From a virus, in the IMG/VR virus record IMGVR_UViG_3300025087_001553, positions 1 to 43,263 of that record: a stretch of 43,263 bases of DNA, one strand, 5' to 3'. This document shows positions 1-43,263 of the stretch, one piece after another. Position numbers and translations under genes: made by a program. The notes under the pieces were generated by a model. It ran no database searches. It had not been told where the DNA came from and was given only the letters and a program-made list of their open reading frames with translations. Each line of letters begins with the position of its first letter. Position 1 is the first letter of the stretch.

Positions 1-2
1 TG

Positions 3-602
3 AGAACGCATGCAATTGACCTTATTGTTGTTGATTCTGTCGCTTCACTCGTTCCCAAGAAAGAACTGCAAGAAGACATTGAGCATGTTGATGTGGCTCT
101 TCAGGCTAGATTTATGAGTAAGTTAATGCGAGTGCTGACAGGACCTGTTTCTAAAAGCAAAACAACCGTAATCTTTATCAATCAAACAAGAGATAGGGTA
201 GGAGTGTTTTATGGGCCAACAGAGACAACGAGTGGTGGAAAAGCATTAAAGTTTTACGCTTCTGTGAGATTAAAAGTTACTAAGGGGGCAAAAATGGAGG
301 GGCAGAATAAGGATGTTATCGGTAATAGAATAAAAATTGAGTGTGTTAAAAACAAAGTTGGGAACCCATGGAGAAAGGCTGAAGTTGATTTATATTATAA
401 ACGTGGAATAGATTTACTTGAAGATGTTGTAGAAAGCTCTTTAAGATGGGGTGTGGTAGAGCAGTCAGGACGGATATACTCGTTCAACGGAAAGAAAATA
501 GCTGATAGCCGTGAGAAGTTTAAGCTATTATTAGATACTGATAAGGATTTGAAAAAAGCGGTTGTTGGGGCATTAAAAACTAAAAGTGAATTAGAGGGAT
601 AA
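3..602 (+). CDS. recA: RecA recombinase, C-terminal part (5' end outside window)
   Basis: The frame is open from base 3, so the gene starts left of the window. RecA forms filaments on single-stranded DNA and promotes homologous pairing using ATP. The visible part begins just before Walker B (LIVVDSVASLVP, residues 7-18 of the fragment), followed by the PKKELQEDIE segment. Next comes the strand with FINQTRD leading into DNA-binding loop L2 (GVFYGPTETTSGGKALKFYASVRL region) and then a short C-terminal domain. All core RecA landmarks after Walker A are intact. An internal GTG at base 93 is not a credible start because the conserved motif lies upstream of it. Three bases separate the stop from the next gene, suggesting co-transcription. 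A phage RecA/UvsX-like role in recombination-dependent replication is inferred. Confidence 0.95.
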   Translation, partial: RTHAIDLIVVDSVASLVPKKELQEDIEHVDVALQARFMSKLMRVLTGPVSKSKTTVIFINQTRDRVGVFYGPTETTSGGKALKFYASVRLKVTKGAKMEGQNKDVIGNRIKIECVKNKVGNPWRKAEVDLYYKRGIDLLEDVVESSLRWGVVEQSGRIYSFNGKKIADSREKFKLLLDTDKDLKKAVVGALKTKSELEG

Positions 603-605
603 TTT

Positions 606-3129
<2,524 letters not shown>

Positions 3130-3160
3130 TGTTAGATATTATTTAAAATTTTTAACACTT

Positions 3161-3442
3161 ATGCACTCCACAACAACTAAAAACATTTTAATACTTTGTT
3201 GTTCTGATAAAGAATTTAATGATTATAAGCCTAAAAAAAATGAATATGTTATTAAATTAACGCAGTTTTCCTTACTCCATGGGAGGAGATTTGATAATTG
3301 TTTTTTAGTGGGAGATTTATTTTCTGATGGAAGTTACTTTAACCATTTTAATACGGCAAATGATTGTTCCAAGATATTAATGGAAATATCCGCTTTTAAA
3401 AGGGCATTTAAAAATTGTTATGAGTTTAATACAAAGCTATAA
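3161..3442 (+). CDS. Small protein of unknown function
   Basis: This 93-residue protein starts with MHSTTTKNILILCCSD. The start at 3161 avoids overlap with groEL, whereas an in-frame start at 3107 would overlap it by 23 bases. A hydrophobic beta-like stretch (KNILILCC) near the N-terminus and VGDLFSDGSYF in the middle are the only notable features. I do not recognise the family. It follows groEL by 31 bases on the same strand and may belong to the same transcript. Confidence 0.55.
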   Translation: MHSTTTKNILILCCSDKEFNDYKPKKNEYVIKLTQFSLLHGRRFDNCFLVGDLFSDGSYFNHFNTANDCSKILMEISAFKRAFKNCYEFNTKL

Positions 3443-3504
3443 TATTAAAATCTCTCAAGGAAGTGCTTAATTTTTTAAGGGATAGTTTATAAATAAAAAA
3501 ATAT

Positions 3505-3837
3505 ATGAATTTACGACATGGTGATTTAATTTTAACGAAGTTGAAAAAAGTGCCTGATAATGTGCAAAAGATTAAAGAATGTTCAGAGTTTGTGTTGGCG
3601 GAAGGCGAACACACAGGACACAAACACTTGTTGCAGTTAGCGGAGAAACAAGAAAGTAAAGTGGGGTTCACGATTTACCAAGACGAAAATAAAAATTATA
3701 TTCTTGAAACCAAAATACCGCTTATGTTGTCGCACGAAGAGCATAAGACGATTACGATTGAGCCTGGTATTTATATCCAAGAATTTGAACAAGAATTTGA
3801 TTATTTCACAAAGTCGATAAATTTTGTCAAAGATTGA
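3505..3837 (+). CDS. HEEH-type small protein, partner of the downstream DUF6745-like gene
   Basis: This 110-residue beta-rich protein starts MNLRHGDLILTKL. It contains VLAEGEHTGHKH near residues 31-42 and SHEEHKTITIEPGIYIQ near residues 77-93, then an aromatic EFDYF segment. Proteins with the pattern RHGDV...AEGEVTGHSH...HEEH..I.IPPG.Y are common next to DUF6745 proteins in bacteria and phages, as I recall. Their function is not known to me. Conserved His residues in GEHTGHKH and HEEH suggest metal binding, which is inference. It sits 9 bases upstream of the DUF6745-like gene, supporting a two-gene unit. Confidence 0.75.
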   Translation: MNLRHGDLILTKLKKVPDNVQKIKECSEFVLAEGEHTGHKHLLQLAEKQESKVGFTIYQDENKNYILETKIPLMLSHEEHKTITIEPGIYIQEFEQEFDYFTKSINFVKD

Positions 3838-3846
3838 CAATAAAAT

Positions 3847-4818
3847 ATGACACATAATTACTCACAAAAAACACAAGATTTAATTGATAGGATGTGCCGA
3901 AATGTTGAACGCAAAGATTTTGAATTGGACAAGAAAAACGCCGAGGAGTGTATTTTGAAAACGTATGATATTTTCGATCTTCCACGACCAAATAAAATAA
4001 TGTGGTGTGTAGATATTTTTGTAAAAAAGTTTCAAGATGCAGCCGGGTCAGCCTGGTCAGCCGGGTCAGCCAGGTCAGCCTGGTCAGCCTGGTCAGCCGG
4101 GTCAGCCTGGTCAGCCAGGTCAGCCGGGTCAGCCGGGTCAGCCGGGTCAGCCTGGTCAGCCTGGTCAGCCATAGATTATGATTTTGATTGGTATGTTTAT
4201 GAATTTGAGTATTGTCAGAATCCAGACAAAGAAAATTTACCAAACGAAAATGATTATAAGTATTTAGAACATTGTGAGCTTTTAATGCAAGCTAAAGAAT
4301 ATGGGCTTGGGTATAGAGTTGAGTATGAAGGTGTATTATACCTAGTTCCTACACCACTTGTTTTATTGGATAAAGACAATGAATTTCATTCAGAATTAAA
4401 ACCGGCAATAAAATGGAAAGGCGGCAAAGAGTTTTACTTTCTTCACGGAGTTCGTTTTGAGAAAGATTTGTTTGATAAGGTTGTTGAAAAAAAATTATCG
4501 GGTGAAGAAATAATGTCAATGAAGAATATGGAACAGAGGATGATTGCGTTGAAGTATGCCGATAGCGAAGTGATGCTAAGATCCCTAAAAGGTAGAATGG
4601 TAGAAAAATCAGACAGAGGAAATGAGTTGTGGCTAGTCAAGGATTTTATGAGTTTCCCCGATGCCTATTTTCTGCGGTATAGTTGTCCGTCAACAGGCAG
4701 GATATATGTGTCAGGGATTGACCCAGAATACGCCAAAGGTAAGACGGCTGATGAGTGTATGAGTTGGAAGTTTGGGCTGAAATTACAAAATTATCTTTCG
4801 ATGAAAATTGAGAGTTAA
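3847..4818 (+). CDS. DUF6745-like protein with internal SA(W/G/R) repeat
   Basis: This is a 323-residue protein. Residues 1-64 are helical and charged. Residues 66-107 are a run of fourteen A-(G/W/R)-S triplets, and the rest resembles the C-terminal part of DUF6745 proteins. That similarity includes [19 protein letters not shown] near residue 280 and the [10 protein letters not shown] end. Such Ser-Ala-rich repeats interrupting this family are familiar, but the function is unknown. The gene follows the HEEH protein directly and starts at an A-rich AAAATATG site. The repeat DNA is far more GC-rich than its surroundings. I infer a variable exposed loop or linker. Confidence 0.7.
4042..4167 (+). 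repeat. Fourteen tandem 9-bp units gcc-Ngg-tca inside a coding region
   Basis: The 9-bp unit is repeated 14 times without interruption and in frame. Seven or more bases of each unit never change, and all variation is in the first base of the middle codon: ggg, tgg or agg, never cgg. The encoded order is G,W,G,R,W,W,G,W,R,G,G,G,W,W. The array is GC-rich in an AT-rich gene. Copy number changes would keep the reading frame. Confidence 0.97.
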
Positions 4819-4828
4819 ATATGTTCTT

Positions 4829-4900
4829 CCCTGTCCGTGCCGATTGTTCTCTTTCCGCTCTGGCGGAACGACAAGTTGGGGGGCGGCTGGCACGGCAGGG
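4829..4900 (+). ncRNA. Structured leader RNA, copy A of a two-copy element
   Basis: A 12-bp closing stem (4829-4841 with 4889-4900, one bulged base) encloses ATTGTT, a perfect 6-bp hairpin TTCCGC-tctg-GCGGAA (4853-4868) and CGACAAG. The same order (closing stem, ATTGTT, hairpin TTC...GAA, CGACAAG) recurs at 11997-12083 with different stem sequences. This suggests a conserved RNA. It ends 11 bases before the start codon of the MT-A70 gene. No known riboswitch is recognised. Confidence 0.6.
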
Positions 4901-4911
4901 CGGAGATAAAT

Positions 4912-5451
4912 ATGAAAAAATATCAAATAATATACGCAGACCCCCCGTGGAGTTATCAAAACGGTGGAGTCCCACAGGGGGGGGTAAATTATCAATACAA
5001 AACCATGTCTTCGGAAACTATTAAAAAATTGCCAATAAATGAGATCGCGGATAGCACTTCCGTTTTGATGATGTGGGCAACATTTCCAAAATTACAGGAA
5101 GCACTAGAGGTTATTAAGGCTTGGGGGTTCGAATATAAGACGCTTGGTTTCAGTTGGCTCAAGACAAATAAAGATGGTTCGCCTTTCTTCGGAATAGGAT
5201 ATTATGCGAAATCAAATCAAGAGGTGTGTTTACTCGCAGTCAAAGGGAAAGCTCATTCGCTTGTGAAATCAAATAGTGTTTCAAGTTTTGTAAGCACAGG
5301 TCGGACAAAACATAGTGAAAAACCGCAAGTGTTCAGAGATAAAATTATAGAATTATTTGGTGATATTCCAAGAATAGAACTCTTTGCTCGACAAAAAACA
5401 GAAGGCTGGGATGCTTGGGGTAATGAAATAGAAAGCGATATAACTTTATAA
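4912..5451 (+). CDS. MT-A70-family N6-adenine methyltransferase
   Basis: This 179-residue protein starts MKKYQIIYADPPWSYQNGG, giving the catalytic DPPW motif at residues 10-13 as is usual for MT-A70-like DNA N6-adenine methyltransferases of phages. MMWATFPKLQEALEVIKAWGF, FSWLKTNK and the late EKPQVFRDKIIELFG and RIELFARQKTEGWDAWGNE segments are typical of the family and carry the S-adenosylmethionine pocket. It is intact and of normal length for phage members. The start was chosen at 4912 because upstream codons lie inside the structured leader. It probably methylates phage DNA to evade restriction, together with the C5 enzyme downstream. Confidence 0.92.
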   Translation: MKKYQIIYADPPWSYQNGGVPQGGVNYQYKTMSSETIKKLPINEIADSTSVLMMWATFPKLQEALEVIKAWGFEYKTLGFSWLKTNKDGSPFFGIGYYAKSNQEVCLLAVKGKAHSLVKSNSVSSFVSTGRTKHSEKPQVFRDKIIELFGDIPRIELFARQKTEGWDAWGNEIESDITL

Positions 5452-5455
5452 AAAT

Positions 5456-5752
5456 ATGACTACAAAACTATACTACACTCCCCCTAGCCAAGAGATATTT
5501 GACGAGGTGAAAGCCAAGGCAATGGAATTGTGGAAAGTGGTTGATTCCGATAATGACAAATACGGTTATGCCACGGAGAAAATCGGTAGGATTAAAGACC
5601 TTGAGAATGTTGGTGATAATTTGATGTTTATCGTTGCGATGTTCGATATTTACAATCAAAGACTATTGGCGAACGGATTATCCGAAGAAGCGAGACAAGC
5701 GATTAGAGAGCGAATGATAGACGGTGGTGGTGAGGAATATAATATGTTTTAA
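5456..5752 (+). CDS. Conserved small phage-type protein, function unknown
   Basis: This 98-residue helical and acidic protein starts MTTKLYYTPPSQEIFDEVK. It begins 4 bases after the MT-A70 stop, so the two are probably co-translated. It contains VGDNLMFIVAMFDIYNQRLL and an amphipathic C-terminal helix. Similar small proteins (PPS.E.F.E.K..A...W, then a helical hairpin) are often found in phage genomes without known role. No catalytic motif is visible. Confidence 0.7.
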   Translation: MTTKLYYTPPSQEIFDEVKAKAMELWKVVDSDNDKYGYATEKIGRIKDLENVGDNLMFIVAMFDIYNQRLLANGLSEEARQAIRERMIDGGGEEYNMF

Positions 5753-5887
5753 AAGATGTAGGAAATACTTTTTGATAAATTACACTTATGGCTAACATGT
5801 ATACAAAAACACCCTTACCAGATAGGGCAAGAATTAAATCTTTAATGGTAAAAATGATAATATAATTAAAAACATAACCAAGAGAGT

Positions 5888-7099
5888 ATGAGATATTTCG
5901 ACGCATTTGCTGGTATTGGGGGCTTACCTTTGGGAATACAACAAGCGTATGAAGATTATATTAAATGCAAACATATCAGCACGAAATCCGAAAAGGAAGA
6001 ATGCGAACAAAGGAGGGTCAGGTTTGCTAATGAGCCAAACAAAATGCTTCGCACTTCAGACGGGACAACCCCACTATGTGTTGGTTATTCCGAGATTAAC
6101 AAATATGCAATTAAGGTCTATGAAAAACACTTCCCAAATCACAGAAACTATGGGGACGCAACAAAAATTGATCCCAAACAACTCCCAGACTTTGACCTCT
6201 TGGTTGGCGGATTTCCTTGCCAAAGTTTCTCCGTTGCTGGCAAGAGGAGAGGATTTGACGATACAAGAGGAACATTGTTTTTTGACATCGCAAGGATTCT
6301 CGCCGAAAAACGGTCAAGACTTGTGGTTCTCGAAAATGTCAAAGGTTTATTATCTCATGACGAGGGAAAAACTTTCCAGACAATACTTGGGGTTCTCTCC
6401 GACTTGGGGTATGTCGTTGAGTGGCAGGTTCTTAACAGCAAAAATTTTGGAGTCCCCCAAAACAGGGAAAGAGTGTTTATTATCGGATATTTTGGAGGAA
6501 TTGGTGGACGAAAAATATTTCCTATCGGAGAAAGCAACAAACAAACTTACTCTTACATTAAAATCGCAGGAAGTACCAATAACTCAGGGCGAGGAGAACG
6601 AGCAAGAATCTTTGACCCAAGGGGGGGGGTGTCAGCACTAACCGCGACTGATTACAAACAACCAAAACAAATTAAAGTAGGACTTAAACAGGTAGTGGGC
6701 GGTCCGCAAGGGAATCGAGTATATGACCCAAGTGGTATATCAACCACAATAGCAAGTGAATCTGGGGGACTTGGGGCAAAAACAGGGTTATATGCCGTCC
6801 CCGTATTAACTCCTGATAGGCTAAAGAAAAGACAAGATGGTAGGCGATTTAAAGAAAATAATGATCCGGCTTTTACAGTTACGGCACAAGACAAACATGG
6901 TATTTTTGACGGCTGTCGTATTCGCAGACTTACACCAACCGAGTGTATGCGGCTTCAAGGGTTCCCTGACGATTGGTGCGATGTAGGTTCTGACGGAGTA
7001 AAAATATCAGACACTCAAAAATATAAAATGGCGGGAAACGCTGTTACGGTAAATGTGATAAAAGCTATATTTGAAAGGTTAATGTATTTTAATAAATAA
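5888..7099 (+). CDS. dcm: DNA (cytosine-5) methyltransferase
   Basis: This 403-residue protein carries the C5-MTase motifs in order. Motif I is FDAFAGIGG (4-12), the catalytic motif IV is GGFPCQSFS with Cys111, motif VI is LENVKGLL near 157, motif VIII is QNRERVFIIG near 195, and motif X is MAGNAVTVNVI near the C-terminus. A variable target-recognition region lies between VIII and X. Motifs are intact, so the enzyme should be active. An insert with many charged residues (about 24-60) separates motifs I and II. There is no adjacent restriction endonuclease, so it is probably a solitary phage enzyme that shields DNA from host restriction. The target sequence cannot be predicted. Confidence 0.96.
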   Translation: MRYFDAFAGIGGLPLGIQQAYEDYIKCKHISTKSEKEECEQRRVRFANEPNKMLRTSDGTTPLCVGYSEINKYAIKVYEKHFPNHRNYGDATKIDPKQLPDFDLLVGGFPCQSFSVAGKRRGFDDTRGTLFFDIARILAEKRSRLVVLENVKGLLSHDEGKTFQTILGVLSDLGYVVEWQVLNSKNFGVPQNRERVFIIGYFGGIGGRKIFPIGESNKQTYSYIKIAGSTNNSGRGERARIFDPRGGVSALTATDYKQPKQIKVGLKQVVGGPQGNRVYDPSGISTTIASESGGLGAKTGLYAVPVLTPDRLKKRQDGRRFKENNDPAFTVTAQDKHGIFDGCRIRRLTPTECMRLQGFPDDWCDVGSDGVKISDTQKYKMAGNAVTVNVIKAIFERLMYFNK

Positions 7100-7103
7100 T
7101 AAT

Positions 7104-7199
7104 ATGCGAATTTTATTTGAGATTGCCCTGCTTGCAGTGGTCGGTCTTGCGGGGGCTGGGGTTTATAGACTTTTATTCAATAATAAAAAGAAAAAATAG
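7104..7199 (+). CDS. 31-residue single-pass membrane peptide
   Basis: The ORF starts MRILFEIALLAVVGLAGAGV and ends NNKKKK. It has one hydrophobic helix of about 18 residues and a positively charged tail, predicting an N-out, K-tail-in membrane peptide. The stop lies 1 base before the SPFH gene start, so the two are probably translated from one message. The start follows AATAATAATATG. It could be a partner of the SPFH protein, which is inference from position only. Confidence 0.5.
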   Translation: MRILFEIALLAVVGLAGAGVYRLLFNNKKKK

Positions 7200-7200
7200 T

Positions 7201-7983
7201 ATGAAAATATTTATTGGACTAGTAATTGGATTTGTTTGTTTAATTTTATTCCTTGTTCTAAATCCAGTTGTAATGATTTCAGCTGGCGAGCGTGGAGTTA
7301 TTACTCATTGGGGAGCGGTTGAAGACAGAATTTTAGGTGAGGGCATTCATTGGATTACGCCAATTTCAAGGGATGTTAAAAAGTTTGATGTCAAGACACA
7401 AAAAGATGAGGTTGATGTAGCGGCGGCGAGTAAGGATTTGCAGACAGTCAGTTCTACGATTGCTCTTAATTATCACCTTGACGCTGGGAATGTTAATAAA
7501 TTATTCCAAAACATTGGTAAAGATTATAAGGCAAGGATAATTGATCCTGCGATTCAAGAAGCATTAAAGGCGGCGACTGCTCAATTTACGGCTGATGAGC
7601 TTATAACAAAGCGTGAGCAAGTGAAAAATGTGGCAAAAGAAAACCTGAAACTTAGACTGGCAGAGGAATACATTATTGTTGATGAGCTTTCCATTGTTAA
7701 TTTTGATTTTTCTGACAGTTTCAATTCGGCGATCGAACAGAAGGTTACTGCTGAACAGAACGCTTTGGCGGCTAAAAACAAATTAGAGCAAGTTAAATTT
7801 GAAGCCGAGCAAAGAATTGAACAAGCTAAAGCCGAAGCCGAAGCTATTAAAATCCAAGCACAAGCGATTACTCAACAAGGCGGTCAATCGTATGTTGATT
7901 TAAAAGCCGTGGAGAAGTGGGATGGAAAACTGCCGACTTATATGATGCCGAACTCAGCGTTGCCGTTTCTAAATGTTAAATAA
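7201..7983 (+). CDS. SPFH/band 7 (prohibitin-like) membrane protein
   Basis: This 260-residue protein has an N-terminal membrane helix (FIGLVIGFVCLILFLVLN, residues 4-21). The SPFH domain follows, with GERGVITHWGAVEDRILGEG and KKFDVKTQKDEVDVAAASKD. A long helical coiled coil rich in Ala, Glu and Gln (roughly 180-235) comes next, and the end is PTYMMPNSALPFLNV, much as in prohibitin-type bacterial proteins. Family members form ring-shaped membrane scaffolds and can restrain FtsH-type proteases. In a phage the role is unknown. Possible roles are protecting phage proteins or organising the membrane. The 31-residue membrane peptide lies just upstream. The start at 7201 gives the expected N-terminus. 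Confidence 0.9.
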   Translation: MKIFIGLVIGFVCLILFLVLNPVVMISAGERGVITHWGAVEDRILGEGIHWITPISRDVKKFDVKTQKDEVDVAAASKDLQTVSSTIALNYHLDAGNVNKLFQNIGKDYKARIIDPAIQEALKAATAQFTADELITKREQVKNVAKENLKLRLAEEYIIVDELSIVNFDFSDSFNSAIEQKVTAEQNALAAKNKLEQVKFEAEQRIEQAKAEAEAIKIQAQAITQQGGQSYVDLKAVEKWDGKLPTYMMPNSALPFLNVK

Positions 7984-7995
7984 TAAAATAAACGT

Positions 7996-10140
7996 ATGGA
8001 AGTTGTTGCAACCGAAAAAATACCAATAAAGATGTGGCTCAAGGACATTGAGGATGAAGCATTAGCACAAGCCAAGAATCTTGCGAATCTTCCATTTGCA
8101 TTTAAACACATCGCTATCATGCCTGACAGCCATGTTGGTTACGGTATGCCTATCGGTGGTGTATTGGCGACCAAAGGCGTAATAATTCCAAACGCTGTGG
8201 GTGTAGATATCGGGGCAGTGGATAAAGAAACCGAAGTTTTAACTAAAAACGGATGGATAACTATTGATAAATATAACAACGAAGACGTTTTAGTTTGGGA
8301 TAATTATAAAGAAACATCTTTTTTCAGTAAACCGTTATTATATATCGTTAAGCCTTGTGAAAATTTTACTGAATATAAAAATAAATATGGATTAGACCAT
8401 GTTTTAAGCGATGAACATAGAATGTTGGTTTATAAAGGCTATGGCAGGAAGAAAAATGATTATACTTATTTTTGCAAGGATTTTAGAGAAATGTTGTTGA
8501 AATGTAAAAAACAAGATTATTATTCCATTAGAACTACTTTCCCTACGCGTGAATCTGGCATAAAATTATCTGATGAGCAACTAGCTATTAGAGTTATGGC
8601 GTCGGCTGATGGACATATAAGAAATAAATCAAACAAGCATACCACTATTGAAATGCACTTCAAGAAAAGAAGAAAGATAGAGAGATGTAAATTTTTATTA
8701 AAAAAGTCTAATGTTTTTTTTAAAGAATATTTTCATAAAGATGGGACAGAATCAATCAGTTTTAAAGTAGATTGGGTTTGCGATAAAGATTTAACCGATT
8801 TGTATAACTGTAACCAAAATCAGGCAAAGGTTGTTTTTGATGAATATTTATATTGGGACGGCTCAATAGACAAAAAAAGACATCACAAAACATATGCTAC
8901 GACAAATAAAATAAACGCAGATGCTATCCAATATATATGTGCCCTAAATGGGATAAGGGCGGGTATAGGTATTATTAGGAGTAAACAAAAGAACTGGAAA
9001 GATTGGTATCATGTATATCAAACGCAAAATAATTATGTTGGATTTAGTAAACCTAAAAAAATAAAGATAAAAGATGGAAAGAAGTATTGTTTTGTAGTTG
9101 AGACTGGTTATTTTATCGCCAGAAGAAACAATAAAATATTTATTACAGGGAACTGCGGAATGTGTGCGGTCAAAACATCTCTAACTGAAATTGAGACTGA
9201 AACCATAAAAAAAATAATGGGAGAGACAAGAAAGCAAATACCAGTTGGATTTAATCATCATAAAGAAAAACAAAACGAGGATTTAATGCCCACAAACTAT
9301 GATGTTGGGAAACCAATAATCAAAGAGCAATATAACTCTGCTCTAAAACAAATAGGAACTCTTGGCGGTGGTAACCACTTTATTGAAATACAAAAAGGAT
9401 CTGATGGGCATATCTGGATAATGATACATAGTGGTAGCCGAAACCTAGGCAAGCAGGTGGCTGACTATTACAACAAATTAGCTGTTGAATTAAACGATAA
9501 ATGGCACAGTTCAGTCCCGAAAGAATGGCAGCTGGCATTTTTACCAGTTGATAGTGATGAGGGGCAGGCATATATCGGAGAAATGCAGTATTGTGTAGAG
9601 TTCGCCTTGGCAAATAGAAAATTGATGATGGATAGAATTGTTGGCTGTTTTTTAAGGGAGATGGATTACAAGACTGCTTTTGAAATAACTAATTTTATAG
9701 TTAAAAATGAAAATGGCGACAATAGTGGACTTATTAACATTGCTCATAATTACGCCACACAAGAAAATCATTTTGGACAGAACGTCTGGGTTCACAGAAA
9801 GGGTGCGACCTTAGCAAGAGAAGGAACAATCGGAATAATTCCTGGTTCAATGGGAACAAAGTCATATATCGTCAAAGGTCTTGGAAATAAAGAATCGTTT
9901 GAATCATGTTCACATGGAGCAGGGAGAAGGCTAGGGCGAAAGGCGGCGTGTGAACAGTTAGACTTTGATGAACAAAAGAAAATAATGGATGACAAAGGGA
10001 TAATTCACGGGATGAGGAACAAAGATGATTTGGAGGAAGCCCCTGGCGCATATAAGCCAATAGATGAAGTTATGCAAAACCAGGCAGATTTGGTTGAAAT
10101 ACTTGTGGAATTAAATCCATTAGCGGTAATCAAGGGTTAA
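7996..10140 (+). CDS. rtcB: RtcB RNA ligase precursor with intein
   Basis: RtcB joins 2',3'-cyclic-phosphate RNA ends to 5'-OH ends with GTP and manganese and repairs tRNAs cut by nucleases. This 714-residue precursor has the N-extein up to GVDIG (residue 73), a 313-residue intein, and a C-extein starting CGMCAV. The joined extein is 401 residues, the normal RtcB size, and reads VGVDIG-CGM as in the family. Active-site motifs are present: MPDSHVGYGMPIGG, GGGNHFIEI, IHSGSRNLG and the guanylylated His in SCSHGAGR. No frameshift is seen. The gene is followed by a block of tRNA-like and hairpin RNAs and by a Ro60-like gene, like the bacterial rsr-Y RNA-rtc arrangement. No RtcA or archease is seen. 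Confidence 0.95.
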   Translation: MEVVATEKIPIKMWLKDIEDEALAQAKNLANLPFAFKHIAIMPDSHVGYGMPIGGVLATKGVIIPNAVGVDIGAVDKETEVLTKNGWITIDKYNNEDVLVWDNYKETSFFSKPLLYIVKPCENFTEYKNKYGLDHVLSDEHRMLVYKGYGRKKNDYTYFCKDFREMLLKCKKQDYYSIRTTFPTRESGIKLSDEQLAIRVMASADGHIRNKSNKHTTIEMHFKKRRKIERCKFLLKKSNVFFKEYFHKDGTESISFKVDWVCDKDLTDLYNCNQNQAKVVFDEYLYWDGSIDKKRHHKTYATTNKINADAIQYICALNGIRAGIGIIRSKQKNWKDWYHVYQTQNNYVGFSKPKKIKIKDGKKYCFVVETGYFIARRNNKIFITGNCGMCAVKTSLTEIETETIKKIMGETRKQIPVGFNHHKEKQNEDLMPTNYDVGKPIIKEQYNSALKQIGTLGGGNHFIEIQKGSDGHIWIMIHSGSRNLGKQVADYYNKLAVELNDKWHSSVPKEWQLAFLPVDSDEGQAYIGEMQYCVEFALANRKLMMDRIVGCFLREMDYKTAFEITNFIVKNENGDNSGLINIAHNYATQENHFGQNVWVHRKGATLAREGTIGIIPGSMGTKSYIVKGLGNKESFESCSHGAGRRLGRKAACEQLDFDEQKKIMDDKGIIHGMRNKDDLEEAPGAYKPIDEVMQNQADLVEILVELNPLAVIKG
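8215..9153 (+). mobile_element. Intein with LAGLIDADG-like endonuclease domain in RtcB
   Basis: The insertion covers residues 74-386 of the RtcB precursor. It begins AVDKETEVLTKNGW, so the first intein residue is Ala rather than Cys or Ser. Block B is VLSDEHRML, and the end is GYFIARRNNKIFITGN followed by Cys+1. The Asn at the end and Cys+1 are intact, and the penultimate residue is Gly instead of the usual His. Ala1 inteins splice by direct attack of Cys+1, as in the KlbA type. Two LAGLIDADG-like helices (LAIRVMASADGHI and VFDEYLYWDGSI) indicate a homing endonuclease. Insertion beside the catalytic Cys is typical of inteins targeting invariant sites. Confidence 0.9.
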
Positions 10141-10197
10141 AAAATATTCCTATATCTAATTGTCAAGTAATCGTCAAGTAAATAAGTTAATTGTATT

Positions 10198-10256
10198 ACG
10201 ACGCTAACAGCAATACAGCAAAACAAATTCTTACTTTGTCAAAATGCGTCGTGTTA
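10198..10256 (+). ncRNA. Y-RNA-like hairpin element 1
   Basis: A 7-bp stem ACGACGC/GCGTCGT (10198-10204 with 10246-10252) encloses TAACAGCAAT on the 5' side and AAAAT on the 3' side. A distal hairpin ACAAA-ttcttac-TTTGT follows, and GTTA lies after the stem. Stem, internal loop and flanks match elements at 10385 and 10455, with compensating changes in the stem. Confidence 0.75.
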
Positions 10257-10369
10257 TGCGAGCGATAGCTCAGTGGTAGAGCAACGTAAAAATGTGTCTT
10301 GTAAGACACTAACAGCAACTAAAAAGCATTCAGGCCGTTGGTCGTGGGTTCAATCCCCACTCGCTCGCA
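10257..10369 (+). ncRNA. tRNA-like RNA with a permuted Y-type stem in place of the anticodon arm
   Basis: A 9-bp end stem TGCGAGCGA/TCGCTCGCA, a perfect D arm (GCTC-AGTGGTA-GAGC) and a perfect T arm (GTGGG-TTCAATC-CCCAC) make a clear tRNA-like fold. The stem is longer than a tRNA acceptor, and there is no CCA end. In place of a normal anticodon arm there are about 50 bases that hold the repeated element in swapped order. The 3' half (AAAAT-GTGTCTT-GT) comes first and the 5' half (AAGACAC-TAACAGCAAC) second. Bacterial Y RNAs (YrlA) near Ro60 genes carry tRNA-like domains, so this is best read as a Y-RNA relative. A split tRNA-Thr is the main alternative, because CTTGTAA resembles its anticodon loop. 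Confidence 0.7.
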
Positions 10370-10384
10370 CATTTAAAATTCATT

Positions 10385-10440
10385 AAGACCCTAACAGCAA
10401 TTAAATTGAAATTCTATTTTCAAAGAAAATGGGTCTTGTT
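10385..10440 (+). ncRNA. Y-RNA-like hairpin element 3
   Basis: The stem AAGACCC/GGGTCTT (10385-10391 with 10431-10437) encloses TAACAGCAAT, a distal hairpin TTGAAA-ttctat-TTTCAA and AAAAT, and is followed by GTTAT. The stem differs from elements 1 and 4 by paired changes (CGC/GCG to CCC/GGG), which is evidence for the RNA fold. Confidence 0.75.
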
Positions 10441-10454
10441 ATATAAAATAATTG

Positions 10455-10520
10455 AAGACGCTAACAGCAATATAAATAAAACAATAGACTGTTAATCTAT
10501 AGTGTTAAAAGCGTCTTGTT
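10455..10520 (+). ncRNA. Y-RNA-like hairpin element 4
   Basis: The stem AAGACGC/GCGTCTT (10455-10461 with 10511-10517) encloses TAACAGCAAT and a distal hairpin ATAGA-ctgttaa-TCTAT. The 7-base loop equals the anticodon loop of tRNA-Asn(GTT). The element ends 8 bases before the start codon of the Ro60-like gene, so it could also act as a binding site in its own mRNA leader. Confidence 0.75.
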
Positions 10521-10528
10521 TCAAAAAT

Positions 10529-11983
10529 ATGAAAAACATCAATGAGATGAAAGCTCCTGAAGGAGCAAAGAAATCAAGTGGGAATTCTTTAATCAATGGG
10601 ATGTATGTAAACACGTCCTATGGGAGAACAAAAAACGAGGCAAAGACTTTTACTCGAACGCAGTCGGCTCTTTTAGATTTTTATGCTCAGGCTGGAGCGA
10701 TGAGGGGTGAGCCTAAAAAAGCCCTTGATTTATTCAAACGAGCGTTTTCGGAAGATAGAGAAAAGGCAATTAAGGTTTTGTTTTATCTTAGAGATATAAG
10801 GGGAGGCCAGGGTGAGCGAGCCTTATTTAGGGTTTGTCTGCAATGGTTAGGTGAAAATGAACCTTCTATATTTGAAAAGATTGTAGATTTTGTCCAAGAG
10901 TATGGTCGCTTTGATGATTTATTTTTTGATAATAAAAAATGTTTCTTGTTGATTAAAAGCCAACTGGAAAAAGACCAAAAGGAGGATAAACCGTCCCTGC
11001 TGGCTAAATGGCTTCCAACCATTAACGCTTCAAGCCTTAATACCAGAAAAAAAGCAAGATTTATGGCTAATGGGTTAGGGATAGATGAAATGGCTTATAG
11101 AAAACTTATCAGGTCTATTAGAAAAAAAATAGCGACAGTTGAAGAAAAGATGTCAGCTAAAAAGTGGCCGGATATAAATTATTCTGTTGTTCCAAGCCAA
11201 GCGTCAAGAATTTATAAAAATGTCTTTAAGAAACACGATGAGAAGAGGTATGAAAAGTTTATTGAAAAGGCAGAAAAAGGTGAGGTGAAGATAAATGCAG
11301 GGACATTATATCCATATCAAATATACAATTCCGTTTGGGCGGATTATTCTAAAACGCTTGAAGCCTTATGGAATCAGCTACCTGATTATACACAAGGGAA
11401 AAATGCCTTAGTAGTAGCTGACACATCAGGATCGATGACTGGCGTCCCAATATCTGTATCTGTTTCGTTGGCACTATATTTTGCTGAGAGAAATAAAGGA
11501 CAATTCCAGAATTACTTTATTTCATTTTCAGGACAGCCGAAATTACATAAGGTTCAAGGTGCAAATTTGAGGGATAAAATGAATAGCATTCAGCTTGGGG
11601 ACGTAGCTAACACCAACGTTCAGGCTGTGTTTGATTTAATTTTAACAACTGCCGTTCAGAACAGCACGCCGGAAGATGAAATGCCAGACACGATTTACAT
11701 TATTTCAGACATGGAGTTTGACCAGGCTACTTATGGCGACCAAACTAATTTTGAGGTTATTGAACAAAAGTATTCCCAGCTGGGGTATGTCAGACCGAAT
11801 CTAGTGTTTTGGAATGTAAATGCAAGCGGAGAGAATTTGCCAGTCAAAGAGAGTGAGCGAGGCGTGTCAATGGTTTCCGGCTTTTCTCCTGTAATATTCA
11901 AGATGGCAGTTGAGAATAAAACGCCTTATGAGGTTATGATGAATACGATTAACTCCGACAGGTATAAACGAATTATTATTTAG
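10529..11983 (+). CDS. Ro60-like RNA-binding protein (DUF2828, TROVE/vWA type)
   Basis: This 484-residue protein has an N-terminal helical-repeat half with LFYLRDIRGGQGERALFR and the VDFVQEYGRFDDLFFD region, and WLPTINASSLNT in the middle. The C-terminal von Willebrand A domain has an intact MIDAS motif, VVADTSGSMTG (Asp at about residue 298), plus the YIISDMEFD strand. This is the DUF2828 plan, which is close to the TROVE/vWA organisation of Ro60, a ring protein that binds Y RNAs and misfolded RNAs. The start at ATG 10529 is preferred over GTG 10502, because the latter lies inside the last RNA hairpin. The preceding tRNA-like RNA, hairpins and RtcB strongly suggest an RNA-related role. Binding to these RNAs is inference. 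Confidence 0.88.
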   Translation: MKNINEMKAPEGAKKSSGNSLINGMYVNTSYGRTKNEAKTFTRTQSALLDFYAQAGAMRGEPKKALDLFKRAFSEDREKAIKVLFYLRDIRGGQGERALFRVCLQWLGENEPSIFEKIVDFVQEYGRFDDLFFDNKKCFLLIKSQLEKDQKEDKPSLLAKWLPTINASSLNTRKKARFMANGLGIDEMAYRKLIRSIRKKIATVEEKMSAKKWPDINYSVVPSQASRIYKNVFKKHDEKRYEKFIEKAEKGEVKINAGTLYPYQIYNSVWADYSKTLEALWNQLPDYTQGKNALVVADTSGSMTGVPISVSVSLALYFAERNKGQFQNYFISFSGQPKLHKVQGANLRDKMNSIQLGDVANTNVQAVFDLILTTAVQNSTPEDEMPDTIYIISDMEFDQATYGDQTNFEVIEQKYSQLGYVRPNLVFWNVNASGENLPVKESERGVSMVSGFSPVIFKMAVENKTPYEVMMNTINSDRYKRIII

Positions 11984-11996
11984 TTTTTTTCATAAA

Positions 11997-12083
11997 GCCA
12001 CTCTGCCCTTTGTATATTGTTGCACCTCCTTCACCCACGGTGAACGACAAGCGTGAGGTCTCTAATACGGGGGCAGGGTGGCT
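11997..12083 (+). ncRNA. Structured leader RNA, copy B of a two-copy element
   Basis: The closing stem AGCCAC.CTGCCC/GGGCAG.GTGGCT (11997-12009 with 12071-12083) encloses ATTGTT (12016). Inside are a 5-bp ACCTC/GAGGT stem, a perfect hairpin TTCACC-cac-GGTGAA (12030-12044) and CGACAAG. It shares ATTGTT, the TTC...GAA hairpin and GAACGACAAG with 4829-4900, while the stems differ in sequence. It lies 15 bases upstream of the gene at 12099. The T-run before it (11982-11990) belongs to the end of the Ro60-like gene. Confidence 0.6.
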
Positions 12084-12098
12084 CTAAGAATTAAAAAT

Positions 12099-12329
12099 AT
12101 GGGTAAAGCGAATGGGAAACAAATATCTGATTATGTCTGGCTTGATAAAACACAAAGAAGTTGGCACGTGTGGGCTGGGAATCCGTTTATCATTAGTTTG
12201 TTCATAATACCACTTAAAGAAATAACTGAAAAAGAAATAATAAAAAAGGCGAAGAGTAATAATGCAAAGGCAAAGAAAAGCTTTGTTAAAGCGTTTCCTG
12301 ATGTTAAATGGGTCTTAATGACAAAATAA
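12099..12329 (+). CDS. Small basic protein, function unknown
   Basis: This 76-residue protein starts MGKANGKQISDYVWLDKTQR. It contains a short hydrophobic strand region (NPFIISLFIIPLKE) and a Lys-rich C-terminal half (KKAKSNNAKAKKSFVKAF), giving a strongly positive charge. I do not recognise it. The start at 12099 is preferred because the frame upstream enters the structured leader. It lies between the Ro60-like gene and the Acb2-like ORF. Confidence 0.5.
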   Translation: MGKANGKQISDYVWLDKTQRSWHVWAGNPFIISLFIIPLKEITEKEIIKKAKSNNAKAKKSFVKAFPDVKWVLMTK

Positions 12330-12405
12330 ATAATAAAATAAATGTACGGGAGAACTAGAAAACATTTTTCATCCTATATATCATAACCTTTCAGAGGAAG
12401 ATGCG

Positions 12406-12555
12406 ATGAGAATTGATAACATCAAAGATGTAGCTTATCAATTATTGCTGGCAATTCATGTTGGCTTGAATGAGAAAAACGGTCGTGAAATTGCATTAGC
12501 AAAAACAAAGCTAGAAGAATCAGTAATGTGGGCAGTTAAAGGTATAACCAAATAA
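12406..12555 (+). CDS. Acb2-like (anti-CBASS cyclic-nucleotide sponge) hairpin protein, start uncertain
   Basis: Read from ATG 12406 this is 49 residues: MRIDNIKDVAYQLLLAIHVG, then ALAKTKLEESVMWAVKGIT. The second helix matches the pattern ALALTKLEEAVMWA.KAI that I associate with the Acb2/Tad1 hairpin domain of phage anti-CBASS proteins, which bind cyclic di- and trinucleotides. The frame is open further upstream to 12337 and reads FHPIYHNLSEED just before the Met, which also fits that family, but there is no start codon. An ATG at 12342 in another frame (MYGRTRKHF) would join it if the TTTTT at about 12364-12369 had one T fewer. A frameshift, a sequencing error or a short start are all possible. 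The family call rests on memory of a motif. Confidence 0.55.
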   Translation: MRIDNIKDVAYQLLLAIHVGLNEKNGREIALAKTKLEESVMWAVKGITK

Positions 12556-12560
12556 CCTCT

Positions 12561-12675
12561 CTAGGCGACATTCTCGCCTAGTCTGGGGGGCTTGGGGGTG
12601 TTTAAAAAAAATTGCGTAGATGTAAAACTAAATGGGGACACTATCTCACGCCCCAATACCATCCAAGCCTCCAGA
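12561..12675 (+). ncRNA. Structured intergenic RNA (two helices)
   Basis: A perfect 8-bp hairpin CTAGGCGA-cattc-TCGCCTAG (12561-12581) is followed at once by a 12-bp stem pairing TCTGG..GGCTTGG (12582-12595) with CCAAGCC.TCCAGA (12663-12675). Inside the long stem is TGGGG...CCCCA. The first hairpin could be the terminator of the Acb2-like gene, although a T-run is lacking. The second fold is a larger RNA of unknown type. Confidence 0.55.
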
Positions 12676-12761
12676 TTAAGCGAGAAAAATAAAATGAAAT
12701 TGAATAAAAACAAAAATCTGTTCGGTGAGATTAGCGTTGAAGATAAAATAATCCCAGCTAT

Positions 12762-12860
12762 GCCGTAATTGATTTAAGCAGGAATTTCATAGGATGTGAA
12801 ATAAATAAAAATTATTGTGAAATTGGGGAAGATAGATTAAGACAAAAAATGTTACTTTAA
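12762..12860 (+). pseudogene. Remnant of an adenine DNA methyltransferase C-terminus
   Basis: The frame reads VIDLSRNFIGCEINKNYCEIG and then EDRLRQKMLL before a stop. The pattern RNFIG.EI...Y..I...RL is the usual C-terminal end of beta-class N6-adenine/N4-cytosine methyltransferases. There is no start codon, and an in-frame stop lies just upstream at 12744. A 24-residue ORF in another frame (12694-12768, MKLNKNKNLFGEISVEDKII...) overlaps its beginning and may be another fragment of the same lost gene. The rest of the enzyme is missing. Confidence 0.6.
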
Positions 12861-12867
12861 ACTATAT

Positions 12868-13059
12868 ATGAAACATGATTATTTTCCGTTAATGAGCGAT
12901 ATAAATTCTACATTGTCAGAAACTTATTATTGGTATAGGTGTCGGTTGTGTGGGAAAGAAACTCCTCATACAAAAAAAAGAAATGAAAACCCACCAGATG
13001 AATTATGTGAGGCAACGAACAGAGAAAAAAGTATATTTCCACTGTCATCTGTCATCTAA
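12868..13059 (+). CDS. Small CxxC-containing protein
   Basis: This 63-residue protein starts MKHDYFPLMSDINS and has YYWYRCRLCGKETPHTKK in the middle, a single CxxC knuckle, followed by a Cys in DELCEAT. It may bind zinc with only partial ligands. It ends 1 base before the next start codon, suggesting coupled translation with another Cys-rich small protein. The family is not recognised. Confidence 0.5.
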   Translation: MKHDYFPLMSDINSTLSETYYWYRCRLCGKETPHTKKRNENPPDELCEATNREKSIFPLSSVI

Positions 13060-13060
13060 T

Positions 13061-13198
13061 ATGAGCGAAGAAAAAACTATATACAACACAAGCATTGAAG
13101 AACCAAAGCAAAATGATGTTCCATATTGTGAACATTGTGGATTTTGTTTGGTTGATAGCAGTCAAGCTACCTGCAACTGTGGTAAATATTCTTGGTAG
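13061..13198 (+). CDS. Small zinc-ribbon-like protein
   Basis: This 45-residue protein starts MSEEKTIYNTSIEEPKQ and ends in a knuckle pair CEHCGFCLVDSSQATCNCGKY. CxxC plus CxC spaced by about ten residues could bind one zinc ion. The ATG at 13061 is used. A longer in-frame start at 12950 would overlap the preceding gene by over 100 bases. The function is unknown. Confidence 0.5.
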   Translation: MSEEKTIYNTSIEEPKQNDVPYCEHCGFCLVDSSQATCNCGKYSW

Positions 13199-13208
13199 TA
13201 ACTAGCCC

Positions 13209-13437
13209 CCAGCAGGCTGGAGTAATCCAGCTCTGTTAGACATACAGAGGCTGAAAACCGCAGTGGGGGCTTTGCCTCCTCGCTCAATCGGGCAGACTGC
13301 GGTGGTGAGTGGTGGCGGAAGATAGACGCTAGGTGAAACCGTAAAGTCGGATAGTGGGAACACCACACCGAGATGCCCCCGACTAGGGTATCGTGTAATG
13401 GTGGAAGTCCATTACCCACTCACCTTCAGCCTGCTGG
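13209..13437 (+). ncRNA. Large GC-rich structured RNA, family unknown
   Basis: This 229-nt segment folds almost entirely into nested helices. The outer stem is CCAGCAGGCTG/CAGCCTGCTGG (13209-13219 with 13427-13437). CAGC-TCTGT/ACAGA-GGCTG spans 13228-13253. ACCGCAGT/ACTGCGGT spans 13257-13303 and encloses GGGGGC-ttt-GCCTCC. GGTGAGTGG/CCACTCACC spans 13304-13424 and encloses AGTCGG/CCGACT and GTAATGG/CCATTAC. Several helices abut with no unpaired base. The GC content is far above the surroundings, and no ORF fits. It ends 35 bases before the radical SAM gene. It matches no RNase P, tmRNA, 6S, group I or riboswitch signature that I know. Confidence 0.75.
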
Positions 13438-13472
13438 CGATTACTTGACAATTACTTTACAATTATAAAAAT

Positions 13473-14579
13473 ATGAAGAAATTTATACCATTAAGTGTTA
13501 GTAGCAAATTTGGATTGTGTGGTCTTCCTATACGGGTAGATACATACAAAAATTGTTCGCATGGTTGCAAGTATTGCTTTGCTAACAACAGAGTAATAAT
13601 GGAGTTTGAAAAAGACTTACAGGTAGGGGATGAAAAATACATAGAAAGAAAACTAAAAAAGATATTTGATGATAAGAATGTAAATAAAACAAACTATCTT
13701 GAGGTGTTAATAAACGATGGAATAACTTGGCATTGTGGGGGGATGAGCGACCCATTTCAACCATCAGAGGAAAAGTTTGAGGCTACAAAGAAAATGATAG
13801 ATATAACTAACAGATATGGAATAAGTATATTATTTTCTACTAAGGGTTTTTCTGTTTACGGGGCGGAAATAAAACCAAAATTACACGCATTTCAACTAAG
13901 TATTACAAATGTTGATAATAGAATGGATATAGAATCTAATGTAGTAACAATAGAACAAAGGTATAGGTTTTATCGTTCATTAAAAGATAGAGGTTTCAAG
14001 GTTGGCATAAGAATACAACCATTTATACCAGGTGTGTCCGATGAAAAAATAGTAGAGATGTTTAATGATGCAGATTATTTTACAATAGAAGGGATAAAGA
14101 TAGTCCCACAAAACAAAAAACATAGTGAATTTATAACTAAACATCTTAAAATACCAAAGAAAAGTTTTATACAAATGGGTCTTCTAAATTTGAAACCAGC
14201 AATAAGAGAAGAATTATATAAACCAGTTTTAGAGGAATTAGAAAAGTATAATATACCATATAGCATAGCAGACAACGATATGCACCACATATCTTCTGGT
14301 AAGTGTTGTTGCGGAGACCCTTTAATAAAAAAGTCAACTAGCTATAACACAACTGCTATGGCGTATAATCATGGGGTTGATTGGACAGAAAATCAAATGG
14401 CTCATGAGATAGAGGTGTCTAAATGTGGAGACTGCGTGGTAAACAATCTGTTTACTTCAAATAGACAGGAGGGGTTAAAAACAATGAGGCAATTTATGTG
14501 TAAAAGATATAAAAGAAAGTCGTCTCCGTTCAGTCCAAGGTTTTTATATTGTAACAATCAAAACAAATTATTTAAGTAA
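13473..14579 (+). CDS. Radical SAM protein of the spore photoproduct lyase-like family
   Basis: This 368-residue protein has the iron-sulfur motif CSHGCKYC (Cys28, Cys32, Cys35), i.e. CxxxCxxC, near the N-terminus. HCGGMSDPFQPSE follows near residue 90, FSTKGF near 127 and IRIQPFIPGVSD near 180, the pattern of SplB-like (COG1533) radical SAM enzymes. A Cys-rich tail (GKCCCGDP and SKCGDCVVNN) may hold an extra cluster. The family includes DNA photoproduct lyases and many uncharacterised members, so the substrate is open. The start follows TATAAAAATATG. The large structured RNA lies just upstream. Confidence 0.85.
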   Translation: MKKFIPLSVSSKFGLCGLPIRVDTYKNCSHGCKYCFANNRVIMEFEKDLQVGDEKYIERKLKKIFDDKNVNKTNYLEVLINDGITWHCGGMSDPFQPSEEKFEATKKMIDITNRYGISILFSTKGFSVYGAEIKPKLHAFQLSITNVDNRMDIESNVVTIEQRYRFYRSLKDRGFKVGIRIQPFIPGVSDEKIVEMFNDADYFTIEGIKIVPQNKKHSEFITKHLKIPKKSFIQMGLLNLKPAIREELYKPVLEELEKYNIPYSIADNDMHHISSGKCCCGDPLIKKSTSYNTTAMAYNHGVDWTENQMAHEIEVSKCGDCVVNNLFTSNRQEGLKTMRQFMCKRYKRKSSPFSPRFLYCNNQNKLFK

Positions 14580-14611
14580 CCGCCCAACCTCAAAAACATA
14601 GACATAATAAT

Positions 14612-14755
14612 ATGCAAGAAATAACAATGGAAGAATACTCAAAGAAAATAGATGAGATAAGTCGGAAAGATTTATCGGTAGCTGATACGCTGACGAAGAT
14701 GTTGGAGTATGCGGATAGTGTTAAAATTAAAGCAAAGACCAAGAAGATAATCTAA
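14612..14755 (+). CDS. 47-residue helical protein, function unknown
   Basis: The protein starts MQEITMEEYSKKIDEISRKD and continues with an amphipathic helix (LSVADTLTKMLEYADSVKIK). It lies between the radical SAM gene and the XRE regulator on the same strand, with an AATAATATG start context like its neighbours. There is no recognisable domain. Charge and helix pattern support a real small protein but do not prove it. Confidence 0.45.
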   Translation: MQEITMEEYSKKIDEISRKDLSVADTLTKMLEYADSVKIKAKTKKII

Positions 14756-14771
14756 AAATATTGTTTGGGGT

Positions 14772-15104
14772 ATGTTAGAAGATGAATTAATACAATTTGA
14801 AAATGAATTACTAAAAGATAATGATTTTAGAGGTTTTAAGGTAAAAAAGTTAAAAGATGTTAAGTATAAAATTGGTAGGATGATAAGAGAGGCAAGAATT
14901 GTTCAGTCAATGTCTCAGGTTGATTTAGCTAATAAGCTTGATACTAGACAACCTGCGATTGCACGCTATGAAAAAGGTGAGGAGGATATAAAAATAAGTA
15001 CCCTTGTAAATATTGCAAAGGCGTTGAATACACGGTTAATTTCTCCTCGTTTTGAGTCAATGAAGGAAATAGAAGAAGAGTATGATAACCTCGGGTTATG
15101 TTAG
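14772..15104 (+). CDS. XRE-family helix-turn-helix regulator
   Basis: This 110-residue protein has a helix-turn-helix domain at about residues 33-90, with IGRMIREARIVQSMSQVDLANKL, RQPAIARYEKGE and ISTLVNIAKALNTRL. This is the canonical XRE/HigA-antitoxin fold. The N-terminal 30 residues are acidic and helical. No toxin gene is adjacent. The stop overlaps the start of the lytic transglycosylase gene (ATGTTAG). It may control nearby lysis or accessory genes, which is inference. Confidence 0.9.
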   Translation: MLEDELIQFENELLKDNDFRGFKVKKLKDVKYKIGRMIREARIVQSMSQVDLANKLDTRQPAIARYEKGEEDIKISTLVNIAKALNTRLISPRFESMKEIEEEYDNLGLC

Positions 15105-15427
15105 AAGCGTTAATATTCATACAATTAGTGATATTGAGATTTCACAATGAACCGATGACAGATGAACCGATGACAGTTCAAGATTATATTACTATTCAAT
15201 CTATTAAGCATGATATAGATGTTGAGACATCATTGAGGATTGCCAAATGTGAGAGCAATTATGATCCGCATGCAAGAAATCCTAACAGTAGTGCCAAAGG
15301 GGTTTACCAGTTTTTAGACGGAACTTTTTCAGCTTATTGCTCTGGTGATGTGTTTAATTATCGGGATAATGTGGACTGTTTTATGAATAATTATAAAAAA
15401 CATCCTAATTGGTGGGTTTGTAAATAA
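15098..15427 (+). CDS. Lytic transglycosylase (SLT-type lysozyme-like)
   Basis: This 109-residue protein has a hydrophobic N-terminus (LEALIFIQLVILRF) that may be a signal or anchor. The core reads SLRIAKCESNYDPHARNPNS, then SAKGVYQFLDGTFSAYC. The Glu in CESNYDP is the expected catalytic acid, and the GVYQFL strand is typical of SLT domains, which cleave peptidoglycan. A DEPMT pair is repeated directly in the linker (NEPMTDEPMTV). It overlaps the regulator gene by 7 bases. It could act in lysis or as a virion wall-cutting enzyme, and its position away from structural genes favours lysis. Confidence 0.85.
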   Translation: MLEALIFIQLVILRFHNEPMTDEPMTVQDYITIQSIKHDIDVETSLRIAKCESNYDPHARNPNSSAKGVYQFLDGTFSAYCSGDVFNYRDNVDCFMNNYKKHPNWWVCK

Positions 15428-15439
15428 TTAAAAAATAAT

Positions 15440-15604
15440 ATGATTAAATCATTCTAAAGAAAAATATTTGTAATAGTTGGATTATTTGTATTGTTTGCTT
15501 GCCAATTTTTACTTGGAAGATATTTGGTGAGTATTGGAGAAAATCAAGCTCTAACTTTTCCAATATTTTTCATATTATATTACTTATATTTTTCATTACT
15601 TTAA
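15440..15604 (+). pseudogene. Membrane-protein ORF with in-frame TAA at codon 6
   Basis: From ATG 15440 the frame reads MIKSF-stop-RKIFVIVGLFVLFACQFLLG, then a second hydrophobic stretch (FPIFFILYYLYFSLL) before TAA at 15602. The two hydrophobic helices directly behind a lytic transglycosylase fit a small holin-like protein. The TAA at 15455 breaks it, unless translation starts internally at a TTG or GTG codon. A pseudogene, a sequencing error or a non-ATG start cannot be told apart here. Confidence 0.45.
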
Positions 15605-15670
15605 TAAAATTAAATAAAAAATACCCTAATCAATAAATTAAATATCAATGAAAATTATTCTCACATAATA

Positions 15671-15686
15671 GGACTTGTGTTATAAT
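15671..15686 (+). promoter_or_regulatory. Extended -10 promoter, copy 1
   Basis: GGACTTGTGTTATAAT has a perfect TATAAT (15681-15686) preceded by TGT, i.e. an extended -10. The same 16-base block recurs at 28480-28495 and 34636-34651. It precedes the RNA at about 15692-15977. Confidence 0.8.
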
Positions 15687-15691
15687 AAGTG

Positions 15692-15977
15692 TGTAAATAC
15701 AATTTTGCTTCGTTTATGGAGAGAGTTCAAAGAAACAAGTCATTTTACACTCTACACCATAGGCTGAAGATATAATCGGTTGTATAGAAAGTCTGTGTAA
15801 TTGTAATGGTGTTGATGTGAGATGAATTTGCTATTTAATTTATATGCAAATTAAATCATGAGTTCTATTTTGAATAGAATGGCCGTTAGTTTGGTGTATA
15901 CTAAACCTATCCCACAGAGCTTTATGCTTATACAGCTTTTGCAAAAACAAGAGGCATAGACCCCTTGTTTTGTTTTT
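15692..15977 (+). ncRNA. Independent structured RNA, about 285 nt
   Basis: The segment lies between a strong extended -10 promoter and an intrinsic terminator, and no ORF fits. Helices visible are ACACCAT/ATGGTGT (about 15757 with 15807), GAATTTGC/GCAAATTA around a 14-base loop (15822-15854), the perfect hairpin ATTCTATT-ttg-AATAGAAT (about 15866-15884) and TAGTTT/AAACTA. It lacks RNase P, tmRNA and 6S hallmarks as far as I can judge. Terminated on its own and followed by a convergent gene, it should give a discrete transcript. Confidence 0.65.
15943..15977 (+). terminator. Rho-independent terminator
   Basis: AAAACAAGAGG pairs with CCCCTTGTTTT across a short loop (one mismatch), followed by TGTTTTT. 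It ends the structured RNA and faces the convergent leftward genes. Confidence 0.85.
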
Positions 15978-16021
15978 ACAAAGTTATACAACTAAATCCC
16001 TCTTAACTCGAGAAAAATATT

Positions 16022-16438
16022 TTATTCCCACTCTATCAAGTCTTCATTTTTTAAAAACTTAATATTAAAATTACACGATTGATTGTCTTGTCTATTTTCT
16101 AAAAGATTTTTAATATCATTCTTTTTGTAATACTTTGATTTTTTCCCCGCTAAATCATAAGCTATCAGCTTTCCAGCCTTTCTCCACCTATAAAGAGTTT
16201 GTCTGCTTATATTCAATTTTTCCATAACCATATGCACAGGAAGCATATCTTTAATTGGCTTTTCTCTTTCAGGTTTTATATATTCCATTAAAGAGTCGAG
16301 ACTCTCGATGGTATATCTTCTTTGTTTTCCAAGTCCTATTCTTTTCGGTTGAATTAGCCCTCTATATTCCCATGCAATAAGTGTTGAGGTATGAATATTA
16401 AGGTAATTAGCAGCTTTTTTTGTTGATAGTAAACTCAT
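16022..16438 (-). CDS. Tandem MerR/excisionase-type helix-turn-helix protein
   Basis: This 138-residue protein has two winged-helix DNA-binding domains. Residues 3-54 carry STKKAANYLNIHTSTLIAWE followed by the RRYTIESLDSL wing. Residues 65-112 carry VHMVMEKLNISRQTLYRWRK and a KYYKKNDIKNLLE wing. Each resembles HTH_17 excisionase or MerR N-terminal domains. It is the last gene of the leftward cluster, coupled to a membrane peptide by an ATGA overlap. A perfect 22-bp palindrome at 16612-16633 nearby is a possible operator. Its role could be an excisionase or a cluster repressor. Confidence 0.85.
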   Translation of the reverse strand: MSLLSTKKAANYLNIHTSTLIAWEYRGLIQPKRIGLGKQRRYTIESLDSLMEYIKPEREKPIKDMLPVHMVMEKLNISRQTLYRWRKAGKLIAYDLAGKKSKYYKKNDIKNLLENRQDNQSCNFNIKFLKNEDLIEWE

Positions 16439-16575
16439 ATGGTTCTAATTATTTTAATTATTACAAACTTAATAAATAAACCAAACATAATAAAAATACA
16501 CAAAGAAAATATCAAACTATTTTGATTTACAAACCATTGTTTAAATTTTCGCCAAATATTTTTTTGATTTTCCAT
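16435..16575 (-). CDS. 46-residue single-pass membrane protein
   Basis: The protein starts MENQKNIWRKFKQWFVNQNS and is followed by one long hydrophobic helix (LIFSLCIFIMFGLFIKFVII). The TGA stop shares bases with the ATG of the helix-turn-helix gene at 16438, indicating translational coupling. The N-terminal half is positively charged and likely cytoplasmic. It may tether or sense for the regulator, which is inference. Confidence 0.6.
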   Translation of the reverse strand: MENQKNIWRKFKQWFVNQNSLIFSLCIFIMFGLFIKFVIIKIIRTI

Positions 16576-16604
16576 AGTTTTTTGTTAATCTTTATTCTAG
16601 TAAA

Positions 16605-16640
16605 CATAGCAGTGAAACATATATATGTTTCACCACTATG
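16605..16640. promoter_or_regulatory. 36-bp inverted repeat with perfect 22-bp palindrome
   Basis: GTGAAACATATATATGTTTCAC (16612-16633; GTGAAACAT pairs with ATGTTTCAC) is perfectly palindromic. CATAG/CTATG outer arms extend it after a 2-base mismatch. It lies between the stop of the gene at 16658 and the start of the membrane peptide at 16575. It suits a dimeric operator or a terminator for both strands. The plus-strand side is followed by T-rich DNA. Confidence 0.7.
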
Positions 16641-16657
16641 TCCTATCATTTTTATTT

Positions 16658-16999
16658 TTAATCTTTAATATAAACCCGACCACCAAAAGCACAAAGGGTT
16701 TTTTGGGCGTCATCTTCAAGGTCGTTGATAATATCAATCAAATCTTTTTGAGCCATATCATCCCACAGCTTAACATCACAATTATAAACAACCTCATAAA
16801 ACCTGTTGTCCTTGTTGACTTCAACCCTCGCCTCATTCCAGTAGGAGTCGGCTGAACTATCCTCAAGGCAATAAAAATTAAATGATACAGTCCCCAAATT
16901 GCTCATGTCCTCAATTATCTTTCTAGCTTCGTTCATGGAAAACTCGGCGGGCATATCTTCCGCCGTGAATTTCTTCAACTCTTTTTGTGTAATCTTCAT
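16658..16999 (-). CDS. Phage accessory protein, function unknown
   Basis: This 113-residue acidic protein starts MKITQKELKKFTAEDMPAEF. It has a predicted alpha/beta plan with SFNFYCLEDSSADSYWNEAR in the middle and CAFGGRVYIKD at the end. No motif that I recognise is present. It belongs to the leftward cluster of small soluble proteins and is separated from its upstream neighbour by 25 bases. Confidence 0.65.
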   Translation of the reverse strand: MKITQKELKKFTAEDMPAEFSMNEARKIIEDMSNLGTVSFNFYCLEDSSADSYWNEARVEVNKDNRFYEVVYNCDVKLWDDMAQKDLIDIINDLEDDAQKTLCAFGGRVYIKD

Positions 17000-17024
17000 A
17001 TGAAATGTTTAGTTTAATAATTTA

Positions 17025-17534
17025 TTATTCTACCAAATCAAATACTATTTTTTCATACCCCTTGGGCTTTTTATCCTCTACCGGTATAATATCCCTAGCC
17101 CATAAGCCGACCAAACTGTTTTCGACATGGAAGTCACCTCCACCCCTGCCATTGCCCTCACAGGTTAAGAGTGGTAATGGGTTAATTTTCCAACCACTAT
17201 CCCCTTCTGGGATTTCCGAAAAATCTACAAAGTATTTTTTAGAGTGATTTACTAAAAACTTATAAACAGAATTGCTATCTTTTTTCTCCGGTTCAATCTT
17301 TTTACTTTTACCGTCATCTAAAGCCTTGTTTAACTTTTCGTCATCTGCATAATCACCAAGCCAAACTATTCTATTTTTATACCAACTACCATTTGGCTTT
17401 AATAGCTCACAAACTGTTTCTACAAAATCGTTTCCTACCCAAGAATGCTCCATTAGCTTCAGGCCATTGTCGTAATCGTGGCTACTAAGGTGTTCTTTTT
17501 TATCCAAGTTTATTGGATGATAATACTGTCCCAT
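17025..17534 (-). CDS. Conserved MGQYYxxxNLDKKE-type phage protein
   Basis: This 169-residue protein starts MGQYYHPINLDKKEHL and continues GLKLMEHSWVGNDFVETV. This N-terminus is characteristic of a widespread but uncharacterised family in phages and bacteria. WLGDYADD in the middle and LWARDIIP near the end are also aromatic-rich. No enzyme motif is evident. It is often met beside MGRYYSGDIEGKFWF-type proteins, as here with the gene upstream at 17553. Confidence 0.75.
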   Translation of the reverse strand: MGQYYHPINLDKKEHLSSHDYDNGLKLMEHSWVGNDFVETVCELLKPNGSWYKNRIVWLGDYADDEKLNKALDDGKSKKIEPEKKDSNSVYKFLVNHSKKYFVDFSEIPEGDSGWKINPLPLLTCEGNGRGGGDFHVENSLVGLWARDIIPVEDKKPKGYEKIVFDLVE

Positions 17535-17552
17535 ACAAATATAAGTTAATAA

Positions 17553-17927
17553 TTAAATTTCTGCATCGAAACAACAGCTCCCACTTTCTTTAAGGCATTT
17601 TTGGATTTTTTCTCCAAGTCCCAACCTAGCATACCAAACTAAAAGTTTTTTTGTTTTCACCATAGTAATATCTAAAAACTTTCTTAACATCTCGTCATTG
17701 TAAACATTGTTTTTTTCAAAGAAAACATCCATTTGTTTTTTATACTTGCTCAATTCAGTTAAGCATTTTTTGACACCTGCATTGACCTTTTTTAAGTCTT
17801 TGGTTGAAAAGTAATACTGAAGGTTTGTGATTTCATCACCTACTACACCAAAAAAATCAGCGTCATTTGAATCTTGGACTGCAAACCAAAATTTGCCCTC
17901 GATATCCCCAGAATAATATCTCCCCAT
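17553..17927 (-). CDS. Conserved MGRYYSGDIEGKFWF-type phage protein
   Basis: This 124-residue protein starts MGRYYSGDIEGKFWFAVQ and continues SNDADFFGV, a conserved N-terminus of uncharacterised phage proteins. The rest is helical and Lys-rich and ends GSCCFDAEI with a Cys pair. It lies 18 bases upstream of the MGQYY-type gene, with similar start contexts. The function is unknown. Confidence 0.7.
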   Translation of the reverse strand: MGRYYSGDIEGKFWFAVQDSNDADFFGVVGDEITNLQYYFSTKDLKKVNAGVKKCLTELSKYKKQMDVFFEKNNVYNDEMLRKFLDITMVKTKKLLVWYARLGLGEKIQKCLKESGSCCFDAEI

Positions 17928-17969
17928 ATTTTTTATAGTTATTAGTTATTTTAGTTATTTATATTCTCG

Positions 17970-18022
17970 ACCTTTCGCTCAAAGCCTCGAATCTTTACGG
18001 CTCAAGGCTAACTGCCAAAGGT
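17970..18022 (-). repeat. Intergenic hairpin repeat, copy 1
   Basis: ACCTTTCGC pairs with GCCAAAGGT, and AGCC pairs with GGCT inside. GGCTCAAGGCTAA and AAAGGTGGAAA are shared with copy 2 at 18630-18682. In the leftward transcript it would sit between genes and could be a terminator or processing site. Related AGCCTTGAG-rich sequence fills 22160-23000. Confidence 0.7.
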
Positions 18023-18030
18023 GGAAAGGC

Positions 18031-18189
18031 TTATTTAGTCAACCCAATAAACACTAAAAGTATAATGGCTATTTCGGCTGTTATAATAAGCCAGTAAAGT
18101 ATTTCCCCCATTATCCGTCCACACTTTAAGCGTAAATCTTTTTGTTTTAATGTTAGCCATGACCATTTGTATTTTTGATAAAAAGTCAT
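18031..18189 (-). CDS. 52-residue membrane protein
   Basis: The protein starts MTFYQKYKWSWLTLKQKDLR and ends in one hydrophobic helix (ILYWLIITAEIAIILLVFIG). The N-terminal half is basic, so it is likely cytoplasmic. It fits between its neighbours without overlap on the leftward transcript. The family is not recognised. Confidence 0.5.
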   Translation of the reverse strand: MTFYQKYKWSWLTLKQKDLRLKCGRIMGEILYWLIITAEIAIILLVFIGLTK

Positions 18190-18205
18190 ATTAAATTATT
18201 ATTGT

Positions 18206-18361
18206 TTATTTATTAGAATCTTTTAGAATTTTTTTAAAGATAATATACGCTGATCCCTCAAAAGTGTTTTCATCTATATTGTTAAGCATATCAAAATTTG
18301 ATTTCTCAAAATCTTTACACCAACTTTTTATTTTGTTTAATTGTTCTTTTGTAGTATTCAT
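18206..18361 (-). CDS. 51-residue soluble protein, function unknown
   Basis: The protein starts MNTTKEQLNKIKSWCKDFEK and ends FEGSAYIIFKKILKDSNK. It is compact and helical with one Cys. It lies 12 bases upstream of its right-hand neighbour's stop and 16 bases before the next leftward gene, which is typical cluster spacing. There is no recognisable motif. Confidence 0.5.
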   Translation of the reverse strand: MNTTKEQLNKIKSWCKDFEKSNFDMLNNIDENTFEGSAYIIFKKILKDSNK

Positions 18362-18373
18362 ACATTTTTTAAA

Positions 18374-18565
18374 TTAGTTTGTAAATTTTACTCTTGTATA
18401 TTTATTGCCTTTTGGCTGTCCTATTATTTCAAATTCGCCTCGCTTTATTTTTTCAGACAAGTAATCACTAATATAATAATCCTCAAATCTTGCTACTGTT
18501 TTGAAATCTTTTACCAATCCAACTATAATCTTGCCATTTGTCGTTGTTCTTATGTAAGTTTTCAT
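18374..18565 (-). CDS. 63-residue beta-rich protein, function unknown
   Basis: The protein starts MKTYIRTTTNGKIIVGLVKD and ends QPKGNKYTRVKFTN. Alternating hydrophobic residues suggest a small beta-barrel or sheet. It lies in the leftward cluster. The family is not recognised. Confidence 0.5.
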   Translation of the reverse strand: MKTYIRTTTNGKIIVGLVKDFKTVARFEDYYISDYLSEKIKRGEFEIIGQPKGNKYTRVKFTN

Positions 18566-18629
18566 ACATTTTTATAGTTATTTAATTAAAATTTTCTCAA
18601 ATTTAAGGTATTCAGATATTAAATTATCA

Positions 18630-18682
18630 ACCTTTTGCTTATAGCCTCAAACCCCAAAGGCTCAAGGCTAATGGCTAAAGGT
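18630..18682 (-). repeat. Intergenic hairpin repeat, copy 2
   Basis: ACCTTTTGC pairs with GCTAAAGGT, and AGCCT pairs with AGGCT inside. The arms differ from copy 1 (17970-18022) at positions that keep pairing approximately, while GGCTCAAGGCTAA is identical. It lies downstream of the gene at 18694 on the leftward transcript. Confidence 0.7.
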
Positions 18683-18693
18683 GGAAAACTTAC

Positions 18694-18987
18694 CTAATTT
18701 TCTGCGTAAAACCCTTCACCTTCTACCATAATTGGAGCATTCATATTCTGCACCCCTTCAATTTCATTTATTTTTTCCCAAATTTTCTCTAATTGCCAAT
18801 ACAGATTTACACTTCTATTACTATCGTGTTCTAAAAAAACAGTTTCGCCTTCCACTAAAACACTTGAAAAATTAAAATTCCCATTGTCATCTTCTTGTGC
18901 CATTTTTTTAAGCACTTGTTTTATTGTTTTTGTTGTTTTTTTGTTATTACAGTTGATTTCGGCAGACACTTTTGCATAAATTCCCAT
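18694..18987 (-). CDS. Phage accessory protein, function unknown
   Basis: This 97-residue protein starts MGIYAKVSAEINCNNKKTTK and ends VEGEGFYAEN. The central part (FLEHDSNRSVNLYWQLEKIWE) is aromatic-rich. Proteins with the ending P.MV..EG.Y.EN occur in phage accessory regions, as I recall, but none has a role known to me. It starts beside an AT-rich gap after the HTH-like gene at 19006-19318. Confidence 0.55.
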   Translation of the reverse strand: MGIYAKVSAEINCNNKKTTKTIKQVLKKMAQEDDNGNFNFSSVLVEGETVFLEHDSNRSVNLYWQLEKIWEKINEIEGVQNMNAPIMVEGEGFYAEN

Positions 18988-19005
18988 AGATTTATATTTT
19001 ATTTA

Positions 19006-19318
19006 TTATTTAGATTTTTGAATAACTGGACATAACAGGCGTTTTTTTGCTCTTATTTTTTGTATAGCTTTACAATGTTTTTCTCTGTCATAATATTTTA
19101 ACCATACTTTTTTTTTCTTTTCTATCAGCATACAATTTTGACAATCGTTCAAAATATAAGATAAAAACAATCAATCTTCTGCTTACTCCATAATATTTTG
19201 CGGTTTCTCGTTGCGATTTGACCGACTTATAATAAGCTCGGATTGCCTCATATTCTGACGGCATTATTTTCCTCCGTCCGTCTTGATTCATAGTGAATGG
19301 TTTAAATTCTTGAGACAT
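19006..19318 (-). CDS. Helix-turn-helix phage protein, apparently frameshifted at an A9 run
   Basis: The first frame (19088-19318, 76 residues) starts MSQEFKPFTMNQDGRRKI and contains the helix-turn-helix-like SQRETAKYYGVSRRLIVFIL, then DRKEKKSMVKIL and a stop. If the nine-A run (complement of 19108-19116) had eight A, the reading would continue as DRKEKKVWLKYYDREKHCKA and IQKIRAKKRLLCP to the stop at 19006. That basic YYD.EKH..A...RAKKR tail is what I would expect in this family. So the gene is broken, misread by one base in a homopolymer, or expressed by slippage. The role is probably DNA binding. Confidence 0.6.
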
Positions 19319-19431
19319 AAACTTATTTTTTTTGCTTTCTTTACTTTTCCGTCAAGTTGTGGCGGTTTTTCAAATTGATATTATATAAAAATTAAGCCAA
19401 ACAGACCCTTTAAAATTTAAAGTAATGGTAT

Positions 19432-19488
19432 ACCATTAAAAATGTAATTTTATCGCTGTACGAGGCTTGTAGAGCTTCAGAATTGAAG
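19432..19488 (+). repeat. 57-bp element, copy 1 (conserved TTGTAGA hairpin)
   Basis: The block shares CATTAAAA, GCTGTACG, a hairpin with loop TTGTAGA and CAGAATTGAAG with 23046-23102. In this copy the stem is GAGGC/GCTTC, in the other GGGG/CCCC, so pairing is kept although the sequence differs. It occupies the 209-base gap between the genes at 19318 and 19528. The rest of that gap is AT-rich with no ORF. Confidence 0.65.
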
Positions 19489-19527
19489 ATATAAGCTAAA
19501 CATTAAAACTATAAAACATCATTCTAT

Positions 19528-19830
19528 TTATTTTAAATATTCCTTTATCCTTTTTTCTTTTCCAAAAATATCCCTCTCTATCCCAAAACCAAAAGGCAAT
19601 TTCAACTCCTCCAATTCTGCAAGGCTAAAATAACCCCACTCATCACATCCCCCACCAAAAATTGATACATAGCCAAAAAAAACTTGCTCTGTCTCGTTGT
19701 ATTCTGTCGCATACCAAGTCCCAGCTCCAACTGGATTGAAAAATTTAGCTATAACAATCGGATTAGGATTGTTTTCTTGACTACCAACTTCTCGAAAACG
19801 CTCAATAATTTTTTTTGTTAATAATTTCAT
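19528..19830 (-). CDS. DUF2958 protein
   Basis: This 100-residue protein contains PIVIAKFFNPVGAGTWYATE, then VFFGYVSIFGGGCDEWGYFS and LPFGFGIERDI. The pattern .KLF.P.G.GTWY.TE...FFGYV...GCDEWGYFSL.EL....P.G..IERD is that of DUF2958, common in plasmids and phages. Its function is unknown to me. It is intact at family length. It is transcribed leftward from the same cluster as the amidoligase genes. Confidence 0.88.
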   Translation of the reverse strand: MKLLTKKIIERFREVGSQENNPNPIVIAKFFNPVGAGTWYATEYNETEQVFFGYVSIFGGGCDEWGYFSLAELEELKLPFGFGIERDIFGKEKRIKEYLK

Positions 19831-19836
19831 AAATTT

Positions 19837-20046
19837 TTAATCTTCGTGAATTAAATGAAACGGCACAAAATTTTTACTTTCTGCGACTTCTTTAATTGTT
19901 TTTTCTACATCTTCACTATCATCCCATACACCTACAATAGTTTCAGAATAAACACGAATAATTCGTTGATTGTAGATATTGACACAAAGCTCCTGTGTAT
20001 TGTCATCGGGCATACAGTATATCAATGAATAATCACAATAATACAT
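19837..20046 (-). CDS. 69-residue protein, function unknown
   Basis: The protein starts MYYCDYSLIYCMPDDNTQEL and ends KNFVPFHLIHED. It is acidic, with a probable alternating strand-helix plan. It sits 6 bases before the DUF2958 gene and is likely co-transcribed. No motif is recognised. Confidence 0.55.
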   Translation of the reverse strand: MYYCDYSLIYCMPDDNTQELCVNIYNQRIIRVYSETIVGVWDDSEDVEKTIKEVAESKNFVPFHLIHED

Positions 20047-20113
20047 AGTTTTATTTTTATGATTTAATGCAAAGGGGATTTATGTAATTCCCCCAAACAC
20101 CAAATCGTAAAAT

Positions 20114-20890
20114 CTAATAATTGTGATCATAATCAAACCCAAAGCCCACAGACCGATTGAAGTCTATTGTCCTGTTAGTATATTCTTTTGGATGTTCTGC
20201 ATTGTTAGCCAAAAACTTAAATTCAGATAATTCAAAGTCAAAGGTGTAAACCCCCTCAATGTTTTGATTCAATGATTCAATCTCTTTATCAAAAGCCAAG
20301 CCATAAGAGATTACAGAATATTCAAAACTAATTGTTGCAGATGATATAATTATGCAATCATCAAGAACATAAACCTCAAAATCACCGAATAAGTACATTT
20401 TTTCATTGTTTGGCGATAATAACATTGCCCTTCCAGTAAAATTGTGAGATATAGCTGTCTCATTGATTGCCTTAGTAATGCTATCATCTTTTTTATCAGT
20501 CGTATTTATTTTTTCCGCCAATTCCTCAAAAAATAGTAAACTATCAGATTTAACATTTTTTGTTCTATTCCTACCTGTCCAACCATTATGCCCGAAATGC
20601 CAACCGTCAATGTCCCATAGATGTATATTTTGATAATTCATATCCCCAGCCGTAGCATATCTAGCGTGAAAAACCATAAAATCAAAATCGGTTTCAATGT
20701 TCTTTTCAATCATTTTATAAAAAATTTTTGGATTGAGGGTTCTTATTTTTTGCCCTGCCGATGTGAGCATGGCGAAGCCATGCGGATTAGCATTTATTTT
20801 GGCTACCATAATTTCCAAAAAGGCTTTTTGGGTTTCCTCACTTAGTTTTTTATTTTTTTTTGTTGGAATAATTGTTGCTAGATAACACAT
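20114..20890 (-). CDS. Class II glutamine amidotransferase (Ntn hydrolase)
   Basis: This 258-residue protein starts MCYLATIIPTKK, so Cys2 becomes the N-terminal nucleophile after Met removal. MVFHARYATAGD near residue 74 and WHFGHNGWTGRNR near residue 98 are the conserved glutamine-site motifs of GATase_2. The domain releases ammonia from glutamine for a partner enzyme. The partner is almost certainly the COOH-NH2 ligase encoded 6 bases upstream. Such pairs in phages have been predicted from comparative genomics to modify peptides or proteins by amide formation. The substrate is unknown. Confidence 0.88.
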   Translation of the reverse strand: MCYLATIIPTKKNKKLSEETQKAFLEIMVAKINANPHGFAMLTSAGQKIRTLNPKIFYKMIEKNIETDFDFMVFHARYATAGDMNYQNIHLWDIDGWHFGHNGWTGRNRTKNVKSDSLLFFEELAEKINTTDKKDDSITKAINETAISHNFTGRAMLLSPNNEKMYLFGDFEVYVLDDCIIISSATISFEYSVISYGLAFDKEIESLNQNIEGVYTFDFELSEFKFLANNAEHPKEYTNRTIDFNRSVGFGFDYDHNY

Positions 20891-20896
20891 ATTTAT

Positions 20897-21598
20897 TTAA
20901 AGATTAAGATTAATGCTAGAAGGCTGACAATTATCTATCACAATGTTTATTGTTTCTGCATTTTCTATTTTTTCAAAATTAATAATAATTTTCTGATTTT
21001 TTGTTTTTTCATCCTCAACTTCTTGCGAGTATATTTTTTTAGCTAAAAATAAATAATCATCAATCAATGTCAATAACTTCATAATGTTGTCCTCCCTATG
21101 CTCGCAAGGAGCTAAAAACCGAAACTCAAGCGTCCCGATAGGATGAAAACGACAAAAGCGGTATTTTGTTCCGTTTTCGGCGTCGTACATAAAATTTGCC
21201 TTATTATACTTTTGACAAAAACGATTACCCTTTAATCTCGCTTGAACACATTCACACATCGTCCCAGCCTCTCCCTGTAGTTTTGAAATAAAACTCCACG
21301 AAGTAGCAAGATTTTGTAATATGCTGGATGGATAGTCAAACAAGGACACATGCAAGTGAAGTCCACAAGTATTGTTGTAGATATAATTTTCTCCGATTAT
21401 GAATGTTCGCAACAACTCAAGTGTAGGTTTAACAAAATTAGCATAACTCGCAAATTCTTCTTCTCTGATTGAATTCCCAAGATAATCGCTAACAGTGACA
21501 GATCCGTCCCCCTTATAGTCTCCTAGCTTTCTGGTCTTATAGTATATATTTTGATTAAATTTCCCCTCGAGCTCAAATCCGATTTTAAAGTTTCTCAT
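20897..21598 (-). CDS. COOH-NH2 amidoligase (glutamine-synthetase-fold)
   Basis: This 233-residue protein begins NFKIGFELEGKF and contains GDYKGDGSV near residue 29, TCGLHLHVSLF near residue 78, NRFCQKYN near 125 and GTLEFRFLAP near 155. Glu in FELEG, Asp-Gly-Ser, His-x-His and the Glu/Arg of LEFR are the expected ATP and metal ligands of the amidoligase family. These enzymes join a carboxylate to an amine with ATP. The next gene is the class II amidotransferase that would supply ammonia. No obvious substrate peptide is recognised nearby. The upstream 151-residue protein is the best candidate partner. Confidence 0.85.
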   Translation of the reverse strand: MRNFKIGFELEGKFNQNIYYKTRKLGDYKGDGSVTVSDYLGNSIREEEFASYANFVKPTLELLRTFIIGENYIYNNTCGLHLHVSLFDYPSSILQNLATSWSFISKLQGEAGTMCECVQARLKGNRFCQKYNKANFMYDAENGTKYRFCRFHPIGTLEFRFLAPCEHREDNIMKLLTLIDDYLFLAKKIYSQEVEDEKTKNQKIIINFEKIENAETINIVIDNCQPSSINLNL

Positions 21599-21606
21599 AT
21601 TTTTTT

Positions 21607-22062
21607 TTAAATCTCAAAAGTGACTAAAGCCTTTATTTTATCTTTTTTCAAAAAATTTTGGTATAAATCCTTAGAAAATTGTGCCAACTTCTCAATATAA
21701 TTCTTCAATCCATCGTGAGTGATAAGCTCTGTTGTCCGCATTGTTAATCCTTCACTAATCCCTACAGCTCGTAGGATAGCCACATTTATTCTGCTCCCAT
21801 CAATCAGCCCAGACCCGAAATCATCAAAAAAATATTCGTCAAAATAAGATACTGACTTCTTCATTGCCTCATTGATTTTTTCATTGTTGGTATAAAACTG
21901 AAGCCCTTCATTGTTGGTATTATACCAACGACCAGAAAGCCCTGTTGAACTCTCGGATAGATTTTTAAATAACTCCTCCAATTTTTTTGTTGCCTTGACC
22001 TTGAGGAGAAGAGCCTCCCCCTCTTTCACTGCCTCGAATTGTAATAATGTTTTTTTAGCCAT
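21607..22062 (-). CDS. First gene of the amidoligase operon, function unknown
   Basis: This 151-residue protein starts MAKKTLLQFEAVKEGEALLL. An earlier in-frame Met (start at 22080) would add MKAIKH. It is alpha/beta with LSGRWYNTNNEGLQFYTNNE in the middle and a charged helical C-terminus. It lies 8 bases upstream of the amidoligase gene and is the first gene after the leftward promoter at 22444-22472. It might be a substrate or accessory factor of the amidoligase pair, which is inference. No domain is recognised. Confidence 0.6.
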   Translation of the reverse strand: MAKKTLLQFEAVKEGEALLLKVKATKKLEELFKNLSESSTGLSGRWYNTNNEGLQFYTNNEKINEAMKKSVSYFDEYFFDDFGSGLIDGSRINVAILRAVGISEGLTMRTTELITHDGLKNYIEKLAQFSKDLYQNFLKKDKIKALVTFEI

Positions 22063-22443
22063 ATGTTTTATCGCTTTCACCTTTTTAATCTCTTATGGGT
22101 CAATTTTAAGCCCCATTTTTTGGCTAAAATTGAAAAATAAGCTAAAAATGGCGAAATGTTAAATAATTTTTGGATCTTTAAGGCTCTAAGGCGGAGGGCA
22201 ATCGTCATAAGACGAAAGGGCATATGGAACGCCCAACCGCTAAGGGCGGGAATAGCCGATGCAGTAATCAACTATTATCTTACCCGCCCCCAAGCCTTGA
22301 GCCTCCAAGCTCTACAAGCCAATTACTAACACATTGAGCCGACAAGGTGGATGAATAATCACCCATAGTCCCTTTTTTTCGACAAAAATGTGTAAAGATA
22401 TTAGCCTATATGCCAATGGTACAGTTCATTCCTTCCTATTATT

Positions 22444-22472
22444 AGGATACAGTATTTTTTTCTGCTTGTCAA
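22444..22472 (-). promoter_or_regulatory. Sigma-70-type promoter for the leftward cluster
   Basis: On the minus strand TTGACA (22467-22472) is followed after 17 bases by TATCCT (22444-22449). It points toward the amidoligase operon, about 380 bases upstream of its first gene, leaving a long leader. Confidence 0.6.
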
Positions 22473-23045
22473 GTGAGTAGTTTTTTTTATCCACAGCCCA
22501 AAGCTAAGAGTCGTAAAAGGTATATTTGCCGACACTTGAAACTAATAGAACAAGCCAAAAGACTAAAAATGTTACAGTCAAGTCTATATCATTTTCCCCG
22601 ACAGGTATTTTGCCCCAAGCCCCAAGCCTCAAGCCCTAACCTAAAAAACTTACAAGCCCCCCCACAACTCACGAGCCTAAAGCCCAAAGGCGGAAGGCTT
22701 GTGGTTGCGTGGTGGAAGGGTGGGGGGGGAGTGTCTTGGCGGGGACTCCCCCAAATGTGCCCCCCCCTTATATATGGTACCCTCACGCTCTGCGGATAAA
22801 ATTTTAGGAAAGAGTATGTCTATCTGGTTATGTTGCCCCATTGCTTTGTGGTTACTAATCTTTTGGTTGCCAGCCTTAAGCCTTGAGCTTTTGGCTTTTG
22901 GTTTCAGGTTATGGGCTTTAAGCCTTGGGTTCTAAGCCCTAAGCCTTGAGCCCTGAGGCTTGGGTTCTAAGCCCTAGGCCTCAAAGCCAGGGGTCATCCA
23001 AAAAGAGTGTCAAAACAGGGGTCTAAAAAGGCTGAGTGGTACATT

Positions 23046-23102
23046 ATCATTAAAAGTATAGTTTCGATGCTGTACGGGGCTTGTAGAACCCCAGAATTGA
23101 AG
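23046..23102 (+). repeat. 57-bp element, copy 2 (conserved TTGTAGA hairpin)
   Basis: This is the second copy of the element at 19432, with the same CATTAAAA, GCTGTACG, loop TTGTAGA and CAGAATTGAAG. The stem is GGGG/CCCC instead of GAGGC/GCTTC, a set of compensating changes. A 14-base match to the hairpin also occurs in the opposite orientation at 22307-22320. Confidence 0.65.
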
Positions 23103-23270
23103 CTGGAGGTTGAGTGTTAGTTAGGTTTTGTCCTTTTGGTGTGATGGTTGGGGGTAGGGGGGGGGGCAGTTGGGTAGGGTGGTGGAGAGGTGAAAAAGAG
23201 TTGGGGTCAAAAAAAATCCGGCTAGGATTTGGGTAATATTGACAGTTTTGGTGTTTTATGGTTATTTAGA

Positions 23271-23299
23271 TTGACAAGTAAAGTTTTGTGTGTTAAGAT
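23271..23299 (+). promoter_or_regulatory. Sigma-70-type promoter
   Basis: TTGACA (23271-23276), a 17-base spacer and TAAGAT (23294-23299). It drives the structured leader at 23331-23434 and the membrane-peptide gene at 23510. Confidence 0.7.
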
Positions 23300-23330
23300 A
23301 AAGAAATTGCATAAAAGGTAATATTTTTAA

Positions 23331-23434
23331 CTCTTGGCATATTGCATAAATGCCTTGGACTCTTATAGCTGGTGGGCATCAAAGCCGATGATTGCAATAT
23401 GTTTGCGACATTAACTGCCCGCAAAATCTATAAG
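23331..23434 (+). ncRNA. Structured leader RNA, possible riboswitch
   Basis: About 30 bases after the promoter, GGCAT-attgcataa-ATGCC forms a hairpin (23336-23354). A long-range stem CTTATAG/CTATAAG (23362-23368 with 23428-23434) encloses GGGCA/TGCCC (23374 with 23416) and a small GCAA/TTTGC hairpin. It precedes a membrane-peptide gene. It matches no riboswitch class I can name. Confidence 0.5.
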
Positions 23435-23509
23435 TTTAAGATAGTAGTAGTTACTAATCATATCACCAATGTGTTGAGGGTTAAGAATATAAACTAAGAA
23501 TATAAACAT

Positions 23510-23659
23510 ATGTTATTTTTAATTGATGTTGTAGTGTATAGTGTTATTGCATTGCTTGTATATTGTTTAGTTACATTTGGATTATTTATTGGTGGGGTAC
23601 TGGTGGTGTATTTATGCAATTTTTATGGTAAGAGGGTGTGGAATTTGTTGGTAAAATAG
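23510..23659 (+). CDS. 49-residue membrane protein
   Basis: The protein starts MLFLIDVVVYSVIALLVYCL and continues through VTFGLFIGGVLVVYLC to a basic tail KRVWNLLVK. It could form one long or two short membrane helices. The start follows TATAAACATATG. It lies downstream of a sigma-70 promoter and a structured leader. The function is unknown, though size and tail resemble small phage membrane effectors. Confidence 0.5.
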   Translation: MLFLIDVVVYSVIALLVYCLVTFGLFIGGVLVVYLCNFYGKRVWNLLVK

Positions 23660-23702
23660 GTGATATTTATGAGTTATCCACAGGGTTTTTTTTAGGGATG
23701 TC

Positions 23703-23731
23703 TTGACACAGTTAAATGCGTATGCTGTAAT
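23703..23731 (+). promoter_or_regulatory. Sigma-70-type promoter
   Basis: TTGACA (23703-23708), a 17-base spacer and TGTAAT (23726-23731). Transcription would start about 20 bases before the hairpin RNA at 23759. Confidence 0.7.
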
Positions 23732-23758
23732 GGGTGTAGAGAGAAAGAGGAAAATATG

Positions 23759-23853
23759 CCAACGACGAAAAGAACCACTATTTGTGGCTTTCCTGCTACC
23801 AAACTCGTCGTTGGGTATATAGGTAAGCAGTAAGCTACGAATGGTGGTTTTTT
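23759..23853 (+). ncRNA. Hairpin RNA with alternative pairings, possible riboswitch or attenuator
   Basis: A perfect 9-bp stem CCAACGACG/CGTCGTTGG (23759-23767 with 23806-23814) encloses CCAC-tattt-GTGG. A competing stem CTGCT.ACC/GGTA.AGCAG would use bases inside and after the first stem. The segment ends GGTGGTTTTTT at about 23842-23853, like a terminator. A 25-codon ORF (23756-23833, MPTTKRTTICGFPATKLVVG...) overlaps the stem and could be a leader peptide. The fold is seen, the switching is inference. Confidence 0.5.
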
Positions 23854-23916
23854 ATATGGATATTATATAGATATTTTACCGTTGATCAAAAGGCTCAAAA
23901 TATTTGGGCTTCCAAG

Positions 23917-24069
23917 ATGAGTGGTAAAGACCATATTCATACATGGAGAATAGCCTTTAAATATTCTAGCGGTATGAAAGCGACGCTAAACGACCGACCG
24001 ACCGCCGAAGCAGACCCAATGACCCAGACAGCATTCTGGGAGAGGGATAGTCTACCAATACTAATATAG
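23917..24069 (+). CDS. Possible 50-residue protein, unknown
   Basis: The ORF starts MSGKDHIHTWRIAFKYSSGM and ends FWERDSLPILI, and the frame is open upstream to about 23848. The HTWRIAFKY strand and the PTAEADPMTQTAFWERD end look protein-like rather than random. I know of no family. The direct repeat CGACCGACCGACC lies inside. The segment from here to 24164 also holds small hairpins (CCAGA/TCTGG, AGTCTA/TAGACT) and a purine-rich stretch without genes. Confidence 0.35.
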   Translation: MSGKDHIHTWRIAFKYSSGMKATLNDRPTAEADPMTQTAFWERDSLPILI

Positions 24070-24164
24070 CAATAGATAGACTGCTTCATAGGGAGAGAGG
24101 GAGAGCAGGCAGAGCTGTGGTGGTGTGGTGGCGGTAAGGAACATAGTAATCATGATAACTATGT

Positions 24165-24590
24165 ATGAGAAATAGTAATACAACTAGATTTGTTAAAGGT
24201 GTAAGATTGACAGGCAAACATTACCAATTTTTGAAGGATACAAAATACAAGAAAAGTATAGCTGGTAGATTAGAGGAAATAAATATGGGGATGGGGAATT
24301 GTGATAAATGTTTAGACAATAATTGGAGTTTCCAGTATGTCGATGGTTGGATTATAGCTACTTGTCAGATGTGCGGTAATGCGGTTGAGTTTAAATCTAA
24401 AAAATCAACAGGAATAAAAATGGTTGATGGGTCTGTTTGTAGAAAATGTGGTGGTGATGTTAAATATTCAGAAATTATATTTAAACCAAAACAATTAAAG
24501 AAAAAATATTATTTTACTGCGTGTTATAGGTGTGAAAAATGTAAGACAACATATTATTCAGAAGAGTTTAAAGTGTTTAATAACAAATAA
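24165..24590 (+). CDS. Zinc-ribbon protein with three or four CxxC knuckles
   Basis: This 141-residue basic protein starts MRNSNTTRFVKGVRLTG. Cys pairs occur at CDKC (about residue 46), CQMC (about 67), CRKC (about 92) and CEKC (about 124), enough for two zinc-ribbon domains. Each ribbon has the aromatic strands expected (GWIIATCQMCGNAVEF and YYFTACYRCEKCKTTYY). It could bind DNA, RNA or protein. Of two nearby ATG codons (24161, 24165) only 24165 gives an open frame. Confidence 0.75.
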   Translation: MRNSNTTRFVKGVRLTGKHYQFLKDTKYKKSIAGRLEEINMGMGNCDKCLDNNWSFQYVDGWIIATCQMCGNAVEFKSKKSTGIKMVDGSVCRKCGGDVKYSEIIFKPKQLKKKYYFTACYRCEKCKTTYYSEEFKVFNNK

Positions 24591-24659
24591 AAAGCACAAA
24601 TGATTTATAAAAATGTATGGCTTGGGGTGGATTGAAATAAAACATTGTTGATAAGTGGC

Positions 24660-24688
24660 TTGACAAGCACGAAGAAGTGTGCTATTAT
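24660..24688 (+). promoter_or_regulatory. Consensus sigma-70 promoter
   Basis: TTGACA (24660-24665), a 17-base spacer and TATTAT (24683-24688) form the best promoter in the window. It lies 31 bases before the acidic leader ORF and the RNA ligase gene. Confidence 0.85.
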
Positions 24689-24718
24689 AGAGTTATCTTA
24701 AAATGTTAAAATATTTTT

Positions 24719-24808
24719 ATGCCTGAATATTTGGAGCTTATTGAGGTTGATAACAATATTTTTGAAGAGGAGGAGTTTGAAGAGGAAGGTGAGGATAAAT
24801 ATTTATGA
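24719..24808 (+). CDS. 29-residue acidic peptide coupled to RNA ligase
   Basis: The ORF starts MPEYLELIEVDNNIFEEEEF and continues EEEGEDKYL. It starts 31 bases after a consensus promoter and ends with ATGA, sharing bases with the RNA ligase start at 24805. Such an overlap favours translational coupling. It may be a real acidic peptide or a leader that sets translation of the ligase. No family is recognised. Confidence 0.5.
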   Translation: MPEYLELIEVDNNIFEEEEFEEEGEDKYL

Positions 24809-25815
24809 GAAAATTGGTAACAATACAAAGGGTTCGAGAAAAAAGGGTTATCCCAAAAGCTGATTTCATTGAATCTGTTAGGATAAACGATTGGTGGGTC
24901 ATTGTTAAAAAAGATGAGTTTAATGTCGGTGATTTAGTTTTATATTATGAGATTGATTCGTTTTTGCCAATAAAGCCTGAGTATGAGTTTTTGTTAAGAG
25001 GATCAAAGCCGAAGAAGATGTTGGTTGATGGTGTTGAGGTCGAAGGTATACGGTTAAAAACAGTAAAATTGAAAGACACAATAAGCCAAGGGCTTGTAAT
25101 GCCTATCTCTTTGTTGGGTGTAGGTATAGAGGGTATGGTGGAGGGCTTGGAAGTGTCTGATTTGCTTGGGGTGATAAAGTATGAAATGCCAATCCCCGCT
25201 TATTTATCGGGTAAGGTAAAAGGGTCATTCCCAAATTTTATCCCAAAAACAGATGAAGAGAGGATTCAGAACATGGGCGGTGTTTTGTCGAGGTTCTATG
25301 TCACAGAAAAATTAGACGGATCGTCCATTACATTTTATAAATTTGATGGAGTATTTGGTGTTTGTAGTCGTAATTTGGAATTAGAGGAGAGTGACGTTAC
25401 TCAGTGGCGATTAGCCAAAGAGCTTAATCTGCCAGATAAGCTTCCTGACAACATGGCTTTGCAAGGAGAGCTTGTAGGCGAGGGTATTCAAAAAAATCCA
25501 TTAAAACTATCCGGGCAAAAGGTATTTTTCTTTAATGCTTATAATATAAAATCAGGGTGTTTTTTGGATTTTATAGATTTTGTTCAATTGTGTGAAGCAT
25601 TAAACCTTGACGTTGTGCCTGTAATTGATGATAACTTTATCTTGCCAAAAACAGTTGATGATATGTTAAGATATGCTGATGGCAAGAGCATGCTAAATCC
25701 AGAGGTTGATCGTGAGGGTGTTGTTGTTAGGTCAAAGGTAGAGTCTGGATATAGGGGTGGGAGGTTATCGTTTAAGGCTATTTCTAATAAATATCTTTTA
25801 GACTATGACGCATAA
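24805..25815 (+). CDS. ATP-dependent RNA ligase, Rnl5 (DRB0094) type
   Basis: This 336-residue protein has the N-terminal OB-like module typical of Deinococcus RNA ligase: MRKLVTIQRVREKRVIPKAD, then WWVIVKKDEF and DLVLYYEIDSFLP. The nucleotidyltransferase core follows. Motif I is TEKLDGSS with adenylated Lys169, and the next segments are ALQGELVGEG (motif III region), REGVVVR (motif IV) and LSFKAISNKYLL (motif V). Family members seal nicks in RNA with 3'-OH and 5'-phosphate ends, which differ from the ends joined by RtcB. All motifs are intact. The ATGA overlap with a peptide ORF and a consensus promoter upstream suggest early, coupled expression. Confidence 0.92.
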   Translation: MRKLVTIQRVREKRVIPKADFIESVRINDWWVIVKKDEFNVGDLVLYYEIDSFLPIKPEYEFLLRGSKPKKMLVDGVEVEGIRLKTVKLKDTISQGLVMPISLLGVGIEGMVEGLEVSDLLGVIKYEMPIPAYLSGKVKGSFPNFIPKTDEERIQNMGGVLSRFYVTEKLDGSSITFYKFDGVFGVCSRNLELEESDVTQWRLAKELNLPDKLPDNMALQGELVGEGIQKNPLKLSGQKVFFFNAYNIKSGCFLDFIDFVQLCEALNLDVVPVIDDNFILPKTVDDMLRYADGKSMLNPEVDREGVVVRSKVESGYRGGRLSFKAISNKYLLDYDA

Positions 25816-25996
25816 AACAAAAGTAAAAATGGCTAAGGGCATGCTTTCATATCTTGAGAGAGTCAATAACATATCTATTTTTAATAGTGTGGCTTGGAAA
25901 CGTAGAAATATAAACAGGCGTATAAAGGAGTTTAAAAAGCGTGAGGCTAGAATTAAGAAAGAGGCTTTATTAAAAAAAGAATCACACAAAGATTAA
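25805..25996 (+). CDS. 63-residue very basic helical protein
   Basis: The protein starts MTHKTKVKMAKGMLSYLERV and ends in a Lys/Arg/Glu-rich helix (KKREARIKKEALLKKESHKD). It overlaps the end of the RNA ligase gene by 11 bases, so it is likely translated from the same message. The charge suggests nucleic-acid binding. No family is recognised. Confidence 0.6.
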   Translation: MTHKTKVKMAKGMLSYLERVNNISIFNSVAWKRRNINRRIKEFKKREARIKKEALLKKESHKD

Positions 25997-25999
25997 TAG

Positions 26000-26374
26000 A
26001 TGGAAAGCGTTAATTACAATATAAAAATAATTGATTTGTTGACTAGAGATGTTAATCCTCATGATTTTATTAAAAAAATACGCAACGGAAAGATTCCTGA
26101 TGTTTTAAAATTAAACGATATTACCGGTGAGGATGAGTACCACTTAAGGATGATTGGCGATGGGCTTGGCACTAATAATTGTTATTACATTAAGACCAAT
26201 GACATTAATAAGTTTGACGCTCTTATAAGAATAAACATTAACGATATTTCTGATGCGATTAGCGAACATGTAGCCAAAGTGGTTTTAGAGGAGAAGAATA
26301 AATTGGTATCGAATATTTTATCTTTGCCTTGGTATAAAAGGATTTTTAAAAACACCGTTAGGACGTTAGTCTAA
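26000..26374 (+). CDS. 124-residue protein, function unknown
   Basis: The protein starts MESVNYNIKIIDLLTRDVNP and ends LPWYKRIFKNTVRTLV. It has mixed alpha/beta composition with a DITGEDEYHLRMIGDGLGTN centre. It begins 3 bases after the previous stop and ends 9 bases before the tRNA gene. No motif is recognised. Confidence 0.6.
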   Translation: MESVNYNIKIIDLLTRDVNPHDFIKKIRNGKIPDVLKLNDITGEDEYHLRMIGDGLGTNNCYYIKTNDINKFDALIRININDISDAISEHVAKVVLEEKNKLVSNILSLPWYKRIFKNTVRTLV

Positions 26375-26383
26375 TAATCATTC

Positions 26384-26459
26384 GCCTGTGTAGCTCAATT
26401 GGTAGAGTAGTTGATCTGTAATCAAATGGTTGTTGGTTCAAGTCCTTCCATGGGCTCCA
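26384..26459 (+). tRNA. tRNA-Thr(TGT)-like gene with unusual loop and T stem
   Basis: The acceptor stem GCCTGTG/CATGGGC (two G-T wobbles), D arm GCTC-AATTGGTA-GAGT, anticodon arm with loop TCTGTAA (anticodon TGT) and encoded CCA end make a tRNA of normal 76-nt length. It resembles bacterial tRNA-Thr. Two oddities are seen. Position 33 is C instead of the near-universal T, and the T stem GTTGG/CCTTC has two T-T mismatches. It may be functional but diverged, or decaying. Confidence 0.85.
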
Positions 26460-26501
26460 TTTTTGTGGGATATAATTTTAAGAGATAATTGAAATAACAA
26501 T

Positions 26502-26819
26502 ATGAACAATGAACCTTTTCAGTATGCCAACCGTGTTGATTTATCGTTGGCGGATAAGTACTTTATTATGAGTTTTATGAAGGAGTTGGATGGTGAAAGC
26601 TCTTTGATAGATAAGTTTTTACTTGATTACGAGACATTTTCAAAACTGATTGAAATCATGAATTATAAAATAAGTGAACACAAGTTTAATGTCGCGAATA
26701 AAGACTTAGAGCAGGACAAAGAGACTTTCTTTGATGGCTTACAATCAGCAAATCCTGTTAATAATAACAGTACTCCTCTTGATGATAACGAATTTTCTTA
26801 TGTCCCGATTAAAAAATAA
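26502..26819 (+). CDS. 105-residue acidic protein, function unknown
   Basis: The protein starts MNNEPFQYANRVDLSLADKY and is helical and acidic with a disordered Asn-rich end (NPVNNNSTPLDDNEFSYVPI). It lies between the tRNA and groES on the same strand, 13 bases before groES. No family is recognised. Confidence 0.55.
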   Translation: MNNEPFQYANRVDLSLADKYFIMSFMKELDGESSLIDKFLLDYETFSKLIEIMNYKISEHKFNVANKDLEQDKETFFDGLQSANPVNNNSTPLDDNEFSYVPIKK

Positions 26820-26832
26820 ATAAATATATTAT

Positions 26833-27162
26833 ATGGTAAATTTTAAAGCCATTAAAGATGCTATACTTTTCCGCCCTCTTGCTAGCGCTACAAGTAAAAG
26901 CGGTTTAATGATACCACTTTCTGGGGGGCATACATCCAATATAGGTAAGGTTATCTCTGTTGGGGGTGAGGTTAAGAGTGTAAAAGTTGGTGATTATATT
27001 GTTGTTAATTCGTATCAATGTCCTCTTTATTATGATGAGGGAAAAACATATAACATATACCGAGAGGCTGATGTCCTTGGAATATTAGAAGGATTAGAGG
27101 TTGATGAAACCCAAACGTTTGATGCTGATAATAATAAACCTAAAATTGCAACACTTAAATAA
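26833..27162 (+). CDS. groS: Co-chaperonin GroES (Cpn10-like)
   Basis: This 109-residue protein contains AILFRPLASATSKSGLMIPL, then GKVISVGGEVKSVKVGDYIV and a NIYREADVLGILEG end. The order (RPL strand, mobile loop with a hydrophobic GLMIP tripeptide site, G.V..VG, VGD.V, the YREADVLGIL strand) is that of GroES. A 15-residue polar tail follows. GroES caps the GroEL ring. The matching GroEL is encoded 24 kb away at 1513. Sequence divergence is large, as in phage co-chaperonins such as T4 gp31. The mobile loop suggests it can dock on GroEL. Confidence 0.85.
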   Translation: MVNFKAIKDAILFRPLASATSKSGLMIPLSGGHTSNIGKVISVGGEVKSVKVGDYIVVNSYQCPLYYDEGKTYNIYREADVLGILEGLEVDETQTFDADNNKPKIATLK

Positions 27163-27181
27163 ACATTAATGCAGTTCCATT

Positions 27182-28018
27182 ATGAAAATAGGATTTGTTG
27201 GTCAGGGGTTTATAGGAAAAAATTTAGCTAATAATTTTGAAACTAGAGGGTATAAAGATATTGTTAGATATTCGTTGGAATCCGAGTATGTTAGCAATAA
27301 AGATAAAATTAAAGAGTGTGATGTCGTTTTCTTTGCTCTGCCAACACCAACAACGCAGAATGGATTTGATGATAGTATTTTAGTTAATACAATTAATGAA
27401 GTTACAAAAGAAGGCCAAATTATTGTGGTTAAATCAACTGTGATTCCTAATACATTAAGAGATTTATCTTGTAAACATAAAGATAGAATAATTTTACACA
27501 GCCCTGAGTTTTTAACTGAGGCGACTGCCCGTGAAGATACAGATAATCCTGAACGAAATATTATAGGTATAGCTACTGATGCTGACACTGATGTGGCTAA
27601 ATCTATTATTGCTATTTTGCCCAAAGCTCCTTATAATACCATTTGTAGTTATGAGGAATCTTCACTTATAAAATATGCTGGCAATTGTTATTTTTATGTT
27701 AAGAATATGTTTTTCAATATCATGTTTGATTTGGCTGTTGCTTACAATTGTTCGTATGACGTTATCAGAGAGGCTGTTATAAACGATTCTCGTATCCATA
27801 GAGTGCATACTGAGCCAACCCATAAAAACGGCAGGGGGGCAGGCGGAGATTGTTTGGTGAAAGACTTTGCTACATTGAGGCAGTTGTGCATTGACTCCAT
27901 GTTACCATTAGAGTTTTTAACTGTTATAAGGGCAAATGAGAAAATGAATATTGCATTATTGAAATCAAGCAATAAAGACTTGGATATTTTACATGGCGTC
28001 TATGGAGAAGATGTATGA
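27182..28018 (+). CDS. UDP-glucose/GDP-mannose dehydrogenase family protein (short)
   Basis: This 278-residue protein has an NAD-binding MKIGFVGQGFIGKNLANNF start, FFALPTPTTQNGFDD, KSTVIPNT, HSPEFLTEATARED and a catalytic-Cys loop GAGGDCLVKDF (Cys at about residue 224). This is the order in nucleotide-sugar dehydrogenases. The usual C-terminal nucleotide-sugar-binding domain is missing, so the protein is about 130 residues short. Activity on free UDP-sugars is uncertain. It may act with the epimerase at 606 in sugar synthesis. It overlaps the start of the HU-like gene by a few bases. Confidence 0.85.
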   Translation: MKIGFVGQGFIGKNLANNFETRGYKDIVRYSLESEYVSNKDKIKECDVVFFALPTPTTQNGFDDSILVNTINEVTKEGQIIVVKSTVIPNTLRDLSCKHKDRIILHSPEFLTEATAREDTDNPERNIIGIATDADTDVAKSIIAILPKAPYNTICSYEESSLIKYAGNCYFYVKNMFFNIMFDLAVAYNCSYDVIREAVINDSRIHRVHTEPTHKNGRGAGGDCLVKDFATLRQLCIDSMLPLEFLTVIRANEKMNIALLKSSNKDLDILHGVYGEDV

Positions 28019-28301
28019 CAAACAAAGTTTTTTCAGAGATGTTAGAGGATATTGTAATTACATCCCAACTGATGTTGTCAGTGATGTTTATTATGGTATA
28101 CTTAAAGTAATATTGAATAAATTAAAAGATAATGGCAGCATTACTCTTCCAAACTTTGGTAGAATTTTAGTAGAAAGGCGTAAGGCTAGACGTATATTTA
28201 ATGTCAACACTAAAGTATACGATGTGGCAGGTAGCTCGAATATCATTAAAATTGCTCCTTGTAACGAACTCCGTGCTTATATAAATAAACAATTGTTTTA
28301 A
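28011..28301 (+). CDS. HU/IHF-like DNA-binding protein
   Basis: This 96-residue protein starts MYDKQSFFRDVRGYCNYIPT. The SITLPNFGRILVERRKARRI arm and the VAGSSNIIKIAPCNELRAYI end follow the HU pattern of short helices, then beta arm, then helix. Three in-frame ATG codons exist (27993, 28002, 28011). The third is preferred because a GGAG lies just before it and overlap with the upstream gene is shortest. It may compact or bend phage DNA. Confidence 0.75.
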   Translation: MYDKQSFFRDVRGYCNYIPTDVVSDVYYGILKVILNKLKDNGSITLPNFGRILVERRKARRIFNVNTKVYDVAGSSNIIKIAPCNELRAYINKQLF

Positions 28302-28433
28302 ATCTGTTGGACAGCCTATTGTGCATACTCATATAATAGAGTGCCTATAGATTTAAGGGTTTGTTAGATGTGTTTATATCAACATTTTAACGAACCTTAT
28401 GTTCATTGTTATTAATTACACTAAACCCATAAA

Positions 28434-28465
28434 AGAATCAGAATTAGTGCTCTGGTTCTTTTTTT
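28434..28465 (+). terminator. Rho-independent terminator
   Basis: AGAATCAGA pairs with TCTGGTTCT (one wobble) across eight bases and is followed by seven T. It ends the unit that finishes with the HU-like gene. Upstream, 28353-28429 holds a weaker paired segment (GGGTTT...AAACCC), otherwise nothing. Confidence 0.85.
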
Positions 28466-28479
28466 ATAGAAAAACAATG

Positions 28480-28495
28480 GGACTTGTGTTATAAT
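28480..28495 (+). promoter_or_regulatory. Extended -10 promoter, copy 2 (head module)
   Basis: GGACTTGTGTTATAAT, identical over 16 bases to copies at 15671 and 34636, with TATAAT at 28490-28495. It lies directly after a terminator and 41 bases before the first gene of the packaging module. It is a likely late promoter. Confidence 0.8.
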
Positions 28496-28536
28496 ATAAA
28501 CAAATCATCTTGAAAATAATAAGAAAAAAATAATTT

Positions 28537-29013
28537 ATGCCTCAAAAAAATGATATTAAGAGAAAAATGGCATTAAAACCTGACATTATACCAAATAATG
28601 GTGATGGACAAGAAGAAATGGTTAGCACTGCTCCGCTATTGACTAAGCTTGAACGAATAAAAAATAAAGACAGAATGCTTAATACTGAGGGTTTGATGAA
28701 AGAACAAAAGCTTAAAAAGCTAAAGATAGAGTTGCTTAAAAGCTTTTACGCAGTATTACAGGAATCGGGAGTCGACCCTAGCGATATGAATTCTATTTCA
28801 TCATTTATGCAGAAATTAGAAGAAAGAGACCCAGATTTGGTAACTTTATTTGAAAGGTTGTTTGAAGTTTTAGACCCTGACGGTAGTGCGGAGATTAAAA
28901 CTTCAGATATTGGTGCCACAGATGGCGTTGCAGAGGGGGTTGGTGTTGAGCCAAGTATTAAGAATAGAATGGGAAATGAGTTTGATTCTGCAAGACAAAG
29001 GATATTTGGATAA
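28537..29013 (+). CDS. First gene of the head module, function unknown
   Basis: This 158-residue helical acidic protein starts MPQKNDIKRKMALKPDIIPN. Charged helices (KNKDRMLNTEGLMKEQKLKK) fill the middle and DSARQRIFG the end. It lies between the late promoter and the terminase genes. It may be a structural or scaffold-like factor by position. No motif is recognised. Confidence 0.6.
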   Translation: MPQKNDIKRKMALKPDIIPNNGDGQEEMVSTAPLLTKLERIKNKDRMLNTEGLMKEQKLKKLKIELLKSFYAVLQESGVDPSDMNSISSFMQKLEERDPDLVTLFERLFEVLDPDGSAEIKTSDIGATDGVAEGVGVEPSIKNRMGNEFDSARQRIFG

Positions 29014-29035
29014 AATAAGAGCATTATCTTAAAAT

Positions 29036-29695
29036 ATGAAGCATTATAAACGTGAATATGAATATGTATTTTCAAATCCAAAACCAAAGAATTTTGATAT
29101 AAATGACATCACAGTATTTGGCAATGCTTACGATAGAGGGACATATTTTTTGGAGTTGAAAAAGTTGTTTGGGTCCTTTGAAAATGAAGCTTTCCAGCAT
29201 TTGATAAAAATTTATTGGCTGTTTTCTATGTTTTGCTATAAAGGCAGGAGAAGATTGCGGGGGAATAAAAATGGGACTAATGTTGATGGAGCGTTTTCTA
29301 CCATGATGAAAAATGTCATCAATCACGACACTAAATTTTTTTTTGGTGGGAACAGTTCTTTGTTTAAGCTAACTACATATATTTATGATTTTTTTCCTGA
29401 TTTCGATATCCACAGTCCATTTGAATATACTTATGAATACCCCTATAAATATATGAATTTTGAGTGTTTATATTTTGTTCACCGCATGAATGAGAGGCTA
29501 GAGCTTTTAGCTGAGGGTGAAAAACAAAAAATGAGCTATGTAAAGTTTCTTGATTATGTCATAAACTATATTAGCTGTTATAATGAAGAACATGGTGAAA
29601 AGTATGTTTATAAATTCCCATATAACTTTTCAGCCCATTATGTAAAAAATTTAGAATCATACCTGTATGGAACACGAAGAAAAGCCAAGGTTTAA
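29036..29695 (+). CDS. 219-residue protein, function unknown
   Basis: The protein starts MKHYKREYEYVFSNPKPKNF and is rich in Phe and Tyr. It contains HLIKIYWLFSMFCYKGRRRL and a long aromatic C-terminal half (FEYTYEYPYKYMNFECLYFV). There is no signal peptide, and the helices are not long enough for a clear membrane protein. It overlaps the small terminase gene by 29 bases. No family is recognised. Confidence 0.6.
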   Translation: MKHYKREYEYVFSNPKPKNFDINDITVFGNAYDRGTYFLELKKLFGSFENEAFQHLIKIYWLFSMFCYKGRRRLRGNKNGTNVDGAFSTMMKNVINHDTKFFFGGNSSLFKLTTYIYDFFPDFDIHSPFEYTYEYPYKYMNFECLYFVHRMNERLELLAEGEKQKMSYVKFLDYVINYISCYNEEHGEKYVYKFPYNFSAHYVKNLESYLYGTRRKAKV

Positions 29696-30239
29696 ACCTG
29701 TTATATTAAATGCGGCAAAATCAAGATTTTATGCTCCAAACCTGTTAGCCCAAAATATTTTATTAAAAGGTCTTGCTGATGGCATTACGGATGTTGATGA
29801 ACTGAAGCGTTTGGCTGGTTTAAAGTCTGCAACCGAGGTATACAGAACTCTTGATAAAATGTCTATTAGGAAAGAATATCATGAAGCACTAGGTCGTAGT
29901 GGTATTGGTTTTGATTATTTACTTGGGAATATAAAAAATATTATTGAGTGGTCGAAATCAGATTCAGTAAAACTTCAGGCTATTCAAACCCTCATGAGGT
30001 CTATTGGTGTTGATAAATATGAAGACGCCCAAGTGCAAACAAAAAGCTGGGAGGAGGCTGTTATCCAAGCTGTTGAAAAAGCTGAGGATACAAAAAGGAT
30101 TTTGGGCGATAATGTTATTGCCGAAGATGATGTTGACGTTAATGTTGATTATGAGGTTCACGAGCCTGAAATAACAAAAACTGAGGAGGATATTAGAAAC
30201 GCTGATGATGATGCTGGAAGAAAGTTATATGAAGAATAA
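29667..30239 (+). CDS. terS: Terminase small subunit-like protein
   Basis: This 190-residue protein has a helix-turn-helix-like N-terminal half (DGITDVDELKRLAGLKSATE, residues 38-57) followed by YRTLDKMSIRKEYHEALGR, then a helical middle and a very acidic tail. It sits immediately upstream of the large terminase with an 11-base overlap. Family and position point to the DNA-recognising small terminase. Sequence similarity alone is weak, as is usual for this subunit. Confidence 0.7.
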   Translation: MEHEEKPRFKPVILNAAKSRFYAPNLLAQNILLKGLADGITDVDELKRLAGLKSATEVYRTLDKMSIRKEYHEALGRSGIGFDYLLGNIKNIIEWSKSDSVKLQAIQTLMRSIGVDKYEDAQVQTKSWEEAVIQAVEKAEDTKRILGDNVIAEDDVDVNVDYEVHEPEITKTEEDIRNADDDAGRKLYEE

Positions 30240-31683
30240 CGATTTACAATTAAAACTTTTAAGAGACCCAAAGTTTTATCTTGAAAATTTTTGTAAGATA
30301 AAAGGAAAGAAGCCCGGAAGCCTATTGCCATTTGTGCTTAAAGAATGCCAAAAGGATCTTTTTAATACATTGCGGGTGAATAATAGGGTTATGATCTTGA
30401 AGGCCAGACAATTGGGGTTTTCTTCTGCTATGGTGGGCTATTTTTATCACAACACAATTATGAACCCAGGAACCAATACGGCTATTATTGGATATAACAG
30501 TCAGCTTGTGACAGAGCTTTTGGATAAGGTTAAGACATTTCACCGCACAACACCAGAAGAGCTTAGGCCTACAATTGAATATAATTCAAAATATGAAATG
30601 AGTTTCCCTGCGATGGATTCTAAGATAATTGTGTTGCCATCAACGGAATATGTAGGACGGGGCTATACTTTACACAATGTTTTGGTTACGGAGTTGTCTT
30701 TCTGGGATAAGGCAGATGAAAAAATGAGTATTTTAGAGGCTTCTGTCCCCATAGACGGAAAGATTGTTATTGAAAGTACGCCAAATCAAATTGGAGATAG
30801 GTACCATAGAATGTGGATGGATGATAATAATGGTTATATTAAAAAGTCATATGGTTATCACTGGGGATATACTGATGACGAAATAAACTTGATTAGGAGA
30901 CGCCTTAACGATCCAAAGAAGTTTGCTCGTGAATACTTGTTGCAATTCATGTCGTCAGGGCGTCCAGTATTTGACCAAAACGTTATCCTTGAATCTCGTA
31001 AAAATATTTTGGGAGAGAACGATGTGGTTGAAGTCGGTGACGGCAAAAAGCATATTGTTTCAATGGAAGATGGTTTTAGAATTTATAAACCAATAGACCC
31101 AGGAGGATTGTACATATTTGGGGTTGATACCTCTGAAGGTATGGAGGACGGTGATTATTCTGTTATTATTGTTTGGGACAGGAAAACGGGTGAAGAGGTC
31201 GCTTTATATAGAGGACTTGTTCCTCCAGATAGGTTGGCTGATAAACTTGATGTGTGGGGTCGTAGATACAATAACGCCTTGATGGTGGTAGAGGTTAATA
31301 ATCATGGACTTACTACACTCACATGTTTAAGGCAAAAACTATATCCTAATCTTTATTTTCGTCCATCGAAATTTGAAACTATGGGACAGCCTGTTAGTGA
31401 TAGGTTAGGGTGGAAGACCAATAAGGTTACACGACCACTTCTTATAGACGAACTTGCAAAGGCGTTGAGGGATGGAGAGATAATTATTCACAGTAAAGAG
31501 CTTTTAGATGAAATGACCACAATGGTTTATAACGATAACGGTGATATGGTATCTCAAAGGGGGTATCATGATGACTGTATTTTTGCTGCTGGTATAGGGT
31601 TACAAGGATTTAAGGTAATGTACGATAAAGAGTTGACGCAGATAGATTATTCAAAACACCTTCCTTCTTCATTTTCATATTAG
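30229..31683 (+). CDS. terL: Terminase large subunit
   Basis: This 484-residue protein has a packaging-motor ATPase with Walker A-like LKARQLGFSS (about residues 58-67), Walker B VLVTELSFWD and motif C IVIESTPN. A nuclease domain follows with FGVDTSEGMEDGDYS, VEVNNHG and YHDDCIFA acidic residues. It drives genome packaging and cuts concatemers. The start at 30229 has GGAAG upstream, one of the few Shine-Dalgarno-like sites in the window, and overlaps the small terminase. It is intact. Confidence 0.95.
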   Translation: MKNNDLQLKLLRDPKFYLENFCKIKGKKPGSLLPFVLKECQKDLFNTLRVNNRVMILKARQLGFSSAMVGYFYHNTIMNPGTNTAIIGYNSQLVTELLDKVKTFHRTTPEELRPTIEYNSKYEMSFPAMDSKIIVLPSTEYVGRGYTLHNVLVTELSFWDKADEKMSILEASVPIDGKIVIESTPNQIGDRYHRMWMDDNNGYIKKSYGYHWGYTDDEINLIRRRLNDPKKFAREYLLQFMSSGRPVFDQNVILESRKNILGENDVVEVGDGKKHIVSMEDGFRIYKPIDPGGLYIFGVDTSEGMEDGDYSVIIVWDRKTGEEVALYRGLVPPDRLADKLDVWGRRYNNALMVVEVNNHGLTTLTCLRQKLYPNLYFRPSKFETMGQPVSDRLGWKTNKVTRPLLIDELAKALRDGEIIIHSKELLDEMTTMVYNDNGDMVSQRGYHDDCIFAAGIGLQGFKVMYDKELTQIDYSKHLPSSFSY

Positions 31684-31705
31684 TTAATTTATATAATTTT
31701 TTGTT

Positions 31706-33808
31706 ATGGTTAGAAACCAATATTTAGCGTCTGATTTTGGTGATGTAGAGTTGATAAGAACATTCACACTTCAAAAAGATGATGCAAAGAGATATTTTGA
31801 TGTTTGTATAAAACCAAGGTTTGATAGATCTTATAAGCTTTATGTCGCTTATAATGGTGACCGGGCACAGCAAATAAAGGCATGGCAGGCAAACTTTTTT
31901 GTTCCTTATGTAAACTCTGTAGTTGAGACCTTAATGCCTCGTATCCTTGATGCTAGACCTGATTTTTCCGTTATGGGCAGAACTGAGAATGACCAGTTAA
32001 AAGCAATTAAGGTTCAACAGCTTGGAGAGTTTTCTTGGGAGATTGCAGGTATGGACCCTACAACTGAAAATTTAGTTAGAGCGTCAATGATTTATGGGAT
32101 ATCTTTTCTTCAGGCTAGTTGGAAACAGGATATCCGTGATGGTTTATTTTTGCAGACAAAGGATATTTCTAAAAAGAAGCTTAATTATAAAAAGGAAACA
32201 AGGACATTTTATGACGCCCCATATGCTGAATATGTTGACCCATACGACCTTTGGTATGATTGGCATAATATAAAAAGAGAGGATAAACAGTATTGGTTTA
32301 GGCGTAGGGTTATTCCTGGTTCTGTTATTAAAAGAAGTTATCCTGGGGCAGATAAAAAGAGGTTAGAATTAGCTCTTAACAAACCAGGTGGGGATTTAAC
32401 AGATTTTGCCAATATTAGAATGGAGGTAAAGTCAAATCACGATAAAATTGTAAAAAATGCAGACAGATCTAATGCTGGTGTTGCTAGTGGTGTAAATGTA
32501 TATAATGTTGATAGGTATGGGTCTGAAACGTCTAGGGATTTGCGGATGTATGAGGTTTTTGAATGGTGGAGACCATATGAGGACTCTTATGCGGTTATGG
32601 TTAATGATGTTCCAATTCTTAGGGGCGGTTCAATCCCAATACCGTATGATTTCAAGGAAGCACCATTTATAGAATTTCCTTATTTAAGACTTCCAAATGA
32701 GTTTGAAGGGTATGGATTACCAATGCTTTTAGAGAATCCACAGATAATGCTTAATATGATTAAAAATCAGAGGTTGGATGCAGTTACCCTTAATATCCAT
32801 AAAATGTGGATTGTTAATCCTCTTGCCAATGTAAACAAGGATGAATTAGTAACACGACCATTTGGTATTGTTTATTCAGCTGACCCGAATGGTGTTAGGG
32901 AAATTCAGTTTAGTGACGTTAAAGGTAGTGCCTACAAGGAAGAAGAATTGCTTAAAGGCGATATGCGTTATGCTTCAGGCGTTGATGATTTTTCAATGGG
33001 TCAGGGCGGTGGTGCTAACAGTGCGACTGAAATTCGTCATTTAAGAGAATCAACGCTTGAGCGAGTGAGGTTGTTTGTTAATCATTTAGGCGATGGTTAT
33101 GCTACTCTTTTGAGGTATTGGATTTCAATGTATAGACAGTTTTTTACTGACAATCTTATTATTCGTATAACTGGAGATGATGGCAAAGACGCTTTTCCCT
33201 TAATAGAAAAAGATGACATATTCGGTCAATATGATTATAAGGCTACTGTAATGCCGTCTATTGCTGGGAAAAACGATATAGACAAAAAACAAGGGATGGA
33301 TTTATTCCAGTTGCTTTCTCAGTTGCCTTTTGTTGACCCTAAAAAATTAACTTCAAAGGTGTTGCATAGTTGGGGGTGGTCTTTGGATTCCATTGTTAAA
33401 AAAGAAGACGACACTTTATCACCTGATATGGCTGGGATGGTTGGGCCAGACGGCATGCCTGTCCCAGGCGGTGAATTGCCGATTCCTAATGGTCAAGTGC
33501 CACCATATCAACAGCCATCAGGTCAATCATTACCAAGTATATCTTCTGGTGAAATACCGGCAGGTGTTGTGCAACAAGCAATAGCTCTTCTCGGTGGAGC
33601 AACTTCAAATTCTTCATTCAGGGAGGCAAGTGCTCCGATTAATCTTTTAAAAGCTGGGGCATTACCCCCAACAGCTCCAAAAATTGGTGGGACAACAAAC
33701 CCAGGGGGTTTCAATCGTGGTGGAAAGGTTAACACTAATATACCTATTAATACTGAATATAACCCCGAGGCTAATTTATTAAATAGAGTAAATAATATTC
33801 AACGTTAA
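31706..33808 (+). CDS. Portal protein (P22-like)
   Basis: This 700-residue protein starts MVRNQYLASDFGDVELIRTF. Landmarks are QANFFVPYVNSVVETLMPRI (residues 56-75), the helical LVRASMIYGISFLQASWK region, FIEFPYLRLPNEFEGYGLPM and the long stem helices around EIRHLRESTLERVRLFVNHL. A disordered Pro/Gly-rich tail follows. This is the portal/connector plan (P22 type, about 700 residues). It forms the dodecameric DNA gate at the capsid vertex. The gene is intact and follows terL. Confidence 0.92.
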   Translation: MVRNQYLASDFGDVELIRTFTLQKDDAKRYFDVCIKPRFDRSYKLYVAYNGDRAQQIKAWQANFFVPYVNSVVETLMPRILDARPDFSVMGRTENDQLKAIKVQQLGEFSWEIAGMDPTTENLVRASMIYGISFLQASWKQDIRDGLFLQTKDISKKKLNYKKETRTFYDAPYAEYVDPYDLWYDWHNIKREDKQYWFRRRVIPGSVIKRSYPGADKKRLELALNKPGGDLTDFANIRMEVKSNHDKIVKNADRSNAGVASGVNVYNVDRYGSETSRDLRMYEVFEWWRPYEDSYAVMVNDVPILRGGSIPIPYDFKEAPFIEFPYLRLPNEFEGYGLPMLLENPQIMLNMIKNQRLDAVTLNIHKMWIVNPLANVNKDELVTRPFGIVYSADPNGVREIQFSDVKGSAYKEEELLKGDMRYASGVDDFSMGQGGGANSATEIRHLRESTLERVRLFVNHLGDGYATLLRYWISMYRQFFTDNLIIRITGDDGKDAFPLIEKDDIFGQYDYKATVMPSIAGKNDIDKKQGMDLFQLLSQLPFVDPKKLTSKVLHSWGWSLDSIVKKEDDTLSPDMAGMVGPDGMPVPGGELPIPNGQVPPYQQPSGQSLPSISSGEIPAGVVQQAIALLGGATSNSSFREASAPINLLKAGALPPTAPKIGGTTNPGGFNRGGKVNTNIPINTEYNPEANLLNRVNNIQR

Positions 33809-33812
33809 ATAT

Positions 33813-33983
33813 ATGGTAAACAACAAAAGAAAGTGGATGCAAGAGATTTTATCTCGTATAACAGGAAATCGGTATAATACAAATATTAAAGAGCGTAGAT
33901 ATAACAAAAAGAATATTGATAAGAACACTTTAGAAAAATTAAAAAGGAAAAACCTAGATAAAGTTTATATACACGAAGCTTAA
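33813..33983 (+). CDS. 56-residue basic protein, function unknown
   Basis: The protein starts MVNNKRKWMQEILSRITGNR and is rich in Lys, Arg and Asn. It begins 4 bases after the portal stop and ends 12 bases before the next gene. It is a small basic protein of the head module, possibly nucleic-acid binding or structural. It is not recognised. Confidence 0.5.
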   Translation: MVNNKRKWMQEILSRITGNRYNTNIKERRYNKKNIDKNTLEKLKRKNLDKVYIHEA

Positions 33984-33995
33984 TTATATCATTAT

Positions 33996-34214
33996 ATGAC
34001 TAGTAAAAAAAACGGATGGGTAGTATCATTATTATCAAAATTGTTTAAGAAAAAAAATAAAGAGCAAAAACTTAATCCATTATATGACTCAACGCTCAAG
34101 CCTACACAAAAAATATTAAAAGAAAAAACTGATTATAATAGGGAGTTGCTTCCAGATGAAAAGAAACATTGGGATAGGGTATTTAAAACAATAGACTGGA
34201 CAAAGTGGCGTTAA
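33996..34214 (+). CDS. 72-residue basic protein, function unknown
   Basis: The protein starts MTSKKNGWVVSLLSKLFKKK and has a helical Lys-rich middle and a Trp-containing end (HWDRVFKTIDWTKWR). The amphipathic N-terminal helix could associate with membrane or protein. It lies in the head module between the portal and capsid-assembly genes. It is not recognised. Confidence 0.55.
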   Translation: MTSKKNGWVVSLLSKLFKKKNKEQKLNPLYDSTLKPTQKILKEKTDYNRELLPDEKKHWDRVFKTIDWTKWR

Positions 34215-34240
34215 AAATTATTAATAACTTATGAAGATTT

Positions 34241-34624
34241 ATGCCTAGAAAAAAGAAGGTGGCAGGTGAGGTTACTCAAGAATCACTAAAAGGTTCTGAG
34301 GAGACTACACCAAATAGTGATGTTTATTCAATGCCAAAGGATGAGTTTGATAACTTTTTAGTCAGTATTTGTGATACTCCATTTTGGCATGCGTTAAATC
34401 GTTTTGCTCAAGAGAGAAATTATGACCTTATAAGTCTTTTGGGGTATATAGATTCATACAAGAATCCCCATGATATGTCTAAGACTCAAGGGAAGCGTGA
34501 GGGTGAGTTTGATTTTATTAATTATGTAAATGAATTGGTAAAAAGAAAAAACATGACACCCGAAGATTTGTTAGCACTTGAGGAAGCAGAAGCAAAATCT
34601 ATGGGTAACTACACAAAATATTAG
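34241..34624 (+). CDS. 127-residue head-module protein, function unknown
   Basis: The protein starts MPRKKKVAGEVTQESLKGSE and has a disordered basic N-terminus. A helical domain (ICDTPFWHALNRFAQERNYD) follows, then an acidic end (PEDLLALEEAEAKSM). By position it could be a head-completion or assembly factor. It is not recognised. Confidence 0.6.
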   Translation: MPRKKKVAGEVTQESLKGSEETTPNSDVYSMPKDEFDNFLVSICDTPFWHALNRFAQERNYDLISLLGYIDSYKNPHDMSKTQGKREGEFDFINYVNELVKRKNMTPEDLLALEEAEAKSMGNYTKY

Positions 34625-34635
34625 CCAATATAGTG

Positions 34636-34651
34636 GGACTTGTGTTATAAT
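34636..34651 (+). promoter_or_regulatory. Extended -10 promoter, copy 3 (capsid genes)
   Basis: GGACTTGTGTTATAAT, the third exact copy of the 16-base block. The shared stretch with copy 2 extends into ATAA on the right. It lies 39 bases before the gene at 34691. Confidence 0.8.
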
Positions 34652-34690
34652 ATAAGAAGATTTAGTAATAAAACTTTAATAATTTGCATT

Positions 34691-34990
34691 ATGGCAGATA
34701 AGTATACTAAAAATCAGATGGCTAAAGAGATAACAAAAATGGTTAAGATGAAAGATGTAGGTAAAAAAATGGAGGAAACAGAAATGCCATTAACAGCATC
34801 TAATAGTGATGTTTATTATCCCAATCTTTATTTAAGCACAAAGCAGGTACCATCATTATCTGGCTTAGAGGTTGGTGATGAGTGTGTTTTTGTTGTCACA
34901 ACAAAGGTTATTCGTCACGAGATTAACGAAACTGATAACAACTCAAAGGAATGTTTTGATTTTGAGGTTAGAAAAATTGGTAAAATATAA
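34691..34990 (+). CDS. 99-residue virion-associated-type protein
   Basis: The protein starts MADKYTKNQMAKEITKMVKM. After a helical N-terminus comes SDVYYPNLYLSTKQVPSLSG and GLEVGDECVFVVTTKVIRHE, a small beta-barrel-like half. The pattern YP.LYL...Q.P.L....VGD...L...KV occurs in phage proteins next to capsid genes, as I recall. A capsid-decorating or stapling role is only a guess. The start at 34691 follows promoter copy 3. Confidence 0.6.
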   Translation: MADKYTKNQMAKEITKMVKMKDVGKKMEETEMPLTASNSDVYYPNLYLSTKQVPSLSGLEVGDECVFVVTTKVIRHEINETDNNSKECFDFEVRKIGKI

Positions 34991-34997
34991 ATAATTT

Positions 34998-35147
34998 ATG
35001 ATGTATGACAATATGCCAAGGACAGCCATGTCATCTAAGGTTGAAGGCAGGCTTAAAGAGTCTATGGATGTTCGTAAAAAGAAAAACAAGCTGGCTAGAA
35101 AAATGGTTGATCGATATGGTGGTGTTGGTGGTAAAAAAATGTATTAA
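34998..35147 (+). CDS. 49-residue basic protein, function unknown
   Basis: The protein starts MMYDNMPRTAMSSKVEGRLK and ends VDRYGGVGGKKMY. It has a Lys/Arg-rich helix and a Gly-rich end. It begins 7 bases after its neighbour. A very small virion or assembly protein is possible. It is not recognised. Confidence 0.45.
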   Translation: MMYDNMPRTAMSSKVEGRLKESMDVRKKKNKLARKMVDRYGGVGGKKMY

Positions 35148-35165
35148 ATAATTTATAAAAAAACT

Positions 35166-35318
35166 ATGAAGAATGTTATCACGGGGAAAATAGTCTCTTT
35201 AATCGGAGATAAACTGAAAGAGCAAAAGTTAAAAGAAAAATCTGGTGGTGATATTAATTTGGGTAATTTAGCGAAAAAACTGGCAGAAAGGAAGCAGACT
35301 ATTTCTAGCGAACAATAG
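35166..35318 (+). CDS. 50-residue basic protein, function unknown
   Basis: The protein starts MKNVITGKIVSLIGDKLKEQ and is helical and Lys-rich with NLGNLAKKLAERKQTISSEQ at its end. Spacing from neighbours is normal for this module. It is not recognised. Confidence 0.45.
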   Translation: MKNVITGKIVSLIGDKLKEQKLKEKSGGDINLGNLAKKLAERKQTISSEQ

Positions 35319-35380
35319 TGAGTTCATTTGTTTTTTACAATATATTTTGTCTAAGTAATTATTAATTATGAAGTAAACTT

Positions 35381-36229
35381 ATGGCTAAAGAAGCAAACAA
35401 CACAGAGTCCACAAACAAAGACGTGGGAGCCCCTGTCTCGGATCTACCTAAATCGCCAAATGATTTAGGCAGGCAGCCCGAACCGTCTTCAAACGCTAAC
35501 AATGAAGGTGAAAAGAAGGAAGATGTTAATCTTAGTGATTATGTCCCTAAGACTGACTACGAAAATTTAGTTGAGAAGCTTACTGAGCAGGGTGGTGAAC
35601 TTGGAGACCTTAGAAAATTCTTCAATGAAATATCACCCCTATTAGAAAAGCTTCACAGCGACCCTGAATTAGCTGAGGCTATCTTGGATGACAAGATTAA
35701 CTCCAGTTTATTACAGGATGTTTTAAGTGGTAAAATTAATAAAGAAGATGCAACCACAATGACTAGTGCCTATAAAGAGGTGAAAAAAGAATTGGGGGAT
35801 AAAAAGCTTGAAACTTTAAATTCCGATGCGATTGAGGAGCTTGTTGAGAAAAAAATGCAGGAAAAAATGTCTAAGGTCGAAAAAGACCTTACTCATAACA
35901 TTTCTGAAATTGAAGAAAAGCGAAGCTTTGAAAAAAGCGTTGAAAGTTTTATCAATACGACAAGCGATTTTCCTGAATACGCAGACGCAATAACCAAATG
36001 GCTTGAAGACCATCCTGATGTTTATGACATTAATGTGGCTTACTATGCGGTTAAGGGTGAAAATGAAGCCCAAAAGGCGGTTAAGGATAAAGAAAAAGAG
36101 GAAGCCGAAATAGCTAAAGGTAACGCCTTAAACGCTAGTGGCGGAGGGTCTCAAGGTGGTCGAATGCCATCACAGACTCCAACCATTGACGATTTTATTG
36201 GAGGACCTAGTAATCCAAATTCTTTTTAA
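35381..36229 (+). CDS. Capsid scaffolding protein
   Basis: This 282-residue acidic protein starts MAKEANNTESTNKDVGAPVS. A disordered Ser/Asn/Pro-rich N-terminus is followed by long charged helices. Coiled-coil stretches include VEKLTEQGGELGDLRKFFNE and VEKKMQEKMSKVEKDLTHNI, and a Gly/Ser-rich end closes the protein. Composition and position directly before the major capsid gene fit an internal scaffold that shapes the procapsid. No protease motif is seen. Confidence 0.8.
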   Translation: MAKEANNTESTNKDVGAPVSDLPKSPNDLGRQPEPSSNANNEGEKKEDVNLSDYVPKTDYENLVEKLTEQGGELGDLRKFFNEISPLLEKLHSDPELAEAILDDKINSSLLQDVLSGKINKEDATTMTSAYKEVKKELGDKKLETLNSDAIEELVEKKMQEKMSKVEKDLTHNISEIEEKRSFEKSVESFINTTSDFPEYADAITKWLEDHPDVYDINVAYYAVKGENEAQKAVKDKEKEEAEIAKGNALNASGGGSQGGRMPSQTPTIDDFIGGPSNPNSF

Positions 36230-36270
36230 TCTCATTTCAAGGTATTGGGATTATGGTTTAAAGATTTTAT

Positions 36271-39200
36271 ATGGCACAATTTCCATATTATAGCGAGCCT
36301 AAAAATGGGTGGGCACCCGTGCAGTAATGCACGGAGGGTAATATTGGAAAACAACAAAATGCTGGAAATTCTTGTTAGAAATTCATTACCTAAGAGTAAA
36401 AATATGGATTTAGAGAAAATCAGCAGCGAGAATATTAATAAAGAATTAGCCTATTTGTTTGGAGTTTATCTTACTGATGGGTGTATATCTAAAAGTAAAG
36501 ATAAATATGGATATTATTATAATTTTTCTTTAAGGACGATAGACATTGAGTTTGCAGATAGAACACTTGCTTGTATAAAACTGTTAATACCGTCTTGTCG
36601 TGCGAATATTAATCGCCTCGAGCCGATAGACAGGCATTGGCCAAACGGTCACGTGTCAAAAACACAAGTACAATACTGTATAAATGTTGGGTTTAAAAAG
36701 TTAAAAGATATATTTTGGGAGCAGACAAACAAGAAAACGCATATACCCTTTGTCATATGGCGTGCACCAGATGTGATAAAAAAACATTTTATCGCAGGAG
36801 TGATGGATGGTGATGGGTGGATATCTAAAACTTTGAGACCAGATAAGGAAAACATTCAATATAGAATTGGTGTTGGCAAAACTGAGGGTAGTTGGATATT
36901 AGAGTTTAAAGACTTTTTAGAAAAATTAGGTGTAAAAACATTAAAAATAGAACGTAATTTCTCTTCTGGTAGAAAAAAGGTGTTAATCTGTTTTGGGATA
37001 AGAGTAGAATCGTTTATTGATCACGGTTTGTTTTTCACTATATTCAGAAAACAAAGTAGAATAATTGATTTTATTAATAGACGTTCAGAGACTAAACGTT
37101 GTGAATCCTTTGGGATTAAGATATAGTCCGATCTTTATAGAGATATAAAGTAAACATTGATTGACCCACAATCAGGGGGCGGTGGCTTCTGCTGCTAGAG
37201 ATACTTCAACGTCATCTACTGAGCAGCGATTAGTAGTGGATGCCGTTGATAAAGTCTTCTTACTTGAACCTCGCAAGCATCCGCTTACAACCTTACTGAC
37301 TACTGTTGGTAAAGTGTATGATGGTAAGGCTTGGACGGGAGCTGGTATTCTTAAAAAGGAAACAGGCAACCCAGAGTTTAAAAAATCCACTTGGACTCTG
37401 GTTTAACAAAAACTTTGCTTATATGCTGGAAACTCCGAGTATCTAATAGTACTGATTAGTAAAAATCTATTAGTGCGGACAATCAGCAGGGAAAAAATAA
37501 AATATATGATTAATGATAGTGACTTTTTTTGGTTGGCCGGAATTATTGATGGAGAGGGATATTTAACAACCAATAAACGTCAAGGAGTTCATAAGAAAAG
37601 AAACAATGGTAATGGACAATATTCGTTTATTACAAGGATAGGTGTTGGTAATACTGATGTTGAATTGATAAAGAAGGTTTCTGAAATATTTTATGTGCTT
37701 GGAGCTAAATTTTATTTTACTCTTCATACTCCTAATAAAAAGTTTGTCAATGCAATGGATTATCTGTCTATTAACGTAGAGGGATATAGATCAACTAAAA
37801 AAATACTAGATGCAATAATAGATAAATTGCACTCTAACAAAAAAAGACAAGCTAAAAAAATACTCGAATACATAGAGTATAGACTATCAATGTTTCAAAA
37901 GAGAAATGTTAATGGTACACTGTGCTCTAAAATTAAGAAAGAGCAGTTTGAGTCTATTGATAAAAAGTTCGAAGAATCTCTTAGATATCTTAAGCATTAT
38001 CAAATTTTGCCCTCAACGACTAGACGCAAAGCGTCTACCCCTTTAGAAATAATAGGTGGTAGTAAAGATATAGTCTGATCTATATAGCGATATATAGAGG
38101 CATATGCCCCAGAGTAAGTCTGGTAACAAGCTTCAATGAAGTGGTTTAGAAAATTCTCGGACCACTAAAAATTTAACTATTTGCTGGAATAACCTAAAGT
38201 CATAATTACTACTAAGTAAAAATATTATGAATAATACAATGGTCAATCAGCAGGTAACTACACATCAAATTGCATGGTTAGCGGGCGTATGGGATGGAGA
38301 GGGAACATTCACCATAGTATATGATACTAATAAACGATATGTTCCAAGAATAACTCTATCTAACACCGATGTAGTAATGATAAATGAGATTATAAAAATA
38401 TTTGATGCATCTGGCATCAATGGTCACATTTGGCAAGAAACAACATCTAGAAAACCTAATCATAAAAAAGCTTATCACATAACGGTCAATAAAATGGAAG
38501 ACGTTAAGGTGATAACAAAATTGATGCTACCGTATCTGATTTCAAAAAAGCCAAGGGCTGAATTACTTTTAAGATTCTTAGAATCTAGGAGTTATTATAA
38601 GTCTAAGGCTGAGAGAGATTCTAAAACTGGTCGTGTTCTTGGGATAATAAAACAAGGATATAGTGATGAAGAAAAATCATTATTTGACCAGATGAAGGAA
38701 TTAAATCAAGTAGGTATTAAAGTAGAAACCTCAGAGACTACACGTTAAACATCCTTATGGATGATGATATAGTCCGACCTCGTGCGATATCACGAGAATT
38801 ACACAGAAATGATGTAATACCCAATTATGGGTTAACAAATGCGAAGATTTTTATGGCGGACGTTACGCAAAGGTAAGTGGAACTTATTCCGCTTCAGGTG
38901 GTGTAACAATTACTGTAACTAGTGCTGGGTCTAGCTCGGCTTATATTTTCACGGTTGGTGACGTTATTCTTAACGCCAGAACTGGTGAAAGAATGCTTGT
39001 AGCTACGATTGCTGGTGCAACAACAATTACTATTGCTTCAGGTGGCCGTTCGCTCGGTGCGACTGCGGCTGCTGCTGGAGCTGATGGTGATGGTTTGTTC
39101 TTGATTGGTAATGCGAATGAGGAAAATTCAAGTGCTAAGAACATTAACACTACACAATCCTCTCCGCTGACCAACTATACTTTAATAAAAATTTGGGTAT

Positions 39201-40862
39201 AGTAAAATTCAACTATATGCTGGGATATCTTGTTATGGTGTAAATAGGATACTAGGCGGTGAAAACTACTAGCGAACCCTAAGAATTTTACACATAGAGA
39301 CAATCAGCAGAAAAGATAACTATGTATATTAATTGTAAACAGTGCAACAAACTATTTTATCAAAATAGAAAAGATAAAATATTTTGTTCAAAAAAATGTG
39401 TTTATAAAAATTATAACGACAGAAGACCTAGAAAAACAAATAAAAGTTATTCTAAGGCTAGAACATTAAAAGGTGAAAGTATATCAAAAGAGAAAATGTC
39501 AATTATTTACGGCACATTATTGGGTGATTCATCATTGATATTACAAACTGACGGTTTTCATAGATTGTCACTATGTCATTGTGAAAAGCAATTAGATTAT
39601 CTCTTGTTTAAGAAGCAATTGTTGAATGAAATTTTTTTACAAGATAATGTTAATAGGTATAACAATAACGGTAATATTCAATATCATACTCACTCTATTT
39701 CTCATCCAAGCTTAACTAACATATATGGAATTTTTTATAGAAATAAAAAAAGATATATAACAAGACGTGGGTTAAACTTGTTAGATGAGGATTCTTTATT
39801 ATTTTGGTATCTTGACGATGGATCTTATATAAAATCAAATGACTCTATAATTATTTGTACTGATAGTTATACATTATCTGAAGTTAAAGGTATAAAAAAG
39901 TGGTTTTGGCAAAAATTTAATATAGAGGTTAAAATACTTCCAGTTAAAGGGGTATATGGTGGTGATAGAATGTATTATCGTATTAGATTAAATAAAAAAC
40001 CATCGTTTAAGTTCTTGTCGTTATTATCGCATAGCCAATATTTTAATGGTGTACCATTATCTATACGGTATAAATTTAATAGTTAAATTCTCACAGACTA
40101 TACGTTGAACACACATTTGTGAAGATATAGTCGAGTCTATATGGTGACATATAGTGGTAAACAGAGATGTTTACCCATCATTATTGATGCAATATAAAGC
40201 AAATATTTAAAACGACCATTGGTGTTTCTGACACAGAGAAGAATGCTAATTTGTACGGTGGCCCAGACTTGGTTTATCAAAGAGCCAAAAAGGCGACTGA
40301 ACATGCCCTTGATATTGAACGAGCTTTCATTTGGGGTGAAAAAGCTTCTACTACAGGTAGTAACAGTAAACCGTTACGAACTACAGGTGGTCTCCTTGAA
40401 TTTATTGAGGGTGGTACAGGATTTGTTCAAAATCAAGGTGGCCCATTAACAGCTCCAGACTTTAACACATTTTTACGAGAAGGCTTCACTTATGGTGATA
40501 ACCAAAAAGTATTAATGTGTGGTGGTGTTGTTTTGCAGGCAATAAATGAAATGGCTCGTGGTCAGCTGAGAACCAAAACAGGAGATAAATCTTACGGTTT
40601 GGAAATCAGTGAGTACATGACCCCATTTGGTTCAATCAACATCGTGCACAATCCATTGTTTGTTGAAGAATATTCAGGCTATGCGTTCTTGCTTGATCTT
40701 AATTGTTTCCGATATCGCTTTATGGCGAATCGTGACACTAAGCTCATGATGAACGTTCAGGCCCCTGATGTTGATGGAGAGATTGACCAGTTCATTACTG
40801 AAGCTGGTTTGGAACGAAAACAAAGCCCACTTTGTGCTTTGCTTAAAGGTGTAACTGACTAA
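36271..40862 (+). CDS. Major capsid protein (SU10/DUF5309 type), five exons
   Basis: Proposed exons are 36271-36300, 37164-37379, 38139-38146, 38842-39181 and 40200-40862, giving 1257 nt (418 residues plus stop). The unspliced frame stops after 18 codons. Joined exons read through with family landmarks: DAVDKVFLLEPRKHPLTTLL, NPEF-KW-FEDFYGGRYAKV across three exons, VGDVILNARTGERML, LTNYT-QIFKTTIGVSDTEK across the last junction, and YGGPDLVYQRAKKATEHALD. The junctions restore the NP.FEWFED and NYTQIFRT strings I associate with this family. Each junction is also predicted independently by P1 and P10 pairings. It forms the HK97-fold capsid shell. Confidence 0.9.
36301..37163 (+). mobile_element. 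Group I intron 1 in the capsid gene
   Basis: P1 pairs exon GCCT (36297-36300) with GGGC (36311-36314, U-G at the site). P10 pairs TGGGT (36306-36310) with the next exon ACCCA. P2 is CCGTGCA-gtaa-TGCACGG. Core strings are ATGCTGGAAA (P), AATCAGCAG (Q), GTTCAGAGACTA (R) and AAGATATAGTCC (S). P9 is CTTTATA/TATAAAG, and the last intron base is G37163. Short P1 makes the 5' site a little less sure than in the others. The endonuclease ORF overlaps Q and R. Confidence 0.85.
36404..37126 (+). CDS. LAGLIDADG homing endonuclease (intron 1)
   Basis: This 240-residue protein has two LAGLIDADG helices, LAYLFGVYLTDGCI (near residue 15) and HFIAGVMDGDGWI (near residue 130). It is therefore a monomeric two-domain enzyme. 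The start at MDLEKISSEN is chosen as the first good Met after the intron 5' part. A Met at 36359 (MLEILVRN) is possible. The catalytic Asp of each helix is present. Coding DNA overlaps the Q core sequence at its 5' end and R at its 3' end. It would spread the intron by cutting intronless capsid genes. Confidence 0.88.
   Translation: MDLEKISSENINKELAYLFGVYLTDGCISKSKDKYGYYYNFSLRTIDIEFADRTLACIKLLIPSCRANINRLEPIDRHWPNGHVSKTQVQYCINVGFKKLKDIFWEQTNKKTHIPFVIWRAPDVIKKHFIAGVMDGDGWISKTLRPDKENIQYRIGVGKTEGSWILEFKDFLEKLGVKTLKIERNFSSGRKKVLICFGIRVESFIDHGLFFTIFRKQSRIIDFINRRSETKRCESFGIKI
37380..38138 (+). mobile_element. Group I intron 2 in the capsid gene
   Basis: P1 pairs exon CCAGAGTTT with GGACTCTGG (two U-G at the site). 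P10 pairs CCACTT, just 5' of that guide, with AAGTGG, the start of the next exon, over six base pairs. Core strings are ATGCTGGAAA, CAATCAGCAGG, CAACGACTAGACG and AAAGATATAGTCT. The last base is G38138. The perfect P10 fixes the 3' splice site inside TTCAATG|AAGTGG and thereby defines the 8-nt exon. Confidence 0.92.
37506..38078 (+). CDS. LAGLIDADG homing endonuclease (intron 2)
   Basis: This 190-residue protein starts MINDSDFFWLAGIIDGEGYL, with one LAGLIDADG helix (LAGIIDGEG) at residues 10-18. Single-motif enzymes act as dimers. A later GVGNTDVELIKKVSEIFYVL segment and Lys-rich C-terminus follow. A longer GTG start at 37473 would include the Q core and is less likely. The end overlaps the R core string. 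Confidence 0.85.
   Translation: MINDSDFFWLAGIIDGEGYLTTNKRQGVHKKRNNGNGQYSFITRIGVGNTDVELIKKVSEIFYVLGAKFYFTLHTPNKKFVNAMDYLSINVEGYRSTKKILDAIIDKLHSNKKRQAKKILEYIEYRLSMFQKRNVNGTLCSKIKKEQFESIDKKFEESLRYLKHYQILPSTTRRKASTPLEIIGGSKDIV
38147..38841 (+). mobile_element. Group I intron 3 in the capsid gene
   Basis: P1 pairs exon AGTGGTT with GACCACT, which contains the whole 8-nt exon except its first A. P10 pairs CTCG 5' of the guide with the next exon CGA. Core strings are TTTGCTGGAAT, TCAATCAGCAGG, CAGAGACTACACG and GATATAGTCCGACC. P9 is CTCGTG/CACGAG. The last intron base is G38841, and joining gives TTC-GAA-GAT in frame. Confidence 0.92.
38227..38748 (+). CDS. LAGLIDADG homing endonuclease (intron 3)
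   Basis: This 173-residue protein starts MNNTMVNQQVTTHQIAWLAG, with one LAGLIDADG helix (WLAGVWDGEGTF) near residue 17. It has a KPNHKKAYHITVNKMEDVKV strand and a helical C-terminus. It is probably a dimeric enzyme. It begins inside the Q region and ends just past the R string, so the coding sequence and the ribozyme core share bases. Confidence 0.87.
   Translation: MNNTMVNQQVTTHQIAWLAGVWDGEGTFTIVYDTNKRYVPRITLSNTDVVMINEIIKIFDASGINGHIWQETTSRKPNHKKAYHITVNKMEDVKVITKLMLPYLISKKPRAELLLRFLESRSYYKSKAERDSKTGRVLGIIKQGYSDEEKSLFDQMKELNQVGIKVETSETTR
39182..40199 (+). mobile_element. Group I intron 4 in the capsid gene
   Basis: P1 pairs exon CTATACT with GGTATAG (39196-39202). P10 pairs ATTTG (39191-39195) with CAAAT at the start of the last exon. 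Core strings are ATATGCTGGGA, CAATCAGCAG, CACAGACTATACG and AAGATATAGTCGAG. The last base is G40199. Joining restores NYT-QIFKTT, the expected family string. The intron is the longest of the four (1018 nt). Confidence 0.92.
39322..40086 (+). CDS. LAGLIDADG homing endonuclease with zinc-finger N-terminus (intron 4)
   Basis: This 254-residue protein starts MYINCKQCNKLFYQNRKDKI with CxxC and CSKKC (a small zinc finger, residues 5-26). The LAGLIDADG_2-type domain follows, with IYGTLLGDSSL (near residue 62) and LFWYLDDGSY (near residue 160). It differs in kind from the other three intron enzymes, so the introns were not simply copies of each other. The end is just before the R core string. Confidence 0.87.
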   Translation: MYINCKQCNKLFYQNRKDKIFCSKKCVYKNYNDRRPRKTNKSYSKARTLKGESISKEKMSIIYGTLLGDSSLILQTDGFHRLSLCHCEKQLDYLLFKKQLLNEIFLQDNVNRYNNNGNIQYHTHSISHPSLTNIYGIFYRNKKRYITRRGLNLLDEDSLLFWYLDDGSYIKSNDSIIICTDSYTLSEVKGIKKWFWQKFNIEVKILPVKGVYGGDRMYYRIRLNKKPSFKFLSLLSHSQYFNGVPLSIRYKFNS

Positions 40863-40997
40863 CTCAAATTAGTTCTCTTACATATCCTAATTTATTAGGC
40901 GTCGTAAGCGGGGATGTGACGTAAAATCATTCCCGCCTATATGCTTTGACATATGGCCCGAAACAGCCACGGGTGATTGGCTTTAAAACAATTTATT

Positions 40998-41702
40998 ATG
41001 GCTTCTTTAGATTCATTGCAAATGCGAAGTCTTTCTAAAAAAGGCTTTGTACAGCAAATTTATGACGATGAGGGTATTGCCCTTCGCCTTAGACCGACAG
41101 CTGCGGCTGGTGCTGTTACTTCCGTAACAGTTACAACAGGCACAAGCATTGTTGCTATTTCGGCTAGTGGTGGGACTGAAACATGGGCATTTGCCACTTA
41201 TGACACCGTTGCAAAATTGAAGGCGGTTATTGATGTGAGTGCTTATTGGGATTGTATTGTTCTTGATACATTGCTTTCCGAGACGACTGCAACACAGTTT
41301 GTTGACGGTGCTATTTCTGCTACGGTTGTTGATAGTGTTTCTTATTACGATGTTAAAGTTGACACAAGTGCGGCTGATTACATGGCTGTTTGTGTCACTA
41401 AAACAAGAACTGTTGGTGAGAGTAAACCAAAAGGATCAATGCGTGTTCATCTTAGAGAGATTGAATACAACATTACTTTTGGTGGTGGCGTAGATTCTCA
41501 AGGATTGCGTGTTTATGAACGAAAGGGTTCTATTGAAAACCTTTTGTATTCAAGCACTCCTGCAGATGCAGCGGTGACAAACAAAAATTTTGCTTCTGGT
41601 GAGGGGATTATTACTACACAAGATGGTTACGAATTAGTTGTTTACATGGTTGATGCGACTTCGGTTACTGGCTATGTTGCTGCTATTGGCGAGATTGAAT
41701 AG
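40998..41702 (+). CDS. 234-residue structural protein downstream of capsid gene
   Basis: The protein starts MASLDSLQMRSLSKKGFVQQ. The middle is beta-rich with many Thr, Ser, Ala and Gly (GAVTSVTVTTGTSIVAISAS), and the end carries GYELVVYMVDATSVTGYVAA. Composition and position fit a capsid-decoration or head-tail structural protein. The start at 40998 is preferred to 40977 because ATTTATTATGG is a typical start context here. The 115 bases before it (40863-40977) hold small hairpins (CCTAAT/ATTAGG, GCGGG/CCCGC) and no gene. Confidence 0.6.
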   Translation: MASLDSLQMRSLSKKGFVQQIYDDEGIALRLRPTAAAGAVTSVTVTTGTSIVAISASGGTETWAFATYDTVAKLKAVIDVSAYWDCIVLDTLLSETTATQFVDGAISATVVDSVSYYDVKVDTSAADYMAVCVTKTRTVGESKPKGSMRVHLREIEYNITFGGGVDSQGLRVYERKGSIENLLYSSTPADAAVTNKNFASGEGIITTQDGYELVVYMVDATSVTGYVAAIGEIE

Positions 41703-41709
41703 TTTAATT

Positions 41710-41738
41710 GGGGGGATGGGTTACTCATCTCCCCTTTT
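41710..41738 (+). terminator. Rho-independent terminator
   Basis: GGGGGGATG pairs with CATCTCCCC (one wobble) across a short loop, followed by TTTT. It separates the structural gene from the next one. Confidence 0.75.
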
Positions 41739-41769
41739 AACATATAATTATGAATTAATTTAAAATAAT

Positions 41770-42333
41770 ATGAAGTTTGTATCTAAACAAATAAATTTAA
41801 TGCTTACCTTAAAGCCAGCACTTCAAAGAGAGCCTTTGACTGGCAGACCCGCAGACCCTGGTATACATGTTAGGTTTGCACAGGGTTTGTTTTCCACCGA
41901 CAACGATGATTTAATAACAGCACTTAAAAATCACCCTAGCTTTGGGTATGATTTTGTCCAGGCTGATTCTATGTCTGAAGAAGATATGAAAAGAAATCTT
42001 GATAAGGTTGAGCCTGCTCATGTTATAACTGAGCTGAAATATGGGACACCTGAAAGTGTTGTTGGAGAAAAAAGAATGTTAAAGCTTACGCCTGAAATGG
42101 AAAGATATGTTTCAATTCTAGCAGAAAAAAAGGCATTGGATATTTTGAAACAGATTGCTGAGAATCAAACTGATACTGTTCAGGTAGAACAGCCAGTATT
42201 AGAGAGTAAACCATCAACCGAAATCAATCCATTGTCTACTCCAGGTAATAACTCTAATGATGTTTTAGATGAACAGGCTGTCAATGCTGACGCTGAAAAA
42301 ATAAAAAAAGGTAAGCCAAAAAAGAAAGTATAA
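41770..42333 (+). CDS. 187-residue phage structural-region protein, function unknown
   Basis: The protein starts MKFVSKQINLMLTLKPALQR and contains GRPADPGIHVRFAQGLFSTD. A helical ELKYGTPESVVGEKRM region follows, then a disordered acidic and Pro/Ser/Asn-rich tail ending in a basic KKGKPKKKV. Proteins starting with a short beta domain carrying VRF..G.F.T.D are common after capsid genes in phages. The role is unknown. Confidence 0.6.
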   Translation: MKFVSKQINLMLTLKPALQREPLTGRPADPGIHVRFAQGLFSTDNDDLITALKNHPSFGYDFVQADSMSEEDMKRNLDKVEPAHVITELKYGTPESVVGEKRMLKLTPEMERYVSILAEKKALDILKQIAENQTDTVQVEQPVLESKPSTEINPLSTPGNNSNDVLDEQAVNADAEKIKKGKPKKKV

Positions 42334-42341
42334 TTTAATTT

Positions 42342-43263
42342 ATGGCACACGTAAAAACAGTTAGTGATCGTTATCACTTTCTCTATGACCCATATCTTTC
42401 AGGATTCGACACAACAGAATTGAGAAGGTTTAGTGGCGATGCGAAAGTTTTGGACGGGAAAATTAGATTACACACTGCCAGTATTAGTACCCTCAGGGTG
42501 TTTATGCACGGTAACTTTGAAATGAAGCTTACTGTGCCGACAGCCCCAACAGGCGGAGATTCTCGAGTTTTTGGTTTATATTCAAAAGCATTCGGGAATC
42601 GGAATGCTGCGTACTTTTTTATCAGTGGAACTAATTTTTACGTTAGATCTTATAACGATGATAGTGCAACCCCAGAACAGACAACTGTTCCGTGGGATGC
42701 AACATGGACAAATACACCAACTTCTTTTGAGGTTCGGACAAGAATAGAACGTGTTGAATTTTGGATTGGCAATGGTGATGATAAACGTAAGGTTGCAGAG
42801 CATAATACCACATTCCCAAAGCAGGTTTTACTCCCTGTATATTTTTCTAATGTAGCAAATGATGCTTTTTATATTAACCTATTAAACTTTGGGGAGGTTA
42901 GAAAATCAATCATTGTTCCAAGTAATACGTATTTATCAAGCACCTCAAGCACCTCAAGCTCTACAAGTTCTAGTACCTCAAGCTCTACAAGCTCAAGTAC
43001 TTCAAGCTCTACGTCTTCAAGTACCTCAAGCTCTACAAGTTCTAGTACCTCAAGCTCTACGTCTTCAAGTACTTCAAGCTCTACAAGCTCAAGTACTTCA
43101 AGCTCTACGTCTTCAAGTACTTCAAGCACAAGCTCTAGTACTTCAAGCTCTACGTCTTCAAGTACCTCAAGCACAAGCTCAAGTACTTCAAGCTCTACGT
43201 CTTCAAGTACCTCAAGCACAAGCTCAAGTACTTCAAGCTCTACGTCTTCAAGTACCTCAAGCA
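42342..43263 (+). CDS. Virion appendage protein with Ser/Thr repeat (3' end outside window)
   Basis: The frame is open from ATG 42342 to the right edge, at least 307 residues. Residues 1-195 are beta-rich with aromatic strands (MAHVKTVSDRYHFLYDP, FEMKLTVPTAPTGGDSRVFG, RVEFWIGNGDDKRK), like a jelly-roll or lectin-type domain of a tail or head fibre. From residue 199 on, the sequence is almost only Ser and Thr (STSSSTSS...). Such linkers are usually flexible stalks and may be glycosylated. The start has an AATTTATG context. Confidence 0.75.
   Translation, partial: MAHVKTVSDRYHFLYDPYLSGFDTTELRRFSGDAKVLDGKIRLHTASISTLRVFMHGNFEMKLTVPTAPTGGDSRVFGLYSKAFGNRNAAYFFISGTNFYVRSYNDDSATPEQTTVPWDATWTNTPTSFEVRTRIERVEFWIGNGDDKRKVAEHNTTFPKQVLLPVYFSNVANDAFYINLLNFGEVRKSIIVPSNTYLSSTSSTSSSTSSSTSSSTSSSTSSSTSSSTSSSTSSSTSSSTSSSTSSSTSSSTSSSTSSSTSSTSSSTSSSTSSSTSSTSSSTSSSTSSSTSSTSSSTSSSTSSSTSS
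42936..43263 (+). repeat. Tandem Ser/Thr-coding repeat, continuing beyond window
   Basis: Units such as TCAAGCTCTACGTCTTCAAG and TCAAGTACCTCAAGC (multiples of three) follow each other to the edge of the window. Codons switch among agc, agt, tca, tct and acc, act, aca, acg while the protein stays SSST-like. Copy number is likely to vary and assembly may collapse it. Confidence 0.9.

Follow-up and report, generated by a model that had tools for sequence, protein, structure and literature searches.

A phage capsid gene divided by four predicted group I introns, with an 8-nt exon that both neighbouring introns would use as a guide target

In the 43,263-nt viral contig analysed here (called the window throughout), four group I introns divide the major capsid gene, of SU10/DUF5309 type, into five exons, the third of which, lying between introns 2 and 3, is only 8 nt long (AAGTGGTT). 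This arrangement of exons and introns had been put forward in an earlier sequence-only reading, and the joined reading frame, the homologues, the guide sequences (IGS) of the introns and the intron cores all agree with it. We consider it very probable, from these comparisons, that the gene is functional, that introns 2 and 3 belong to separate lineages, and that the introns are removed stepwise. The gene shows how far group I introns have invaded the gene of the phage's most abundant structural protein.

Exon structure and uninterrupted homologues

Joining the five exons listed in Table 1 (30, 216, 8, 340 and 663 nt, 1257 nt with the stop codon) yields a single stop-free frame of 418 residues. 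The junctions are those first placed by guide pairing, 36300|37164, 37379|38139, 38146|38842 and 39181|40200, and our analysis reproduces them. In a profile search the spliced product matches SU10_MCP (PF17236) at 4.4e-54 over residues 29-417, along the length of the protein, which places it in this family. Its alignment to the DUF5309/SU10 family, on which the sequence-only reading had staked its junctions, crosses all four of them without a gap. The same capsid protein is encoded unsplit in many viral contigs, at 62-70% identity and from residue 1 or 4 to 416 or 417, and also in L063, a contig from a bacterial metagenome-assembled genome.

Table 1. Exons, predicted introns and intron-encoded endonuclease genes of the capsid gene. 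CM, covariance model built from introns of relatives.
Feature	Coordinates	Strand	Details
Exon 1	36271..36300	+	encodes MAQFPYYSEP; homologues run on past the junction as YPYYTEPTHDQG
Group I intron 1, 863 nt	36301..37163	+	IGS 36306-36314 (UGGGU|GGGC); P3 ACAAC/GUUGU; P4 at 36360; P7 at 37090; CM match 37086-37150
LAGLIDADG homing endonuclease ORF, intron 1 (start codon inferred)	36404..37126	+	PF14528 1.5e-07
Exon 2	37164..37379	+	ends ...NPEF; joined frame and homologue alignment
Group I intron 2, 759 nt	37380..38138	+	IGS 37387-37401; P1 CCAGAGUUU, P10 AAGUGG; CM match 38014-38097
LAGLIDADG-type endonuclease ORF, intron 2	37506..38078	+	WLAGIIDGEG motif
Exon 3, 8-nt micro-exon AAGTGGTT	38139..38146	+	K83, W84 and two bases of F85
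Group I intron 3, 695 nt	38147..38841	+	IGS 38157-38166 (UCG|GACCACU); P1 hairpin 38140-38146/38160-38166; CM match 38732-38796
LAGLIDADG endonuclease ORF, intron 3	38227..38748	+	PF14528 5.3e-07, PF00961 1.1e-05
Exon 4	38842..39181	+	joined frame and homologue alignment
Group I intron 4, 1018 nt	39182..40199	+	IGS 39191-39203 (AUUUG|GGUAUAGU); CM match 40092-40154
LAGLIDADG_2 endonuclease ORF, intron 4	39322..40086	+	PF03161 2.1e-29
Exon 5, including stop codon	40200..40862	+	DNA matches of many homologues start exactly at 40200

The joined frame depends on the smallest exon, as omitting exon 3 causes a frameshift and an early stop. Codons 77-92 are unbroken in 24 intronless relatives, in which the codons corresponding to sites 2 and 3 read N-P-E-F-(K/x)-W-F-E-D with few exceptions; some of these relatives bear AAGTGGTT letter for letter at the empty site, and L016, which has other introns, reads GAATTTAAGTGGTTCGAAGAC at its empty site 2/3. 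By alignment, then, the 8-nt exon is genuine coding sequence within the conserved NPEFKWFED motif, and the peptide predicted for the capsid junction is GNPEFKWFEDFYGG. Conservation of the 20 nt surrounding each of these neighbouring sites is high for the gene (percentile 0.87-0.99), which fits homing.

Guide pairing, intron cores and endonucleases

Group I splicing begins with attack by G on the 5' splice site within P1; the freed 5' exon then attacks the 3' splice site, aided by P10, which is dispensable for splicing in some group I introns. In all four window introns the 5' splice site follows a U that is paired with a G of the IGS (P1), and all four have a terminal G and a P10, of 5, 6, 3 and 5 bp in introns 1-4, respectively. 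The guide of intron 2 (CCACUUGGACUCUGG) pairs with 15 contiguous nucleotides of the spliced exons, and that of intron 3 (UCGGACCACU) pairs with 10 nt and has its U-G pair exactly at the splice site.

We scored splice sites without reference to the protein by combining all 5' sites after U with all 3' sites after G lying no more than 40 nt from the proposed ends, using IGS pairing only. The proposed pair ranks first for introns 2, 3 and 4 (among 176, 200 and 104 combinations, respectively) and second of 180 for intron 1, and shuffled intron 5' ends equalled the observed score in 3, 0, 4 and 1 of 20,000 trials for introns 1-4. The weakest P1 is that of intron 1 (4 bp, GCCU/GGGC), for which support comes mainly from P10 and homology. 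An alternative for this intron, 36291|37186, has a better score and a longer P1 and shifts both splice sites; it was rejected because it mismatches the homologues at the junction. For intron 3, P1 by itself would allow a 5' splice site at 38146 or 38147, as either U can pair with G. The latter was discarded, since it would require an intron ending in C; P10, the frame and a terminal G at position 38841 jointly point to 38146|38842.

Each of the four introns has an in-frame stop 18-24 nt inside it, just past P1. Early in-frame stops are frequent in group I introns of bacteria and phages, and on one view ribosome stalling at such stops helps intron folding (PMC3984707), with which the position of the stops in the window introns agrees.

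The core elements P3, P4, P7 and P7' are present in order in each window intron, and all four introns have the P3/P7 pseudoknot core together with P4 and P8. The motifs presumably resemble those of phage group IA2 introns of the T4 td type. Across 15 introns of the capsid gene family, 97.3% of the cells of P3, P4 and P7 together are paired. Their covariation score of 0.384 compares with a mean of 0.126 after shuffling (none of 500 shuffles reached it) and with no more than 0.08 for slid structures; these values support the cores and are not a strict probability, because the set includes related introns and some choice of spacing. P3 and P4 covary, with most two-sided changes in P3, and the P7 strands are nearly invariant.

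A covariance model built from nine introns of relatives, with the window sequence excluded, makes exactly four matches in the 43-kb window, one per intron (54-61 bits, E of 1e-11 or better); all four introns visible to it in the contig sit in one gene. Rfam model RF00028 detected no intron in the window at its gathering score of 50, which is a curator's threshold and not a biological defining feature. At permissive settings it gave 37.2 bits for intron 1 and 36.3 bits for intron 2, leaving introns 3 and 4 unmatched. These low scores can be attributed to the endonuclease ORFs, which split the cores; ORF-less introns of two relatives (L071, L074) reach 62-88 bits with the same model.

Each intron ORF is predicted to encode a LAGLIDADG-type homing endonuclease, by domain match in introns 1, 3 and 4 and by identity to related endonucleases in intron 2, whose product has no Pfam match and is 31% identical to the endonuclease of intron 3 and 48% identical to that of an intron at coding-sequence (cds) position 244 in L098. 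The intron 1 endonuclease is 40-43% identical to those of relatives' introns at site 138, and the intron 3 endonuclease 52% identical to those of same-site introns in L068 and L074. The site of intron 4 (cds 594) is common exactly to L098 and L084, with endonucleases 46-54% identical. The ORF lies on the plus strand of the window intron and its orthologues lie on the opposite strand of the L098 and L084 introns, indicating that the endonuclease ORF was inverted within one intron lineage.

Shared bases and origin of the 8-nt exon

Exon 3 had been described as both the P10 target of intron 2 and the P1 substrate of intron 3, and IGS pairing supports this double role. AAGUGG forms a perfect 6-bp P10 with intron 2 and AGUGGUU a 7-bp P1 with intron 3, so that the two helices take up six and seven, respectively, of the exon's eight bases. 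The accompanying idea that the two introns share these bases stands in so far as both need them; because the helices cannot coexist, sharing should here be taken to mean that the two uses exclude each other in time. In RNA folding models of the unspliced precursor the intron 3 P1 hairpin forms locally, with a probability of 0.91 or more per pair, and its computed stability exceeds that of the intron 2 P10 (-8.1 vs -6.0 kcal/mol).

Each intron would be removed by two transesterifications guided by its own IGS. Since the intron 2 P10 and the intron 3 P1 are mutually exclusive, the joining of exons 2 and 3 and the cut at 38146 would have to be separated in time, or intron 2 would have to splice without its P10. 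In a stepwise course one intron would finish and the other would then use the same bases, which by that time would be linked to exon 2 or exon 4. Either order is possible on paper, given that the target of the remaining intron would be intact after the first removal; we lean slightly towards intron 3 opening first, or towards a stepwise exchange. Accurate splicing would be needed for virions, because skipping of exon 3 shifts the frame.

A more elaborate version of this scheme treats the 8-nt exon as an interlock, in which the P1 hairpin of intron 3 hides the P10 target of intron 2 and so fixes the order of splicing, and in which two homing endonucleases with overlapping targets reside together even though each intron should destroy the other's target. 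We regard it as conceivable and somewhat doubtful; if true, it would provide a naturally occurring example in which two selfish elements have a recognition site in common.

The relatives suggest how such an exon could arise. Intron sites were mapped in them at cds 117, 138, 160, 173, 189, 234, 244, 253, 254, 255, 594, 663 and 708. The site of intron 3 (cds 254) is occupied in L068 and L074, both with site 2 empty, and L069 has an intron with a different endonuclease lineage 1 nt from cds 254. The intron 2 lineage is found at cds 244 in L098, 2 nt from the window site (246), and there site 3 is empty. These single-intron copies indicate that introns 2 and 3 come from different lineages with neighbouring sites, both present in the window copy. 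We infer that they are separate homing lineages with insertion sites 8 nt apart in NPEFKWFED, whose double occupancy would leave AAGTGGTT as an exon. A second assembly with all four introns (L066, listed as L014/L066) is identical to the window over 31380-43120 and, not being independent, was not counted as support. Close relatives of the intron 2 and 3 endonucleases were found only in this twin contig, and farther ones by alignment-based searches.

Partial skipping of exon 3, with the truncated product (82 residues and a frameshifted tail) serving a regulatory role, is improbable. Group I exon skipping has been reported in phages Twort and SIOphi (PMC11878797), but here the shifted frame stops after about 26 codons and no homologue has such a product.

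Even less credible is a twintron, in which introns 2 and 3 would be removed whole as one unit (37380-38841) and the 8 nt would not be an exon. In fungal mitochondria, neighbouring group I modules can be spliced out together (cox3-640, PMC12308204), and phages Twort (in orf142) and SIOphi are known to skip exons (PMC11878797). A twintron has no exon between its modules, however, whereas the 8 nt here are conserved coding sequence that is needed for the frame: direct joining of 37379 to 38842 shifts it and leads to an early stop, the 8 nt encode K-W-F within a motif that nearly all homologues have, AAGTGGTT is identical in some empty sites, and each intron makes its full helix (P10 or P1) with these bases.

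It is likewise very unlikely that the gene is decaying, inactivated by its accumulated introns in a phage that has become defective or relies on a different capsid gene. The load of four introns on a single gene that is essential and highly expressed, together with splicing that is predicted only, might suggest decay; yet the exons hold their frame and about 70% identity to homologues, the four cores keep P1, P3, P4, P7 and P10, no second major capsid gene was found elsewhere in the 43-kb record, and nine further phages retain intron-split copies of the same capsid gene. A chimeric assembly merging two phage populations that differ in their introns, to which a metagenomic contig and the single occurrence of these introns in related phages might point, can be set aside with similar confidence, since a separately listed contig is identical over the span given above (though maybe from the same reads), the joints on either side of exon 3 fit to the nucleotide, and the intron 2 IGS already includes the complement of AAGUGG.

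Short exons also occur elsewhere in the family. L071 (5247-8494) has five capsid-gene introns within cds 117-253, two of them ORF-less (257 and 215 nt), separated by exons of 43, 29, 45 and 19 nt, and two capsid-gene exons of L084 measure 69 and 45 nt. With five introns packed into about 140 coding nucleotides of L071, this region of sites is a hot spot, and the window gene is no isolated case. In L118, L119, L120, L121 and L123, more distant capsid genes (about 31-36% identity) are situated immediately downstream of introns with intron-2-related endonucleases and seem to be interrupted by those introns, mostly near residues 40-75; the hot spot thus seems to reach beyond this capsid family. 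Group I introns end in G; the cds-594 intron of L084 (6051-7237) seems to end in A (GATTGTAA|CAG).

Known systems and other features of the contig

Arrangements of this kind are already known, and the 8-nt capsid exon is an extreme variant of them. Among the closest parallels is placozoan mitochondrial cox1, where a 1-bp micro-exon lies between two group IB introns (PMC5436844). There, as probably here, a second self-splicing group I intron inserted beside a first isolates a micro-exon, and both introns are retained. RNA intermediates of either splicing order were detected for cox1. The cox1 exon, mitochondrial and a single nucleotide long, cannot serve as a full P1 or P10 strand, in contrast to the 8 nt of the capsid exon, which are almost wholly taken up by the intron 2 P10 and the intron 3 P1 and whose flanking lineages each occur alone in relatives. 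Mini-exons of under 4 codons are regular in mitochondrial genes (PMC10352661, the MFannot paper; PMC12308204, Ophiostomatales); they are likewise very short and lie between self-splicing introns, but are organellar, with no phage example given there.

Among phages, cDNA has revealed a 'small exon' flanked by two group I introns in the ribonucleotide reductase gene of phiNIT1, in the same report that describes exon skipping in SIOphi and Twort (PMC11878797). That gene resembles the window gene in this respect but is not a capsid gene, and the length of its exon is unstated in the main text. The capsid gene of a crAss-like Zeta phage is in five fragments with group I intron domains in 3 of 4 gaps (PMC7886860); the number of pieces is the same as here, but the phage group differs and no exon ends or micro-exons are described. 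Mycobacteriophage LittleE also has a group I-like intron in its capsid gene, spliced in infection as seen by RT-PCR and N-terminal sequencing (PMC3706429), though only one, and lactococcal phage Tuc2009 is cited beside it in that paper for a capsid-gene group I intron.

The sequence-only reading held that no capsid gene with such a short exon is known. Our search of the open-access literature yielded no phage gene and no capsid gene with an 8-nt exon, nor an 8-nt phage capsid exon that is a guide target for both neighbouring introns with each lineage occurring singly in relatives. As a general claim to lack precedent, however, the statement was too strong, in view of the mitochondrial mini-exons, phiNIT1 and the five-fragment crAss-like capsid gene.

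With its natural single-intron and empty relatives, the gene offers a compact system for asking whether splicing must follow a set order when P1 and P10 targets overlap. The case further illustrates how capsid genes of phages can be overlooked or wrongly annotated: here, gene callers would output nothing but endonucleases and pieces of the gene, and similarity searches cannot find an exon of 8 nt.

Several other features of the contig may be recorded. An RtcB RNA ligase of 714 aa (7996-10140) contains a LAGLIDADG domain, and an apparent intein sits between its GVDIG and CGM motifs. A phage-encoded GroEL-type chaperonin and an RNA ligase are present at 1477-3129 and 24805-25815. At the contig end (42944-43262) there is an imperfect 45-bp tandem repeat of about 7 copies, which is assembled differently in the twin contig L066.
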